Shown: one piece after another, positions 1 through 64,000 of the stretch
Position numbering within the stretch: position 1 is the first letter of the stretch
Layout of the letters: each line of letters begins with the position of its first letter
Assembly: GCF_026242055.1 (NCBI RefSeq)
Contig: NZ_JAPJDL010000023.1
Span: forward strand, 62,001-126,000
DNA length: 64,000 nt
Direction of reading: 5' to 3'
From: Lentzea sp. NEAU-D7
GTDB taxonomy: Bacteria > Actinomycetota > Actinomycetes > Mycobacteriales > Pseudonocardiaceae
The notes under the pieces: model-generated
Database searches by the model: none
What the model saw: the letters and a program-made list of their open reading frames with translations, nothing else
What the model was told of the DNA's origin: nothing
Translations under genes and position numbers: made by a program

Positions 1-1
1 G

Positions 2-3000
2 GTCACCGGCCTGGCCGCTCCCGGCAGGTTCGCGTTCCTGTTCACCGGCCAGGGTTCCCAGCGGCTGGGCATGGGTACCGGGCTGTACGAGGCGTTCCCC
101 GTCTTCGCCGAGGCCTACGACGAGGTCTGCGAGTACCTGCCCGGTATCAGGGACATCGCCGACGCGGACGTGCTCGGCCAGACCGCCAACGCCCAGCCCG
201 CGATCTTCGCGCTGGAGGTGGCGCTGTTCCGCCTGGTCCGGTCCTGGGGTGTGACGCCCGACTTCCTCGCCGGTCACTCGATCGGCGAGATCGCGGCGGC
301 GCACGTCGCCGGGGTGATGTCGTTGCAGGACGCGGCGAAGCTGGTGTCCGCGCGAGGCCGTCTGATGCAGGCGTTGCCCGAAGGCGGCGCGATGGTCGCG
401 GTCCAGGCGACCGAGGACGAGATCGCGGAACACCTGTCGCCGGAGATCTCGCTGGCGGCGGTGAACGGCCCGAGCTCCGTGGTGCTGTCGGGCGTGGCGT
501 CGTCGGTTCTCGAGGTCGCCGAGAAGTTCCAGGAGCTCGGCCGCCGCACCAAGCGGCTGGCCGTCTCGCACGCGTTCCACTCGGTGCTGATGGAGCCGAT
601 GCTGGACGAGTTCCGCGCGGTGGCGGAGTCGATCGAGTACGGCGAACCGGTGGTTCCGATGGTGTCCACCGTGACGGGTGCCCTGGTCGGCCCCGGTGTG
701 GTGACGTCACCGGAGTACTGGGTCGAGCACGTGCGCAAGCCGGTGCGGTTCGCCGACGGCCTGACGACGCTGGCCGGCCTGGACGTGACCCGGTTCCTGG
801 AGATCGGTCCCGATGCCGCCCTGTCCGGGCTCGGGCAGGACTCGGTCGAGGCGGTGTTCGTCCCGTCCCTGCGCAAGGACCGCGATGAGGCGACCTCGCT
901 GGTGACCGCGCTGGGCACGTTGTACTGCCACGGCGTCGAGGTCGGCTGGCAGGAGTTCTTCGCCGGCAGCGGCGCGGCGGTCGTCGGCCTGCCGACCTAT
1001 CCCTTCCGGCAGCAGCGGTTCTGGCTGCACTCCACGCCCGCGGCGGGCGACGCCCCGAGCCTGGGTCTCGGCGCGCTCGACCACCCGCTGCTCGGCGCCA
1101 CCGTCACGCTCCCGGACGGCGGGGGACTCGTGCTGACGGGCCGGCTCTCGCTGGACGCACAGCCGTGGCTCGCCGGGCACCGGGTGATGGGCGCGGTCCT
1201 GCTGCCCGGCACCGCGTTCGCCGAACTGGCCGTCCAGGCGGGCGACGAGGTCGGCTGCGACACGGTCGAAGAGCTCGTCCTCCAGGCACCGCTGGTGCTC
1301 GGCGGCACCGCCCTGCAGCTGCGACTGTCCATTTCGGACTCCGAGGCGGACGGCCGCCGGTCCATGACCGTCCACTCGCGCCCCGAGGGCGCCGACGCCG
1401 ACGACGAATGGACGTTGCACGCCATCGGAACGCTTGCCCGCGACGGCGGCGAATCCGGAGCACCGGAGACCGTGTGGCCGCCGGAGAACGCCGCGCCGGT
1501 CGACCTAGACGGCTTCTACCCGGCCCTCACCGAGGCCGGACTGGACTACGGCGGGGTGTTCCGCGGCCTGCGTGCCGCGTGGCGCCGGGGCGAGGAGACG
1601 TTCGCCGAGGTTGAGCTGCCCGCGGACACCGACGTCAGCCGGTTCGGTCTGCACCCGGCCCTGCTGGACGCCGCGCTGCACGCCGTCGGGCTCTCCGGCG
1701 GCCAGGCGCGGCTGCCGTTCTCGCTGGCCGGCCTGACGCTGCACGCCGCCGGCGCGACCGCGCTGCGCGTCCGGCTCGCTCCGGCGGGATCCGGCGCGCT
1801 GTCGCTGCGGGTGGCCGACGTCACCGGCGCTCCCGTGCTCTCGGTCTCCCGGCTCGTGCTGAGGGAGATCAGCGAGGAGCAGCTGCGTCCGGTCGGCTCC
1901 GCGGAGCGCGACGCCCTGTTCACCGTGGACTGGGTGCCGGTCACGCCCGGCACCCAGGCGAACGTCCTGCCACTCGGCCAAGAGGCCGCCGCGGACGCGT
2001 TCGTCCACATCGTTCCCGAGGGTGCGGCCGACGTGCTGACCGTCGAGGTCCTGGAGCTGCTGCAGTCGTGGCTGGCCGAGGGCCGCGAGGCCAAGCTGGT
2101 CGTGCGCACGACCCCCGGTGTTCCCGCGCACGCCGCGGTGAGCGGGCTCGTGCGCAGCGCCCAGGCCGAGCACCCCGACCGGTTCGTGCTGGTGCACGGC
2201 GACGGTGACGTCGCCGCGGCGGTCGGCACGGGTGAACCGGAGGTCCTGCTCGCCGGCGGCGAGCTCAAGGCCCCCAGGCTGGTCCGCGCCAAGGCGACCG
2301 GCCGCGACGACTGGTCGCTCGACGGGACGGTCCTGGTCACCGGTGGCACCGGCGGCCTGGGGGCGCTGGTCGCCCGCCGCCTCGTCGAGAACCACGGCGT
2401 CCGGCACCTGCTGCTCGTCAGCCGTTCCGGTGGCGACAGCCCCGGCGCACCCGCTCTGGTGCAGGAGCTGACCGAGCTCGGTGCGGAGGTGACCGTCGCC
2501 GCGTGCGACGTCGCCGACCGCGACCAACTGGAGACGGCGCTCGCGCTCGTTCCCGCCGACCAGCCGCTGCGCGGTGTCGTGCACGCGGCCGGTGTGCTCG
2601 ACGACGGCGTGCTCGACGCGATGACCCGTGAGCGCGTCGAAGCTGTGCTGCGTCCGAAGGCCGACGCCGCCTGGCACCTGCACGAACTGACCACCGGCCT
2701 CGACCTGTTCGTCACGTTCTCCTCGATCGCGGGCACGCTCGGCGCGCCGGGCCAGGCCAACTACGCCGCGGCGAACGGCTTCCTCGACGGGCTGGCCGCC
2801 CACCGCCGTGCGCTCGGACTGCCGGCGACGTCGATCGCCTACGGCCTGTGGGACGAGGGCATGGGCCACGGCCAGGCCGCCGGCCCCGCCGGTTTCGCGG
2901 CGCTGCCGGCCGAGGACGGCCTCGCGCTGTTCGACCTGCTCGCGCTGGGCGACGACGCGAACCCGGTCGCGATGCGGCTCGACGTCGCCGCGGTCAGGGA

Positions 3001-6000
3001 CGCCGCCAAGGCCACCGGCGTGGTCCCGCACGTGCTGCGGAGCCTCGTCAAGGTGCGCCCGCGCCGCACCGCGCGCACGGAGGAAGGTGCCGGGCTGCGC
3101 CAGCGGCTGGCCGCGCTTCCCCCGGCCGAGCGGCTGCGGCAGCTGCTCGAGCTGATCCGCACCGAGGTCGCGCTCGTGCTGGGCCACACCACGCCGGACG
3201 CGGTCGAGACCGACCGCGCGTTCGGCGACCTGGGCTTCGACTCGCTCACCGCGGTCGAGCTCCGCAACCGCCTCGACGCGGCCACGGGTCTGAGGCTGCC
3301 CGCGACGCTGATCTTCGACTACCCGACGCCCCTGGCACTGGCCGAGTTCGTCCAGGCCGAGTTCGTCGACGAGCTGGCCGACCCGGCCACGCCGGCGTTC
3401 GCTCCCGTGGCACTCGGCGACGACCCGATCGCCATCGTGGGCATGGCCTGCCGCTACCCCGGTGGCGTCGGGTCGCCGGAGGACCTGTGGGACCTCGTCA
3501 CCCACGGCCGCGACGGCGTCACCCGCTTCCCCGAGGACCGCGGGTGGGACGTCGACGGCATCTACCACCCCGACCCCGACGCGCAGGGCAAGACCTACAC
3601 GCGCGAGGGCGGGTTCCTGCACGACGCCGGCGACTTCGACCCGGAGTTCTTCGGCATCTCGCCGCGCGAGGCGCTCGCGATGGACCCGCAGCAGCGGTTG
3701 CTGCTGGAGGTCTCGTGGGAGGCGCTGGAGCACGCACGGGTGGATCCGACCGGTCTCAAGGGCTCGCAGACCGGCGTGTTCGCCGGGTTGATGTACCACG
3801 ACTACGGCGCTCGCCTCGGCGTGCTGCCCGACGGTGTCGAGGGCTTCATCGGCACGGGCACGTCCGGCAGCGTGCTGTCCGGGCGCGTGGCCTACACCCT
3901 GGGCCTGGAGGGCCCCGCCGTCACGGTCGACACGGCGTGCTCGTCGTCGCTGGTCGCCATGCACTGGGCGATGCAGGCGCTGCGCACCGGTGAGTGCTCG
4001 ATGGCGCTGGCGGGCGGTGTCACCGTCATGGCCACGCCGGACACCTTCATCGGCTTCTCCCGTCAGCGCGGCCTCGCCGCCGACGGCCGGTGCAAGTCCT
4101 TCTCGGCCGGCGCCGACGGCACCGGCTGGTCCGAAGGCGTCGGTGTGCTGGTGCTGGAGCGGTTGTCCGACGCCCAGCGCAACGGTCACCGCGTCCTGGC
4201 CGTGGTCCGGGGTTCGGCGGTGAACCAGGACGGTGCGTCGAACGGCCTGACCGCGCCGAACGGCCCGTCGCAGCAACGGGTGATCCGCCAGGCACTGGCG
4301 AGCGCGGGCATCGCCTCGTCCACAGTGGACGTCGTCGAGGCGCACGGCACCGGTACCCCGCTGGGCGACCCGATCGAGGCCCAGGCGCTGCTCGCCACCT
4401 ACGGCCAAGAACGCGACGAGGAGCCGCTCTACCTAGGCTCGATCAAGTCGAACATCGGCCACACCCAGGCCTCGGCCGGTGTCGCCGGTGTCATCAAGAT
4501 GGTCCAGGCGCTGCGGCACGGCGTGCTGCCGGCGACGCTGCACCTGGACGAGCCGACGCCGCACGTGGACTGGGCGTCCGGCGACGTCAGCCTGCTCACC
4601 GAGCAGCGCGCCTGGCCCGAGGTGGACCGGCCGCGCCGTGCCGCCGTGTCGTCCTTCGGCATCAGCGGCACCAACGCGCACGTGATCCTGGAACAGGCTC
4701 CGGACGTGTCCGTGCCGCCGCGCGAGGACGCGGAACTTCCCGCCGTGCCCTGGGTGCTCTCCGGGCGCAGCGAGGAGGCGCTGCGCGAGCAGGCCGTCCG
4801 GCTGCTGGGGGTCGACGGTCAGCACGCCGACCTCGGCCTCTCGCTGGCCACCACGCGCACCTCGCACGACCACCGCGCCGTCGTGGTCGGCTCGACCGCG
4901 CAGGAGCTGCGTGCCGGTCTGACGGCGCTGTCGGCCGGGGAGACCGCGGCGTCGGTCACGACCGGCAGGGTCCTCTCCGGACGGACGGCGGTGCTGTTCA
5001 CCGGCCAGGGCTCGCAGAGGCTGGGCATGGGCTCCGGGCTCTACGAGGCGTTCCCCGTCTTCGCCGAGGCCTACGACGAGGTCTGCGAGTACCTGCCGGG
5101 TGTCCGGGAGATCACCGACGCGGACGTGCTGGCCGAGACCGGCAACGCCCAGCCCGCGATCTTCGCGCTGGAGGTCGCGCTGTTCCGCCTGGTCCGGTCG
5201 TGGGGTGTCATCCCGGACTTCCTGGCCGGTCACTCGATCGGCGAGATCGCGGCGGCGCACGTCGCCGGGGTCCTGTCACTGGAGGACGCGGCGAAGCTGG
5301 TGTCCGCGCGGGGCCGCCTGATGCAGGCGTTGCCGAGCGGCGGAGCGATGGTCGCCGTCCAGGCGACCGAGGACGAGGTCCGGGAACACCTGTCGCCCAA
5401 GGTCTCCCTGGCGGCGGTGAACGGCCCGAACGCCGTGGTGCTCTCCGGTTCGGCGTCGCAGACCCTCAAGGTCGCCAAGAAGTTCGAGAAGCTCGGCCGC
5501 CGCACCAAGCGGCTGCCGGTCTCGCACGCGTTCCACTCGGTGCTGATGGAGCCGATGCTGGACGAGTTCCGCGCGGTGGCGGAGTCGCTGACCTACGCGG
5601 CGCCGTCGATCCCGGTCGTCTCCACGGTCACCGGGCAGCTCGTCACCGACCGGCTGACCGACCCGGACCACTGGGTCGAGCACGTCCGGGCGACCGTCCG
5701 CTTCGCCGACGCCCTGTCCTGCCTCCACGACAAGGGCGTCACGCGGTTCCTCGAAGTCGGTCCGGACGGCGTGCTGTCGGCGATGGGCGCTGACGGCTCC
5801 GACGGCCTCTTCACCTCGTTCCTGCGCAAGGACCGCGACGAGGTCACGTCCGCGTTGACCGGGCTGGCCGCCGCCTACACCAGGGGTGAGCAGGTCGACT
5901 GGTCCGCGGTGTTCGCGGGCAGCGGCGCGCGGGTCGTGGACCTCCCGACCTCGGCGTTCCAGCACCAGCGGTTCTGGCTCGCCTCCTCCGGCGGGGGCGC

Positions 6001-9000
6001 GGACGTCTCCGCCGTCGGTCTCGTGCCCACCGAGCACCCGCTGCTCGGTGCGGCCGTGCCCTTCGCCGACGGTGACGGCTGGGTCCTCACGGGCCGGCTG
6101 TCCCTGGCCACGCACCCGTGGCTCGCGGACCACGCCGCGCTGGGCGCCGTGCTCATGCCGGGAACCGGGCTCCTGGAACTGGTCGTGCGCGCCGGTGACG
6201 AAGCCGGCTGCGGCACGGTCGAGGAGCTGACGGTCCAGGCGCCGCTGCTGTTGCCGGCGTCCGGATCGCTCGACGTCCAGGTGCTCGTCGGCGCTGCCGA
6301 CAGCGCAGGCCGACGACCGGTGTCGGTGCACTCCCGCAGTGCACACGGGTCGTGGACCGAGCACGCGGCGGGCACGTTGTCGCCCGTCACGTCCGCCCCG
6401 GCGTTCGACCTGGCGGCCTGGCCGCCCGCAGGCGAGGCAGTGGAGCTCGACGGGTTCTACGAGGACCTCGCGTCCGCCGGACTGGTCTACGGACCTGTGT
6501 TCCAGGGCCTGGAGGCCGCCTGGCGCGCCGGCGACGACGTCTGGGCCGAGGTCGCGCTGCCCGAGGCGGAGCACGACCAGGCCGGCAGGTTCGGCCTGCA
6601 CCCCGCGCTGCTCGACGCGTCGTTGCACACGATCGGGCTCATGGCGGGGGAGGAGACCCGCCTGCCGTTCTCGTTCGGCTCGGTGACCCTGCACGCGACC
6701 GGCGCGACCACGCTGCGCGTCCGGGTCACCTCGACCGGCACCGACAAGGTCTCGGTCCTCGTCGCCGACAGCACCGGTGCTCCCGTCGCGACGATCGGCT
6801 CACTGGTCGTCCGCGCGGCGTCCGCCGAGCAGCTGCGCACGACCGACGAGCCGCTGTACGAGCTGTCCTGGGTTCCCGTGCCCGCACAGGGGGCGCCGGT
6901 CGAGCACCTGCCGCTGCAGGAGGCCGGCCAGGACGTTCCCGCGGCGCTGGTCCTGGACGTCGCCGCGGGCGACCCGCGGGACGTCCTGCACAGCACCCTG
7001 GCGGCGATCCAGGGCTTCCTCGCCGAGGAGCGGTTCGCCGACGCGCGGCTGGTCGTCGTGACCGACGAGTCGCTGTCCGGTGCGGCCGTGCGCGGCCTCG
7101 TCCGCAGCGCGGAGTCGGAGAACCCCGGCCGGTTCGTCCTCGTCCAGGGTGACGACGTGACCACGGCGCTCGCCACGGGTGAGCCCCAGGTCCGCGTCCA
7201 CGACGGCGAGGCGCTGGCGCCCCGGCTCGTCCGGGCGAGCACCGCCGACCCGGCGGTGTGGGGCGAGGGCACCGTCCTCGTCACCGGTGGCACGGGTGGG
7301 ATCGGCGCCGCGGTGGCCCGGCACCTCTCGCGGGTGCACGGCGTCACGAAGCTGGTCCTGACCAGCCGCCGCGGCCTGGAGGCACCCGGCGCGGCCGAGT
7401 TGGCCGCCGAGCTGGGCGCCAGGGTCGAGGCCTGCGACGTCGCGGACACCGACGCCCTGGCCGCGTTGCTGGACTCGATCCCCGACCTGACCGGAATAGT
7501 GCACGCCGCCGGTGTGCTCGACGACGGCGTGGTCACGGCACTGACGCCCGAGCGGGTCGACACCGTGCTGCGCCCGAAGGCCGAAGCGGCCGTGGCGCTG
7601 CACGAGCTGACCCGCGACCGGCCGCTGAGCCAGTTCGTCCTGCTGTCCTCGGTCTCCGGCATCCTCGGTGGCCCCGGCCAGGCGAACTACGCCGCGGCGA
7701 ACGCGCTCCTCGACGCCCTGGCCGAGCAGCGGGTCGCCGAGGGGCTGCCCGCCCGGTCCCTGGCCTACGGCCTGTGGGCGGACGGCATGGGCGGCGGGTC
7801 CGACGCGGACCGGCTGAGCCGTGACGGCTTCGGCGCACTGTCCGAAGAGGAGGGTCTGGCGCTCTTCGACGCCGCGCTCGCCGCGCGGACGGCGGTGCCG
7901 GTGCCGGTGAAGCTGGACCTCGCCACGTTGCAGGCCCACGCCCGCACCTCGCCGATCCCGGCCGTGCTGCGCGGCCTGGTCCGGGTGCCGCGCCTGCGCA
8001 GCGCCGTGAACGCCCAGGCGGTGTCGGCACTGCTGGCCACCCTGTCCAGGCTCTCCGACGCCGACCAGCGGACGCACGTGACGGACCTGGTCCGGGCGCG
8101 CGTCGCCGAGGTGCTGGGCCACAGCGGAACGGCCGCGGTGGAGGTGGGCCGCGCGTTCACCGAGCTGGGCTTCGACTCCCTCACGGCGGTCGAGCTGCGC
8201 AACCGGCTCGGCGAGGCCACCGGCCTGCGGCTGCCGGCGACGCTGATCTTCGACTACCCGACGCCCCTGGCGCTGGCCGAGTACGTCCGCACCGAGCTCC
8301 TCGGCGCGACGGCCACCGCGGTGGTCCCGGCGGCGCGCTCCGGCGCGTCCGACGAGCCCGTCGCGATCATCGCGATGAGCTGCCGCTACCCCGGTGGCGT
8401 CCGCTCGCCGGAGGACCTCTGGAGGCTGGTCGCGGAGGGCACCGACGCGATCACGCCGTTCCCGGCCGACCGCGGCTGGGACCTCGAGGACCTGTACGAC
8501 CCGGACCCCGACCGCACCGGGAAGAGCTACACCCGCGAGGGCGGGTTCCTGCTCGACGCGGCGGACTTCGACGCGGAGTTCTTCGGCATCTCGCCCCGCG
8601 AGGCGATGACCGTCGACCCGCAGCAGCGCCTGCTGCTGGAGACCGCCCAGGAGGCCTTCGAGCGCGCCGGGATCGACCCGGCGGCGCTCAAGGGCAGCCC
8701 CACCGGTGTGTTCGCCGGCGTGATGTACAACGACTACGCCTCCCGCCTGACGAGCACTCCCGACGGGTTCGAGGGCCTGCTTGGCACCGGCAGCGCGAAC
8801 AGCGTCCTGTCCGGCCGGGTCTCCTACACCTTCGGGCTGGAGGGTCCCGCGGTGTCGGTGGACACCGCGTGCTCGTCGTCGCTGGTCGCGCTGCACCTCG
8901 CGGCGCAGGCGCTGCGGTCGGGTGACTGCGACCTGGCGCTGGCGGGCGGCGCGACGGTGATGGCCACGCCGAACCCGTTCATCGAGTTCTCCCGGCAGCG

Positions 9001-12000
9001 CGGCCTGGCCGCCGACGGCCGGTGCAAGCCGTTCGCCGCGGCGGCGGACGGCACCGGCTGGTCGGAGGGCGCCGGGTTCCTGCTCCTGGAGCGGTTGTCC
9101 GACGCCCAGCGCAACGGTCACCGCGTCCTGGCCGTGGTCCGGGGTTCGGCGGTGAACCAGGACGGTGCGTCGAACGGCCTGACCGCGCCGAACGGACCGT
9201 CCCAGGTGAGGGTGATCCGCCAGGCACTCGCGTCCGCCGGGCTGTCCACTGTGGACGTCGACGCGCTCGAGGCGCACGGCACCGGCACCGCGCTGGGCGA
9301 CCCGATCGAGGCGCAGGCGGTGCTGGCCACCTACGGTCAGGACCGGGACGTGCCGCTGGTGCTCGGCTCGGTCAAGTCGAACATCGGCCACACCCAGGCG
9401 GCGGCCGGTGTCGCCGGCATCATCAAGATGGTCGAGGCCATGCGGCACGGGATCATCCCGGCGAGCCTGCACATCGACTCGCCGTCCCCGCACGTGGACT
9501 GGACCGAGGGCGCGGTCGAGCTGGCGACCGAGGCCCGGCCGTGGGCGCGGCACGACCGCCCCCGCCGTGCGGCCGTGTCGGCGTTCGGCATCAGCGGCAC
9601 CAACGCGCACGTCATCCTCGAACAGGGACCGGACATGCCGGTGGCGCCGCGCGAGGTCAAGCCGCCGGTGCTGCTCCCGTACGTCCTTTCCGGACGGACG
9701 GAGAACGCCCTGCGGGCGCAGGCGGAGCGCCTGCTCAACGCCGAGCTCGCGGAACCGGTGGACGTCGCGTACTCCTTGGTCACCACTCGCACCGTGCACG
9801 AACGGCGTGCCGTCGTGACGGGTGGCCCCGCCGACCTGCGCGCCGGGCTCGCCGCCCTGGCGGACGGGCAGCCCGCGGCGAACGTGACGGCCGACCGCGC
9901 CCTGAGCGGAAAGCTCGCCGTCCTGTTCACGGGGCAGGGTTCCCAGCGGCTGGGGATGGGTCGTGAGCTGTACGCGGCCTTCCCTGTTTTCGCTGAGGCC
10001 TATGACGAGATCTTGGCCCTGTTGCCCGGTATCCGGGAGATCGACGACGCCGAGGTCCTGAACCAGACGGGCAACGCGCAGCCGGCTTTGTTCGCGCTGG
10101 AAGTCGCGTTGTACCGGCTGGTCGAGTCGTGGGGTGTGCAACCGGACTTCCTGGCCGGTCACTCCATCGGCGAGCTGAGCGCGGCGCACGTTGCCGGCGT
10201 GTTGTCCTTGCAGGACGCGGCGAAGCTGGTCGAAGCGCGCGGACGGCTGATGCAGGCGTTGCCCGCGGGTGGCGCGATGGTGGCCGTCGAGGCCACCGAG
10301 GACGAGGTGCGCGAGCACCTCACGGCCGAGGTCGGCCTGGCCGCCGTCAACGGTCCGTCCGCCGTCGTGCTGTCCGGTGTGGAGGGTCCGACTCTGGCCG
10401 TGGCCGAAGAGTTCCGGGCCCGCGGCCGCCGGACGAAGCGGCTTCAGGTCTCGCACGCCTTCCACTCGGTGCTGATGGACCCGATGCTCGCCGCCTTCGA
10501 GGAGGTCGCGCGCTCACTGGACTACCGCGAGCCCGCGATCCCGGTCGTGTCGAACGTGACCGGCCGGCCGGCGAGTGAGCTGACCGACCCGCTGTACTGG
10601 GTGCGGCACGTGCGCGACACCGTGCGCTTCGCCGACGGCGTCCGCGAGCTGGAAGCCGCCGGCGTCACCAGGTTCGTCGAGCTGGGTCCGGACGGCGTGC
10701 TGTCCGCGATGGGCCACGACTGCGCGAGCGACGCGGCGGTGTTCGTCCCGTTGCTGCGCAAGGACCGCGGTGAGCGGCAGTCCGCGGAAGCCGCCTTCGG
10801 CCGGTTGGTGGCGGCGGGCGTGACCGTGGACTGGGAGGCGTTCTTCGCCGGCACCGGTGCCCGGCGCACCGAGCTTCCGACCTACGCCTTCCAGCGCGAG
10901 CGCTACTGGCTGGAGAGCGGTCCGGTGAGCGGCGACGCCGCCGGGCTCGGACTGACGACGACCGAGCACCCGTTGCTCGGCGCGACCGTGACGACGGCGG
11001 ACGGGGACGGGCTGATCTGCTTCGGCAGGCTCTCCCGCACCGCCCAGCCGTGGCTCGCGGACCACACCGTGCTCGGTGCGGTCCTGGTCCCCGGCGCGGC
11101 GCTGATCGAGATGGCCGTCCGGGCGGGCGACGAGCTCGGCTGCCCGAGGGTGGCCGAGCTGACCCTGGCGGCGCCGATGGTGCTGCCCGACCAGGGCGGG
11201 CTGGCCGTCCAGGTCGTCGTCGGCGCCGCGGCCGAGGACGGCGGGCGCGAGGTCGCGGTGTACTCGAGGCGGGCGGACGCCTCCGTCGAGGAACCGTGGA
11301 CGCAGCACGCGGCGGGTGTGCTCACGCCGGACGAGAGCCGTCCCCCGGCCGCGGTCGCCTGGCCGCCCGCGGACGCGGAAGTCCTCGAGGTCGAAGGCCT
11401 CTACGCCGACCTCGAGGCCACAGGCCTGAGCTACGGCCCGGTCTTCCAGGGCCTCACCTCCGCCTGGCTGCGGGACGCGGAGATCTTCGCCGAAGTCGTG
11501 CTGCCGGACGTGGCGCACGGTGACGTGCCGCGCTTCGGCATCCACCCGGCGTTGCTCGACGCGGCCCTGCACCCCATCGGGCTGCTCGGCTTCGACGGAG
11601 AGGCGACCGCGCGTCTGCCGTTCCTGTGGCGCGACGTCTCGTTGCACGCCACGAACGCGACGGCGGTGCGCGTGACGGTCACGCCCACCGGCCCCGACTC
11701 GGTCCGGCTGGAACTCACCGACACCGCGGGCGCACCAGTGCTCACCGTCGGATCCCTGCTGCTGCGCGAAGTCTCGAAGGAGCAGCTGAGCGCACAACCG
11801 TCCACTTCGGACTGGCTGTTCCGGGCGGAGTGGATCCCGGTCGCGGGTGGCGGTGCTCCGGTCGCGTGGGCCTACCACGACGAGGCCGGGCAGACCACGG
11901 CACCGGTGACGGTGCTCAGGGTGCACCCGTCCGCGGAAGCGGTTCCGCGCGCCGTGCACGACGTGCTGGCGAGCACGCTCGCCACCGTCCAGGCGTGGCT

Positions 12001-14518
12001 GGCGGACGAGCGCGACCCGGACGGCAAGCTCGTCGTGCTCACCCACCACGCGGTGCGGGTGCGCGGGTGCGACGAGGTCAGCCCGGTCACGGCCTCGGTC
12101 TGGGGTCTCATCCGCAGTGCCCAGGCGGAGAACCCCGGCCGGTTGGTGCTGCTGGACGCCTCCGAGCAGGACGTGGAACTGGCGCTCGCGCACCTCGGTG
12201 AGGAAACGCAGCTGGCGGTGCGCGACGGTGTCGTGCACGCCTGCCGCCTGGTCCGTGCGAGCAGCGCTCCGGAACTGGTCCCGCCGCCGGGTGAACGCGT
12301 CTGGCGGCTGGGCGCCCCGAGCGGGGAGGACCTGGACCAGTTCGCGTTCGAGCCCTTCCCGGAAGCCGCCGCACCGCTGGCGGCACGGGAGATCCGGATC
12401 GGCGTCCGTGCCGCGGGTGCCAGCTCCGGCGACGCCGGGATGGTCGGTCTCGAAGCCGCGGGCATCGTCGTGGAGGTGGGGGAGGAGGTCACGGACCTCC
12501 GCGTCGGCGACGCGGTGATGGGCTTGGTGCACAACGGTTTCGGTCCGGTCGTCCGCACCGATCGCGCGCTCGTCACCAAGGTTCCCCACTGGTGGACGTT
12601 CGAACAGGCGGCCTCCGTGCCGCGGGCGTTCCTGACCGCCTGGTACGCGCTGAACGACCTGGCCGGTCTGTCCGCGGGGGAGGCGGTGCTGGTCCACGGC
12701 GCGGCCGGCGACGTCGGCATGGCCGCTGTCCAGATCGCCCGCCACCTCGGTGCGGAGGTCTACGGCACGGCCGGTGAGGGCCAATGGGACGTCCTGCGCA
12801 CGGCGGGCCTGCCAGACAGCCGCATCGCCTCCTCGGACTTCGAGGAGCGATTCCTGGCCTCCAGCAACGGCCGCGGCGTCGACGTCGTCCTCAACGCGCT
12901 TCCCGGCGAGTCCACCGACGCGTCGGCCCGGCTGTTGCCGCGCGGTGGGCGATGGGTGGAAATGGTCAACGCCGATCTTCGCCCGACGAGCGATTTCGCA
13001 GGGCAGTATCCAGATGTGACTCACCGGGCGTGCCGCGTGACCGACGCGGACGCCGAACGGATCGCGGCGATGTGGGAGGAGCTGATCACGATGTTCGAGT
13101 CGGGTGTGCTCAACCCGTTGCCGATCCGGTCCTGGGACGTCCGCGAGGCTCCCGAGGCGGCCCGTTTCCTCGGCCACGCCGAGCACACCGGCAAGGTCGT
13201 GCTGACCGTGCCGCGGGTGCTCGACGCGAGCGGAACGGTTCTCGTCACCGGCGGTACCGGTGGCCTCGGCGCGGTTCTGGCCCGGCACCTGGTCACCGAG
13301 TTCGGCGTGCGGGACCTCGTTCTCGTGGGCCGGCGCGGCGTGGACGCGCCGGGCGCGGCGGAACTGGCCCGCGAACTGACCGGGCTGGGCGCCGAGGTCC
13401 GCGTCGCCGCGTGCGACGTGGCGAACCGGTCCGAACTGGAACACCTGCTGGACAGCATCCCGGTGCTGACCGGTGTGGTCCACGCGGCCGGCGTGCTCGA
13501 CGACGGCCTGTTCACCTCGATGACGCCGGACCGGCTGGAGAAGGTCCTGCGCCCCAAGGTGGACGCGGCCTGGAACCTGCACGAGCTGACCCGCGGGCGA
13601 GACCTGACGATGTTCGTCCTCTTCTCCTCGGCCGCGGGCGTGCTGGGCACGCCGGGCCAGGCGAACTACGCCGCGGCGAACACCTTCCTCGACGCGCTCG
13701 CCGAACACCGGCGCTCACTGGGCCTGCCCGCCTCGTCCCTGGCCTACGGCCTCTGGGCCGACGGCATGGGTGCGGCCACGGACGCCGGCCGGATGGCACG
13801 GGAGGGTTTCGGTGCGCTCACCGCGACCGAGGGCTTGGCGCTGTTCGACCTGGCCACGTCCATGGTGGCGCCGGCGACGGTGCCGATGAAGCTCGACGTG
13901 GCGAGGCTCAGGGCACTCGCCGAGACGGCCTCGGTTCCGCCGCTGCTGCGGGCACTGGTGCCGCCGCAGCGCGCCCGCCGGTCGGCCTCGGCCGACTCGG
14001 CCGGACAGGCGGACGAGCTGAAGCGGCGTCTGGCCGGGCTGTCCCAGGCCGATGCCCGGCAGGCGTTGCTGGCGGTGGTCCGCCGCCAGGCGGCGGCCGT
14101 CCTCGGTCACGCGGGGCCGGACACGATCGAGCCCGACCGGGCGTTCACCGACCTGGGCTTCGACTCGCTGACCGCGGTCGAGCTGCGCAACCAGCTCGGC
14201 GAGGCCACCGGCCTGCGCCTGCCGGCGACGCTGATCTTCGACTACCCGACTCCGGACGCCATGTCGGAGTTCCTCCAGGCCGAAGTGGTCCCCGCTGCCG
14301 CCACCGGAATATCCGGTGTGGACAGTGAGATCACCCACCTGGAGGCGGCGCTGTCGGCGCTCGACCCGGCGGACACCGACGGGGCCCGGGTGGAGACGAG
14401 GCTGCGCCAGCTGGTCGCGCTGTGGCGGGACAAGACCCGTGCGGGCACGGACGACCGGGCGGACATCGAGGCGGCCACCTTGGACGACATGTTCTCCCTG
14501 CTCGACAACGAACTCTGA
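2..14518 (+). CDS. Modular type I polyketide synthase, 5' end outside window (PKS-1)
   Basis: The frame is open to the first base, so the gene starts upstream; 4,838 residues are visible. The first ATG (base 71) is internal, because the AT motif GQGSQ is read before it (bases 47-61). Module A is AT-DH-KR-ACP (AT to ~1030, DH ~1070-1900, KR ~2325-2860, ACP ~3150-3380). Module B is KS (~3420-4690), AT (~4985-5975), DH (~6030-6840), KR (~7265-7860), ACP (~8080-8310). Module C is KS (~8350-9620), AT (~9915-10910), DH (~10965-11790), an ER-like region (~12280-13220), KR (~13230-13860), ACP (~14060-14280) and a C-terminal docking tail. All ATs carry GHSIGE and HAFH, predicting malonyl-CoA. DHs keep HxxxGxxxxP and HPALLDA. 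KRs have LDD, so B-type. The ER of module C looks dead. Predicted output is successive double bonds. Confidence 0.96.
4154..4263 (+). repeat. 110-bp exact repeat inside KS of module B (copy 1)
   Basis: This stretch is identical, base for base, to bases 9086-9195 in the KS of module C. It covers the conserved KS segment around the NQDG motif. Exact identity including third positions implies recent module duplication or gene conversion. Confidence 0.85.
4318..4330. repeat. Interrupted palindrome GTCCA-CAG-TGGAC
   Basis: Perfect 5-bp arms around a 3-bp spacer, read in the PKS frame as Ser-Thr-Val-Asp. Related copies occur at 9244, 11800, 15572, 23801, 28409 and 35506. Confidence 0.6.
9086..9195 (+). 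repeat. 110-bp exact repeat inside KS of module C (copy 2)
   Basis: Second copy of the 110-bp exact repeat that begins at 4154. Identity stops at a single C/A difference at the right edge. Confidence 0.85.
9244..9256. repeat. Interrupted palindrome GTCCA-CTG-TGGAC
   Basis: Perfect 5-bp arms and a 3-bp spacer, again read as Ser-Thr-Val-Asp but with a different Thr codon from the copy at 4318. Confidence 0.6.
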
Positions 14519-14543
14519 CCCATTTCGACCTTTCCGTTCGTGG

Positions 14544-14564
14544 CGGTGCCCGCACAGGGCACCG
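14544..14564. promoter_or_regulatory. Intercistronic hairpin before the PKS-2 ribosome binding site
   Basis: A perfect 8-bp stem (CGGTGCCC / GGGCACCG) with loop GCACA ends four bases before the AAGGAGG Shine-Dalgarno sequence (14569-14575) of PKS-2. It could act as an RNA stability or processing element between PKS-1 and PKS-2. With no U-run and a short stem, a full terminator is unlikely. Confidence 0.4.
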
Positions 14565-14582
14565 TCACAAGGAGGAAGCGGC

Positions 14583-17500
14583 ATGACCAGCGACGACCGG
14601 ACGCTCGACTACTTGAAGCGGTTGACGACCGAGCTCCGCGACACCAGGCGTCGCCTGGACGAAGTCCAGGAGAGCGCATCCGAGCCGCTGGCCGTCATCG
14701 GGATGGCCTGCCGGTACCCCGGCGGGATCGCCTCGCCGGAGGACCTGTGGCGACTGGTGGAGCAGGGCGGTGACGGCGTCACCAGCTTCCCGGAGAACCG
14801 GGGCTGGGACGTCGGCTCGCTCCACCACCCCGACCCCGACCACCGCGGCACCACCTACACCACCGCGGGCGGGTTCCTGCACGACGCGGACAGGTTCGAC
14901 GCGGAGCTGTTCGGGATCTCGCCGCGCGAGGCGCTGGCCATGGACCCGCAGCAGCGCCTGCTGCTCGAGGTCGTGTGGGAAGCGCTGGAACGCGCCGGAA
15001 TCGCCCCCGCCTCGCTGAGGGGGAGCGCCACCGGGGTGTTCGCCGGCGCGATGCGCACGGAGTACGTGTCCGGGCTGACGTCGGTGTCCGAGGACATCGA
15101 GGGTTTCGTGGGCACCGGCTCGTCCAACAGCGTGCTGTCCGGGCGGGTGTCCTACACGTTCGGCCTGGAAGGCCCGGCGGTGACGATCGACACCGCGTGT
15201 TCGTCCTCTTTGGTCGCACTGCACCTCGCCGGGTACGCCCTGCGCACCGGTGAGTGCTCGCTGGCCCTGGTCGGCGGGGTCACGGTGATGTCCACGCCGG
15301 AGACGTTCGTCGAGTTCTCCCGCCAGCGCGGGCTGGCCGTCGACGGGCGGTGCAAGGCGTTCGCCGCCGCGGCCGACGGCACGGGGTGGTCCGAGGGCGC
15401 CGGTGTGCTGGTGCTGGAACGGCTGTCCGACGCCCGCCGCAACGGGCACCGCGTCCTCGCGATCGTCCGCGGCTCGGCGGTCAACCAGGACGGCGCCTCC
15501 AACGGGCTCACCGCTCCGAGCGGTCCGTCGCAGCAACGGGTGATCCGCCAGGCGCTGGCGAACGCTCGACTGTCCACATCGGACGTCGACTTCGTCGAGG
15601 CGCACGGCACGGGCACCCGGCTCGGCGACCCGATCGAGGCGCAGGCGTTGCTGGCCACCTACGGCCAGGACCGGGACGTGCCGCTGTACCTGGGATCCAT
15701 CAAGTCCAACATCGGTCACTCCCAGGCGGCCGCCGGAGTCGCCGGGGTCATCAAGGTCGTCGAGGCCATGAGGCACGGCGTGCTGCCGCGCACGCTCCAC
15801 GTCGACGAGCCGTCGCCCCACGTCGACTGGACGGCGGGCGCCGTGGAACTGCTCACCGGCGAGCGCCCCTGGCCCGCCGTCGACCGTCCCCGCCGCGGCG
15901 CGGTGTCGTCGTTCGGCCTGAGCGGCACCAACGCCCACGTCATCCTCGAACAGGTCATGGAGGAGCAGGAGAACGTCGAACGGGCGACTCCTCCGGTGCT
16001 GCCGTGGGTGCTGTCGGCCAAGAACGAGAACGGACTGCGGGCGCAGGCGTCCCGCTTGCTAGACGCGGTGGGCGGATCCGATCCGCTCGACCTCGCCTGC
16101 TCGCTCGCGACCACCAGGGCCTCGCTCGACCGGCGGGCCGCGGTGATCGGCTCGACCCGTGACGACCTGGTGGCCGGACTGACCGCGGTGGCGGAGGGTT
16201 CGCCCTCGCCCGCCGTCGTCACGGGCACCCCGCTGATCGGGCGCACGGCGTTCCTGTTCACCGGGCAGAGCAGCCAGCGCTGCGGCATGGGCAGCGAGCT
16301 GTACCGGGCCTTCCCCGCCTACGCCGAGGCGTTCGACGCGGTGGTGGCGGCGGTGGACGAGCACCTGGACCGCTCGCTCGCCGGCGTGGTCTTCGGCGAC
16401 GACCAGGACCTGCTCGACCGGATGAGCTACCTGCAGCCGGCTCTGTTCGCGGTCGAGGTGGCGCTGTTCCGGCTGCTGGAGTCCTGGGGCGTGCGTCCCG
16501 ACTTCGTCGCGGGCCACTCCATCGGCGAGCTCACCGCCGCGCACGTGGCCGGTGTCTGGACGCTGCCGGACGCGGCGAAGATGGTCGCCGCGCGCGGCAG
16601 GCTCATGGAGGCGCTGCCCGCCGGCGGTGCCATGGTCAGCGTCCAGGCCTCGGAGGAAGAGGTGCGCGCCGCGCTCACCGACGGCGTCGAGATCGGTGCG
16701 GTCAACGGTCCGGACGCGGTGGTGTTGTCCGGCGACGAGAGCGCGGTCCTCGCGGTGGCGGAGTCGTTCGCCGGGCGGGGCCGCAAGACCAAGCGGCTGC
16801 GCATGACGCACGCGTGCCACTCGGCGCGCATGGACGACATGCTCGCCGAGTTCACCGCGGTCGCGCAGAGCGTGTCCTACGGAGCCGCGAGCATCCCGGT
16901 GGTGTCCAACGTGTCCGGCAAGCTGGCCGGCACCGACGAGGTCACCGCGCCGGGGTACTGGCCGCGGCACGTGCGGCAGCCCGTCCGGTTCGCGGACTCG
17001 ATCACCTGGCTCCGCTCCGAGGGCGTCTCGCGGTTCGTCGAACTGGGACCCGACTCGGTGCTGACCGCCATGCTCGCCCGCGTCCTGCCCGACGAGGACG
17101 TGCTCGCCGTGCCGATGTTGCGCGCCGGCCGTTCCGAGCCGGTGACGGCGACGACCGCCCTCGCCGCGCTGCACGTGCGCGGCGGGCGCGTGGACTGGCG
17201 GACGTTCTACGAACGCACCGGGGCCCGCGCGGTGGACCTGCCCACCTACGCGTTCCAGCACGACAGCTTCTGGTTGCAGTCCTCGGGCAGCGCCGGAGAT
17301 CCGGCCGGGCTGGGCCTGGCCGACGCCCGCCACCCGTTGCTGGGCGCGTCGGTGGCGCTGGCCGACCGGTCCGGGCTCGTCCTCACCGGCAGGGTGTCGC
17401 TCTCGACCCACCCGTGGCTCGCGGACCACGCCGTCGCCGGCACCACGATCCTGCCGGGGACGGCGCTGGTCGAGCTGGCGCTCCGCGCGGGCGACGAGGC

Positions 17501-20500
17501 CGGGTGCCCGCACCTGGAGGAGCTCACCCTGCTCGAGCCGGTGCTCCTGGACGGCGCCCGCGACCTGCAGGTCGTGCTGGCCGCGCCGGACGAGTCGGGC
17601 CGCCGGCCGGTGTCCCTGCACTCCCGCGCGGGAGAGGGGACCTGGGTCCAGCACGCCTCCGGCACGCTGAGCCCCTCCGCCGCGGCACCGGACTTCGACC
17701 TCGCCGAGTGGCCCCCGCGCGGCGCCACCGCCGTCGACCTGGACGACGTCTACGAGGCCTTCGCCCGCAACGGCCTGGAGTACGGGACGGTGTTCCGCGG
17801 TCTGCGGGCGGCCTGGCGCTTCGGCGACGAGGTCTACGCGGAGCTGCGACTGCCCGAGGAAGGCGAGGCGCAGAAGGACGCGGCCAGGTTCGGCCTGCAC
17901 CCGGCGCTGCTCGACTCCTGCCTGCACGCCATCGGTCTCACCGCGGACGAGGACTCCGGTCCCCGTGTTCCCTACCTGTGGCAGGACGTCGCCCTGCACG
18001 CGATCGGCGCGACCGCGCTGCGGTTGCGGCTGACCCCCGGCCAGTCGGACGCGGTCACGCTCCGGGTCGCGGACGGCACCGGCGCTCCGGTGGCCACCAT
18101 CGGTGCGCTCCTGCTGCGCCAGATCAGCGCCGACCACTTCAGGTCGGCCGAACCGGGTGCGCTCGACTCGCTGTTCCGCCTCGACTGGACACCGCTCGCC
18201 GTCTCCGGCGAGCACGACGTCGAGTGGGCCTTCGCCGACGACCTGGACGACGAGGTCCCGCCCCCGCCGGTCGTCGTGCTCCCGGTGCGCACGGGAGCCG
18301 CCGACGTGGCTGCCACCGCGCTGGCGGAGACCCACCGCGTCCTCGCCGTGCTCCAGCGGTGGAGCGCCGAGGAGCGCCTGCACGGCACGACCCTGGTGGT
18401 GCTCACCCGCGACGCGGCCGGCACGGACCAGGCCGACCCGGCGGCCGCCGCGGTCTGGGGCCTGGTGCGCTCGGCCCAGTCCGAGCACCCCGGCCGGTAC
18501 GTGCTGATCGACACCGACACCGAGCCGACCTCGGCACACCTGGCGGCGGCCCTGTCCACGGGCGAGCCGCAGCTGCTCCTGCGCGGCGGTGAGTTCGCCG
18601 CGCCGCGCCTGGCCCCGCTGCCGGGAGCGGACGAGCTCGTCGCACCGGCCGGCCCGGCCTGGCGCCTGGGCATGACCGCCCGCGGCACCGTGGACAACCT
18701 GCGCCTGGAGCCGTACCCGCAGGCACTGGAACCGCTGGCGGCCGACGACGTCCGGATCTCCGTCGCCGCGGCGGGCCTGAACTTCCGCGACGTGCTCAAC
18801 GTGCTCGGCATGTTCGACGGCGAGCCCGGCCCTCTCGGCAACGAGGTCGCGGGCGTGGTGGTCGAGGTCGGGTCCGGGGTGACGGACCTGTCGGTCGGCG
18901 AGGCCGTCATGGGCGTGGCCGCCGGTGGCATCGGCACGGTCACCACCGCGCCCCGCGCCTACGTGACGCGGGTGCCCGACGGCTGGTCGTTCGAGACCGC
19001 GGCCTCGGTCCCGCTGGTGTTCCTGACCGCCTACTACGGGCTCAAGGAGCTGGCCGGGCTCAGCGCGGGCGAGTCGGTGCTGATCCACGCGGGCGCCGGC
19101 GGCGTCGGCATGGCCGCCGTGCAGATCGCCCGGCACCTCGGCGCGGAGGTCTACGCCACCGCGAGCGTCGGCAAGCAGCACGTCCTGCGCGAGGCCGGGC
19201 TCGACGACGGCCACATCGCCGACTCCCGCACGCTCGACTTCGAGAAGCACTTCACGGCCACCAGCGGCGGGCGCGGCGTCGACGTCGTGCTGGACGCGCT
19301 GACCGGTGAGTTCGTCGACGCCTCGCTGCGGCTGCTGCCGCGCGGCGGCCGGTTCATGGAGATGGGCAAGGCCGGGCTGCGCGACCCGGAAGAGGTCGCC
19401 GCGCGGCATCCCGGAGTCCTCTACCGGCCCTTCGACCTGATCGAGGCCGAGCTGGAGCTGCTCAGCCGGATGTGGTCCGAGGTGGTCGAGCTGTTCGACC
19501 GCGGTGTGCTCACGCCGCTGCCGACCCGCGTCTGGGACGTGCGGCAGGCGCCGGAGGCGTTCCGCCACCTCAGCCAGGCCAAGCACATCGGCAAGCTGGT
19601 GCTGACCATCCCGAGCGGTCCCGACGCCGACGGCACCGTGCTGATCACCGGCGGCACCGGCGACCTCGGCGGCGTGCTCGCCCGGCACCTGGTGACCGAG
19701 CACGGTGTCCGGCACCTGGTCCTGGCCAGCCGCCGCGGTCCGGACGCGCCGGGCGCCGCCGAGCTGGCCGCCGACCTGACCGGTCTGGGCGCCTCGGTCA
19801 CCGTCGCCGCCTGCGACCTCGCCTCCCGCGACGCCGTGGCGGACCTGCTCGGCGCCATCCCGGCCGAGCACCCGCTGACCGGTGTCGTGCACGCGGCGGG
19901 CGTTCTCGACGACGGCCTGGTCGACGCGCTCACCCCGGAACGGGTGGACCGCGTCTTCGCCCCCAAGGTTCTCGCCGCCGGGCACCTGCACGAGCTGACC
20001 CGGCACCTGCCACTGCGCTGGTTCGTCCTGTTCTCCTCGGCGGCGGGCGTGCTCGGCAACGCGGGACAGGCCAACTACGCCGCGGCCAACAGCTTCCTCG
20101 ACGCCCTGGCCGCCCGACGCCGCGGCGACGGACTGGCCGCCCACTCGATCGCGTGGGGCCTGTGGTCGGGCGGCATGGGCGGCCGGCTCGGCGAGGAGGG
20201 CGAGGAACGCCTGCGCCGCAGCGGTTTCCCGCCCATCACGTCCTCCGAGGGCATGGCGATGTTCGACATCGCCGTCGGTACCGCCAACCCGGTCCTGCTC
20301 GCGCTGAAGGTCGACCGCGCCACGGTCCGCGCCCACGCCTCGGACACCTCCATGTCCCCGTTGCTGCGCGGTCTGGTCGGCGCCTCAGGCCGCGTGCGGG
20401 CCAGGGCCGCCACCGCGCAGCAGTCCTGCGACCTGCTGCGCGAGCTCGCCGGCCTGGCACCGGCCCAGCGCGACGAGTTCCTGCTGGACCTGGTCCGGCG

Positions 20501-20927
20501 GGAGGCCGCGCTGGTGCTCGGCAGGACGGGCGCGGACAGCGTCGAGCCCGCCCGCGGCTTCAGCGACCTCGGGTTCGACTCGCTCACGTCGGTCGAGTTC
20601 CGCAACCGCCTCAGCGCCGCCACCGGGCTGCGGCTGTCCTCGACGCTGGTCTTCGACTACCCCAGCCCGGCCGCGCTGTCCGCGTTCCTGCACACCGAAC
20701 TGGCCGGTGACGCGGAGCCGGAGGGCACCGCGCTGATCGAACAGATAAGCCGGCTGGAGGCGATGCTCGCCGGCACGGATCCGGGCGACACCGAGGTCGA
20801 CCGGCGTCTGCAGCGCCTGCTGTCCGACTGGACGGCCAAGCGCTCGGACTCCTCCGGAAGCGATCTCGACACCGCGACCCCGGACACCATCCTCGCGCTG
20901 ATCGACCACGAGTTCGGCACGCGCTGA
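14583..20927 (+). CDS. Modular type I PKS, one fully reducing module KS-AT-DH-ER-KR-ACP (PKS-2)
   Basis: The protein has 2,114 residues. ATG 14583 follows AAGGAGG by seven bases. The N-terminal ~33 residues form a charged coiled docking domain. KS follows (Cys206 in TACSSS, then HGTGT and NIGHS), AT (Ser646 in GHSIGE), DH (His949 in HxxxGxxxxP and HPALLDS), ER (~1353-1676, with [13 protein letters not shown] and MGK all intact), KR (~1685-1900, LDD, so B-type), ACP (Ser ~1999 in GFDSL) and a C-terminal docking tail. The module should add one C2 unit and reduce it completely to methylene. The AT is odd: the usual GQGSQ reads GQSSQ and the specificity motif reads HACH rather than HAFH. Malonyl is still the likeliest substrate. 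The gene lies 64 bp after PKS-1 and is read in the same operon. Confidence 0.96.
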
Positions 20928-20957
20928 CCAGCCCAGCCGTCATAGGAGCCATCACCG

Positions 20958-23900
20958 ATGCCCACCGAAGAGCAGTACGTCGACTACCTCAAACGAATGG
21001 CGGCTGACCTGCGGGAGAGCCGTCGGCAGCTGCGGGAGTCCGAGGAACGCCAGGCCGAGCCGATCGCGATCATCGCGATGAGCTGCCGCTACCCCGGCGA
21101 GGTCCGGTCGCCGCAGCAGCTGTGGGACCTCGTCAGCACCGGGGGCGACGCCGTCTCGCCGTTCCCCACCAACCGCGGCTGGGACCTGGACGGGCTCTAC
21201 GACCCGGACCCGGAGCGGCCGGGCACGACCTACGTCCGCGAAAGCGGCTTCCTGCACGACGCGGACGAGTTCGACGCGGAGCTGTTCGGCATCTCGCCGC
21301 GCGAGGCCGAGGCGACCGACCCGCAGCAGCGGCTGCTGCTGGAGACCGCGTGGGAGGCCGTCGAGAGCGCCGGCATCGACCCGGCCTCGCTCAAGGGCAG
21401 CGCCACCGGCGTGTTCGCCGGTGTCACGAACACCGAGTACGCCACCCGCCTCACCGCGGTGCCGGGGGAGTACGAGGGGTACCTCGCCACCGGGACCCTG
21501 GGCAGTGTGGTGTCCGGCCGGATCTCGTACGTGCTGGGCCTGCAGGGGCCGTCGGTGTCGATCGACACCGCCTGCTCGTCGTCGCTGGTGGCCCTGCACC
21601 TGGCCGCCCACTCGCTGCGGACGGGGGAGTCGACGCTGGCACTGGCGGGCGGGGTGACGGTCATGGCCAGCCCCGGCCCGTTCGTCGACTTCTCCCGCCA
21701 GCGCGGACTGGCCGCGAACGGCCGGTGCAAGCCGTTCGCCGCCGCCGCCGACGGCACGAACTGGGCGGAAGGCGCCGGCGTGCTGGTGCTGGAGCGGCTC
21801 TCCGACGCCCGGCGCAACGGCCACCCGGTGCTCGCGGTGATCCGCGGCTCCGCGGTGAACCAGGACGGCGCGTCGAACGGCCTGACCGCCCCGAACGGCC
21901 CGTCCCAGCAACGCGTGATCCGCCAGGCGCTGGACGGCGCGAGGCTGTCCCCGTCGGACGTGGACGCGGTCGAGGCGCACGGCACCGGCACGAAGCTCGG
22001 CGACCCCATCGAGGCCCAGGCCCTGCTGGCCACCTACGGCCAGGACCGCACCGAGCCGTTGTGGATCGGGTCGGTCAAGTCGAACATCGGGCACACGCAG
22101 TGCGCCGCGGGCGTCGCCGGGGTCATCAAGATGGTCGAGGCGATGCGGCACGGCGTCCTGCCGGCGAGCCTGCACGTCGACCGGCCGTCCGAGCACATCG
22201 ACTGGTCGGCCGGAACGATCTCGCTGCTCGCCGAGCAGCGGCCGTGGCCGGAGACGGGCAGGCCGCGCCGCGCGGGCGTGTCCTCGTTCGGCATCAGCGG
22301 TACCAACGCCCACGTCATCCTGGAACAGGCACCGGAAGAGCCGCTGCCGCCACGGGAGGTCCAGGCACCGGCCGTGGTGCCCTACGTCCTGTCGGGAGCC
22401 TCTCCTGCCGCGGTGCGCGCGCAGGCCGCGGCGCTGCTGCGCAGCGCGGACGAGGTCCCGAACGAGCCCGTGGACGTCGCGCTGTCGCTGGCCACCACCC
22501 GCGCGGCGATGGACCACCGCGCGGTCGTCGTCGGCGCCACCCCCGAGGAACTGACCGCCGGACTGCGCGCGGTGGCCGGCGGCGAGGCCGGGACGGTCAC
22601 CGGGTTCGCGACCGCCGGGAAACTGGCCGTGCTGTTCAGCGGCCAGGGCTCGCAGCGGATCGGCATGGGCCGCGAGCTGCATGACGCCTTCCCGGCCTTC
22701 GCCACCGCGTTCGACGAGGTCTGCGAGTACCTGCCGGGTGTGCGCGAGGTCGTGTTCGGCGACGACGCCGAAGTGCTGAACCGCACCGAGTTCGCCCAGC
22801 CCGCGCTGTTCGCCTTCGAGGTGGCGCTGTTCCGCCTGGTCACCTCGTGGGGTGTGGTCCCCGACCTGCTCGCGGGGCACTCGATCGGTGAGCTGGCCGC
22901 CGCCCACGTCGCGGGTGTGCTCTCCCTCGCCGACGCGGCGCGGCTGGTGCTGGCCCGGGGCCGCCTGATGCAGGCGCTGCCCGCCGGTGGGGCGATGGTC
23001 GCGGTCGAGGCGACCGAGGACGAGGTCCGCCCCCACCTGAGCGACGACGTGTGCCTCGCCGCGGTCAACGGCCCCCGTTCGGTGGTGCTGTCCGGAGCCG
23101 AGGAGGCCGTCCTCGCGGTGGCCGAGCGGTTCACCGACCGCCGCACCACGCGCCTGAGGGTCTCGCACGCCTTCCACTCCAGCCTGATGGACCCGATGCT
23201 GGCCGAGTTCGCTGAGGTCGCCGGTGACCTCACCTACGGCGAGCCCGCCATCCCGGTCGTCTCCACGCTGACCGGTGAGCTCGCCGAGCGGCTGACCGAC
23301 CCGCGGTACTGGGTCGAGCACGCCCGCGAGGCGGTGCGCTTCGCCGACGCCGTCGAGACCCTGCACAAGCGCGGCGTGACCGCGTTCCTCGAACTGGGAC
23401 CGGACGCCCCGCTGACCGCGATGGGCCGTTCCGCGCTGCCGGACGGCGTGGTGTTCGCCGCCTCCCAGCGCAAGGACCGCGATCCGGTCCACACCCTGGT
23501 CTCCGCGCTCGGCGCGGTGCACGTCCACGGCGTCGAGGTCGACTGGGCCGCCTACCTCGGTGGCACCGGCGCCCGTGTCGTCCCCCTGCCGACCTACCCG
23601 TTCCAGCGCCGCCGCTACTGGCTGGAGGACGCCGGGGACGTCACGGCGGGCACCGGTGGCGAGGACGCCCGGTTCTGGTCCGTCGTGGCGAGCGGCGACG
23701 CCGAGGAACTGGCCGCGGAGCTGGACCTGCCGAACGCGCAGGCCCCTCTCGGCGACCTCCTCCCGGCGCTGGCGCGCTGGCGCAGCTCCCGGGCGAACGA
23801 GTCCGAAGTGGACGCTTTGGGATATCGCGTGCACTGGAAGCAGTTCACGCCCGTGCAGGCGACGGCGTCCGGGCGCTGGCTGCTGGTGTCCTCACCGCGG

Positions 23901-26900
23901 TCCGGCGACTGGACCGACGCCGCCGCTGCGGCACTGCGGGGAGCCCAGGTCGAGCACGTGGTGCTCGACGCGCCGGACCAGGCGTCCGTGGCTACCGCAC
24001 TGGACGGTGTGCCGGCGTTCGACGGTGTGCTCTCCCTGGTCGGGCTGGACGAGCACGAGACCGGCGGCCTGTCCTTCGGCGCCGAGGCGACCCTGTCGCT
24101 GGTGCGGGAACTGGCGGCCCGCGAGGTCGAAGCTCCACTGTGGACGCTGACGAGCCAGGCCGTCGCCACCGGTCCGCACGAGGCGCCCGCCTCCGCGGTC
24201 CAGGCGCAGCTCTGGGGTTTCGGCCGGGCCGCCGCGCTGGAACACCCGCGGTCGTGGGGTGGGCTGGTCGACGTTCCGGCCGAGCCGTCCGATCGGGTCA
24301 GCGCGCTCCTCGGCGCCGTGGTCACGGGACCTCGTGGTGAGGACCAAGTGGCGATCCGCGCGACGGGTGCGTTCGGTCGTCGCCTGGCGCACGCCGAGAA
24401 CGCCGAGCCTGCGCGTTCCTGGAAGCCGCGCGGCACCGTCCTGGTGACCGGCGGCACCGGCGGTCTCGGCGGGGTGGTCGCCCGCTGGCTCGTCGAGACG
24501 GGCGCGGACCGCGTGGTGCTGGTCTCCCGGACCGGCGAGAACGCGCCAGGCGCCGAGTCCCTGCGGGAGGACCTGGGCGCCAAGGTCTCCATCGTCGCCT
24601 GCGACGTCGCTGACCGTGAGGCGCTCGCGAACGTCGTCGACGACGTCCGCGACGACCTGCGCGCCGTGTTCCACCTCGCGGGAGTCCTCGAAGTCGGGCC
24701 GATCGAGAAGATCGGCCGCAGTTCCTACGTGGACGCGCTGCGCGCCAAGGTCTCCGGCACGCGGAACCTCGAAGAGCTCACCGACGGGCTCGACCTGGAC
24801 GCCTTCGTGCTGTTCTCCTCGATCGCCGCGTCCGTCGGCAACCCCGCGCAGAGCGTGTACGGCGCCGCGAACGCCTACCTGGAAGCCGTCGCCCAGCAGC
24901 GCCGGTTCCGCGGTCTCCCCGCCACCTCCGTCGCCTGGGGTCGCTGGGGCGAGGTCGGCATGGGTGTCAGCGGGCAGGCGGACGCGCTGCTCAGCGACCT
25001 CGGAGTGCCTGCCATGGCACCGGAACTGGGCGTCCTCGCACTGCGACGCGCGCTCGGCCGGGACGAGACCGCGCTGACCGTGGCGGCGTTCGACTGGCCG
25101 AAGTTCGCACCACCGTTCGCCGCGCTGCGACCGAGCCCCCTGCTCGCCGACCTGCCTGAGGTCGTGGCGATCGCCGAGGCCGACGCGCGGCGTGCGGAGG
25201 AGGGCGCCGAGGTCACCACGGCCTGGCGGACGCGGCTTTCCGGCATGCCCCAGGCCGAGCGCGAGCGCGTGCTGCACCAGCTCGTGCTCACCCACACCTC
25301 CGCCGTGCTGGGCCACCAGGACGAGGTCAGCTCCCAGCAGCTGTTCACCAAGCTGGGCATCGACTCGCTCACCGCGGTCGAGCTGCGCGGCCGCCTCAAC
25401 GCCGAGACCGGCCTCGCGCTGCCGCCCACCATCGTCTTCGACCACCCGAGCCCGGCCGCCCTGGCCGCACACCTGCTCGCCGAGCTCGGCCCGCGGGAGC
25501 AGCCCTCGGCGACGAAGGCCGCCGTGCGCGCGAACACCGCACAGGGCCAGGAGATCGCCGTGGTCGGCATGTCCTGCCGCTTCGCCGGTGGCAGCGACAC
25601 GATCGACGAGTACTGGCAGAACCTCATGCAGGGCAAGGACCTCGTCAGCCTGGCCCCGGCGAACCGCTGGAACGCCGCCGACTACCTCGACCCCGACCGC
25701 ACCGCGCCGGGCAAGGCCTACACCCAGCACGGCGCGTTCGTCACCGACATCGCGGGCTGGGACGCCGGGTTCTTCGGGCTCTCGCCGCAGGAGGCGCGCC
25801 GCACCGACCCGAGCTTCCGGCTGCTGATGGAGCTGGTCTGGGAGGCGTTGGAGGACTCCTCGCTGACCGCGGAGGAACTGCGCGGCAGCCGCACCGGCGT
25901 GTTCGCCGGGCTGATCGACACCATCCAGTACAGCATGCGCCAGCTGGAGGTCGACGGTGCCGAGGCCGGGGACGACCCGTACTTCGGCCTGGGCAGCTCG
26001 CTGTCCGCGGCCGCCGGCCGGATCGCGCACCAGCTCGACCTGCGCGGTCCCTGCCTGACCGTGGACACCGCGTGCTCCTCCGCGCTCAGCGCCATGCACC
26101 TGGCCGTGCAGAGCCTGCGCCGCGGCGAGTGCGACATCGCGATCGTCGGCGCCTCCTCCACGATGATCAACCCGGAGGTGTTCGTCCAGTCCTGCAAGAT
26201 GAGCATGCTCGCCGCCGACGGCCGCACCAAAACCTTCGACGAGTCCGCCGACGGGTACGTGATCGGTGAGGGCGGCGGCGTGGTCGTCCTGCGCCGTGCC
26301 CAGGACGTCGAGCCGGGGCAGCGCACCCGTGCGCTGATCCGCGGCACGGCGACCAACCAGGACGGCCGCAGCAACGGTCTCACCGCGCCCAACCGGGCCG
26401 CGCAGATCGCGGTCATCCGCGCCGCCCACGCCGACGCGGGCGTGCGGACCGACGACATCGGCTACGTCGAGGCGCACGGCTCCGGCACGCAGCTCGGCGA
26501 CGCCATCGAGTTCACCGCCCTGCAGGAGGTGTTCGGCGAGCGCTCCGCGCCGGAGCCGCTGTACGTGGGCGCGGTCAAGTCCAACGTCGGCCACACCCTG
26601 GCCGCCGCCGGCATGGCCGGTCTCGTCAAGACCGTGCTCGCGCTGGAACACGGCGAGATCCCGGCCAACCTGAACATGACCACCCCCAACGCGGTCGTCA
26701 CCCTGGACGGTCCCGTCCGTCCCGTGCAGACCGCGATGCCCTTCCCCGCCGACTCCGACGGCGTGCTGCGAGCGGGCGTCAGCTCGTTCGGCTGGTCGGG
26801 CTCGAACGTCCACTTCGTACTCGAGCGTGCACCGCAGGCCCCGGCGCCGCGGCCGGGCTCACCGTGGCAGCTGCTCACGGTGTCCGGGCACAGCGAGTCC

Positions 26901-29753
26901 AGCCTGCGCGCGAACGCCGTGGCGCTGGCCGATCACCTGGAGGCGCACCCGGAGCTGGAACTGGCCGACGTCGCGCACACCACCCAGTCCGGGCGCAGCG
27001 CGCTGCCGGTGAGGGCCGCACTGCCGGTGCGCGACACCGCGGACGCCATCGCGTCCCTGCGGGCGGGCGTCACCGGGTCGGTCGTCGAGGAGAAGCGCCG
27101 TTTCGGTCTCGTCCTCCCGGCGGACCCCGGCGCCTGGCGCGGCACCACCGAGGAGCTGTACCGCACCGAACCGGTGTTCAGCGCCGCGATCGACGAGTGC
27201 GCCGGTCTGCTCCACGGGCGGGTGGACCTGCTGGGCGCGCTGTACGGCGAGGCGGAGGCCGACGAGCGTGCCGCCGTGTTCGCGGTCGAGTACGGCCTCG
27301 CGCGGCTGCTCGCCTCGCGGAACCTGGTTCCCGCCGTCGTGCTGGGCACCGGGGTGGGGGAGTGCGTCGCCGCGGTCGTGGGCGGAATGCTGTCCCCGGC
27401 CGACGGCCTGGCGCTGGCCCTGGACGGGACGGTGCCCGCCGCGGCGGCGGAGCCCGCGGTCACCGTCGTGTCACCGCGCACCGGTGCCGCGCTGACCGCG
27501 TCCGAGGTCCGTGACGCGGCCTACTGGGCCGGCGGGTCCGACCGGGTCGCCGACGGCCTCCTGGTGCTGGACCGGCACGCGGAGGTCCTCGTCGAGGCGG
27601 GTTTGAGCACTGACGCGGTGAACGGGTCCCCGGCGTCGACGCCGGTGGTCGGCCTGCCGCTGGAGCAAGGCCGCCGGTCGTGGCTCGCCGCGCTCGGTGC
27701 TCTGTGGGAGCACGGCGTTCCAGTGGACTGGGCGAGCGGTGCGGGTGAGGAACGCGTGTTCGTCCCGTTGCCCGCCTACCGCTTCCAGCGCACCCGCTAC
27801 TGGCCGGAGGTCGCGGCGCACACCGGTTCGGTGGCACCCGCGAGCACCGCCACCGCGGCGGCGAACGCCGGGATGCCGTCGTACGACGGCTTGAAGGCCC
27901 ACGTGCCCACCTGGCGGCGCGACAACAGCCGTCCGCTGCCCGCCACCGCGGGACCGCTGGTGCTCCTCGCCGAACCGGGCGAGTTCGCCGACAGGTTCGC
28001 CGCACTGGCCAGGGAAGCCGGGCACGAGGTCGTCCACGCGCACACCCGGCCGCAGGACCAGGAGGGCTATCGCGCTCTGCTGGCGGGCACCACCGGGGAA
28101 CCGGTGCGGATCGTGCACGCCTACGGTCTCGCCGACACCGGCCAGGAAAGCGGCTTCTACAGCCTGATGCGGCTCGGCAAGGCCATCGGCGCGGAGTGCG
28201 CCAACCGCCGCGTCGAGCTGCTCAGCCTCGCCGCGAACGGCTTCGAGGTCCTCGACGGCGACGCGAAGGACCCGCACGCCGCGACCATCGCGGCGATCAC
28301 GAGCGCCATCGCCGCGGAGTACCCCCTGGTCCGGTCGCAGTACGCCGACCTCGGACCGGACGGCGACCACGCCCGCCAGGCGCTGCGCGAGCTCGACGCC
28401 CTGGCGGCGTCCACTTCGGACACCGTGGACGGTGTCGGCGTGGTCGCGTGGCGGCACGGCCGCCGCTGGGTCCGCGACTTCGAGGTGGTCGGTCTGCCGG
28501 AGGTCGCCGACTCCGACGCCTGGCGCCCCGGCGGCGTCTACCTCATCACCGGCGGCCTGGGCGAGCTCGGCCTGGCCCTGGCGCGGCGGCTGGCCCCGCT
28601 CGGCACCCGGCTCGCGCTGGCCGGCCGGAAGGGCCTGCCGCCGGAGGAGACCTGGGACTCCTGGATCGCGGAGAAGGGCGTCAACGACAAGACCAGCGGC
28701 GTGCTCATGGCCGTGGCGGAGCTGCGTGCCCTGGGCGCCGAGGTGTTCGTCGCCCAGGCCGACGTCAGCGACCCCGCCCAGGTCGCCACGCTGGTGCGGG
28801 AGGTGCGGTCGCACTTCGGTGAGCTGCACGGCGTCGTGCACGCGGCGGGCGTCGCGGGTGGCGGCCTGCTGCAGACCAAGACCGAGGAGCAGGCGGCCGC
28901 GGTGCTCGCGCCGAAGGTGGCGGGCACGCTCGCCCTGGCCGACGCGCTGCGCGACGACCCGGTGGAACTGCTGGTGCTCTACTCGTCGGTGGCGAGCCTG
29001 ACCGTGGGCGTCGGCGCGACCGACTACTCGGCGGCGAACGCGTTCCTCGACTCCTTCGCGGTCGTGGAGGCCAACACGGGCGGGGTCGCCAAGCGCGTCG
29101 TCTCGGTGGCGTGGGGACCGTGGCAGCTCGACCCCTGGACGTCGGCGGGTCTCGCCGACTCGGCCGAGATGCAGGAGAGCTCCAAGCGGTTCCGCGAGGA
29201 GTTCGGCATCCCGACCGAGGAGGGGACCGAACTGCTGTCCCGCATCGTGGCCTCCGGCGAGACGCAGGTGGCGGTGCTGTCGCTGGAGCTGTCCGACGCG
29301 CTGGCCGCACTGTCGCAGCTCGACTCCCTCGACGCCCTCGTGGGCGGCGCGGCGGTCGACCTGTCCGACGACAAGCGCTATCCCCGTCCGGAGCTGCGCA
29401 CCCCGTACGTGGCACCGAGCACGCCGGCCGAGCAGCAGGTGGCCGAGATCTGGCAGGCCTGCCTGGGACTCGAGCAGGTGGGTGTCGACGACCGGTTCTT
29501 CGACCTCGGCGGCACCTCGCTGATCGGCCTGGTCGTGATCGGCCGCATCGGCAAGGAGCTCGGCGTCGAGCTGGCGCCGGCGATGTTGTTCGAGAAGCCG
29601 ACCATCGCCGAGTTCGCGACCCTGCTCGCCGCGCCGGAGACGGCCGCGGGACCGGACCTCGCGGACGTGGCCGAGGACGCGTCGGCCCGCGGTGAACGCC
29701 GCCGGGCGCGCGCCGGAGGCCTGCGCAGGCGCCAGGCCGGAACCCGAAGGTGA
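20958..29753 (+). CDS. Modular type I PKS, KS-AT-KR-ACP plus KS-AT(inactive)-KR-carrier (PKS-3)
   Basis: The protein has 2,931 residues. ATG 20958 follows an AGGAG site and an N-terminal docking helix. Module 1 has KS (Cys206), AT (Ser642 in GHSIGE, HAFH: malonyl), KR (~1160, Ser/Tyr/Asn present but no LDD) and ACP (Ser ~1470 in GIDSL). Module 2 belongs to another lineage. Its KS (Cys1706, HGSGT, NVGHT) looks active. Its AT remnant (~2035-2290) reads GTGVGE where GHSxGE is expected and has lost the subdomain that carries HAFH. The KR has nucleotide motif GGLGELG (~2530) and the carrier domain has GGTSL (Ser ~2854), as in peptidyl-carrier-like proteins. The C-terminus is an Arg-rich tail with no thioesterase. 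Module 2 must get its extender from another protein; the neighbouring KS-AT and hydroxymalonyl genes are the obvious source. Confidence 0.95.
24134..24144. repeat. Palindrome TCCACTGTGGA, out of phase with the other copies
   Basis: Same nucleotide core as the GTCCAnnnTGGAC family but read in another frame (Ala-Pro-Leu-Trp). This argues for conservation of the DNA motif rather than the peptide. Confidence 0.5.
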
Positions 29754-29760
29754 GGACCAA

Positions 29761-32547
29761 GTGACCACGCGAGAACGCGACACCAGCCACGACATCGCGA
29801 TCGTGGGCATGGCCGGGAACTTCCCCGGCGCTCCGGACATCGACAGGTTCTGGGCCGATCTGTGCGCGGGACGGGACGGGATCACGAGGATGAGCCCGGC
29901 CGAGCTGCTGGCGGCCGGTGTGCCGCGGCAGCTGGTGGACGATCCCGCTTTCGTCGCCGCGTCGGGCGTGCTGTCCGGCGTCGACCGGTTCGACGCCGGC
30001 CTGTTCGGCTTCAGCAGGTCCGACGCCGAGGTGGCCGACCCGCAGCACCGCCTGTTCCTCGAGTGCTCCTGGCACGCGCTGGAGGACGCGGGCATCGACC
30101 CCGGCCGCTTCGACGGCCTGGTCGGGGTGTTCGCGGGCGGTGCGCCGAGCACCTACCTGCTGTCCAACCTGCTGCAGAACGACCACGCCGTGCTCACCTA
30201 CGGGCCCGACCACCTCGTGCTGCAGAACGAGAAGGACCTGCTCCCGTCGCGGGTGTCCTACGCGCTCGACCTCACCGGTCCGTCGGTGAGCGTCCAGAGC
30301 TGCAGCTCGACCGCGCTCGCCGCGGTCGCCGCCGGCTGCGGCAGCCTGCTCGCCGGCGAGTCGGACGTGGTCGTCGCGGGCGCGGTCTCGGTGATCGTCC
30401 CGCAGCACCCCGGCTACCTCTACCACGAGGGCGGCGAGTTCTCCCCGGACGGCGTCAGCCGCGTCCTCGACGCCGGTGCCAACGGCAAGATCCCCGGCGA
30501 CGGCCTCGGCGTGGTCGTCCTGCGGAGGCTGGAGGACGCGCAGGCCGACGGGGACCGCATCTACGCGGTCATCCGCGGCTGGGCCGCGCTGCACGAGGGC
30601 AGGAACGGCCGCCAGGGGTTCGGCGTGCCCGGTGTCCCCGGGCAGACCGCCGTGATGGCCGAGGCGATGGCCGTGGCGGGCGTCGACCCCGCCGAGATCG
30701 ACCACGTCGAGGTGACCGCGATGGGCACGCCCTTCGGCGACGCCGTGGAGATCATGGCGCTGCAGAAGGTCTTCGGCGTGGACGGCGTCGAGCGGGTCAC
30801 GCTCGGCTCGACCGACGGCAACCTCGGCCACATCAACCAGGCGGGCGGGATCGCCCGGCTGATCAAGGCGGCTCTCGCGCTGCACCACGAGAAGCTGCCG
30901 CCCGCCGTGAACTTCTCCGCGCCGAACCCGCGGCTGGAGACCTCCGGCGACAGGCTCGCCGTGGTGACGGAGCTGACCGACTGGCCGCGGGGCGAACGGC
31001 CGCGGCTGGCCGGCGTCAACGCGCACGGCTATGGCGGCGCGGACGTCCACGTCGTCATCGAGGAGGCGCCGGCGGTGGAGGACGACGTGCGCCCGCCGGC
31101 GCGTCCGCACCAGCTGCTGGTCTGGTCGGCTCACACGGCAGAAGCGGCCGACGCCGCGACCACGAGGCTGGCCGCGGACGCCGCGCGGTGGGCGGATCCG
31201 GCGGATGCCGCCTACACGCTGCAGTGCGGCCGCAGGATGTTCGGCCACCGGCGCATGGCCGTCGTCTCGTCGAGCGCCGACGCGGCGGAGGCGCTGACCT
31301 CGCAGACCCGCGTGCTCGCCGAGAACGGTGCGAGCACGCGACGAGCCGGGTTCCTGCTGGCCGGCGTGGGGGAGCAGTACGACGGCATGGCCGGCGGGCT
31401 GTACGCCTCCGAACCGGTGTTCCGCGCGGCGATCGACGAGTGCGCCGAGCTGTTCCGCGAGCACCTCGGCTTCGACCCCGTCGCCCGCCTGGTCGGTGCC
31501 AGGAAAGCCGGCGGCGGAGGTCTGGCCGCCCTGCTCGGCCGCGCACCGGAAGCAGACACCGGCGATGGCGGGCCCGCGGACACGGTCGTCGTCCAGCCCG
31601 GCGTCTTCGCCGTCGACTACGCGCTGGGAAAGCTGATGACGGCCTGGGGCGTCGAGCCCTCGGTGATGGCGGGCTACAGCGTCGGCGAGTTCGCCACGGC
31701 GGCGCTCGCCGGCAGCCTGACCCTCCAGGAGGCCACCGCCCTGGTCGCCACCAGGGCCAAGCTGATCTCGGCGCTGCCGGCCGGGGCGATGGCCGCCGTG
31801 CCGCTGTCGGAGAGCGAGCTGACCGGGCTGGTCGGTGACCTCGGGGTCTTCGCCGTCGACGTCGCCGCGGTCAACGGTCCCCGCATGATCGTCGTCTCGG
31901 GCTCTCCCGAGGGCGTCGTCCAGCTCACCGAGAAGCTCGCCGCCGAGGGCGTGCCCGCCAGGCCGCTGCGGACCACCCACGCGTTCCACTCGCGGTCCCT
32001 GCGGCCGGTGGCGGCGGAGCTCACCGCCTGGGCGAGGCTGAACCTCAAGCCGCGTGCCCCCGAGACGCCGTACCTGTCCAACGTCACCGGACTGCCGATC
32101 ACCGAGAAGCAGCTCAAGGACCCGGGTTATTGGGCCGAGCACATGTGCCGCCCGGTGCAGTTCGCCACCATGATCGCCCACCTGGCAGCGGTTCGGCCGG
32201 ACACCGCGTTCGTCGAGCTCGGCGCGGGACAGTCGCTCGGCTCGATGTTCCGGGGACATCCCGACTTCCCGCAGAGGTCCTGGGCGCACCTCGTGCCCAC
32301 CCTTCCCGGTGAAGCGGATCCCCGGCAGGACACCGAGTCGGCGGCCGAGGCGCTCGGCAGGCTCTGGCTGTCCGGTGTGGACGTCGACTGGCACGCCTAC
32401 CAGTCCGGTCGCGGAGCCAGGAAGACGACCCTGCCGGGATACGCCTTCCAGCGCGACCGCTACTGGATCGAGCCCACCGCCCCGGGGTCCGAGACCGTGG
32501 TCCCGAGGGGCACCCGAGCGGCCGCCGAGACCGGCGGCACGCGCTGA
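29761..32547 (+). CDS. Free-standing KS-AT didomain protein (probable trans-acting acyltransferase)
   Basis: The protein has 928 residues. I chose GTG 29761, which has AAGGTGAGG upstream and a seven-base gap after the PKS-3 stop; ATG 29692 inside PKS-3 is the alternative. The KS half (~1-440) keeps Cys181 in SCSST and the NLGH histidine, but the HGTGT motif reads TAMGT, so its first catalytic His is missing. The AT half (~530-870) keeps Ser640 in GYSVGE and HAFH, so it should acylate. There is no KR, DH or carrier domain. Its place between a module with a dead AT and the hydroxymalonyl-ACP genes suggests that it moves hydroxymalonyl from the discrete ACP onto PKS-3 module 2, with the KS perhaps only a docking scaffold. 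That role is inference. Confidence 0.85.
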   Translation: MTTRERDTSHDIAIVGMAGNFPGAPDIDRFWADLCAGRDGITRMSPAELLAAGVPRQLVDDPAFVAASGVLSGVDRFDAGLFGFSRSDAEVADPQHRLFLECSWHALEDAGIDPGRFDGLVGVFAGGAPSTYLLSNLLQNDHAVLTYGPDHLVLQNEKDLLPSRVSYALDLTGPSVSVQSCSSTALAAVAAGCGSLLAGESDVVVAGAVSVIVPQHPGYLYHEGGEFSPDGVSRVLDAGANGKIPGDGLGVVVLRRLEDAQADGDRIYAVIRGWAALHEGRNGRQGFGVPGVPGQTAVMAEAMAVAGVDPAEIDHVEVTAMGTPFGDAVEIMALQKVFGVDGVERVTLGSTDGNLGHINQAGGIARLIKAALALHHEKLPPAVNFSAPNPRLETSGDRLAVVTELTDWPRGERPRLAGVNAHGYGGADVHVVIEEAPAVEDDVRPPARPHQLLVWSAHTAEAADAATTRLAADAARWADPADAAYTLQCGRRMFGHRRMAVVSSSADAAEALTSQTRVLAENGASTRRAGFLLAGVGEQYDGMAGGLYASEPVFRAAIDECAELFREHLGFDPVARLVGARKAGGGGLAALLGRAPEADTGDGGPADTVVVQPGVFAVDYALGKLMTAWGVEPSVMAGYSVGEFATAALAGSLTLQEATALVATRAKLISALPAGAMAAVPLSESELTGLVGDLGVFAVDVAAVNGPRMIVVSGSPEGVVQLTEKLAAEGVPARPLRTTHAFHSRSLRPVAAELTAWARLNLKPRAPETPYLSNVTGLPITEKQLKDPGYWAEHMCRPVQFATMIAHLAAVRPDTAFVELGAGQSLGSMFRGHPDFPQRSWAHLVPTLPGEADPRQDTESAAEALGRLWLSGVDVDWHAYQSGRGARKTTLPGYAFQRDRYWIEPTAPGSETVVPRGTRAAAETGGTR

Positions 32548-32655
32548 CCGAACACCGCTTCGCCGAACCCGGCTTCGTCGTGCCCGCGCACGCCCGGAGC
32601 CGGCGTGGCCGAGCCGTTTCCCTTCCCCCATGAGCAATGCAGTCGAGGAGTAGCG

Positions 32656-33507
32656 ATGACGAACGTCGGAGTTGTCGGAGCCGGAGTGATGGGCACCGGC
32701 GTCGCACAGGACCTGGCCCAGCACGGGCACAGCGTGGTCCTGGTGGACAACGACCCGGACGCGCTGGACGCGGCGCTCGCCCGGATCGAGCTGGAGTGCC
32801 GCATGAGCCGGATGCTCGGCGGCCCGCAGGTCGACGCCGAGGCGGTGCTCGCGTCGATCACCACCGGCACCTCGCTCGAACTGCTCGCCGAGACCGAGGT
32901 CGTGATCGAGAACATCACCGAGAACTGGGACCTCAAGAGCGCGCTGTACGCGCAGCTCGACGTGGTCTGCAAGGCGGACACCGTGTTCGTCGCGAACACG
33001 TCGGCGATCCCGATCACGAAGATCGCCGCTCTCACCTCGCGCCCGGACAAGGTGATGGGCGTGCACTTCATGAACCCGGTGCCGATGAAGGCCGCGTGCG
33101 AGTTCATCCCCGGCTACCACACCAGTGAGCAGACCAAGGACGTCGTCCGCGCGTTGCTGGACTCGGTCGGCAAGAAGTCGATCCCGGTCAACGACGCCCC
33201 CGGGTTCGTGTCCAACCGCGTGCTCATGCTGACCGTCAACGAAGCGGCCTTCCTGGTCCACGAGGGCGTCGCCGACGCGAAGACCGTCGACGAGGTGTTC
33301 CGCAGCTGTTTCGGCCACCCGATGGGACCGCTGGAAACGGCCGACCTCATCGGGGTCGACACGATCCTGTACAGCGTCGAGGTGCTCTACGAGCAGTTCA
33401 ACGACAGCAAGTACCGCCCCTGCCCGCTGCTCAAGAAGATGACCGACGCCGGTCTGCACGGGCGCAAGAGCGGCAAGGGTTTCTACGTCTACCAGAGCAT
33501 GGGCTGA
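32656..33507 (+). CDS. 3-hydroxyacyl-CoA dehydrogenase family protein, FkbK-like (hydroxymalonyl-ACP pathway)
   Basis: The protein has 283 residues. ATG 32656 has GAGGAG upstream. The N-terminus has the NAD-binding motif GAGVMGTG, followed by NTSAIPI, HFMNPVP and DAPGFVSNRVL, all typical of the 3-hydroxyacyl-CoA dehydrogenase family. In FK520/ansamitocin-type pathways the equivalent enzyme oxidises glyceryl-ACP at C3 to the aldehyde stage on the way to hydroxymalonyl-ACP. The next three genes supply the other steps, so the pathway assignment rests on both family and context. A general fatty-acid dehydrogenase is possible but unlikely here. Confidence 0.9.
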   Translation: MTNVGVVGAGVMGTGVAQDLAQHGHSVVLVDNDPDALDAALARIELECRMSRMLGGPQVDAEAVLASITTGTSLELLAETEVVIENITENWDLKSALYAQLDVVCKADTVFVANTSAIPITKIAALTSRPDKVMGVHFMNPVPMKAACEFIPGYHTSEQTKDVVRALLDSVGKKSIPVNDAPGFVSNRVLMLTVNEAAFLVHEGVADAKTVDEVFRSCFGHPMGPLETADLIGVDTILYSVEVLYEQFNDSKYRPCPLLKKMTDAGLHGRKSGKGFYVYQSMG

Positions 33508-33552
33508 TCTCGCCCCTCGGTTCCCGCGTTTCCAGTCGAGAAAGGTCCAGAA

Positions 33553-33804
33553 ATGTCGAACGACGCCCGCACCCAGATCCGCACCTTCATCACGACCAAG
33601 TTCCCGGACGTGACCTTCTCCGACGAGGAGGACATCTTCGCGCTCGGCTTCGTGAACTCCCTGTTCGCGATGGAGCTGGTCATGTTCATCGAGAAGGCGT
33701 TCGGTACCCGCATCCCGAACGAGGAGCTCCACCTGGGCAACTTCCGGTCCGTCGCGCTGATGGCCGACCTGGTGGCGCGGCAGACGTCCGCCGCCGTGGG
33801 CTGA
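33553..33804 (+). CDS. Discrete acyl carrier protein, FkbJ-like
   Basis: The 83-residue acidic protein has the ACP fold pattern. The phosphopantetheine serine lies in GFVNSLFAMEL, where ordinary PKS ACPs have GFDSL; this variant is common in carrier proteins of methoxy/hydroxymalonyl pathways. It should carry the glyceryl group loaded by the FkbH protein and hold it while the two dehydrogenases convert it to hydroxymalonyl-ACP. GAAAGG lies upstream of the ATG. The gene is 45 bp after the dehydrogenase gene and 11 bp before the acyl-CoA dehydrogenase gene, in one operon. Confidence 0.92.
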   Translation: MSNDARTQIRTFITTKFPDVTFSDEEDIFALGFVNSLFAMELVMFIEKAFGTRIPNEELHLGNFRSVALMADLVARQTSAAVG

Positions 33805-33815
33805 GCGGAGCGGTG

Positions 33816-34955
33816 ATGAAAGCGGAGACGCGGAGCGGACCGGCCGGCCTCGCCGAGGTCAGGCGGTTCGTCGATCTGGAGATCGCACCACACGCCAACG
33901 CCTTCGAGCGGGCGGAGTGGATCCCGCGGGAGGTCCTGTCACGCGTGGCCGAACTCGACCTGTGGGCGCCGTTCCTGCCCTCGGAGTTCGGCGGCGCGGG
34001 CATGGACATGGTCACGCTCGGCCGCGTGCACGAGGAGATCGGCCGGGGCTGTTCCTCCTTGCGCAGCCTGCTGACCGTGCACTCGATGGTCAGCGCGTCG
34101 GTGCACCGCTGGGGCGACCAGGCACAGCAGGAGAAGTGGCTGCGGGCACTCGCCTGCGGCGAGAAGCTCGGCGCGTTCTGCCTGACCGAACCCGACCGCA
34201 GTGGCAGCGACGCCACCGCGGAAGGCACCACGGCGGTCCGGGACCAGGACGGGTGGGTCCTCAACGGCACCAAGAAGTGGATCACCGGCGGTCAGGTCGC
34301 CGACCTCTTCATGGTGTTCGCGACGACCGGGAGCGGCATGTGCACCTTCCTGGTCGAGGCCGACCGGCCGGGTGTCCGCGTCACCGCGCTGCCGCACGTC
34401 GCGGGCACCACGGCGAGCATGCTCGCCCTGGTCGAGTTCACCGACGTGCGGCTGGAACCGTCCGCTCTGCTCGGCCCGCAGGGCTGGGCGGCGGGGACGG
34501 TCATGACCAACGCCCTGGGCCTGGGCCGCTACAGCGTGGCGTGCGGCGCGGTCGGCATCATCCGAGCCGCGATCGACGCCTGCGCGGAGTACACGTCGGT
34601 CCGGTCGGCCGGCGGTGTTCCGTTGCGGGACCTGCCCCACGTGCGGCAGATGATGAGCGGCATGGTGACGGCCCGCGACGCGGGACGGCTGCTGTGCGAG
34701 AGGGCGGGCGCGCTCAGCGACGCGGGCGACCCGGCCACGATCATGGCCACGTGGGTGGCGAAGTACCACGCCTCCAAGGCGGCCGTGCAGGCCGCGGGAG
34801 ACGCCGTCCAGATCCACGGTGCCAACGGGTTCAGCCCTGAGCACCCGGTCGGGCGGTTGTACCGGGACAGCAAGGTCACCGAGGTCATCGAAGGCAGCAC
34901 CCAGGTGCAGGAGCTGACGATCGCGGCCGAGGCATATCGAGAGGTGGCGCAGTGA
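33816..34955 (+). CDS. Acyl-CoA/acyl-ACP dehydrogenase, FkbI-like (hydroxymalonyl-ACP pathway)
   Basis: This 379-residue flavoprotein of the acyl-CoA dehydrogenase family shows FCLTEPDRSGSD in the flavin/substrate region and a C-terminal VIEGSTQVQ segment that holds the usual catalytic glutamate. In methoxymalonyl pathways the homologous enzyme completes oxidation of the glyceryl carbon to the carboxylate. ATG 33816 sits behind GCGGAG; GTG 33813 directly before it is an equal alternative. The stop codon overlaps the GTG start of the FkbH gene (GTGA), so translation is probably coupled. Confidence 0.92.
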   Translation: MKAETRSGPAGLAEVRRFVDLEIAPHANAFERAEWIPREVLSRVAELDLWAPFLPSEFGGAGMDMVTLGRVHEEIGRGCSSLRSLLTVHSMVSASVHRWGDQAQQEKWLRALACGEKLGAFCLTEPDRSGSDATAEGTTAVRDQDGWVLNGTKKWITGGQVADLFMVFATTGSGMCTFLVEADRPGVRVTALPHVAGTTASMLALVEFTDVRLEPSALLGPQGWAAGTVMTNALGLGRYSVACGAVGIIRAAIDACAEYTSVRSAGGVPLRDLPHVRQMMSGMVTARDAGRLLCERAGALSDAGDPATIMATWVAKYHASKAAVQAAGDAVQIHGANGFSPEHPVGRLYRDSKVTEVIEGSTQVQELTIAAEAYREVAQ

Positions 34956-36013
34956 CGCAGACGGACGTCGTCGCTTCGGTCAAGCCGAAGCGCGGCCGCA
35001 TCAAGTGCGTGGTGTGGGACCTGGACAACACCCTGTGGGACGGCACCCTGCTCGAGGACAGCGCGGTGCGGGTGCGTCCCGAGGTCGTGGAGGAGATCAA
35101 ACGGCTCGACGCCCTCGGCGTTCTGCACTCGGTGGCCAGCCGCAACGACCACGACGCCGCCATGGCGCGGTTGAAGGTGGAAGGCCTCGACGAGTACTTC
35201 CTGTACCCGCAGATCAACTGGAACCCCAAGTCCCAGTCGGTCGAGCGGATCGCCAAGGAGCTCAACATCGGGCTGGACGCCATCGCGTTCGTCGACGACC
35301 AGCCGTTCGAGCTGGAGGAGGTCGCGCACGCGCTGCCCGCGGTGAAGACGGTCGACACCGCGCGGATCGCCACGGAGCTGGCCTCGGAGGAGTTCCAGCC
35401 GAGGTTCGTCACCGACGAGTCCCGCGTGCGCCGCGACCTCTACCGCGCGGCCGTGGTGCGTGACCAGGCCGAGCTCGACTACACGGGCACCAACGAGGCA
35501 TTCCTGTCCACTTTGGACATGACGTTCACGATCAGCCGGGCCAAGCGGGAGGACCTGCAGCGCGCGGAGGAGCTGACCGTCCGCACCAACCAGCTGAACT
35601 CGACCGGCCGCACGTACTCCTACGACGAGCTCGACGCGCTGCGCACCTCGCCGGACCACCTGCTGCTGGTCGCGTCGCTGACCGACAAGTACGGCGGCTA
35701 CGGCAAGATCGGCCTCGCGCTCGTGGAGCGCGGGCAGCCCGCGTGGCACCTGCGGATGATGCTGATGTCGTGCCGCGTGATGGCCCGCGGTGTCGGCACG
35801 GTGCTGCTCAACCACGTGATGCGGCTGGCGAAGGCGGACGGTGCCCGGTTGCGGGCGGACTTCGTCGAGACCGGGCGGAACCGGGTGATGTACGTGACCT
35901 ACGCGTTCGCGGGCTTCAGCGAGATCTCCCGCGACGACAACCGCCTGGTGCTGGAGTCCGGCCTCGACCAGATCCAGCCGCCTCCCGCGTACCTGAAGGT
36001 GAACGTCGAATGA
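34952..36013 (+). CDS. FkbH-like HAD-family glyceryl-ACP synthase
   Basis: The protein has 353 residues. The N-terminal HAD domain has DLDNTLWDG (DxDxT) close to the start, and the C-terminal half looks like a GNAT-type fold. FkbH proteins take 1,3-bisphosphoglycerate, dephosphorylate it and load a glyceryl group onto a dedicated ACP. Here that ACP is encoded two genes upstream. The GTG start overlaps the previous stop, and its own stop overlaps the thioesterase ATG, so three genes are translationally linked. One copy of the palindrome family (GTCCACTTTGGAC, 35506-35518) lies inside and uses a rare TTG leucine codon. FkbH also feeds tetronate pathways, but the two dehydrogenases favour hydroxymalonyl. 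Confidence 0.94.
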   Translation: MTQTDVVASVKPKRGRIKCVVWDLDNTLWDGTLLEDSAVRVRPEVVEEIKRLDALGVLHSVASRNDHDAAMARLKVEGLDEYFLYPQINWNPKSQSVERIAKELNIGLDAIAFVDDQPFELEEVAHALPAVKTVDTARIATELASEEFQPRFVTDESRVRRDLYRAAVVRDQAELDYTGTNEAFLSTLDMTFTISRAKREDLQRAEELTVRTNQLNSTGRTYSYDELDALRTSPDHLLLVASLTDKYGGYGKIGLALVERGQPAWHLRMMLMSCRVMARGVGTVLLNHVMRLAKADGARLRADFVETGRNRVMYVTYAFAGFSEISRDDNRLVLESGLDQIQPPPAYLKVNVE

Positions 36014-36753
36014 CCACGGCGAGCATCACCCGGTCCTGGCTTCCCTACGGCAGCACCGGAACCGGGACCCGGTTGTTCTGCTTCCCGCACGCGGGTGCCA
36101 GCGCGGCGGTGTACGCCGGCTGGCGCACCGCGGGCAACGGCGACCCGGCGATCTGCCCGGTGCAGCTCCCCGGTCGCGCGGCACGCGGGCGGGAGACCCC
36201 GCACCACGACCCCGAAGCGCTGGCCGACGACGTGATCAGCGGTCTGGGCGCGGAGCTCACCGGCGACTACGCCCTGTTCGGGCACAGCGTCGGAGCCCTG
36301 GTCGCCTACCTGGTCGCCCGGCGGATCGTCGAGCGGGGCGGGCAGCCACCCCGGCACCTGTTCGTGTCGGGCCGGCCCGCGCCGCAGCTGCCCAACACCC
36401 GCAGGGAACTGCGCGCGCTGCCCACCGACGACCTCGTCGGGGAGCTGCGGGCGCTCGGTGGCCTCCCGGACGTGCTGCTGAAGGAACGGTCGCTGCTGGA
36501 GCTGTTCCTGCCGCTGCTGCGCGCGGACATGTCGGTGAACGAGACCTACCGGCACGTGCCCGGACCGCCGCTGCCGATCCCCCTGACGGTGTTCGGCGGG
36601 ACCGACGACCCCCGCGCCGAGCACGCCGAACTGGCCGCGTGGCAGGAGCTGTCCGCGGATTCGGCGCTGGTCACCTACCCCGGTGGCCACTTCTACCTGG
36701 AAGACCGGGTGCCGGAGATGCTCGAGGTCGTCCGCGGCAGGATGGCCGGCTGA
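36010..36753 (+). CDS. Type II (editing) thioesterase
   Basis: This 247-residue alpha/beta hydrolase has the signature of stand-alone PKS/NRPS thioesterases: FCFPHAGASAAVY near the N-terminus, nucleophile Ser in GHSVG, a late Asp in GGTDDP and His in YPGGHFYL. Such enzymes remove stalled or wrong acyl groups from carrier domains. PKS-3 ends without its own thioesterase, so a role in product release cannot be excluded. The ATG overlaps the FkbH stop codon. Confidence 0.93.
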   Translation: MTTASITRSWLPYGSTGTGTRLFCFPHAGASAAVYAGWRTAGNGDPAICPVQLPGRAARGRETPHHDPEALADDVISGLGAELTGDYALFGHSVGALVAYLVARRIVERGGQPPRHLFVSGRPAPQLPNTRRELRALPTDDLVGELRALGGLPDVLLKERSLLELFLPLLRADMSVNETYRHVPGPPLPIPLTVFGGTDDPRAEHAELAAWQELSADSALVTYPGGHFYLEDRVPEMLEVVRGRMAG

Positions 36754-36831
36754 GTTCCGGTCTCCAGCTCCGGCAAGCAGCAGTGAGGACGTCGCAGGCG
36801 AAGTTCCCCACCCGTAGCGAAGGGACCCACC

Positions 36832-37098
36832 ATGACCGAGGGTGTGCAGACCAAGAGCGTGAACGACATCGCTGTCGTCGCCGACGGCAGTTCCGGCCAC
36901 CTCGTCGACGCGGTGCTGCACGGCGGCCCCGCCGACCTGCCGCAGGAGACGCGCGCACAGCGGGTGCACCGCGAGGAGAAGAAGGTCAAGATCCCGCACT
37001 ACGGCGGGCACGAGCACTTCGAACGGGACGGCGCCGCGCTCGACGGGCGCACCGAGGTGGTGTTCCGCTGGATCGGACGCACCCGCGTCGCCGAGTGA
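36832..37098 (+). CDS. Small conserved cluster protein (DUF5988-like), function unknown
   Basis: The protein has 88 residues and no signal peptide or membrane segment. It contains VLHGGPADLP, VKIPHYGGHEHFER and a C-terminal VVFRWIGRTRVAE. From memory this matches small DUF5988-type proteins found in actinomycete PKS/NRPS clusters, but I could not check this. It is the last gene of the PKS operon, 78 bp after the thioesterase and just before a strong terminator hairpin. The pattern of His, Gly and aromatic residues does not reveal a function. Confidence 0.8.
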   Translation: MTEGVQTKSVNDIAVVADGSSGHLVDAVLHGGPADLPQETRAQRVHREEKKVKIPHYGGHEHFERDGAALDGRTEVVFRWIGRTRVAE

Positions 37099-37114
37099 GG
37101 TGCGACGCCGGATC

Positions 37115-37156
37115 GCCACCGATGCCGCGGGCCTCACAGCCCGCGGCATCGGTGGC
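37115..37156 (+). terminator. Hairpin terminator of the PKS operon
   Basis: A perfect 18-bp stem (37115-37132 with 37139-37156) and a six-base CTCACA loop start 17 bp after the last stop of the PKS operon. The opposing gene also ends 45 bp away, so the hairpin may stop transcripts from both sides. There is no U-run, as usual in actinomycetes. Confidence 0.85.
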
Positions 37157-37200
37157 TCGGTCCACGGCCGCCCCGAGGTCTCCGCGCACGGCGTGTGCGG

Positions 37201-37767
37201 CTAGAAACCCAGTTCCCTGGCGTTCCAGGAGTAGGGGAGCGCCTCGTCCTCCAGCGGCGGGCGGGCGAGGTTGGTGACGTAGTCCGACATCGCCGAGATG
37301 GCCACGCCCGTGATCACCTCCAGCACCTGCTCGCGCGTGAAGCCCGCGGCCTGGAAGGCCGCCACCTCCGCGTCGTCCACCTGGCCGCGCAGCTCGATCA
37401 CCGACTGGGTGAACGAGGACAGCGCCGCCAGTCGCGGATCCTTCGGCAGCATGCCCTGGCGGATCGCCTCCACCGCGGACAGCTCCACGCCCTCCGCGAG
37501 AGCCTCCATCGTGTGAAACGCGACCGACCACTCGCTGCGGTTCGCGACCGCGTTGGACAGCAACAGGACCTGCTGCTCGTCCGGGGTGAACGTCCCCCCA
37601 CCGCGGAAATGACCGTACGCGGAGAAGAACGCGTTGATCAGCGCCGGCGATTTCGCCATCAGGCCGACGTCCGGTCTTGCGAAGCCGCCCGCACCGCGGA
37701 GAACCTCGAACTGCTCCTGGGGCGATTCGTCGACGTCGTCGGCGTTCCGGGCCTGGTGACTGATCAT
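37201..37767 (-). CDS. Carboxymuconolactone decarboxylase/AhpD-fold protein without the CxxC pair
   Basis: This 188-residue all-helical protein reads RSEWSVAFH where peroxidatic members of the family have CExCVAFH. Both redox cysteines are serine while the histidine is kept, so thiol peroxidase activity is not expected. A GGAG-type site (CTCGGAG) precedes the ATG at 37767. The gene converges on the PKS operon across its terminator and is followed upstream by a long gene-poor stretch. A tailoring or decarboxylase-like role in the cluster is possible but unsupported. Confidence 0.8.
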   Translation of the reverse strand: MISHQARNADDVDESPQEQFEVLRGAGGFARPDVGLMAKSPALINAFFSAYGHFRGGGTFTPDEQQVLLLSNAVANRSEWSVAFHTMEALAEGVELSAVEAIRQGMLPKDPRLAALSSFTQSVIELRGQVDDAEVAAFQAAGFTREQVLEVITGVAISAMSDYVTNLARPPLEDEALPYSWNARELGF

Positions 37768-38355
37768 GCTCGATTCTCCGAGTTCCGTGGCAGAGTCTGC
37801 GCGCGACTTCGATCGCGGAGGAACTGTTCGGAATTGTGCTGACTGTTCACGTGGTGGAAGAAGGTACGGCCGCGCTCACGGTCCGATGAAACACCCGTGG
37901 AACGTGGCGGCCGATACCGCACACCCGTGATATTTTGCCCGAGTTGTGCCCGGTTCACGACCGGTGACCTTCGGTGCACTCCAGGTGTCGATCCGGGTTC
38001 GGCCGCAGTGCCGCATCCGTTGAGCCGAACGGCCTCAACGGGCCTGTCGAATTCGGTCGAACCGGGCGGAACTCGGCAGAGTCAAACAGTGCCGACTGCA
38101 AACCGGCGGCGTGTGAGCCCCCGGCTCGGCGTGCACGTCGTCAAGCGGGGCGTTCCGCGACGAGCCAGGTCAGGAGCAGAATGGCGGCGCACGCGACCAA
38201 GGCGTTCGCCGGCGCGGCTCGACCGACCGGTTGGGTCCGGACCGAGATCGGGCCCGCTTCGGGGCTGAACCGAGCTGTCACCGCATCCGGCAGGCCGGCC
38301 AGGCCGTCCCGGTCGTCTTCACCGAGTTCCCTGACCAGCCGGTGCCGCAGCGGTG
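37768..38355. other. 588-bp stretch without a convincing gene
   Basis: This holds the promoter region of the CMD-like gene on its left and the downstream end of the acyl ligase gene on its right. Short open frames on the + strand lack a ribosome binding site and the third-position G/C bias, and are low-complexity (Arg/Ser/Pro) in translation. A small inverted repeat lies at 38017-38041. Confidence 0.6.
38017..38041. terminator. Inverted repeat, possible terminator of the acyl ligase transcript
   Basis: Arms CCGTTGAG and CTCAACGG pair perfectly over 8 bp around a 9-base loop, about 315 bp beyond the ligase stop codon. An operator is equally possible. Confidence 0.35.
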
Positions 38356-39768
38356 CTACGAGGTCTTCGCCAGTGCGAGCTGTTCCAGCTCTTTGCGGTT
38401 CGGCTTTCCGTTCCGGTTCAGCGGAAAGCGCTCGAGCACGCTCACCCGGTTCGGCTGTTCGTACTTCGGCAGGACGGTGTTGATCAGCTCACGCCAGTGG
38501 GCCGGGTCGCGCTGCTGCTCGTCCTCCACGTAGAACACGAGGGTCGAGCCACGTCGCTCGCACGGCAGCGCCACGATCATCGCGACGCAGCCGTGCGCGG
38601 CCAGCGTGTGTTCGATGATCTCGGGGTGCAGCGTGTACCCGTTGCGGTGCACGGCCGTCTTGCGGCCGGCGATGAACAGGTTCCCGTCGGTGTCGAGGTA
38701 GCCGAAGTCGTTGGTGGCGTACCACCCCCGCTCCACCGGCGTCACCGTGCCCTCCGATCCGAGGTACCCCTCCATGAGGTCCGGGTCGAGCACCTCGATC
38801 TCACCGATCTCGCCGGCGGGGAGCTCCTCGCCGTCCTCTCCGCGGATCCGCACCGAGATTCCGTCGACCGGCTGTCCCGTGCCGATCGGGTTGTCCGGTG
38901 TCGCGAACGCGACGTTGCCCATCTCGGTGCTGCCGTAGGAGTCCAGCAACGGCAGGCCGTAGACCTCCAGCGCCTGCCGGGACAGCGCCGGGTCGAGCGG
39001 CGCGGCACCGCTGCACAGCATGCGCACGTCGCTGAAGGCGTCGGCGAACGCACGGCGCCTCTCCACGATGTTCAGGATGCTCTTGTAGGTGGCGGGCGTC
39101 GCGTCGACCACGGTCGCGCCCACCATCCCGGCGAGCCGCAGCGCGCGGTCGAGCCGGCGGTACGGGGCGATGACCAGTGAGCACCGCACGAGCCACGCGA
39201 TGAGGATCATCGAGATCCCGTACTGGTGGTTGAACGGCAGCAGCGGGAGCAGGACGTCGTCGGAGCGGTGCCCGACGAGGTCGGCGTTGCGCCGCAGGTT
39301 CTTCAGGAACCGGGCGCCGTTCTTCACGACTCCCTTGGGCTCGCCGGTCGAGCCGGAGGACCACATGATGATGCTGTCCGGCAGCGCGCACCACGCCGAG
39401 AAGTCGAGCACCGCGTCGGTCGGCTGACGGCCACAGGCGCCCACCGCGAGCTCGTAGCAGTGGACGATCTCCTGATGATCCGAAATGGGGGCGTCGTCGT
39501 CGACGATGACCATTTTCACCGAGGAACGGCTGCAGGCCTGCGCTGTGTCGTCGGGCTTCTGCTGGTGGTCGACGAGCACCACTGATGCGCCCACGTGCAT
39601 CAACGCCAAAAGCGTGCTGAGATAGGAAACGGAGTTGTCGACCTTCAGCAGGACGCGGTCGCCGAGGCCGAGACCCCGGCCGCGCAGCACGTCCGCGGCG
39701 CTGAGAGCGCGCTGTTCGAGCTCGTCAAAAGTAAGGGTGACGTCCGGGGCGAACAATTTTGCCGACAT
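38356..39768 (-). CDS. AMP-forming acyl-CoA/acyl-ACP ligase (adenylate-forming enzyme)
   Basis: The protein has 470 residues. GGGAGGAG stands upstream of the ATG. Adenylation motifs in order: IIMWSSGSTGEPKGVVK (P-loop like A3), SYGSTEMG (A5), a GYTLHP segment (A8) and NRNGKPNRKEL with the catalytic lysine (A10). There is no carrier domain attached. It activates a carboxylic acid as the acyl-adenylate and passes it to CoA or a carrier protein. Next to a PKS cluster it may activate the starter acid or act in chain release. The substrate cannot be read from the sequence, and the C-terminal domain is somewhat short for the family. Confidence 0.9.
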   Translation of the reverse strand: MSAKLFAPDVTLTFDELEQRALSAADVLRGRGLGLGDRVLLKVDNSVSYLSTLLALMHVGASVVLVDHQQKPDDTAQACSRSSVKMVIVDDDAPISDHQEIVHCYELAVGACGRQPTDAVLDFSAWCALPDSIIMWSSGSTGEPKGVVKNGARFLKNLRRNADLVGHRSDDVLLPLLPFNHQYGISMILIAWLVRCSLVIAPYRRLDRALRLAGMVGATVVDATPATYKSILNIVERRRAFADAFSDVRMLCSGAAPLDPALSRQALEVYGLPLLDSYGSTEMGNVAFATPDNPIGTGQPVDGISVRIRGEDGEELPAGEIGEIEVLDPDLMEGYLGSEGTVTPVERGWYATNDFGYLDTDGNLFIAGRKTAVHRNGYTLHPEIIEHTLAAHGCVAMIVALPCERRGSTLVFYVEDEQQRDPAHWRELINTVLPKYEQPNRVSVLERFPLNRNGKPNRKELEQLALAKTS

Positions 39769-39791
39769 AGGGTCAAACTCCTCCCAAACGA

Positions 39792-39813
39792 CTATTGCGA
39801 ATCAGGCTATTGC
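39792..39813 (-). promoter_or_regulatory. Direct repeat GCAATAG x2 upstream of the acyl ligase gene
   Basis: Read on the minus strand, two identical GCAATAG heptamers start 15 bp apart and lie about 24-45 bp before the ligase ATG. SARP proteins bind heptamer direct repeats near -35 positions and a SARP gene is adjacent, but the spacing differs from the usual 11 bp. Confidence 0.3.
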
Positions 39814-39913
39814 ACGAAACCCCACCTCCCGCCCACTGCGCGGTAACCGAAGAACTGATTGGTTCTTTCCCTGCTGCGCCCCGAAAGGCACTGTGCACCG
39901 AACTCCGGCGGAC

Positions 39914-42898
39914 CTACACCGAGCCGCGGTTCGACGTGCCCGCGGCCGACAGCAGGTTCTCCGCCGTGATCTTCTCCAGCACGGCCAGAGCCTTGCTCTC
40001 CCACAGCGAGAGCCGCAGCTCCTGGAACGTCATCATCGCCTGCTCCACGATGGCGATCGCGTGGAACGTGTCGCCGCGCTGCGACACCAGCTGGGCGAGG
40101 TCGAGCTGGATCCGCGCGGCCCCGAGCCGGTCGAGGTTCTCCTCGCACAGCCGGATCGCGCGCCGCAGCAGGCGTCCGGCCTCCGCGAACATGCGCATGC
40201 GGCCGTGGATCAGGCCGAGCGAGTGCAGAGCGTAGCTCTCGCCCACGATGTCGCCGGAACGCTGCACCATCGTGAGCACCGACGTGATGAGCTGCTGCGC
40301 CTGCTCGTAGCGCCCCTGCGCGAGCATCGCACCGCCGAGCCGGTACAGCACCTGGGCCTCCACGCGCGGACTGGAGACCTCGCGGCACATGGCCAGGGCG
40401 TCGCCCAGCTGACCGAACGCCAGTTCGTGCTCGCCGCGGTCGAGCGACAGCTGCGCGAGGTGCGACACGACGTGGGCCTGCCCGATGACGTCGCCCACGC
40501 GCGTGAAGCCGGCCAGCGACTGCTCGAAGATCTGCCGCGAGACCTCGGGGCGTCCCTCGTTGTACTCCAGCAGCCCGAGGTTGCGGCGCGTCAACGCCAC
40601 CCCGTGGTCGTCGTCGAGCTCGGTGAACAGGTCCAGCGCGGGCTCCAGCGCGGCGCGGGAGGCGTCCATGCGCCGCTGGCCGTGGTGCAGTGAACCGAGC
40701 GAGCACAGCAGGGCGGCGGTGCCGCGCTTGTTGCCGGCCTTGCGCACGGCGTCCAGGGCGCGTTCGTGGGTGTGCTGCCAGTCGTCGAAGCAACTGCGGG
40801 TCTCGAACAACGTCACGAGCGTCATCGCCAGGTCCCAGCAGAGCTCGTCCAGGCCCGCGTCCGCGGTCTGCAGGACCGCCGCGCAGAGGTTCGCGCGCTC
40901 GCTTTCCAGCCAGCCCATCGGATCCTGCAGCACCTGGTCGACGTACGGTCCGTGTGGCTGCCAGCGCTTCCCTTGGCCGTGCAGCAGGGTGAAGTCGCCG
41001 CCGTAGAGGCGCCGGTGCGCCTGCTCGGCCATCGCGAGCCAGCCTCCGGCGACCCGCTCCACGGACGCCAGCTGCGTGGCTGTGGCCTCGTGCGCGGCGA
41101 GCTGTTCCTTGGCGTACAGGCGGATCAGGTCGTGGAAGCGGTACCGCGGCAGGCCCGTGACGTCGTTGCCCACCACGTCCAGCAGCTGTGCGTCGACGAG
41201 GCGCTCCACGAGGTCGAACCCGTGGTGGGGGTCGCCGGTGAGGGCCGTGGCCGTCCAGACGGGGAGGCTTTCCGCTTCGAGCAACGACATCAGCCGCATC
41301 ACGCGGCGGGCGTCGGGTTCGAGGCCGTCGTAGGTGAGCGACAGGCTGGCGCGCACGACCATGTCGCCGTGCACGAGCTCGTCGAGGCGATGGCGCTCGT
41401 CGGAGAGACGACCGACCATCGAGGCGAGCGACCAGTGCGGACGGGCGGCGAGGCGCGCGCCGATGATGCGCAGCGCCAGTGGGAGCCCTCCCACGACGTC
41501 GATCAACGCCGTCACGGCGGCCGGTTCGCTCTCCAGCCGCTGGCTGCCGATGATGCGCCCCAGCAGTTCCCGCGCGTCGTCGGAGTTCATGCAGTCGACG
41601 TCGACCAAATGAGATCCGGCGAGACCTGTCAGACGAGCCCGGCTCGTGACGATGACACCGCACGTCGGCGAGCCCGGAAGCAGTTGGTGCACCTGGGATT
41701 CGCTGCCGGCGTCGTCCAGGACGACCAGCACGCGCCGCTTGGCGAGCATGCTGCGGTACATGTCCGCCCGTTCGTCGACGCCGTCGGGCAACGTCGAGCC
41801 CGCGGCACCCAGTGCGGAGAGGAAACGGCCGAGGACCTCGGCCGGTGTGGCCGGTTGTGCCTGGGTACCGCGCAGGTCGCAGTACAGCTGGCCGTCCGGG
41901 TAGGTCTCGGTGGCGACGCGATGGGCAACGTGGACCGCGAGAGCGCTCTTACCGATGCCCGCCTTGCCTGAGATGTTCACCACGTGCATCGTCGTGTTGT
42001 CGCCCGAGAGAACGCTCTCAGCACGCGCCACCACGTCCTGGCGGCCGATGAAGTCCGAGGTGGTGGCCGGGAGCTGGTGCGGTGACACGACGTTGTGCGC
42101 GGTGACCGGAGCCGGTTCCTCCTGGTCGAGCTGCAGCCCCCGGTCGTCGGTGAGGATCGCCGTCTCGAGCTTGCGCAGGTGGTCGCTCGGTTCGAGACCG
42201 AGGCGCTCGATGAACAGGTCGCGGCCCGCGCGGTAGACGTCGAGAGCTTCGGACTGCCGGCCGGAGCGGTAGAGGGCGAGCATCAGGTGGCCTCGCGGGC
42301 GCTCTCTCAGCGGGTTTTCGTTCACCATGCTCTGCAATTCGTCGATGAGAGCGTGGTGGCGGCCGAGCGACAATTCTATTTCGACGCAGTTCTCCAGCGC
42401 CGACAGGCGTTTCTCGTCGAGTCGGAGTGCTTTGTGCTGCAACGTGGCACCGGCCCCGCTGAGCGCCGGTCCGCGCCACAGGGCCAGGGCCGAGCGGAGA
42501 ACCGTCGCGGCCTCTTCCGGGCGGCCCTGGCGGACGGCGAGGTCGGAGAGGGCGACGCGGCGCTCGAACAGGACGACGTCGATCTTGTCCGCGGCGACTC
42601 GCAGCAGGTAGCCCGGTTGACGGGTCTCGATCTGGGCGTCGACACCGGCTCTTTTGAACTCCCGCCGGAGCGTGGACACGCAGATCTGGATCTGCGCTCG
42701 CGCGGTCGACGGCGGGGTGTGCTCCCAGACGGCGTCGATCAGCTGGTCCATGCCCACGACGCGGTTTGCTTCGAGCAGCAATGCGCTCAGGACGGTCCTC
42801 TGACGTCGCGGCGGCATCGATATCTGCTCTTTTGGCCCGACTATCTCGATCGTTCCCAGTAGCTTGAAAATCAATTCCTCGTCAGGGGCGAGGCTCAT
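39914..42898 (-). CDS. AfsR/SARP-family transcriptional regulator with NB-ARC and TPR domains
   Basis: The protein has 994 residues. The N-terminal OmpR-like DNA-binding domain (~10-105) and bacterial transcriptional activation domain (~110-260) are followed by an NB-ARC ATPase (P-loop GKAGIGKS; LVVLDDAG as Walker B). The C-terminal half is a TPR array (~620-980). This is the AfsR architecture: the ATPase/TPR part usually gates DNA binding in response to a ligand or phosphorylation. It is the best candidate for pathway activator of the PKS. It faces away from a second SARP gene across a 0.7-kb regulatory region that also holds the DTPWG peptide gene. GAGGGG precedes the ATG. Confidence 0.94.
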   Translation of the reverse strand: MSLAPDEELIFKLLGTIEIVGPKEQISMPPRRQRTVLSALLLEANRVVGMDQLIDAVWEHTPPSTARAQIQICVSTLRREFKRAGVDAQIETRQPGYLLRVAADKIDVVLFERRVALSDLAVRQGRPEEAATVLRSALALWRGPALSGAGATLQHKALRLDEKRLSALENCVEIELSLGRHHALIDELQSMVNENPLRERPRGHLMLALYRSGRQSEALDVYRAGRDLFIERLGLEPSDHLRKLETAILTDDRGLQLDQEEPAPVTAHNVVSPHQLPATTSDFIGRQDVVARAESVLSGDNTTMHVVNISGKAGIGKSALAVHVAHRVATETYPDGQLYCDLRGTQAQPATPAEVLGRFLSALGAAGSTLPDGVDERADMYRSMLAKRRVLVVLDDAGSESQVHQLLPGSPTCGVIVTSRARLTGLAGSHLVDVDCMNSDDARELLGRIIGSQRLESEPAAVTALIDVVGGLPLALRIIGARLAARPHWSLASMVGRLSDERHRLDELVHGDMVVRASLSLTYDGLEPDARRVMRLMSLLEAESLPVWTATALTGDPHHGFDLVERLVDAQLLDVVGNDVTGLPRYRFHDLIRLYAKEQLAAHEATATQLASVERVAGGWLAMAEQAHRRLYGGDFTLLHGQGKRWQPHGPYVDQVLQDPMGWLESERANLCAAVLQTADAGLDELCWDLAMTLVTLFETRSCFDDWQHTHERALDAVRKAGNKRGTAALLCSLGSLHHGQRRMDASRAALEPALDLFTELDDDHGVALTRRNLGLLEYNEGRPEVSRQIFEQSLAGFTRVGDVIGQAHVVSHLAQLSLDRGEHELAFGQLGDALAMCREVSSPRVEAQVLYRLGGAMLAQGRYEQAQQLITSVLTMVQRSGDIVGESYALHSLGLIHGRMRMFAEAGRLLRRAIRLCEENLDRLGAARIQLDLAQLVSQRGDTFHAIAIVEQAMMTFQELRLSLWESKALAVLEKITAENLLSAAGTSNRGSV

Positions 42899-43574
42899 GA
42901 TCGGCGACCCCTCGTGCCTTTATTTGTGATGTGCCGGTCGCTGTGCCTTTTTCTGATCAAGACAGCCGATGGTGTGCCAGTGGTTCTGCGGGGGGTCATC
43001 CAAGGAGTTGAACCCGATGTGAGTGATCCTCGCATACAGCGCGTGACCTGTCCGAAGTTAACGCTGGAAGTGAAAGCTGTCAAGATCTTCTTGTGTATCA
43101 ATACGCGCTGCGCGGCAATGCGACCGGCCTTCGCGCGTATCTCACTTGGGCGTGATCATGGCCAAGATGTCACCGCATATTAACTCGCGCGCACGATGTC
43201 GAACTCGCCACTGGACAGGCCGTCCTCGTGGTAATTGTGCGACGTGTCACCACCTGCTCTGAACGTCCCATCGCTGCTGGATCGCGCGGCACAGGCTGTT
43301 CGTTCACATCGCCGAGCCTTTCCGGTGTCGCATGCGTCGCGACGCATTCTCGGGGTTGTGGTGAACGACCGGGTATCAGCAGAGCGTTGACTGGCGAGTC
43401 AGTTATGTGGATGTCCCATCGGCGCGCTGACCGCTGCCATCACGGCCAATTGATACGCGATGGTGCGCGCGATAGACCGACGATGGGCGGCACTTCTAAC
43501 TTCGCACCATGGCACCGCACGGAGGTGCTGAATCACGACTCGGACCGCGATCCGATCAAGCCAAGGAGACCCAC
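42899..43574. other. 676-bp divergent regulatory region, unusually A/T-rich in part
   Basis: I see no gene here. Bases ~43060-43140 are clearly more A/T-rich than anything nearby (GTTAAC, AAGATCTT, GTGTATCAATAC), which suggests the promoter core of the left SARP gene and possibly of the peptide gene. It contains an 8-bp inverted repeat at 43101-43140. Open frames on the + strand (43228 onward) lack coding bias. Confidence 0.6.
43101..43140. promoter_or_regulatory. Inverted repeat ATACGCGC-n24-GCGCGTAT, possible operator
   Basis: Two perfect 8-bp arms are separated by 24 bp, in the A/T-rich part of the region between the divergent regulator genes. Confidence 0.35.
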
Positions 43575-43787
43575 ATGTTCCGCAAGGCGACCGCAGCCGC
43601 CCTGGTTCTCGCCGCTGTCCCGGCGGTGCTGACGATGACCTTCCTCGCCGGCACCGCGCAGGCCGACGGCGACACCCCCTGGGGTTCGGTCACATGCACC
43701 GACACCCCGTGGGGACGGTCCATCACGGCGTCCGACCTCCCGCTCAACGGAGACGCGTCGCGGGGCGGCGACACCCCCTGGGGCTGA
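43575..43787 (+). CDS. Small secreted peptide precursor with three DTPWG repeats
   Basis: The precursor has 70 residues. ATG 43575 follows AAGGAG (43563-43568). Residues 1-30 form a Sec signal peptide: FRK, then an Ala/Leu/Val-rich core, then AGTAQA as cleavage site. The predicted mature part is about 40 residues, starts DGDTPWG, has a second DTPWG after one cysteine, and ends exactly with GGDTPWG. A longer open frame starting upstream lacks a ribosome binding site. The peptide gene ends 43 bp before the start of a SARP-ATPase regulator gene, and a second AfsR-type gene diverges to the left. I do not recognise a named family. A signal or a cell-envelope peptide are both possible. Confidence 0.8.
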   Translation: MFRKATAAALVLAAVPAVLTMTFLAGTAQADGDTPWGSVTCTDTPWGRSITASDLPLNGDASRGGDTPWG

Positions 43788-43830
43788 CCTGTCCTCCGTG
43801 ACCGGACGAACACCGATGGAGGTCAGAACC

Positions 43831-46389
43831 TTGCGATTCCACCTGCTGGGCTCACTGGAAGTCCTCGACGGCGAATTACCCGTGCCTCTGGGCGGCGTCA
43901 AGCAGCGCGCGGCTCTGGGGTTCCTGCTGTTGCAGGCCAACCGGGTGGTGGCGACGAGCAAGTTGCTCCACGCGTTGTGGCCGAGGGACGTCCCGCCCAC
44001 GGCGCGCAAGATGCTCCAGAACGCCGTCTCAGGGCTGCGAGGCGTTCTCGCCTCGCCGGGCGGCAACCCCGAAGGGGGCCCGATGCTGCTGACCCACGCG
44101 CCGGGCTACCTGCTGCGCGTGGACCCGAACTCCCTCGACCTGTCGCGCTTCCAGCAGCTGGCCGAACAGGGACGGGCCGAACTCGCCGCGGGCAACTGGC
44201 CCGCGGCCGCGAAGGTGCTCCGCGGCGCGCTGGGCCTGTGGCGCGGACCGGTGCTCGCGGACCTCGCCGAGACCGGGATCAACTGGCCGGAGCTGACCGC
44301 CATCAAGGACTGGAAGCTGGCGGTGCAGGAGGACTGCTTCGAGGCGGAGCTCGCCTGCGGCAGGCACGGGGAGATCATCGGCGAGCTCGAGTCGTTGATC
44401 GAGCTGGAGCCGTACCGCGAACGCCTGGGCGGCCAGCTCATGCTCGCGCTGTACCGGTGCGGCCGGCAGGTGGACGCGCTGAGCGTCTACCGCCGCACGA
44501 GGGCGGCGCTGGTGGCGGAACTCGGTCTCGAACCGGGACGTGAACTGCAGGAGCTCGAACGCGCCATCCTCGACCACACGCCCACGCTGGACCTTCCGTC
44601 GTCGGTGCAGCGCAGGCATCTGCTCGCCGTCGGCCAGGACCCCGCTCCCGCGCGGACGCCCGTCGTGGTCACGCGGCCCGCCGTGGAGCCCGTCGCTCCG
44701 GCGGCCGTGGTGGACGCGCCGGACCTCGCGACCGCGGAGCGGAAGCTCGTGAGCGTCGTGATGGTGTCCGCCCAGCTCGGTCTCGCGGCCGGTGACGGTG
44801 ACCCGGAGGACGTCGACGCGGTGCACCAGGAAGTCGCTTCCGTCGTCTCCGCCGAAGTGTCCCGGCTGGGTGGTGTGGTCGGCGGAAGCGTCGGATCCGT
44901 GTTCCTGGCCCTGTTCGGTGCGCCCAGGACCGCCGAGGACGACGCCGATCGCGCCGTGCGCGCCTCCGTCGCCATCCGCGACCGGCTGGACGCCGTCGCC
45001 GAGGTGCAGATCGGCGTGGCGACCGGCAACGCTCTCGTGCGCCTGCCCTCGTCGGGCCTCCCCACCGCCAGTGGTGTCCTGCTCGACCAGTGCCGCCGGC
45101 TGATGGCATCGGCGCCATCGGGCACGGTGCGCGCGTGCGCCTCGACCCGTGATGCCGCCGACTCCGTGATCTGGGAGGCCGAGAGCGCCCCGGCCGGAGG
45201 CTGGCAGGCGATCTCGTGCGTGTCACCGCGCGGCGCGAACCGCCGCGCGCAGGCCGCCGTGCCGTTCGTGGAGCGCGAGCGCGAGCTGCTGGTGCTGCAA
45301 GGGCTCCTCGACGAGGTGCGCACGCGTCGCCGCCCGCACTTCGTGACCATTCTCGGCGAGGCGGGCATGGGCAAGACGCGGCTCGTCAACGAGCTCACGT
45401 CTTCCCGCACGACCGCCTTGCGCGGCACCGCGACGGCTTTCGGCGACGACCACGGCTACGGGCCGCTGGCCGAGGTCGTGAGCGGGTTCTCCTCCTTCGC
45501 GACCCTGCGCGCCGACCTCGTGAAGCTCGTGGGTGTCGGTGAGCTCGCCGACCGGCTGCACGCCGGCCTGGCCTGCCTGGCCGAGCCCGCAGCCGAGGTG
45601 CGGCCGGACTTCCCGGTGTGGCGGCGGTTCCTGGAGGAGGTCGCGGAGTCCGAGCCGCTGATCGTGCTGCTGGAAGACGTGCACTGGGCGAACGACGTGG
45701 TGCTCGACTTCGTGGAGGAACTGGGTGAGAACGCCGGTTCCGTGCCGTTGCTGGTGATCGCGACCGCGCGACCGGAGCTGCTGCAGCGCAGGCCCTCGTG
45801 GTTCGGCGGCAAGCGCAACGCGACCACGATCAGCCTGGAACCGCTGTCCCACAACGGAACCCGTCAGCTGCTGAACTCGCTGCTGCAGGCACGGGAGTTG
45901 CCGTCGGAACTGTGGCAGACGCTCGTGTCGTGTGCCAGCGGCAACCCGCTGTTCGCCACCGAGTACGCCGGCATGGTGGCGGATCCGCGCACGCCGTTGC
46001 TGCAGCACGACATCTCGCTGCCGGTGCCGTCCTCGGTGCGCGGGGTGCTGACCGCTCAGCTCGACTCGCTGCCGATCGAGGTGAAGGCGGTCCTGCAGGA
46101 CGCCGCGCTCACCGGTGACCTCGTGTCGCCCAGTTCGGTCGCCGCGACGGGTCAACGCGACGCCCTCGAGGTCGCCAAGGCGCTGGAGTTGCTGGAGCAG
46201 CGGGACTTCCTGCGCCGTCAGGGCCGCAACAGCGAGACCGGGGAGATCGAGTACGGGTTCCGGCACCTGCTCGTGCGCGACGTCGTCGCCGAGCAGATCC
46301 CTCGTGCCGAGCGGGCGTCGAAGCACGAGCGGGCGCGGGCCTGGCTCGACCGGATGGCGCTCGACCTCACCGACCGCCGGGCTGGATGA
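43831..46389 (+). CDS. SARP-family regulator with degenerate cyclase-like and AAA ATPase domains
   Basis: I chose TTG 43831 because a perfect GGAGG lies eight bases before it and the protein then begins MRFHLLGSLEVLDG, as SARPs do. GTG 43798 and ATG 43816 lack a site. The 852-residue product has a SARP DNA-binding/BTAD region (~1-250), then ~305-470 a region resembling class III nucleotide cyclases (ERK, FLALFGAP, EDDADRAV) in which the metal-binding FADLVGFT segment is lost, then an AAA/LuxR-type ATPase (P-loop GEAGMGKT; VLLEDVHWAN as Walker B). No TPR array follows, and the protein is short after the ATPase. It probably activates the adjacent cluster and sits just after the DTPWG peptide gene. 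Confidence 0.9.
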   Translation: MRFHLLGSLEVLDGELPVPLGGVKQRAALGFLLLQANRVVATSKLLHALWPRDVPPTARKMLQNAVSGLRGVLASPGGNPEGGPMLLTHAPGYLLRVDPNSLDLSRFQQLAEQGRAELAAGNWPAAAKVLRGALGLWRGPVLADLAETGINWPELTAIKDWKLAVQEDCFEAELACGRHGEIIGELESLIELEPYRERLGGQLMLALYRCGRQVDALSVYRRTRAALVAELGLEPGRELQELERAILDHTPTLDLPSSVQRRHLLAVGQDPAPARTPVVVTRPAVEPVAPAAVVDAPDLATAERKLVSVVMVSAQLGLAAGDGDPEDVDAVHQEVASVVSAEVSRLGGVVGGSVGSVFLALFGAPRTAEDDADRAVRASVAIRDRLDAVAEVQIGVATGNALVRLPSSGLPTASGVLLDQCRRLMASAPSGTVRACASTRDAADSVIWEAESAPAGGWQAISCVSPRGANRRAQAAVPFVERERELLVLQGLLDEVRTRRRPHFVTILGEAGMGKTRLVNELTSSRTTALRGTATAFGDDHGYGPLAEVVSGFSSFATLRADLVKLVGVGELADRLHAGLACLAEPAAEVRPDFPVWRRFLEEVAESEPLIVLLEDVHWANDVVLDFVEELGENAGSVPLLVIATARPELLQRRPSWFGGKRNATTISLEPLSHNGTRQLLNSLLQARELPSELWQTLVSCASGNPLFATEYAGMVADPRTPLLQHDISLPVPSSVRGVLTAQLDSLPIEVKAVLQDAALTGDLVSPSSVAATGQRDALEVAKALELLEQRDFLRRQGRNSETGEIEYGFRHLLVRDVVAEQIPRAERASKHERARAWLDRMALDLTDRRAG

Positions 46390-46400
46390 CCCGGCGACAC

Positions 46401-46447
46401 GCTGAACGCCGGGCCGCGTCCCACCCCACCGCGGCCCGGCGTTCAGC
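46401..46447 (+). terminator. Perfect 18-bp hairpin terminator after the SARP gene
   Basis: Arms 46401-46418 and 46430-46447 pair without mismatch around an 11-base loop, 12 bp past the SARP stop codon. Confidence 0.9.
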
Positions 46448-46462
46448 TCTATCTCCACTGAC

Positions 46463-46508
46463 GACGAGGACCAGGACCGCCGGGATGCCGGCGGTCCTGG
46501 TCCTCGTC
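46463..46508 (-). terminator. Perfect 21-bp hairpin terminator after the TetR gene
   Basis: Arms 46463-46483 and 46488-46508 pair without mismatch around loop GATG, three bases past the TetR stop codon on the minus strand. It lies back to back with the SARP terminator. Confidence 0.9.
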
Positions 46509-46511
46509 CGT

Positions 46512-47138
46512 TCACGCGTTGGTCAGCGAGTGCACGTTCCGTCGTAGAACGTCCACCAGGAGGTCCGGCGTGATGTGCTGCGGGTGCAGGACCGCCTGCA
46601 TGGTGAGCCCGTCCAGCAGTGCGCTCAACCGGAGGCACTCGATGCCGAGATCCAGCTCCGCGGGCAGTCCGCCGCAGGCGATGGCCTGCTCGAGGATCCT
46701 GGTGATCAGGCGGCGCGTGCGCTCGTGGTGCTCGGCCGCGACCACGTGCAGCGTGGGCTTCGTCCGCGAGGCACCGACGAAGTCCAGCCAGACGGCCATG
46801 TCCTCTTCGCGTGTCCGGCCGAGGGGGAGAAGCCCGGCCAGCAGTTCCGCGACCGGGACAGCGCTGCTGAGACCGTCGGCGGGCAGCCGGTCGAAGCGGG
46901 AGGCCACCCGGCGCCTGATGCGCCGGCCGAGTTCGCGCATCGCGAAGACCACCAGCTCGTCGTGACTCTCGAAGTAGTGCCGGATGGCTCCGATGGAGAG
47001 TCCGGTCTCGTCCGCGAGGTTGCGCAGGGAGGCGCCGTCGACACCCGCTCGGACCATGATCCGAACGACGGCGTCGCCGACCTCCTTCCGCCGCTCTCCT
47101 GCGATCACGATTTTCGGCATGTTTTCCTTTGTGCTCAA
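46512..47138 (-). CDS. TetR-family transcriptional repressor
   Basis: The protein has 208 residues. The N-terminal helix-turn-helix reads GASLRNLADETGLSIGAIRHYF, the hallmark of TetR proteins, followed by a helical ligand-binding domain. The gene is the second of an operon, 24 bp after the MFS transporter stop codon. Such pairs usually mean that the repressor senses the exported compound and controls its own operon. A 14-bp palindrome upstream of the transporter gene (48791-48804) is a plausible operator. Confidence 0.93.
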   Translation of the reverse strand: MSTKENMPKIVIAGERRKEVGDAVVRIMVRAGVDGASLRNLADETGLSIGAIRHYFESHDELVVFAMRELGRRIRRRVASRFDRLPADGLSSAVPVAELLAGLLPLGRTREEDMAVWLDFVGASRTKPTLHVVAAEHHERTRRLITRILEQAIACGGLPAELDLGIECLRLSALLDGLTMQAVLHPQHITPDLLVDVLRRNVHSLTNA

Positions 47139-47162
47139 TGCTGTGGTGAAACGAAGAGCTGC

Positions 47163-48698
47163 TCAGGTGCCGAGTGCGGAGTCCTGCTCGCGCGCCGGTT
47201 CCTCTTCGATGACCTTGGGAACTCCGCGCAGGAACCTCGCGACGACGACGGCGAGGAGGACCGTGATGGCGGCGCAGAACATCATGCTCGTGCGGATGCC
47301 GCCGAGGTACGCCTCGGTCGCGGCCGTCTGGACGGCTGTGGCGGCCGGTTCCGGCAGGCCGGAGACGACGGCCGCGCTGAACGACTCCTGGACCCGCTCG
47401 ACGGTCGCCTGCGGAACGCCCTGGGGCAGGACGAGCTGCGCTCGGTAGATCCCGGAGATGACACTTCCGACGATCGCGATGCCGAGCGCACCACCCAACT
47501 CGTACGCGGTCACCGAGATGGCGGCGGCCGCGCCGGCGCGATCCCGGGGAACGGTGCCGAGGATCGTGTCACCGGTGACCGTCAGGGTGAGACCCGCGCC
47601 CGCACCGACCGCGATCTGCGCGACGACGACCAAGCCGTACGGCGAGTCCATCTGGACGGTGGCGAGCATGCCGAAACCGATCGCGATGAGAAGCAGTCCC
47701 AGCGCCACCGCGTACCCGCGGCCGAGTCTGCCGATGGCCGGCGCGGCGAGGACGCCGCCCGCCACCACGGCGGCCAGAGCTCCCGGCACGTAGGCGAGTC
47801 CCGCCTTCAGCGGTGCCCATTCGAGGACCAGCTGGAAGTACTGGCTGACGATGAAACCGAACGCCGACAAGGTGAACACCGCGATCAGGTTCGATCCCAC
47901 GGACGACGTGAACTCCCGGCTGCGGAACAGCCGCAGGTCGATCAGCGGAACCGGCAGCCGCAGCTGGCGCCGCGCGAACAGCCCCAGCGCGAAGACCCCC
48001 AGGACCAGCGCGCCCAGCACCGTCGGCTGCCCGAGACCCACGTGCAGGACGGACTTGATCGTGTAGACCACCGCGACCACGCCGACGACGGACAGCAGCA
48101 CGCTGGCCAGGTCCAGCCGCAGCCGGTGCGGCGCGCGCGACTCCGGGATGAACTTGGCCGCGACCAGGATCAGCAGCGCGATCGGGACGTTCACCAGGAA
48201 CACCGAGCCCCACCAGAACTGGTTCAGCAGGACTCCGCCGAGGATCGGTCCGACCGCGAAGCCCGCCGCGGACACGCCCGCGCTGGCGCCCACGGCGGCC
48301 GTGCGAGCCTTTTGCGTTGTGAAGACGACTCGCAGCAAGGACGTCGTGGTGGGCAGGATCGCCGCTCCCGCCACGCCCAGCAAAGCCCGCGCGATGATCA
48401 GCAGTTCGGCGGTCGGCGCGTACGCCGTCAGCACGGAGGCCACCGCGAACGCGACGACGCCGCACACGAGCATCCTCCGCCGTCCCACGCGGTCGCCCAG
48501 GTTGCCCATGGTGACCAGGAGGCCTGCCATCGTGAACCCGTAGATGTCCACGATCCACAGCATCGACACGCTGGAAGCGCCGAGCTCGACGGTCAGCTCG
48601 GGCACCGCCAGGTACAGCACGGTCATGTCCACCGTGACGATCAGCTGCGCGAGGCACGACACGAATATCGTCGCGTAGCCCGCCGCCCGGCTGGTCAT
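47163..48698 (-). CDS. MFS drug exporter, DHA2 family (14 transmembrane segments)
   Basis: From ATG 48698 the protein has 511 residues and starts with a membrane segment after MTSRAAGYA. It shows motif A (GNLGDRVGRRRML) after the second helix and the antiporter motif C region, and has about 14 hydrophobic segments, as in EmrB/QacA proteins. The open frame runs another 83 residues upstream, but that part is Arg/Ser-rich and unlike the family, so I exclude it. The exporter is co-transcribed with a TetR repressor and lies at the edge of the PKS region; self-resistance or product export is likely but not proven. Confidence 0.92.
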   Translation of the reverse strand: MTSRAAGYATIFVSCLAQLIVTVDMTVLYLAVPELTVELGASSVSMLWIVDIYGFTMAGLLVTMGNLGDRVGRRRMLVCGVVAFAVASVLTAYAPTAELLIIARALLGVAGAAILPTTTSLLRVVFTTQKARTAAVGASAGVSAAGFAVGPILGGVLLNQFWWGSVFLVNVPIALLILVAAKFIPESRAPHRLRLDLASVLLSVVGVVAVVYTIKSVLHVGLGQPTVLGALVLGVFALGLFARRQLRLPVPLIDLRLFRSREFTSSVGSNLIAVFTLSAFGFIVSQYFQLVLEWAPLKAGLAYVPGALAAVVAGGVLAAPAIGRLGRGYAVALGLLLIAIGFGMLATVQMDSPYGLVVVAQIAVGAGAGLTLTVTGDTILGTVPRDRAGAAAAISVTAYELGGALGIAIVGSVISGIYRAQLVLPQGVPQATVERVQESFSAAVVSGLPEPAATAVQTAATEAYLGGIRTSMMFCAAITVLLAVVVARFLRGVPKVIEEEPAREQDSALGT

Positions 48699-48790
48699 GC
48701 GACGACCGTCGCTGTGCGGCGGCAGCAAGGAACTCGGACACACGCGTGCTGCCCGCGCGGTCCTCTGCGTCGCTCGGCTCGACACATCTG

Positions 48791-48804
48791 CAACTCCGGA
48801 GTTG
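48791..48804. promoter_or_regulatory. Perfect palindrome CAACTCCGGAGTTG, probable TetR operator
   Basis: A 14-bp perfect palindrome lies 92 bp before the MFS start codon. Size and symmetry fit a TetR dimer site, and the operon it precedes encodes a TetR protein. Confidence 0.6.
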
Positions 48805-48931
48805 TCTCGGTCCAAGGCACGCGGTCGCGCCGAGGATTCGCTGGTGTTTCCTGGTGCATGAGCCACATGTGCGTGCACCTGAGCTTTGCGGCGCTTCTGC
48901 ATTGCTCCTGCCGAAGGCAGGCTGAACAGCC

Positions 48932-48977
48932 GGCGAGCGCCGTGCACCGCCTGGTCCAGGCAATGCGGACGCTCGCC
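48932..48977 (-). terminator. Nested hairpin, probable terminator of the zinc-ribbon gene
   Basis: Outer arms GGCGAGCG / CGCTCGCC (8 bp) enclose an inner GCCTGG/CCAGGC pair, 38-83 bp past the zinc-ribbon stop codon. Confidence 0.5.
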
Positions 48978-49015
48978 GCCAGAATCCTGCGTTGCTTCTC
49001 CCGGGCCGTCAGGCC

Positions 49016-49375
49016 TCAGCCGAAGATGTCATCGAGGAACCCCCATTTGTCCTTTTTCTTCTTCTTCCCGTGGGAGTCCCTGCTCTCACCGAAGAAGTCG
49101 TCATCGTCGCCCCAGAAGTCGTCCTTCTTCTTGTGGGACGGCGGTGCCGGGTGGTGCGGTGCCGACATCGGCGCAGGCTGGTAGGGCGGGGGCGTCGACA
49201 GGGGAGAGGAGGTCTGGCGGAACTCGGTGGACAGCAGATGGGCTCGGTAGGACTGCAGAATCTGCTCCAACTCGCCGTTGTCGAGGTAGATGCCCCGGCA
49301 GTTCTCACACTGCTCGAGGTGAACCCCGTTCCGGTCGAAGGTGTGCATGGCGCGTTGGCATTTTGGGCAGATCAT
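49016..49375 (-). CDS. Zinc-ribbon (TFIIB-type) protein with charged C-terminal tail
   Basis: From ATG 49375 the protein has 119 residues and starts MICPKCQ. Two Cys pairs (CPKC and CENC, ~17 residues apart) make a zinc ribbon like zf-TFIIB proteins, which commonly start at this methionine. The tail is Pro/His-rich, then strongly mixed-charge: DDFWGDDDDFFG, a KKKKK run, and ends WGFLDDIFG. Function of this family is unknown; nucleic-acid or protein binding is plausible. An upstream ATG at 49414 is possible, but adds 13 residues outside the domain. Confidence 0.8.
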   Translation of the reverse strand: MICPKCQRAMHTFDRNGVHLEQCENCRGIYLDNGELEQILQSYRAHLLSTEFRQTSSPLSTPPPYQPAPMSAPHHPAPPSHKKKDDFWGDDDDFFGESRDSHGKKKKKDKWGFLDDIFG

Positions 49376-49513
49376 AAAGCCAGGATAGGGCGATTCATCC
49401 CACGGCCGACCCACTCGCCCACCTGTGGCGGTAACTGCCCGGTAATTGCGCGCCCATTCGATGTCACTTGACGGGTTCAGGTGCGCATGACTTCGGCTGA
49501 ACGGGGATCCCGA

Positions 49514-50032
49514 TTATCGGTGTACCGCGATGCGGTCGCGCAACGCCACGTATCCGGCCGCGAGAGCAGCCGCCACCACGGCTCCGGTGCTGTTGTTGAA
49601 CAAGTCCTGCGTCTCGCACAGACCGCGCCCGACGAGCGGCTGCAGGACCTCGATCACCGCGCTCATCGCCACCGCCGAGACCAGCACCGCGAGCGGCCGC
49701 CGCGTCGCCAGCACCGCGCACCACACCAGCGGCACGAACAGCAGCGCGTTGAACAGCTCCGACACCCCGTGCAGCGAGAAGCCGTTGAGGAGGCAGAACT
49801 GGGTGCCGACCAACGCCCAGCTCGGCTGGGACCGCGAGAACGTCAGGGCGAGCACAAGACCGAGGAAGATCCCCGCGAACACGGAGTGGACCGGCCGCCA
49901 CCCGAACCTCCGCGCCGCGAACCACGCGCCCGCGCCCAGCACCACCGCTCCGACGACCAGCCCGCCCGAGGTCAGCGGATCCGACAACACGAAGACGACG
50001 GCGTCCAGCGCCCACCACACCTGATCCACCAC
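49514..50032 (-). CDS. VanZ-like integral membrane protein
   Basis: The protein has 172 residues and about four to five hydrophobic helices. NALLFVPLVW, the EVLQPLVGRG segment and DLFNNSTGAVVAA match the VanZ family pattern. VanZ confers low-level teicoplanin resistance in enterococci, but most actinomycete homologues have no known role. The gene is monocistronic and diverges from the hypothetical pair at 50153. Confidence 0.85.
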   Translation of the reverse strand: MVDQVWWALDAVVFVLSDPLTSGGLVVGAVVLGAGAWFAARRFGWRPVHSVFAGIFLGLVLALTFSRSQPSWALVGTQFCLLNGFSLHGVSELFNALLFVPLVWCAVLATRRPLAVLVSAVAMSAVIEVLQPLVGRGLCETQDLFNNSTGAVVAAALAAGYVALRDRIAVHR

Positions 50033-50152
50033 AGCTCAGATTCCCCCGCCCCACAACGGAATTCGAAGTGGCGAGCCTACTGAACGCGGCAGGAACGCGG
50101 ATCTGGCCACGACTCCGCGGGATCGTCGCCAACGCGCGTCTGGCCGTCCTGG

Positions 50153-50668
50153 TTGAATACCGCCGTGCGCTACGACGAGGTCGAGCAGGCCGTCCGCGAC
50201 CTGGTCACGGCAGCCGACGACGAGAGCCGGCACCGGTTCGGCGCGGCCACGGTGGTCAGGCTGACCGCGGACGACGACCTCGCGGACGCGGCGGAGGCGG
50301 AGTTCGACGACGACGCCCGGCAGGCGTTCGCGCGGGCGCGGACCGACCCGGCGGGCAGTGCGCCGGACCGGCTGCGCGCGTGGCTCGACACGATCGACGG
50401 GGGAACGCTGTCGGACGGGGACATGGACCCGCAGGTGCTGCGGGCGCTGGAAGTCCTGGAGCACTGGGCGGGCTTCCTCACCGACCGCGACCCCGAGCTC
50501 GTCGTGCAGCTGGCGATCCGCTCGCTGGAGGCGGTGGACCACGAGGTGTCAGCGGACCTGGACGACTTCCTCGCGTCCCCGGAGATGGCGGCCGAGTTCG
50601 ACCGGATTCGCGCACATCTGCGTCCCCTTCAGGACATCGAGCTCGACCGGAAGGCCGGACACCGGTGA
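50153..50668 (+). CDS. Hypothetical protein, acidic, helical
   Basis: The protein has 171 residues (TTG 50153; GTG 50165 is an alternative start). It is Asp/Glu/Ala-rich, without signal peptide or membrane segment. I do not recognise a family. Its TGA overlaps the GTG of the next gene (GTGA), so the two are almost certainly co-translated and may form one unit. Confidence 0.75.
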   Translation: MNTAVRYDEVEQAVRDLVTAADDESRHRFGAATVVRLTADDDLADAAEAEFDDDARQAFARARTDPAGSAPDRLRAWLDTIDGGTLSDGDMDPQVLRALEVLEHWAGFLTDRDPELVVQLAIRSLEAVDHEVSADLDDFLASPEMAAEFDRIRAHLRPLQDIELDRKAGHR

Positions 50669-51117
50669 ACCAGGACAGCGACCACCTCACCGTGCCCGGC
50701 CGATTCGTCAGGTATCGCGACGTTGCGTACAGACTGCAGCACATGCCCGGCAAGTGGTGGATCTCCTCGAACGACCCGGTCGACGAGTCGTTCACCAGGA
50801 CGGGGCGCCGCACCTTCGTGAGGCGACTCGCGCACGACGACGTGCTGGACTGCTACGACCTCTCCCGTCCCGGCACCTACCGCGGCATGCCCGTCGAGGT
50901 CAGCTCCAGCGAACCAGGCGGCTACGTCGTGACCGCACGCGACCCGAAGGCGGCCGCCGAGGGCTTCAAGCGGGCCGACCACCGCAGCCCGCCGGCGAAG
51001 GTGATCGCGTTCGACGACCCGCAGCTCCGGTTCACCACCGAGGTCAGCGCCGGCCACGGACGTCGTTCCGGACGCCGACGAGTTCCAGCTGCGCAGGTTC
51101 GACTGGGCCCCACCTGA
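50665..51117 (+). CDS. Hypothetical protein, probably interrupted by a frameshift
   Basis: The GTG start overlaps the previous stop. The frame gives 150 residues, with IVAY-like beta/alpha segments such as RFVRYRDVAYRLQHMPGKWW, and no recognised family. After about base 51060 the third-position G/C bias disappears from this frame and continues in the next one, where a well-coded segment runs to a stop at 51317-51319. The last ~19 residues of the open frame are therefore likely out-of-frame. A single-base insertion or deletion would give a protein of about 217 residues. Confidence 0.65.
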   Translation: MNQDSDHLTVPGRFVRYRDVAYRLQHMPGKWWISSNDPVDESFTRTGRRTFVRRLAHDDVLDCYDLSRPGTYRGMPVEVSSSEPGGYVVTARDPKAAAEGFKRADHRSPPAKVIAFDDPQLRFTTEVSAGHGRRSGRRRVPAAQVRLGPT

Positions 51118-51319
51118 CGTCGCACAACCCAACTGGACCTCCTCGCTGCGACGCCCCGTGGTCACCGCCGAGCTCATGCGGCTGGCACGGCGCTGCACTG
51201 CTGCGTTGCACGAGGCGTACGGAGTCATCAGCCCGGATGAACTCACCTACCGCGCCTGGCGCGAACTGGCAGGCGCACCGGCTGTGGCGGTGGAGTTCCC
51301 CGCACTCGGGCTCGCCTGA
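51056..51319 (+). pseudogene. Out-of-frame 3' continuation of the preceding hypothetical gene
   Basis: Read in the frame of base 51062, the segment encodes about 85 residues (DADEFQLRRFDWAPPDV, RLARRCTAALHEAYGV, DELTYRAWREL) with strong third-position G/C and natural composition. It has no start codon or ribosome binding site of its own. It is best read as the C-terminal part of the gene begun at 50665, cut off by a frameshift. The cause may be a real mutation, a sequencing error or, least likely, programmed frameshifting. Confidence 0.65.
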
Positions 51320-51326
51320 TCCGCGC

Positions 51327-52799
51327 TCAGCTGCCCTGGTCGAACACACTGAGCTCACCGTGAGTCGACAAAGCGCCTGCCAAGTCGCTTGATCCGTTGC
51401 GCAGAAAGGAATCCAGGAACGCAAGGGTGGCCGCGGCCACGACGCGTTGGCTCTCGTCGCGACCCAGCGAGCCGACCAGCGCGGGCACCGGCGGCAGGTA
51501 CAGGGGGCCGTCCATGAACGTGAGGTGCGCGGCGCCGGGGATCGTGAGCCGGTAGTTCGTCGCCGTGCCGCGCGTGAGCACCTCGGTGAGCTGCGGCAGG
51601 TAGCGCGGATCGGTGTCCGGGGTGATGGCCTGGGTGAGCGCGAGCGCCGGCTGGCGGAGGTCGGGCGTCAGGGGACCGCGGGGGTAGCCGTCCAGGTCGA
51701 TGACGGCGTCGACCCGGTGGTCCTGCCTGGCCGCCTGCAGTGCGGCGGCACCGCCCATGGAGTGACCGGTCGCGGCGACCCGGCCGGTGTCCAGGCGCCC
51801 GGCCAGCGGGTCGGCGCCGTCGCCTCGGTCGAGGCCCTCCAGCCGGGTCAGCGCGAAGCCGAGGTCGGCGGCCCGGATCGCCGTCCAGTCCTCGGCCAGC
51901 CTGTCGTCCTCGTCCCGGTCGCCGGTGGAGACGGTCGCGGTGGTGATCGTCCGGCCGTCGGCGAGCACGACGGCGGCGGAGTCGTACGGGTGGTCGAGCG
52001 CGGCGACGACGTAGCCGTGACTGGCGATCTGCTCCGCCCACGCGGTGTTCTGGGTGCGGACACCGCCGGACCCCGGCGAGAACAGCACGATCGGGAACCG
52101 TCCTCCCTCGCCGGCCACCGGGGCATCGGGAACGGCGCGGGTGCGGGCGTGCGGAAGGCCGTCGAAGAGGAAACCCGGCAGGCCGACTCCTCGGGCGAGT
52201 GCTTCGGAGACGGTGCGCGCCTCGTCCTCGGTGCGTCCGAGGTACTGGGCACGGCGTGTGTCCGCCGGGCTGTTCCGCGCGGGGTACCAGAGCTGGGTCA
52301 CGACCGTGCGCCGGTCCTGCGGATCGGCGGTGAAGGTCTCGGGGCGGTCAGGGTCGGTCCACTGCAGCACGCGCGTGCCGACCGCGAAGCCGCCGGAGGG
52401 TTCCGGGAAGTCGGGGACGGGAAAGGCCCACGCCGTCACGGGGCCCGCGGTGATCAGGCAGGCGCAGGCCATCGAACCCGGCAACGCCAGCCACCAGCGG
52501 GCCCGCCGGGCACGGCCTCGCACCAGCGGGGAGAGGGCGAACGGCGCCGCGACGATCGCGCCCGCCAGCACCGGCAGCAGTTGCCAGCGGAGCCCTGTCG
52601 CGCAGAGCGCGATCGCGGACAGCAGGAACACCGTCCCCGCCGCGATGGTGACGCGTGGACGGGCGGCGGCTGGTAACCAGCGCACCACCACCAGCGCGAC
52701 GGCACCTAGGAAAGTCAGGATTTCCAGCGGGGACAGGTTCAGTCCCGTGATGATCTCGTTCACCCGGTCATGGTCGGCGCCGGGCCCACGCGGCCACAT
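51327..52799 (-). CDS. Membrane-anchored alpha/beta hydrolase, PAF-acetylhydrolase-like
   Basis: The protein has up to 490 residues. The first ~130 hold four hydrophobic helices; the rest is an alpha/beta hydrolase with VVTQLWYPA, FPIVLFSPGSGG, YVVAALDHP, nucleophile Ser in GHSMGG and a late His in GAAHLTF. This resembles platelet-activating-factor acetylhydrolase/dienelactone hydrolase-like esterases fused to a membrane domain. Substrate unknown, probably an ester at the outer membrane face. GTG 52763 (protein starting MNEIITGL) is an alternative start that skips a Pro/Gly-rich leader. Confidence 0.85.
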   Translation of the reverse strand: MWPRGPGADHDRVNEIITGLNLSPLEILTFLGAVALVVVRWLPAAARPRVTIAAGTVFLLSAIALCATGLRWQLLPVLAGAIVAAPFALSPLVRGRARRARWWLALPGSMACACLITAGPVTAWAFPVPDFPEPSGGFAVGTRVLQWTDPDRPETFTADPQDRRTVVTQLWYPARNSPADTRRAQYLGRTEDEARTVSEALARGVGLPGFLFDGLPHARTRAVPDAPVAGEGGRFPIVLFSPGSGGVRTQNTAWAEQIASHGYVVAALDHPYDSAAVVLADGRTITTATVSTGDRDEDDRLAEDWTAIRAADLGFALTRLEGLDRGDGADPLAGRLDTGRVAATGHSMGGAAALQAARQDHRVDAVIDLDGYPRGPLTPDLRQPALALTQAITPDTDPRYLPQLTEVLTRGTATNYRLTIPGAAHLTFMDGPLYLPPVPALVGSLGRDESQRVVAAATLAFLDSFLRNGSSDLAGALSTHGELSVFDQGS

Positions 52800-52878
52800 C
52801 GCTCCCCAGGCGCGATCTCAGTGCCGTCCCCGGTGGCAATCGAGCGCCTGGATCAGCGGCCGGACTACGACTGCAGGA

Positions 52879-52896
52879 GGTAGGTGGACTCCTACC
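52879..52896. promoter_or_regulatory. Inverted repeat GGTAGG-n6-CCTACC
   Basis: It lies in the 176-bp space between the divergent hydrolase and histidine kinase genes, about 80 bp before the kinase start. It could be an operator for either promoter; there is no further support. Confidence 0.35.
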
Positions 52897-52975
52897 GTGG
52901 TCGCAATCCGGCTCGCCGCGATCAGACGGCGGGCTCATGTGTGAGGCGGGGGCATCGGCCTACCATCGCCGTGTG

Positions 52976-54082
52976 ATGACCGAGCGGCGCTGGGCGTCCC
53001 GGCTGCCGCCGGCGGTGTGGGACTGGCTGCTGCCCGCGCTTCTGCTGCTGCACGTCCTGACCACGTCTGCGCCGGCGGAGTTGCCGGCGGCCGCCGCGCT
53101 CACCGCCGCGCTCGCGCTGCCCCTGGTGTGGCGGCGCAGGGCTCCGCTCGTGGTGTTCGGCGCGGTGGCGACCGCGGCCTTCGTCCAATGGCTGGTGGAC
53201 GTCCAGTTGCCCGCGGACATCGCACTGCTGGTGGCCCTCTACGCGGTGGCCGCGAAGTCGAGCAGGCGCGTGACACTCGTCGCCGTCACCGTCGTGGAGA
53301 TCGGGGCCGTTCTCGCCTGCCTGCGCTGGGCGACGGACGGCGCGTTCGTGACCCCGTTCGCCGCGCTCAGCGCGACGGTCGTCGCCGCGGCCGTCCTCGG
53401 CGTGAACGACCGGTCCACACGTGCCTACCTGGGAGCCGTGCGGGAACGGGCCGTCGCCGAGGAGAGAGCCAGGATCACCAGGGAGATGCACGACATCGTC
53501 ACCCACAACCTGTCCGTCATGGTCGCGCTCACCGACGCGGCCGTCTACGCGCAGCACCGCTCGCCCGACAAGGCCACCGAGGCGATGCTCCAGGTCTCCG
53601 AGACGGGCAGGCAGGCGCTGACCGACATGCGGCGCTCGCTCGGTGTCCTGCGCACCGACGAACCGGACGCGGCGCTCCACCCGTTGCCCGGCATCGCGCA
53701 ACTGGAGGCCCTCGCGGGCCAGATGTGCGCCGCCGGACTCCCGACCGGCCTGGCCATCGACGGCGACCACACGCACGTACCCGCGACCGCGCAGCTGACC
53801 GTCTACCGCCTGGTGCAGGAAGCCTTGACCAACACCCTCAAGCACACGCCCACCGGCACCCGCGCGAAGGTCAGGGTCGAGTGCACGGCCGAGACCGTCA
53901 CGGTCGACGTCACGGACACCGGCCCGCCGACGTCCCCCGCCACGCGGTCCGGCCACGGCATCACCGGCATGCGCGAGCGTGCGGCCGGCTACGGGGGGAC
54001 GTTGCTGGCCGGACCGCGTCCCGGCGGTGGCTGGGGAGTGCACACCCGCCTCGACTTCGGCGGCACAGCGGTGTCCGCATGA
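52976..54082 (+). CDS. Sensor histidine kinase, NarL/DesK type
   Basis: The protein has 368 residues from ATG 52976 (MTERRWASRL). About five transmembrane segments fill residues ~15-140; the dimerisation box EMHDIVTHNLSVMV has the phospho-acceptor at His172; the HATPase part shows VQEALTNTLKH (N box) and SGHGITGMRERAAGYGG (G box). There is no separate sensor domain, so it probably senses the membrane or envelope. Its stop overlaps the ATG of the response regulator gene (ATGA). Confidence 0.92.
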   Translation: MTERRWASRLPPAVWDWLLPALLLLHVLTTSAPAELPAAAALTAALALPLVWRRRAPLVVFGAVATAAFVQWLVDVQLPADIALLVALYAVAAKSSRRVTLVAVTVVEIGAVLACLRWATDGAFVTPFAALSATVVAAAVLGVNDRSTRAYLGAVRERAVAEERARITREMHDIVTHNLSVMVALTDAAVYAQHRSPDKATEAMLQVSETGRQALTDMRRSLGVLRTDEPDAALHPLPGIAQLEALAGQMCAAGLPTGLAIDGDHTHVPATAQLTVYRLVQEALTNTLKHTPTGTRAKVRVECTAETVTVDVTDTGPPTSPATRSGHGITGMRERAAGYGGTLLAGPRPGGGWGVHTRLDFGGTAVSA

Positions 54083-54741
54083 CGGTCCGCGTCCTGATCG
54101 CCGACGACGAGGTGTTGCTGCGCATGGCGTTCAGCATGATCCTGGAGGCCCAGCCGGACCTCGAACCGGTCGGCGAGGCCGAGGACGGGGCCACCGCCGT
54201 CCGCCTCGCCGCCGACCTGCGCCCCGACGTCGTCCTCATGGACGTCCGCATGCCGGGAGTCGACGGGATCGAGGCGACCCGGCAGATCGCGCGGACGTGC
54301 CCGGGGACCAGGGTGCTGATCCTCACCACCTTCGACCTCGACGAGTACGCCTTCGCCGGGCTCAAGGCCGGGGCCTCGGGTTTCCTGTTGAAGAACACCA
54401 GGCCCGAGGAACTGCTCACGGCGATCCGCACCGTGGCCGCGGGCGACGCGGTGGTCTCGCCGCGCGTCACCCGCCGCCTGCTGGAGAAGTTCCGCCCGCA
54501 CATTCCCGACGCCGCCGCCACCGCCCGCGACGAACGGCTGAGCAGGCTCAGCGCCCGTGAGCGCGAGGTGCTCGTCCAGGTGGGATCCGGACTGTCCAAC
54601 GCCGAGATCGCCGCCAGCCTGCACCTCGCGGAGGCGACCGTGAAGTCGCACCTGGGCCGAGTCCTGCACAAGCTCGAGCTCCGCGACCGGATCCAGGCCG
54701 TGGTCTTCGCCTACGAGAGCCGCCTCATCCACCCGGCGTGA
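54079..54741 (+). CDS. NarL/LuxR-family response regulator
   Basis: The protein has 220 residues. The receiver domain has IADDEVLLR and phospho-acceptor Asp55 in LMDVRMPG. The C-terminal LuxR helix-turn-helix reads LSAREREVLVQVGSGLSNAEIAASLHLAEATVKSHL. It is the partner of the kinase whose gene overlaps its start. Its last 17 bases overlap the end of the convergent WS/DGAT gene. Confidence 0.95.
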   Translation: MTVRVLIADDEVLLRMAFSMILEAQPDLEPVGEAEDGATAVRLAADLRPDVVLMDVRMPGVDGIEATRQIARTCPGTRVLILTTFDLDEYAFAGLKAGASGFLLKNTRPEELLTAIRTVAAGDAVVSPRVTRRLLEKFRPHIPDAAATARDERLSRLSAREREVLVQVGSGLSNAEIAASLHLAEATVKSHLGRVLHKLELRDRIQAVVFAYESRLIHPA

Positions 54742-55990
54742 CGCCGCGGGTCGGGGCTCCGGTGCCGGCACCGAGCAGGTCGAGTTCGGCCTGCAGCGCC
54801 TCGGTGAGCGCGAGGAGGTCGGGCACGTGATCGGGATCGGCGACCACGGTGACGGTGAACGCGTCGAGGTAGGACAAAGCAGCGAACGCCACCGTCACGT
54901 TGCCGGTGGTGGCCGACAACGGTATTAGGCCGACCACCGGTGCACCACCCAGCTGCAGGGGCTGATCAGGACCGTGCACATTGGTCACGACGGTGTTCAC
55001 CAACCGTTGGTGGTCCATGAACCAGCCGGCGATTCCGAGCAGCTCCAACGTCCGGAAGAACGGCGCGGCCGACGCGACGGCCTTCTTGTGCGAGCGGGTG
55101 GTGGCGGCGATCCGCGTCAGACGCGACCAGCGGTCGCCGCCGATCGGCAGGGCGACGGGCATGACGCCGGTGCTGTTGCCGAGGTGGGCGGCGGTGGTCG
55201 ATCGGCGCGTCGACACGGGAATCGACACGACCAGCTCGTCGACGTGGTCGTCGCGGCTTGCCAGCACCGAGCCCAGTGCACCCGTGACGGCGGTGAGCAG
55301 GGCGTCGTTGACCGTGCCGCCGCAGCGGTGTGCGGCTGCGTGGAGCCGGGACACGCTGGTCCGGGCGATGGTCTGCTGCCGTCGCGGGCCCGTCGGCTGG
55401 TTCAGGGAACAGCGCGGACCGGGTGACGGCCGCTGCACGCCCGCGAACGGGTTGCGCCCAGGCGGCGTCAGCCGGGACGCCCAGGCGTCCTTCGCGAGTT
55501 CACGGAAGGAAGGCGCGGCAATGGGAAACGGCACGGCCTCGGGACGAGGTGCCCCGTCGACCAGGCTCGCCAGCACGGCGAGGCCACCGATGCCGTCGGA
55601 CAACACGTGGTGGAAGACCAGGACCAGCGCCGCCTCGTCCTCCGCCAGCCCGGTGACCAGCGTCGCCGACCAGAGCGGTGACGAACGCGGCAACGGGCGG
55701 ATCACCAGCGAGGAGGCGATGTCCAGCAGCGCCGCCTCGTCGCCAGGAGCCGGGCACACCGTGCGGTGCACGTGCCGGGCGATGTCGAACCCGGCGTCGT
55801 CGACCCAGACGGGGCGGCCACATCCGAACGGTGCCCGGACGAGGCGCCGGCGGAGCCGCGGAACCGCCCGGACGCGGTCCGCGAGCAGGGCCTCGACGTC
55901 ACCGGGATCCCGCTCCAGCACGACGATCGCGCCGACCTGCATGTCCGAGGCCAGCGACACCAGGTCTTCGGGACTCGTCCGATCGATCAT
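54725..55990 (-). CDS. WS/DGAT-family acyltransferase (wax ester/triacylglycerol synthase)
   Basis: From ATG 55990 the protein has 421 residues. HHVLSDGIGG is the catalytic HHxxxDG motif, and the C-terminal NVHGPDQPL segment is typical of the family. Such enzymes make storage lipids from acyl-CoA, and in mycobacteria one of them (tgs1) belongs to the dormancy regulon. The frame extends upstream, but the first 60-odd residues there are Arg/Pro-rich and overlap the previous gene. The chosen ATG overlaps the stop of the SRPBCC gene, so the two form an operon. Confidence 0.9.
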   Translation of the reverse strand: MIDRTSPEDLVSLASDMQVGAIVVLERDPGDVEALLADRVRAVPRLRRRLVRAPFGCGRPVWVDDAGFDIARHVHRTVCPAPGDEAALLDIASSLVIRPLPRSSPLWSATLVTGLAEDEAALVLVFHHVLSDGIGGLAVLASLVDGAPRPEAVPFPIAAPSFRELAKDAWASRLTPPGRNPFAGVQRPSPGPRCSLNQPTGPRRQQTIARTSVSRLHAAAHRCGGTVNDALLTAVTGALGSVLASRDDHVDELVVSIPVSTRRSTTAAHLGNSTGVMPVALPIGGDRWSRLTRIAATTRSHKKAVASAAPFFRTLELLGIAGWFMDHQRLVNTVVTNVHGPDQPLQLGGAPVVGLIPLSATTGNVTVAFAALSYLDAFTVTVVADPDHVPDLLALTEALQAELDLLGAGTGAPTRGVTPGG

Positions 55991-56610
55991 CGGACATGCC
56001 GTTCGGCCCGCTGTCTGATGCCGCGCAACATCTTCTGTTCCATCACCAGGCTTCCGGGCTCCATCACGAGCTGGTTGAAACCCCGGACGAGCAGCGACGC
56101 GTCGGGGACGGCGATGCGGTTGCGGCTGATCAGCCTGGTCCCGCCGGGGATCTCGCGCAGCACGAACGCCCAGACCCACCGGCCGTCGTCGGAACGCAGC
56201 ACGAGTGCGTGATCGGGCTCGAGGACTTCCACCAGCATCTTGGGGCCGCCCTCCCCGACCGGCAGGACGTCACCGGCGTGCAGGTCCTGGAACTGGGGGA
56301 GGATCTCGTCGGCGCTGTGCATGTCGAGGCCGAACAGGTTCTCGATCCAGTCGTAGGTGTAGGCACCGCCGCGCCCGCTGCCCATCTGCACCAGCCACGG
56401 CCAGATCCGGTGGGGAGACGCCGCGACGGTGATCGCGCGGGTGGTCAGCAGGTCCGGTTCGCGCAGCAGGTCGTCACCGGGCAACGCGGCTCGGGCCTCG
56501 TCGTCGGTCGCACCCCACGTCCGGCACCACTCGCGCCACAACAGCGGATACGACGCCGCCGCCGCGGCGGCGGCGCCCACTACCAGTCCCGCGATCTTGG
56601 CCGTCTTCAT
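55987..56610 (-). CDS. SRPBCC-family lipid-binding-like protein with N-terminal membrane anchor
   Basis: The protein has 207 residues. Residues ~6-25 form one hydrophobic segment (Ala-rich), followed by a START/SRPBCC-like domain (ITVAASPHRIWPWLVQMG, ENLFGLD, GWVWAFVLREIPGGTRL-type strands). These domains bind hydrophobic ligands. Co-transcription with the WS/DGAT gene suggests lipid handling, which is inference. A GGGACCAAGGTCCT box lies 95 bp before its start and 58 bp before the divergent lycopene cyclase gene. Confidence 0.85.
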   Translation of the reverse strand: MKTAKIAGLVVGAAAAAAASYPLLWREWCRTWGATDDEARAALPGDDLLREPDLLTTRAITVAASPHRIWPWLVQMGSGRGGAYTYDWIENLFGLDMHSADEILPQFQDLHAGDVLPVGEGGPKMLVEVLEPDHALVLRSDDGRWVWAFVLREIPGGTRLISRNRIAVPDASLLVRGFNQLVMEPGSLVMEQKMLRGIRQRAERHVR

Positions 56611-56705
56611 GGCTTCTACGGTGCTTCGGCCTGTGCCGTGCGTTCAGAGCCCTAGGACCCGACCTGGCGGGGCAGTCCGCCCGGTGGTGCGGGAACCTGC
56701 GGCGC

Positions 56706-56719
56706 GGGACCAAGGTCCT
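56706..56719. promoter_or_regulatory. DosR/DevR-like box GGGACCAAGGTCCT
   Basis: A near-perfect palindrome in the SRPBCC/lycopene cyclase divergent region, 58 bp before the cyclase ATG. It matches the GGGAC-n4-GTCC core known for actinobacterial DosR/DevR regulators; two more copies lie at 60373 and 61891. Confidence 0.6.
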
Positions 56720-56777
56720 CAGCGCGAGAGTGCTCCTTGCCGTGGTGGACGAGGACGTTCCCGCACAGAGTGGGGGT

Positions 56778-57896
56778 ATGACACGCATCGTGATCGCAGG
56801 AGGTGGCCTCAGCGGGCTGAGTCTCGCGGCGCACCTCGCGGTGATGGACCACCGGCATCCCGTGGTCGTGGTCGACGACGGACGTGATCCGTTGAGCTCC
56901 AAGGCGTGGGCGTCGTGGAGCGACCGGCCGGGCCTGCTGGACGCGGCGGCCTGCCGGTGGTTCGACCAGGTTCGCGTGCACGTGAACGGCACCACGAAGG
57001 TGCTGCGGCTCGGTCGCTACCGGTACCGGGTGGTGCGTGGAGGAGACCTGGCCTCCGTGGTGCGGAGGTTCACCGACCCGTTGCGGCACTTCAGCTTCCT
57101 CGAAGGTCACGTGGAGCGGATCGCGGACGACGGCGTGGTGGTGGACGGACGGCACCTGCGGGCCCGGTGGGTCTTCGACAGCGTGATCGGACCGGCGGAG
57201 GAGCCGCCCGTGGACGCGCTGCTGTCCTTCCGGGGATGGCGTGTGCGGGCCGAACGGGCCGCGTTCGACTCGGAGATCCCGACGCTGTTCGACTTCCGGA
57301 CGCCGCAGGCCGGCGGGGCCGGATTCGTCTACGTGCTGCCGGACGACGCTCATCACGCACTCGTGGAGCACACGTCGTTCATGGCACCGGACGCGACGAC
57401 GGATCAAGCGGCGCAACGAGAAGCGCTCGCCGAGTACCTCACCGAGGTCGTGGGTGCCGGCCGGTACGAGATCGAACGCGAGGAGCACGCGGTGCTGCCG
57501 CTGCGCGCCGGGCAGGCCGAGCGCAGGAACGGCACCGTGCTCGCGATCGGTGCCAGGGGAGGGCTGCTCAAGGCGTCCACCGGCTTCGCCTACCAGCGCG
57601 TCCAGCGGGACAGCGCCGCCATCGCGGAGTCGTTGCACCGCAACGGGCACCCGTTCGAGCGGCCGGCGGAGTCGTCGAGGTTCCGGTTGTTCGACGGCGT
57701 GCTGCTGGACGTCGTGAACCGTGAACCCGCCCAGCTGGAGCGCGCGTTCGGCGCGTTGTTCCGCTACCGCACCGCGGAACCGGCCCTGCGGTTCCTCGAC
57801 GAGGCCACGACGCCACCGCAGGAGTGGCGGCTGTTCGCCGGGATGCCGGCGGCGACCTACCTGGCCGCCGCACGGCACCGGCTGGTCAGCTCCTGA
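56778..57896 (+). CDS. Lycopene cyclase (CrtY/CrtL type) flavoprotein
   Basis: From ATG 56778 (preceded by GGGGG) the protein has 372 residues. It begins with a Rossmann dinucleotide motif, IAGGGLSGLSLA, and contains VFDSV, GGAGFVYVLP and ARGGLLKASTGFAYQRVQRD, the segment typical of beta-type lycopene cyclases. It should cyclise the ends of lycopene. No other carotenoid gene is nearby, so the rest of the pathway must lie elsewhere, or the enzyme serves another isoprenoid. Its last 11 bases overlap the convergent ABC permease gene. Confidence 0.88.
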   Translation: MTRIVIAGGGLSGLSLAAHLAVMDHRHPVVVVDDGRDPLSSKAWASWSDRPGLLDAAACRWFDQVRVHVNGTTKVLRLGRYRYRVVRGGDLASVVRRFTDPLRHFSFLEGHVERIADDGVVVDGRHLRARWVFDSVIGPAEEPPVDALLSFRGWRVRAERAAFDSEIPTLFDFRTPQAGGAGFVYVLPDDAHHALVEHTSFMAPDATTDQAAQREALAEYLTEVVGAGRYEIEREEHAVLPLRAGQAERRNGTVLAIGARGGLLKASTGFAYQRVQRDSAAIAESLHRNGHPFERPAESSRFRLFDGVLLDVVNREPAQLERAFGALFRYRTAEPALRFLDEATTPPQEWRLFAGMPAATYLAAARHRLVSS

Positions 57897-58686
57897 TCTC
57901 CCGGCGTTCGAACGCCGCCGCGGCACCTGCGACCAGCAGGCCGGTGAGCACCACCAGCCCGGCGAGTCCCAGCCAGTCCGGATCGCCCGTCAGCGCCTCG
58001 TTCACACCGGCGTGGTGGAACGGCGACAGCACCCGCCACGGCCGCAGCCCCTCGGCGAGCGCGGACAGGGCGTCCAGGAGATAGCTGAACAGTGCCAGGC
58101 CCACGGACACGCCGATCGCCAGGCCACGCCGTCCGCTCAGCGCACCGACGAGCAGGGCGGTGGCACCGAACGGCAACGCCACCACCGCGCTCGCCAGCGC
58201 GGCGGCCAGCAGGTCCTGCCACGGCACGCCCAGGCCGGCGGCCGCGCTGCCCGCCACGAGCACGACGGCGAACGCGGCGGTGACGATCGCGACCGCCGCG
58301 AGCACGGCCGCGGCCTTGTCCAGCACGAGGCGGGTGCGGGAGATCGGATTCGCCAGCAGGAGGTCCATCGTGCGGGACTGCTCCTCGGCCGCGGTGGCCC
58401 TGGCCGCCTGCCCGATGGCGATGCCGAGGAGCACCAGCGGTGCGAGGAAACCGAACACCTCGCCCTGCAGGTACCCGACGCCGCTGGCGAGGGACTGCTG
58501 GACGTTGAACAGCGCCTTGAACGCCTCCGGGTAGGAGTCGAGCAGCTTCTCGAAGTCGCCCGCCGCGTCGCGGACGGCGGGGTAGACCGCGAGCTGCAGC
58601 AGCACGCTGGCCACGAGAGCGACACCCCATCCGATGATGCCGGCCCGGTTGTCCCGCAGGGACTTGGTCATCAGCTCAGTCGTCAT
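57886..58686 (-). CDS. ABC-2 type transporter permease
   Basis: The protein has 266 residues and six hydrophobic segments, with EEQSRTMDLLLANPISR in the first cytoplasmic loop as is usual for ABC-2 permeases of the GldF/NatB sort. It pairs with the ATPase encoded directly upstream, whose stop codon overlaps its start by 11 bases. Substrate unknown; drug or lipid export is common for the type. Confidence 0.92.
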   Translation of the reverse strand: MTTELMTKSLRDNRAGIIGWGVALVASVLLQLAVYPAVRDAAGDFEKLLDSYPEAFKALFNVQQSLASGVGYLQGEVFGFLAPLVLLGIAIGQAARATAAEEQSRTMDLLLANPISRTRLVLDKAAAVLAAVAIVTAAFAVVLVAGSAAAGLGVPWQDLLAAALASAVVALPFGATALLVGALSGRRGLAIGVSVGLALFSYLLDALSALAEGLRPWRVLSPFHHAGVNEALTGDPDWLGLAGLVVLTGLLVAGAAAAFERREIRS

Positions 58687-59563
58687 CGCCGCGCTCCTCG
58701 GTGTAGTGCACGAAGATCTCCTCGAGATCGGGCTCGTGGCTCGTCACGTTGAGCAGCGGGAACCGGGCGGCGGTGCGCACGAGCTCGCCGACGGCGCCGG
58801 TGACGCGGCAGAGCACCTCGTTGCCGGTGGCCTGCACCGCCTTCACACCCGCGATACCGCTGAACGTCGCCGCCGCGACCTCCTCGGCGAACGTGAACGT
58901 CAGCTCGCGCAGCGCGTTCGCCTTCAGCGACGCGACGGTGTCCTCGACGACGAGGCTGCCCGCGAGCAGGATGCCGACCCGGTCGGCCACGTGCTCCACT
59001 TCGGACAGGACGTGCGAGGAGAACAACGCCGTTCCGCCGCCGTCGACGTACTCGCGCAGGTAGGCGTGGAACTCCCGTTGTGCGAGCGGGTCGAGGCCGG
59101 AGGCGGGTTCGTCGAGGATCACCAGATCGGGGCGGTGCGCGAACGCCTGCACGAGGCCGAGCTTCTGCCGGTTGCCCTTGGAGAGCTCGTCCGTGCGGCG
59201 GTCCAGGTCCAGGTCGAGGCGCTTGGCGAGGGTCGTGGCCTCGCCGAGGTCGGTGTGGTCGCGCAGGGCGCCGCAGAAGCGGAGGTAGTCGGCGCCGGTG
59301 AGGCGGTCGTAGAGGACCAGTTCTCCCGGCAGGTAGCCGATTCGGCCGCGCAGCCGGGGCGACATCGGCTCGCCGAACAGCGTGATGCTGCCGCGCGTCG
59401 GCCTGATGACGTCGATGAGCAGGCGCAAGGTGGTGGTCTTGCCGGCGCCGTTGGGTCCGAGCAGCCCGTAGACCTCGCCCTGACGCACTTCCAGGTCCAG
59501 GTCGTGCAGGGCCGTGGTGTCGCCGTAGCGCTTGGTGAGCTGACGGGTGCTGATGACGTTCAT
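58676..59563 (-). CDS. ABC transporter ATP-binding protein
   Basis: The protein has 295 residues. Walker A is GPNGAGKTTT, the signature reads ELSKGNRQKLG (a variant of LSGGQ common in ABC-2 exporters), Walker B is LVILDEPASGLDP and the H-loop is SSHVLSE. The ~80 C-terminal residues form the usual regulatory extension. It drives the permease encoded downstream. Confidence 0.95.
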   Translation of the reverse strand: MNVISTRQLTKRYGDTTALHDLDLEVRQGEVYGLLGPNGAGKTTTLRLLIDVIRPTRGSITLFGEPMSPRLRGRIGYLPGELVLYDRLTGADYLRFCGALRDHTDLGEATTLAKRLDLDLDRRTDELSKGNRQKLGLVQAFAHRPDLVILDEPASGLDPLAQREFHAYLREYVDGGGTALFSSHVLSEVEHVADRVGILLAGSLVVEDTVASLKANALRELTFTFAEEVAAATFSGIAGVKAVQATGNEVLCRVTGAVGELVRTAARFPLLNVTSHEPDLEEIFVHYTEERGDDD

Positions 59564-59620
59564 CGCGGACCTCCGGTTTCGGCATCGGCCTCCACGACCA
59601 CGTGGCCGGTACGGCCGGGC

Positions 59621-60313
59621 TCACACCGAGGTGTGAACCGGCCGGCGAGGAGCGGGGACGGAAGGGGCGCCACGGCGTTCCTCCTGTACGGGTCGGTGCA
59701 CCACGAGAACGGGGCACGGGGCGTGGTGGAGCGCTGCCCTGGTCACCGACCCGCAGGCACGGGTCTCACCAGGTCCGACGACGAGCAGGTCGGTGTCGGT
59801 GCAGCGACTGATGGCCTCGTGCGGTTGGCGGCGCACGAGCACAGCGGTGTGCGGGAACCCGCCGAGTGACGCGGTCGCGCGGTCGAGGACCCGGCTGTGG
59901 TCCTCGTCGAGGTCGTCGCGCAGGACGGGCAGCGGTGCGGCGTGGAGCACCCGCAGCACGGCGCCGCGCCGCAACGTGAAGCCGGCGGCGGCCGCGAGCA
60001 CGAGGTCGTCGTCCGGACCGCCGCTGACGAGCGCGGTGACGCGGTGGTGCTCGCCGCGCAGTGCGGCGGTCGTACCGCGGACGACCACGGTGTCGCAACA
60101 GGTCGCGCACACCACCGGAAGCACGTGCCTGCCCAGCCCGAGCGGCGAGCCGCCGCGGTGCTGGTAGCCCAGGACCACGAGCTGGGCCTGGAAGTGGTCC
60201 AGCGGCCGATGGGCCTCCACCTCGGCGCCGACCAGCTCCGCGTGGGCACGGGCCCAGCGCGCGGCTTCCTCGTCCCACGGGGAGCCGTCCGCGATCACCA
60301 CGACAGGTTCCAT
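59621..60313 (-). CDS. Universal stress protein family, tandem-domain
   Basis: The protein has 230 residues from ATG 60313 (MEPVVVIADGS). Two USP-like halves can be seen: the first is shortened (ends VVRGTTAAL), and the second holds VLRVLHAAPLP, DLLVVGPGE and CPVLVVHRP. The canonical GxxG-n9-GS ATP motif is not intact, so nucleotide binding is doubtful. Codon bias falls away before 60313, so the longer open frame is not used. A DosR-like box sits 59 bp upstream. Confidence 0.82.
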   Translation of the reverse strand: MEPVVVIADGSPWDEEAARWARAHAELVGAEVEAHRPLDHFQAQLVVLGYQHRGGSPLGLGRHVLPVVCATCCDTVVVRGTTAALRGEHHRVTALVSGGPDDDLVLAAAAGFTLRRGAVLRVLHAAPLPVLRDDLDEDHSRVLDRATASLGGFPHTAVLVRRQPHEAISRCTDTDLLVVGPGETRACGSVTRAALHHAPCPVLVVHRPVQEERRGAPSVPAPRRPVHTSV

Positions 60314-60372
60314 GTCTCCACGGTCGCCCGGCGCCGCCGCCGGGCACAGAGCGCAAAGCAGGCCGCGGCACC

Positions 60373-60386
60373 GGGACGAAGGTCCC
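60373..60386. promoter_or_regulatory. DosR/DevR-like box GGGACGAAGGTCCC
   Basis: Perfect GGGAC/GTCCC arms around GAAG, 59 bp before the stress-protein ATG (minus strand) and 78 bp before the divergent metallo-hydrolase gene. It could serve both. Confidence 0.65.
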
Positions 60387-60464
60387 GCCGCGGCAGGGGC
60401 GCGTGCCGCTGGAGGCAGATCCGGGAAGGAAGGACCGTGGTCGGCGAGCACGAGGAGGCTGAGG

Positions 60465-61838
60465 ATGAGCACGCTGACGTTCCTCGGTGGCGCGGGCACG
60501 GTCACCGGCAGCAAGTACCTGTTCGACACCGGTGACTCCCAGGTGCTGGTGGACTGCGGCCTGTTCCAGGGCCTCGCGCCGCTGCGCCGGCGGAACTGGA
60601 AGCAGCCGCCGCTCGACCTGGACCGGCTGGACGCGGTCGTGCTGACCCACGCGCACCTCGACCACTGCGGCTACCTGCCGGTACTGGTGCGGCACGGGTG
60701 GCGCGGACCCGTGTTCACCACCGAGGGCACCGCCGACCTGGCGGCGATCGTGCTGGCCGACAGCGCGCACCTGATGGTGGAGGAGGCCCGCCAGGCCAAC
60801 GAGGCCGGCTGGTCCAAGCACCGGCCCGCGCTGCCGCTGTACGACGCGGAGGACGCCGACCGCGCCACCCGGTTGTTCCGGCCGATGGACTTCGAAGTGG
60901 TTCGCGCCGTCGCGGACGGCGTCGACCTCGAGTTCGGCCGCGCGGGGCACATCCTCGGATCGGCGTGGGCTCACCTGACCCTGGGCGATCGCAGTGTGGT
61001 CGTCAGCGGTGACCTGGGCAGGCCGGGACACCGGGTGCTGCGGCCGCCGCAACCGAGGCCGGCGTGCGACGCGCTGCTGGTCGAGTCGACCTACGGCGAC
61101 CGCAGGCACGACGACGCCGCGGCGACCGCTCTGTTCGCGAGCACCATCCGCCGCACGGCCGCACGCGGTGGCAGCGTGCTGATCCCCGCGTTCGCCGTGG
61201 ACCGGACCGAGGTGATCCTCGTCGAACTGGCCAATCTGGTGCGCGCGGGTGAGATTCCGGACCTGCCGGTGTTCGTCGACAGCCCGATGGCGCTCGCGTC
61301 GTTGCGGGTCTACCGGCAGGCGGTGGCGAAGAGCTGGCCGGAGATCCGTCCCGAACTGATGCACGGCGAGGACGCCTTCGACCCCGGCCGGCTCGCCGAG
61401 CTGCACACCGCGACCCAGTCCATGCAGGCCAACGACCCGAAGACGCCGTCGATCATCATCTCGGCCTCCGGCATGGCCACCGGTGGGCGGGTGCTGCACC
61501 ACCTGAAGTCGATGCTGCCCGACAACCGGCACACGGTTGTCGTCGTCGGCTACGCGGCCGCCGGCACACGGGCACGGCAGCTGGTCGGCGGCGCCCGCGA
61601 GATCAAGATCCACGGCCGGTACGTGCCGGTGAAGGCCGAGGTGCAGGTGCTGGACGCGTTCAGCGCCCACGCCGACGCGGACGAGCTGCTGGCGTGGGCG
61701 ACCGGCGGGCCTGCCCCGGGCACCGCGTACGTGGTGCACGGCGAACCGGAGGGGGCGCAGACGCTGGCCGAACGCCTGGAGACCGAGCACGGCTGGACCG
61801 CCGTGGTCCCCCGTGACGGTGAACGGGTGCTGGTGTGA
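60465..61838 (+). CDS. MBL-fold beta-CASP RNA-processing metallo-hydrolase
   Basis: The protein has 457 residues. ATG 60465 follows GAGGAGG-type bases. It shows the metal motif THAHLDH, GHILGSA, SGDLG, then the beta-CASP part with STYGDR, FAVDRTE, DSPMA, SASGMATGGR and a late SAHAD. This is the CPSF/YSH1-like family of ribonucleases. In actinobacteria such genes often sit beside universal stress genes in dormancy regulons, as here. Confidence 0.93.
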   Translation: MSTLTFLGGAGTVTGSKYLFDTGDSQVLVDCGLFQGLAPLRRRNWKQPPLDLDRLDAVVLTHAHLDHCGYLPVLVRHGWRGPVFTTEGTADLAAIVLADSAHLMVEEARQANEAGWSKHRPALPLYDAEDADRATRLFRPMDFEVVRAVADGVDLEFGRAGHILGSAWAHLTLGDRSVVVSGDLGRPGHRVLRPPQPRPACDALLVESTYGDRRHDDAAATALFASTIRRTAARGGSVLIPAFAVDRTEVILVELANLVRAGEIPDLPVFVDSPMALASLRVYRQAVAKSWPEIRPELMHGEDAFDPGRLAELHTATQSMQANDPKTPSIIISASGMATGGRVLHHLKSMLPDNRHTVVVVGYAAAGTRARQLVGGAREIKIHGRYVPVKAEVQVLDAFSAHADADELLAWATGGPAPGTAYVVHGEPEGAQTLAERLETEHGWTAVVPRDGERVLV

Positions 61839-61890
61839 CAGCTCAGAGCTGAATCCGGCCCGCGGCTCCGGCGTCCCACCGAGCCGGGCG

Positions 61891-61904
61891 AGGACGAAGG
61901 TCCC
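61891..61904. promoter_or_regulatory. DosR/DevR-like box AGGACGAAGGTCCC
   Basis: One mismatch from the copy at 60373; ends 59 bp before the ATG of the second stress-protein gene. Confidence 0.6.
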
Positions 61905-61963
61905 GGACTCCGGGGGACCCCGGCCACTCACCTGCGGCGTCGTGGTCCGCGACGCTGAAGTGC

Positions 61964-62482
61964 ATGAGCGAGAACGAGTCCCGGCCCGTGGTGGTCGGTG
62001 TGGACGGGTCCCCGGCCTCCGAGGAGGCGCTGCGGTGGGCGGTGAACGAGGCCCGGTTGCGGGGTTGCCGGGTCGAGGCGGTCTCCGCGTGGCACATGGA
62101 CTACGGCATGGCCATCGGGTCGATGTCGGCCGAGATCGCGTTGCAGCTGTCGCCGGAGAACAGGCGGGCCGCTCAGCAGGCGGTGCTGGACGGGGCGGTG
62201 GAGGAGTTCACCGGCGTCGAGATCTCGCGCGTGCTGGTCGAGGGCGACCCGAGGACGGCGCTGACCACGGCGTCGCGGGACGCGCAGTTGCTGGTGGTGG
62301 GCAGTCGCGGGCACGGGCCGATCGTGGAGGCGATCATCGGCTCGGTCAGCTCGTACTGCGTGCACCACGCGACGTGCCCGGTGGTCGTGGTCCGCGCGCC
62401 GAAGCCCGTCGAGACCGAGACCGCGCGCGACGAGCGGATCACCCGGATCCCCGCGCCACTGACCCCCGGCCCCCTGCTCTGA
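61964..62482 (+). CDS. Universal stress protein (UspA family)
   Basis: The protein has 172 residues. VVVGVDGSPASEEALRWAVNEA opens the domain and GSRGHGPIVEAIIGSVS is the ATP-binding GxxG-n9-GS motif, intact here. The end is a typical CPVVVVR followed by a 25-residue tail. It probably binds ATP and supports survival in starvation or low oxygen; a DosR-like box lies 59 bp upstream. Confidence 0.93.
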   Translation: MSENESRPVVVGVDGSPASEEALRWAVNEARLRGCRVEAVSAWHMDYGMAIGSMSAEIALQLSPENRRAAQQAVLDGAVEEFTGVEISRVLVEGDPRTALTTASRDAQLLVVGSRGHGPIVEAIIGSVSSYCVHHATCPVVVVRAPKPVETETARDERITRIPAPLTPGPLL

Positions 62483-62489
62483 CGGCTGG

Positions 62490-62579
62490 TCACAGGCTGG
62501 CGAACAGGTAGTACAGCGCGCTCAGGGTGAGCGCGACGGCGATGACGACCGCCGTGACCTGGATCCACCGCTTGCTCAC
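62490..62579 (-). CDS. 29-residue single-pass membrane peptide
   Basis: GTG 62579 is preceded by GGAGG at a proper distance (GGAGGTGCGA). The peptide starts MSKRWIQ, has one hydrophobic stretch of about 18 residues (VTAVVIAVALTLSALYYLF) and ends FASL. Positive residues at the N-terminus fit an N-in orientation. The gene is too short for usual gene finders. It lies between the convergent end of the stress-protein gene and the divergent anti-sigma-like gene. Function unknown. Confidence 0.6.
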   Translation of the reverse strand: MSKRWIQVTAVVIAVALTLSALYYLFASL

Positions 62580-62712
62580 TCGCACCTCCGTGTTCGGTGG
62601 TCGCGCCCGCCGCCTGCCGGTGGCGTCGACTGCCTTGAGCAACAGCCTGCCTCACGAGTCGCCTGCCCGTGCGGACACCCGGTAACGACCTGAATGCCGT
62701 TATCCTGACGGT

Positions 62713-63165
62713 ATGACCGTCTTGCCGGCCGCCGGCGGGTCCGTCGAACCGTTCTGCGATGACCTGGACGTGCTCATGACACCGCCCGAGCTTCTCGTGC
62801 TGGACCTGCCGGTGCGTCCGGGCGTCGCCGTGTCGGCGTTGCGCCGTGAGCTCACCTCGGCTCTGCAGGGCCTCGGGGAGGACCACCTCTACGACGTCCT
62901 GCTGGTGATGACGGAGCTGGTGAGCAACGTCCTGGACCACACGCCCGGCGTCGGCCATTTGCGCGTCCTGCGCAGTCAGACGCCCTGTGCGGTGACGATC
63001 GAGGTGGACGACGATTCGGCCGCGGCACCCGTGTACGGCCGTTCCCGCCTGCCGAACGACAACCGCGGCCGGGGGATCGTGGTCGTCGACAACCTGGCGA
63101 AGGCGTGGGGAATCCGGCGCCGGGCCGGTGGCGGCAAGACCGTGTTCGCGTCGGTCTCCTGCTGA
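62713..63165 (+). CDS. Anti-sigma-factor-like ATP-binding protein (HATPase_c_2)
   Basis: The protein has 150 residues. VMTELVSNVLDHTPG is the N box of the RsbW/SpoIIAB-type ATPase fold and RGRGIVVVDNLAKAWG plus GGGKTVFASV cover the G boxes. Actinomycetes hold many such free-standing proteins; they act as anti-sigma factors or regulators of them. No sigma factor or antagonist is encoded beside it. Confidence 0.88.
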   Translation: MTVLPAAGGSVEPFCDDLDVLMTPPELLVLDLPVRPGVAVSALRRELTSALQGLGEDHLYDVLLVMTELVSNVLDHTPGVGHLRVLRSQTPCAVTIEVDDDSAAAPVYGRSRLPNDNRGRGIVVVDNLAKAWGIRRRAGGGKTVFASVSC

Positions 63166-63339
63166 GCCACCCGCGCAGGTCGGGGGAGCGGCGGTCGTGA
63201 AAGGCCTTGTCGCCCGGATTGACGAACTTGCGCGTTCGCGCGGGTGTTGTTTCGTTCGTGGTGACCGGACATTCGTATCGTGCGGTGAGTGGGAAGTGAA
63301 CGGGCGGCCGGTCGGGAGCCTTCGGAGCTGGGGATCGAG

Positions 63340-64000
63340 ATGCTCCCCGTCGCGGTGGCGGGATTGCGGGCCGAGCTCAGCGAGGCTCGCGCTCTGGCCC
63401 GCGAGCTGGCCGGGATGACACCGGCCCAGGCGGACAGCTCGTGGTGCGACCAGCTCGAGGACGAGTACCACGACGTCGGTGCCGGGCACAGGCAGATGGT
63501 GCGTCAGCTGACGCGCTGGCGCCTCGACCACCCGGACGCTCCGGGCCTGGACGAGCTGGCCGACCTCGTCGCCGAGGTGGAGCCCGTCTGCCACGACCTG
63601 CTCCGACAGCTCGCGCGGCTGCGTTGCGCGCGGGGCACGAGCGGAACCCGCGTCCCGCAGGACAGGCCGCGGGCGACGCTGATCCGCGACGAGCCACAGT
63701 GGACGTTCTCCGACTCTCGCCACTGTGGACCACGTGCGCTGCACGTCTGGCGTGAGGACGACACGCACCTGGTGGCCGTCGTCGTCGCCGAATCACCTGA
63801 GGGCGGCGTCAACACCGCTGACGCCGGTGACGCCGTCGCGGCACGGCTGCGGGCCGAGCACCCGGACTGCGAGATCGAGCTGCTCGTGTGGACCCCGAGC
63901 CCTGTTCCCGGCGGCGGCGACCGCTTCGAGCGCGTGCACCCGTCCGCCGCCGGGCAGGTGGTCGCGCACGACGTGATCGATCGGCTCGGCGCCGGGCAGC
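63340..64000 (+). CDS. Hypothetical protein, 3' end outside window
   Basis: The frame starts at ATG 63340 (GGAG upstream, GGAGCTGGGGATCGAG) and stays open to the last base, giving 220 residues so far with strong third-position G/C. The N-terminal ~110 residues are helical (RAELSEARALARELAGM, LDELADLVAEVEPVCHDLLRQL). The rest alternates strands and turns. No family recognised. Two mirror-related CCACAGTGG/CCACTGTGG elements (63694, 63720) lie inside it. Confidence 0.7.
   Translation, partial: MLPVAVAGLRAELSEARALARELAGMTPAQADSSWCDQLEDEYHDVGAGHRQMVRQLTRWRLDHPDAPGLDELADLVAEVEPVCHDLLRQLARLRCARGTSGTRVPQDRPRATLIRDEPQWTFSDSRHCGPRALHVWREDDTHLVAVVVAESPEGGVNTADAGDAVAARLRAEHPDCEIELLVWTPSPVPGGGDRFERVHPSAAGQVVAHDVIDRLGAGQ

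Follow-up and report, generated by a model that had tools for sequence, protein, structure and literature searches.

Octacosamicin biosynthesis, as described by Liao et al. in 2024, reportedly starts from a 4-guanidinobutyryl unit, uses a hydroxymalonyl extender and ends in a non-canonical terminal module without TE and ACP. A neighbourhood of KS-type genes and genes for an ACP-linked extender is also present at the galbonolide locus of Streptomyces galbus, where methoxymalonyl-ACP genes are found. The methoxymalonyl pathway differs from the hydroxymalonyl pathway by an O-methyltransferase. The octacosamicin producer is Amycolatopsis azurea DSM 43854 (PMC13122635), and the same source cites the study of octacosamicin biosynthesis (Liao et al., ChemBioChem 2024, e202300590), the title of which points to release by amidation. 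In zwittermicin biosynthesis the AT motif GYS is found in ZmaA and ZmaF, which serve ACP-linked extenders, GHS is found in ATs for CoA-linked extenders, and HAFH is the motif of ZmaK, a malonyl-CoA AT (PMC4207774).

A polyketide synthase (PKS) locus with this kind of terminal unit was analysed computationally in a window of 64,000 nucleotides from Lentzea sp. NEAU-D7. According to the first-pass annotation no described system with its layout was known. This statement had to be withdrawn, as A. azurea has the same layout at 62-84% identity and the octacosamicin pathway was published in 2024. The layout is already contained in that pathway; what is added here is the dead KS, which the earlier annotation had overlooked, the reciprocal decay, its likely stages and its spread, and an argument from chain length that the terminal unit would not extend the chain.

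Layout of the locus and chain length

The features under study are all located on the forward strand of the window:

20958..29753, + strand, PKS-3, KS-AT-KR-ACP followed by KS-(dead AT)-KR-ACP (Pfam domains, motifs)
25578..26852, + strand, module 2 KS with a full set of catalytic residues, Cys, His and Lys (KS active-site alignment)
27048..27827, + strand, AT remnant of module 2 with GTGVGE at 27345-27362 (motif alignment, AF2 model)
27828..29297, + strand, module 2 KR region, motif YSS...DYSAAN (motif)
29358..29657, + strand, module 2 ACP (LGGTSL), proposed hydroxymalonyl acceptor (Pfam PP-binding, motif)
29658..29750, + strand, C-terminal end of PKS-3, basic and carrying RGxRRR, possible docking tail for the next protein (motif in 26/26 loci)
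29761..32547, + strand, KS-AT didomain protein (likely GTG start, 7 codons ahead of the KS; mechanical ORF from 29692)
29782..31101, + strand, KS of the didomain, predicted to be dead (active-site alignment)
31282..32544, + strand, intact AT of the didomain, GYSVGE at 31672-31689 and HAFH at 31978-31989 (motif alignment)
32653..33507, + strand, 3-hydroxyacyl-CoA dehydrogenase (HADH) of the hydroxymalonyl-ACP pathway (NCBIfam)
33553..33804, + strand, discrete ACP, proposed hydroxymalonyl carrier (weak NCBIfam hit, short of the cut-off; homologue in 16/16 didomain loci)
33813..34955, + strand, acyl-CoA dehydrogenase-like enzyme of the hydroxymalonyl-ACP pathway (NCBIfam)
34952..36013, + strand, FkbH-like protein (TIGR01686, 285.7 bits, above the cut-off)
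36010..36753, + strand, type II thioesterase-like protein (ORF named by eye; A. azurea homologue 66%)

PKS-3 comprises two modules, and Pfam matches to KS, AT, KR and ACP were obtained in each. The catalytic motifs of module 2 are kept in KS, KR and ACP, and a working AT is absent. By motif reading an intact cis AT is present in 10 of the 11 extending modules of the window's cluster. A trans-AT PKS is recognised by AT-less modules sharing a discrete AT; since 10 of 11 modules have a cis AT of their own, the assignment of module 2 to a wholly trans-AT line is disfavoured. We noticed no TE domain among the PKS proteins of the cluster. Behind the KS-AT gene, where genes for hydroxymalonyl-ACP had been annotated before, those for HADH, a small ACP with a weak family match, acyl-CoA dehydrogenase and FkbH are located in this order, and the four genes are found behind the didomain in 16/16 loci (the window, L001-L012, L019, L055 and L069, together referred to as the didomain loci). 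Since the ORFs assigned between the KS-AT and 36753 fill this stretch without space for an O-methyltransferase, hydroxymalonyl is favoured over methoxymalonyl.

Upstream of the first PKS gene are genes for an amidohydrolase, an amine oxidase and a discrete VinK-like AT, which may be tied to a 4-guanidinobutyryl starter. The VinK-like AT has matches to PF21124 and PF00698, and its nucleophilic Ser is in place. The first PKS begins with an ACP and has no AT there, and the position of the VinK-like AT beside the starter-unit genes suggests that it may load the starter.

The A. azurea locus (L055), which we infer to be the oca cluster, shares PKS-3 (84% identity for the module-2 KS, 62% for the AT remnant) and the KS-AT protein (77% and 70%, respectively), followed by HADH, ACP, acyl-CoA dehydrogenase and FkbH. 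The start of its line has amine oxidase and VinK-like AT genes, as in the window; for the amidohydrolase of the window's line, no homologue reached E <= 1e-6 within the regions of A. azurea and A. oliviviridis that were read. The octacosamicin-type order of a dead-AT last PKS-3 module, an ACP-less KS-AT and the hydroxymalonyl genes is thus found in the window, with 11 extending modules in its cluster compared to 12 in A. azurea. Besides the didomain, 3 + 9 KSs were counted in A. azurea (on two contigs, arranged as in A. oliviviridis), 12 in A. oliviviridis (one contig), and 11 each in the window's cluster and in L. californiensis.

A C4 starter and 12 C2 extensions give 28 carbons, matching the 'octacosa' of the compound name. 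From the reductive domains found, together with N-hydroxyguanidine, glycine and one hydroxyketone, which we assumed to be parts of octacosamicin, the formula C31H52N4O9 with an [M+H]+ of 625.38 was calculated; under the same assumptions the absence of hydroxymalonyl would lead to 609.39. For octacosamicins m/z 625 and 639 are reported with the ion type unstated (PMC13122635). The mass fit is partly chosen, as the DH of module 10 in A. azurea, which is degenerate, was taken as inactive and the one hydroxyketone was set by us; the nominal mass also allows other formulas. The fit supports the extension count and little more. The 11 extending KSs of the window's cluster point to a shorter congener and not to octacosamicin itself. 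For this line, which in its predicted architecture is an octacosamicin-type line minus one module, a 26-carbon chain with 579.34 or 581.35 is predicted. By analogy, the chain length of octacosamicin supports that the terminal KS-AT unit probably does not extend the chain.

Complementary losses in module 2 and the didomain

The GHSxGE site of the module-2 AT is occupied by GTGVGE (27345-27362), and the nucleophilic Ser is changed to Gly. This agrees with the first-pass annotation, the start of which at 27342 takes in the preceding Leu. The small subdomain, which had likewise been described as deleted together with HAFH, is indeed missing: from GTGVGE to the expected HAFH column there are 25 residues in the remnant, compared to 85-93 (one 126) in 105 intact ATs, and no HAFH could be aligned in it. 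The core of the remnant looks folded, as an AF2 model (13 sequences, mean pLDDT 70.8) matches AT structures. The change from Ser to Gly was found in 14/14 didomain loci with a readable remnant (13 loci and L006) and in 4/4 related loci (L013-L016), and the AT is wholly deleted in two further didomain loci, L011 and L012, so that 14 of the 16 didomain loci have a dead AT at this place and the other 2 have none. Because the same loss of Ser recurs in other loci, a sequencing slip was ruled out. Assembly of high-GC, repetitive PKS genes can yield artefacts with motif loss and deletion, and the AT might be regarded as such an error or as part of a pseudogene. However, the loss is identical across species sequenced separately and the reading frames are open and free of stops, which makes either explanation extremely improbable.

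The downstream KS-AT protein has the intact AT that had been annotated before, with HAFH and with the nucleophilic Ser at 31678-31680, which is Ser640 if translation starts at the GTG at 29761. Within this protein no Pfam match to an ACP was found, and a KR is likewise absent. The KS was read in an alignment of 124 stretches, with residues read for L001-L037, L055, L069 and the window. In the window the Cys is changed to Ser (30304-30306), the His of HGTGT to Thr (30715-30717) and the Lys of KxNxGH to Asp (30814-30816), and the second His is retained (30829-30831). The nucleophile column of the didomain KS reads QSCSST, compared to QSYCST in relatives with complete modules, and the HGTGT site reads VTAMGT. 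Both the Cys and the HGTGT His are lost in 16/16 didomain loci. The Lys is replaced by Asp in 14 of the 16 and kept in two Allokutzneria loci, from which the early Cys (QSCS, one residue ahead of the nucleophile column, 14/16) is missing. The Ser at the Cys column and the second His are invariant (16/16). Judged by these residues the KS is catalytically dead; the AF2 model of the didomain (mean pLDDT 48.1) is too poor for reading the KS active site. Active KS residues and an ACP, as expected of a canonical extension module, are both lacking.

It could be argued that the KS-AT still works as a terminal extension module, its KS taking over the chain from PKS-3 and performing one more extension with a borrowed ACP. 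It is placed as a terminal module would be, the RGxRRR tail is the same at the junction in relatives with complete modules, and the early Cys might be active. This reading is contradicted by the replaced Cys column, the missing HGTGT His, the Asp in place of Lys and the lack of an ACP, and also by the 12 other KSs of the Amycolatopsis lines, which already give 28 carbons; a 13th extension would lead to 685.40 or 669.41 versus 625.38. We regard it as very unlikely, and the didomain as a working extension module was rejected on the basis of the dead KS and the chain length.

A homologue search of genome contigs yielded 74 loci, which were mapped for domain order. The module-2 AT is intact in 15/15 readable loci outside the didomain group among L018-L037 and dead in L013-L016 (two Streptomyces, two Actinophytocola). 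A complete module follows the dead-AT module 2 in L014-L016, and the contig of L013 ends within the AT of this following module. A quick tree of the KSs was built from 58 of the 124 rows, chosen by the authors, with SH-aLRT as the only support value and with no trans-AT KSs among the rows; here the didomain KS joins the KS of the module directly behind module 2 in relatives (99). For the ATs, a quick tree was built from 60 of the 177 rows, also chosen by the authors, with SH-aLRT only and with truncated rows that may attract each other. The didomain AT joins the same module of relatives (96) and L013-L016 (100), and the dead ATs of the didomain loci and L013-L016 form one set of 11 rows (99). 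KS and AT trees had been proposed in the first-pass annotation, which spoke of a free KS-AT. A KS-AT protein with an intact AT is present, but both of its domains join the next-module domains of relatives and its KS residues are lost throughout, so that it appears to be the relic of the next module and not a working KS-AT. We read this pattern as a single death of the module-2 AT, after which KS activity, KR and ACP would have been lost from the next module. The earlier stages likely survive in the relatives, some of which have intact modules and others a complete module behind a dead-AT module 2.

The spread of the arrangement was assessed with a profile of the remnant, which is blind to loci without any AT remnant, against 390 genomes of the host's family; 22 match at E <= 1e-40, and of these 19 reach E <= 8.7e-123. 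In 19/19 strong-match genomes, which overlap the named loci and hence are not independent of them, the remnant is followed at a short distance, on the same contig, by a didomain in which the KS shows the dead-KS motifs and the AT is intact. Of the other three matching genomes, G047 has a KS-AT with the HGTGT His in a 3224-aa frame nearby, G133 has KS-AT matches solely on another contig, and G024 has no KS-AT matches. Genomes G379 and G380 hold a second, solitary didomain (L118 and L117, respectively) without the HGTGT His, and no PKS module and no hydroxymalonyl gene were found in the 20 kb read there. Since pathway genes are lacking at these two loci, the link between didomain and pathway is not absolute.

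Selection was estimated as pairwise Nei-Gojobori dN/dS for 15 pairs from 6 close genomes, the pairs not being independent. The dead KS is constrained about as firmly as a live KS, with 0.214 for the didomain KS compared to 0.221 and 0.152 for two live KSs. For the ATs, values of 0.223 (didomain), 0.283 (module 1) and 0.359 (remnant) were obtained. Since HADH has a value of 0.351, close to that of the remnant, the dN/dS of the remnant alone proves no relaxation. The basic RGxRRR tail ends PKS-3 in 26/26 loci examined, ten of them outside the didomain group. It may go back to an earlier interaction between PKS-3 and the protein behind it, retained so as to bring AT and ACP together. The dead KS would then be retained as a folded platform, perhaps as the partner of this tail, in a contact possibly inherited from the time when the KS received the chain. 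The missing usual docking helices were considered as an argument against chain transfer; this argument was dropped, as relatives with complete modules share the short junction and the basic tail.

Proposed loading of hydroxymalonyl in trans

The losses are complementary: the module-2 AT lost its Ser and the small subdomain, and the didomain KS lost Cys, His and Lys with its AT intact. We consider it probable that module 2 and the KS-AT were once complete neighbours which have decayed reciprocally and now form one extension module distributed over two proteins, with the didomain AT loading hydroxymalonyl in trans. According to their family functions, HADH, acyl-CoA dehydrogenase and FkbH would build hydroxymalonyl on the discrete ACP. 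Central to the proposal, the didomain AT would take it from there and transfer it to the module-2 ACP. The module-2 KS, with its catalytic residues present, would form the last C-C bond, and the chain would not be extended further. Release may occur by amidation, by analogy with the title on octacosamicin.

Hydroxymalonyl is assigned to the didomain AT because of its GYS motif and the gene neighbourhood. GYS is present in the didomain AT of 16/16 loci, and within the window's cluster it is restricted to this AT, the 10 intact cis ATs having GHS. ZmaA-AT (4qbu) is among the structurally solved relatives of the didomain AT. ATs for ACP-linked extenders are expected to be hydrophobic at both RXR positions. 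This carrier motif is half changed in the didomain AT; it reads Pro-Ala-Arg in the didomain AT and Arg-Thr-Thr or Arg-Thr-Lys in the cis ATs of the window, and in 16/16 didomain ATs the first position is Pro, with loss of the charge, and the third is Arg. HAFH and the third-position Arg would count against the use of hydroxymalonyl. The idea of a hybrid system with cis-AT modules and one module fed in trans, put forward before, is retained insofar as a dead-AT last module lies beside the one AT with GYS among cis ATs with GHS; it has to be modified in that the KS of the helper appears to be dead.

The discrete VinK-like AT might carry hydroxymalonyl to the module-2 ACP instead of the didomain. 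It is a free AT with the Ser of GSSFGE in place and has homologues in A. azurea, A. oliviviridis and L. californiensis, and VinK acts between carrier proteins. Its location with the starter genes, by an AT-less PKS that begins with an ACP, fits starter loading, however; its motif is GSS and not GYS, and the conserved didomain would be left without a role. This makes the VinK-like AT a distinctly unlikely candidate.

A further possibility is that a cis AT loads the module-2 ACP with malonyl, the didomain being a relic and the hydroxymalonyl genes serving elsewhere. The module-1 AT is intact and located on the same chain as the module-2 ACP, which it could in principle load, and cross-module AT loading inside one protein is known from aureothin (PMC9899208). 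On the other hand, the didomain and the pathway genes are kept in 16/16 loci, the dN/dS of the didomain is like that of live domains, and GYS is found in no cis AT of the cluster, so that we regard this possibility as unlikely.

Two readings concern the role of the didomain KS in release. It could release the chain by amide formation in the manner of CalA3, which would be compatible with loading in trans by the AT. The didomain is the last PKS unit and has no ACP, the octacosamicin title speaks of amidation as the release step, and two residues of the didomain KS are invariant, the Ser in the Cys column and the second His. Amidation by CalA3 is abolished by mutation of C197, H332, H372 or K367 (PMC10006239); by our positional mapping the equivalents of C197 and H332 are replaced in 16/16 loci and that of the Lys in 14/16, and CalA3, with a live KS and an inactive AT, is the mirror image of the didomain. 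With 3 of the 4 residues needed by CalA3 replaced in the window, CalA3-like release was left as a weak candidate and is improbable. Alternatively, the didomain might be bifunctional, the AT feeding hydroxymalonyl and the KS acting as a Ser-type acyltransferase that passes the finished chain from PKS-3 to glycine. There is a small chance that this is the case; if true, the Ser-type KS would account for the release step that is missing so far and would represent a new mode of action for a KS.

Comparison with known systems

The preferred reading, one extension module shared by module 2 and the didomain, suggests that a textbook cis-AT line may locally turn into a trans-AT line, when an AT dies and the AT of the next module takes over. 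The helper module would then shed KS activity, KR and ACP, a route illustrated by the surviving stages. The odd terminal unit of octacosamicin would be reinterpreted as the missing AT of the preceding module and not as an extension module, and loading and release become two questions that can be tested separately. It would also represent a natural design for the delivery of hydroxymalonyl to one chosen module. In titles and the beginnings of abstracts, a coverage outside which most subscription journals fall, no cis-AT module served by the relic of its neighbour was found.

Zwittermicin ZmaA-AT and ZmaF share GYS and the supply of an ACP-linked extender with the didomain AT (PMC4207774), and ZmaF and OzmC of oxazolomycin are discrete ATs for ACP-linked extenders (PMC4207774, PMC6164871). 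Unlike these ATs, the AT of the window is carried on a didomain with a dead KS that appears to be derived from the neighbouring module. In calcimycin biosynthesis CalA3 is likewise an ACP-less last PKS unit with release of the product by amidation (PMC10006239), but its KS is live and its AT, DH and KR are likely inactive (PMC10006239). In aureothin and azalomycin F biosynthesis a domain of one module serves another module that lacks it (PMC9899208), as proposed for the window; in contrast to both, the helper module of the window has shrunk to a KS-AT with a KS that is predicted to be dead.

AT loss beyond the dead-AT module

In both Actinophytocola clusters (2/2), the AT preceding the counterpart of the dead-AT module of PKS-3 is likewise dead or missing (locus L015, about 2877-4396; locus L016, about 3569-4419). 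Moreover, a later KS without an aligned AT was found in the third modules of L014 (19074), L015 (20582) and L016 (19490), all of which are relatives carrying the dead AT. AT loss has thus spread.

Solitary didomains and a distant locus

Second, solitary KS-AT didomains with 68-70% identity to the didomain of the window were identified in two loci:

G380, contig C81: L120
G379, contig C1: L121

Both lack the His of HGTGT and retain intact AT motifs, and no PKS module was detected in the flanking DNA (about 10 kb on the upstream side, 7 kb on the downstream side). The two genomes are probably the Sciscionella of L009/L010. A conserved KS-AT-KR-ACP-like locus of Roseobacter-type bacteria (L043-L045, L047-L052, L060, L064, L070) is only distantly related to the didomain (KS about 40%).

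Flanking genes and the module 8 ER

The window's own contig (C16), 28821-32533, ahead of the window: genes for an amidohydrolase, an amine oxidase and a VinK-like acyltransferase
Window, about 12287-13213 (C16, 74287-75213): module 8 ER
Window, 36832-37098: small DUF5988 protein

Besides the window there are 15 didomain loci, and five of them (L001-L004, L007) have a homologue of the DUF5988 protein at 76-90%. The three upstream genes precede the first PKS gene, an arrangement which would fit a guanidino starter. The GGVG motif was seen neither in the module 8 ER of the window's line nor in its L. californiensis counterpart, and the product of the window's line possibly contains one extra double bond; in the counterpart from the octacosamicin producer Amycolatopsis azurea the motif is present.
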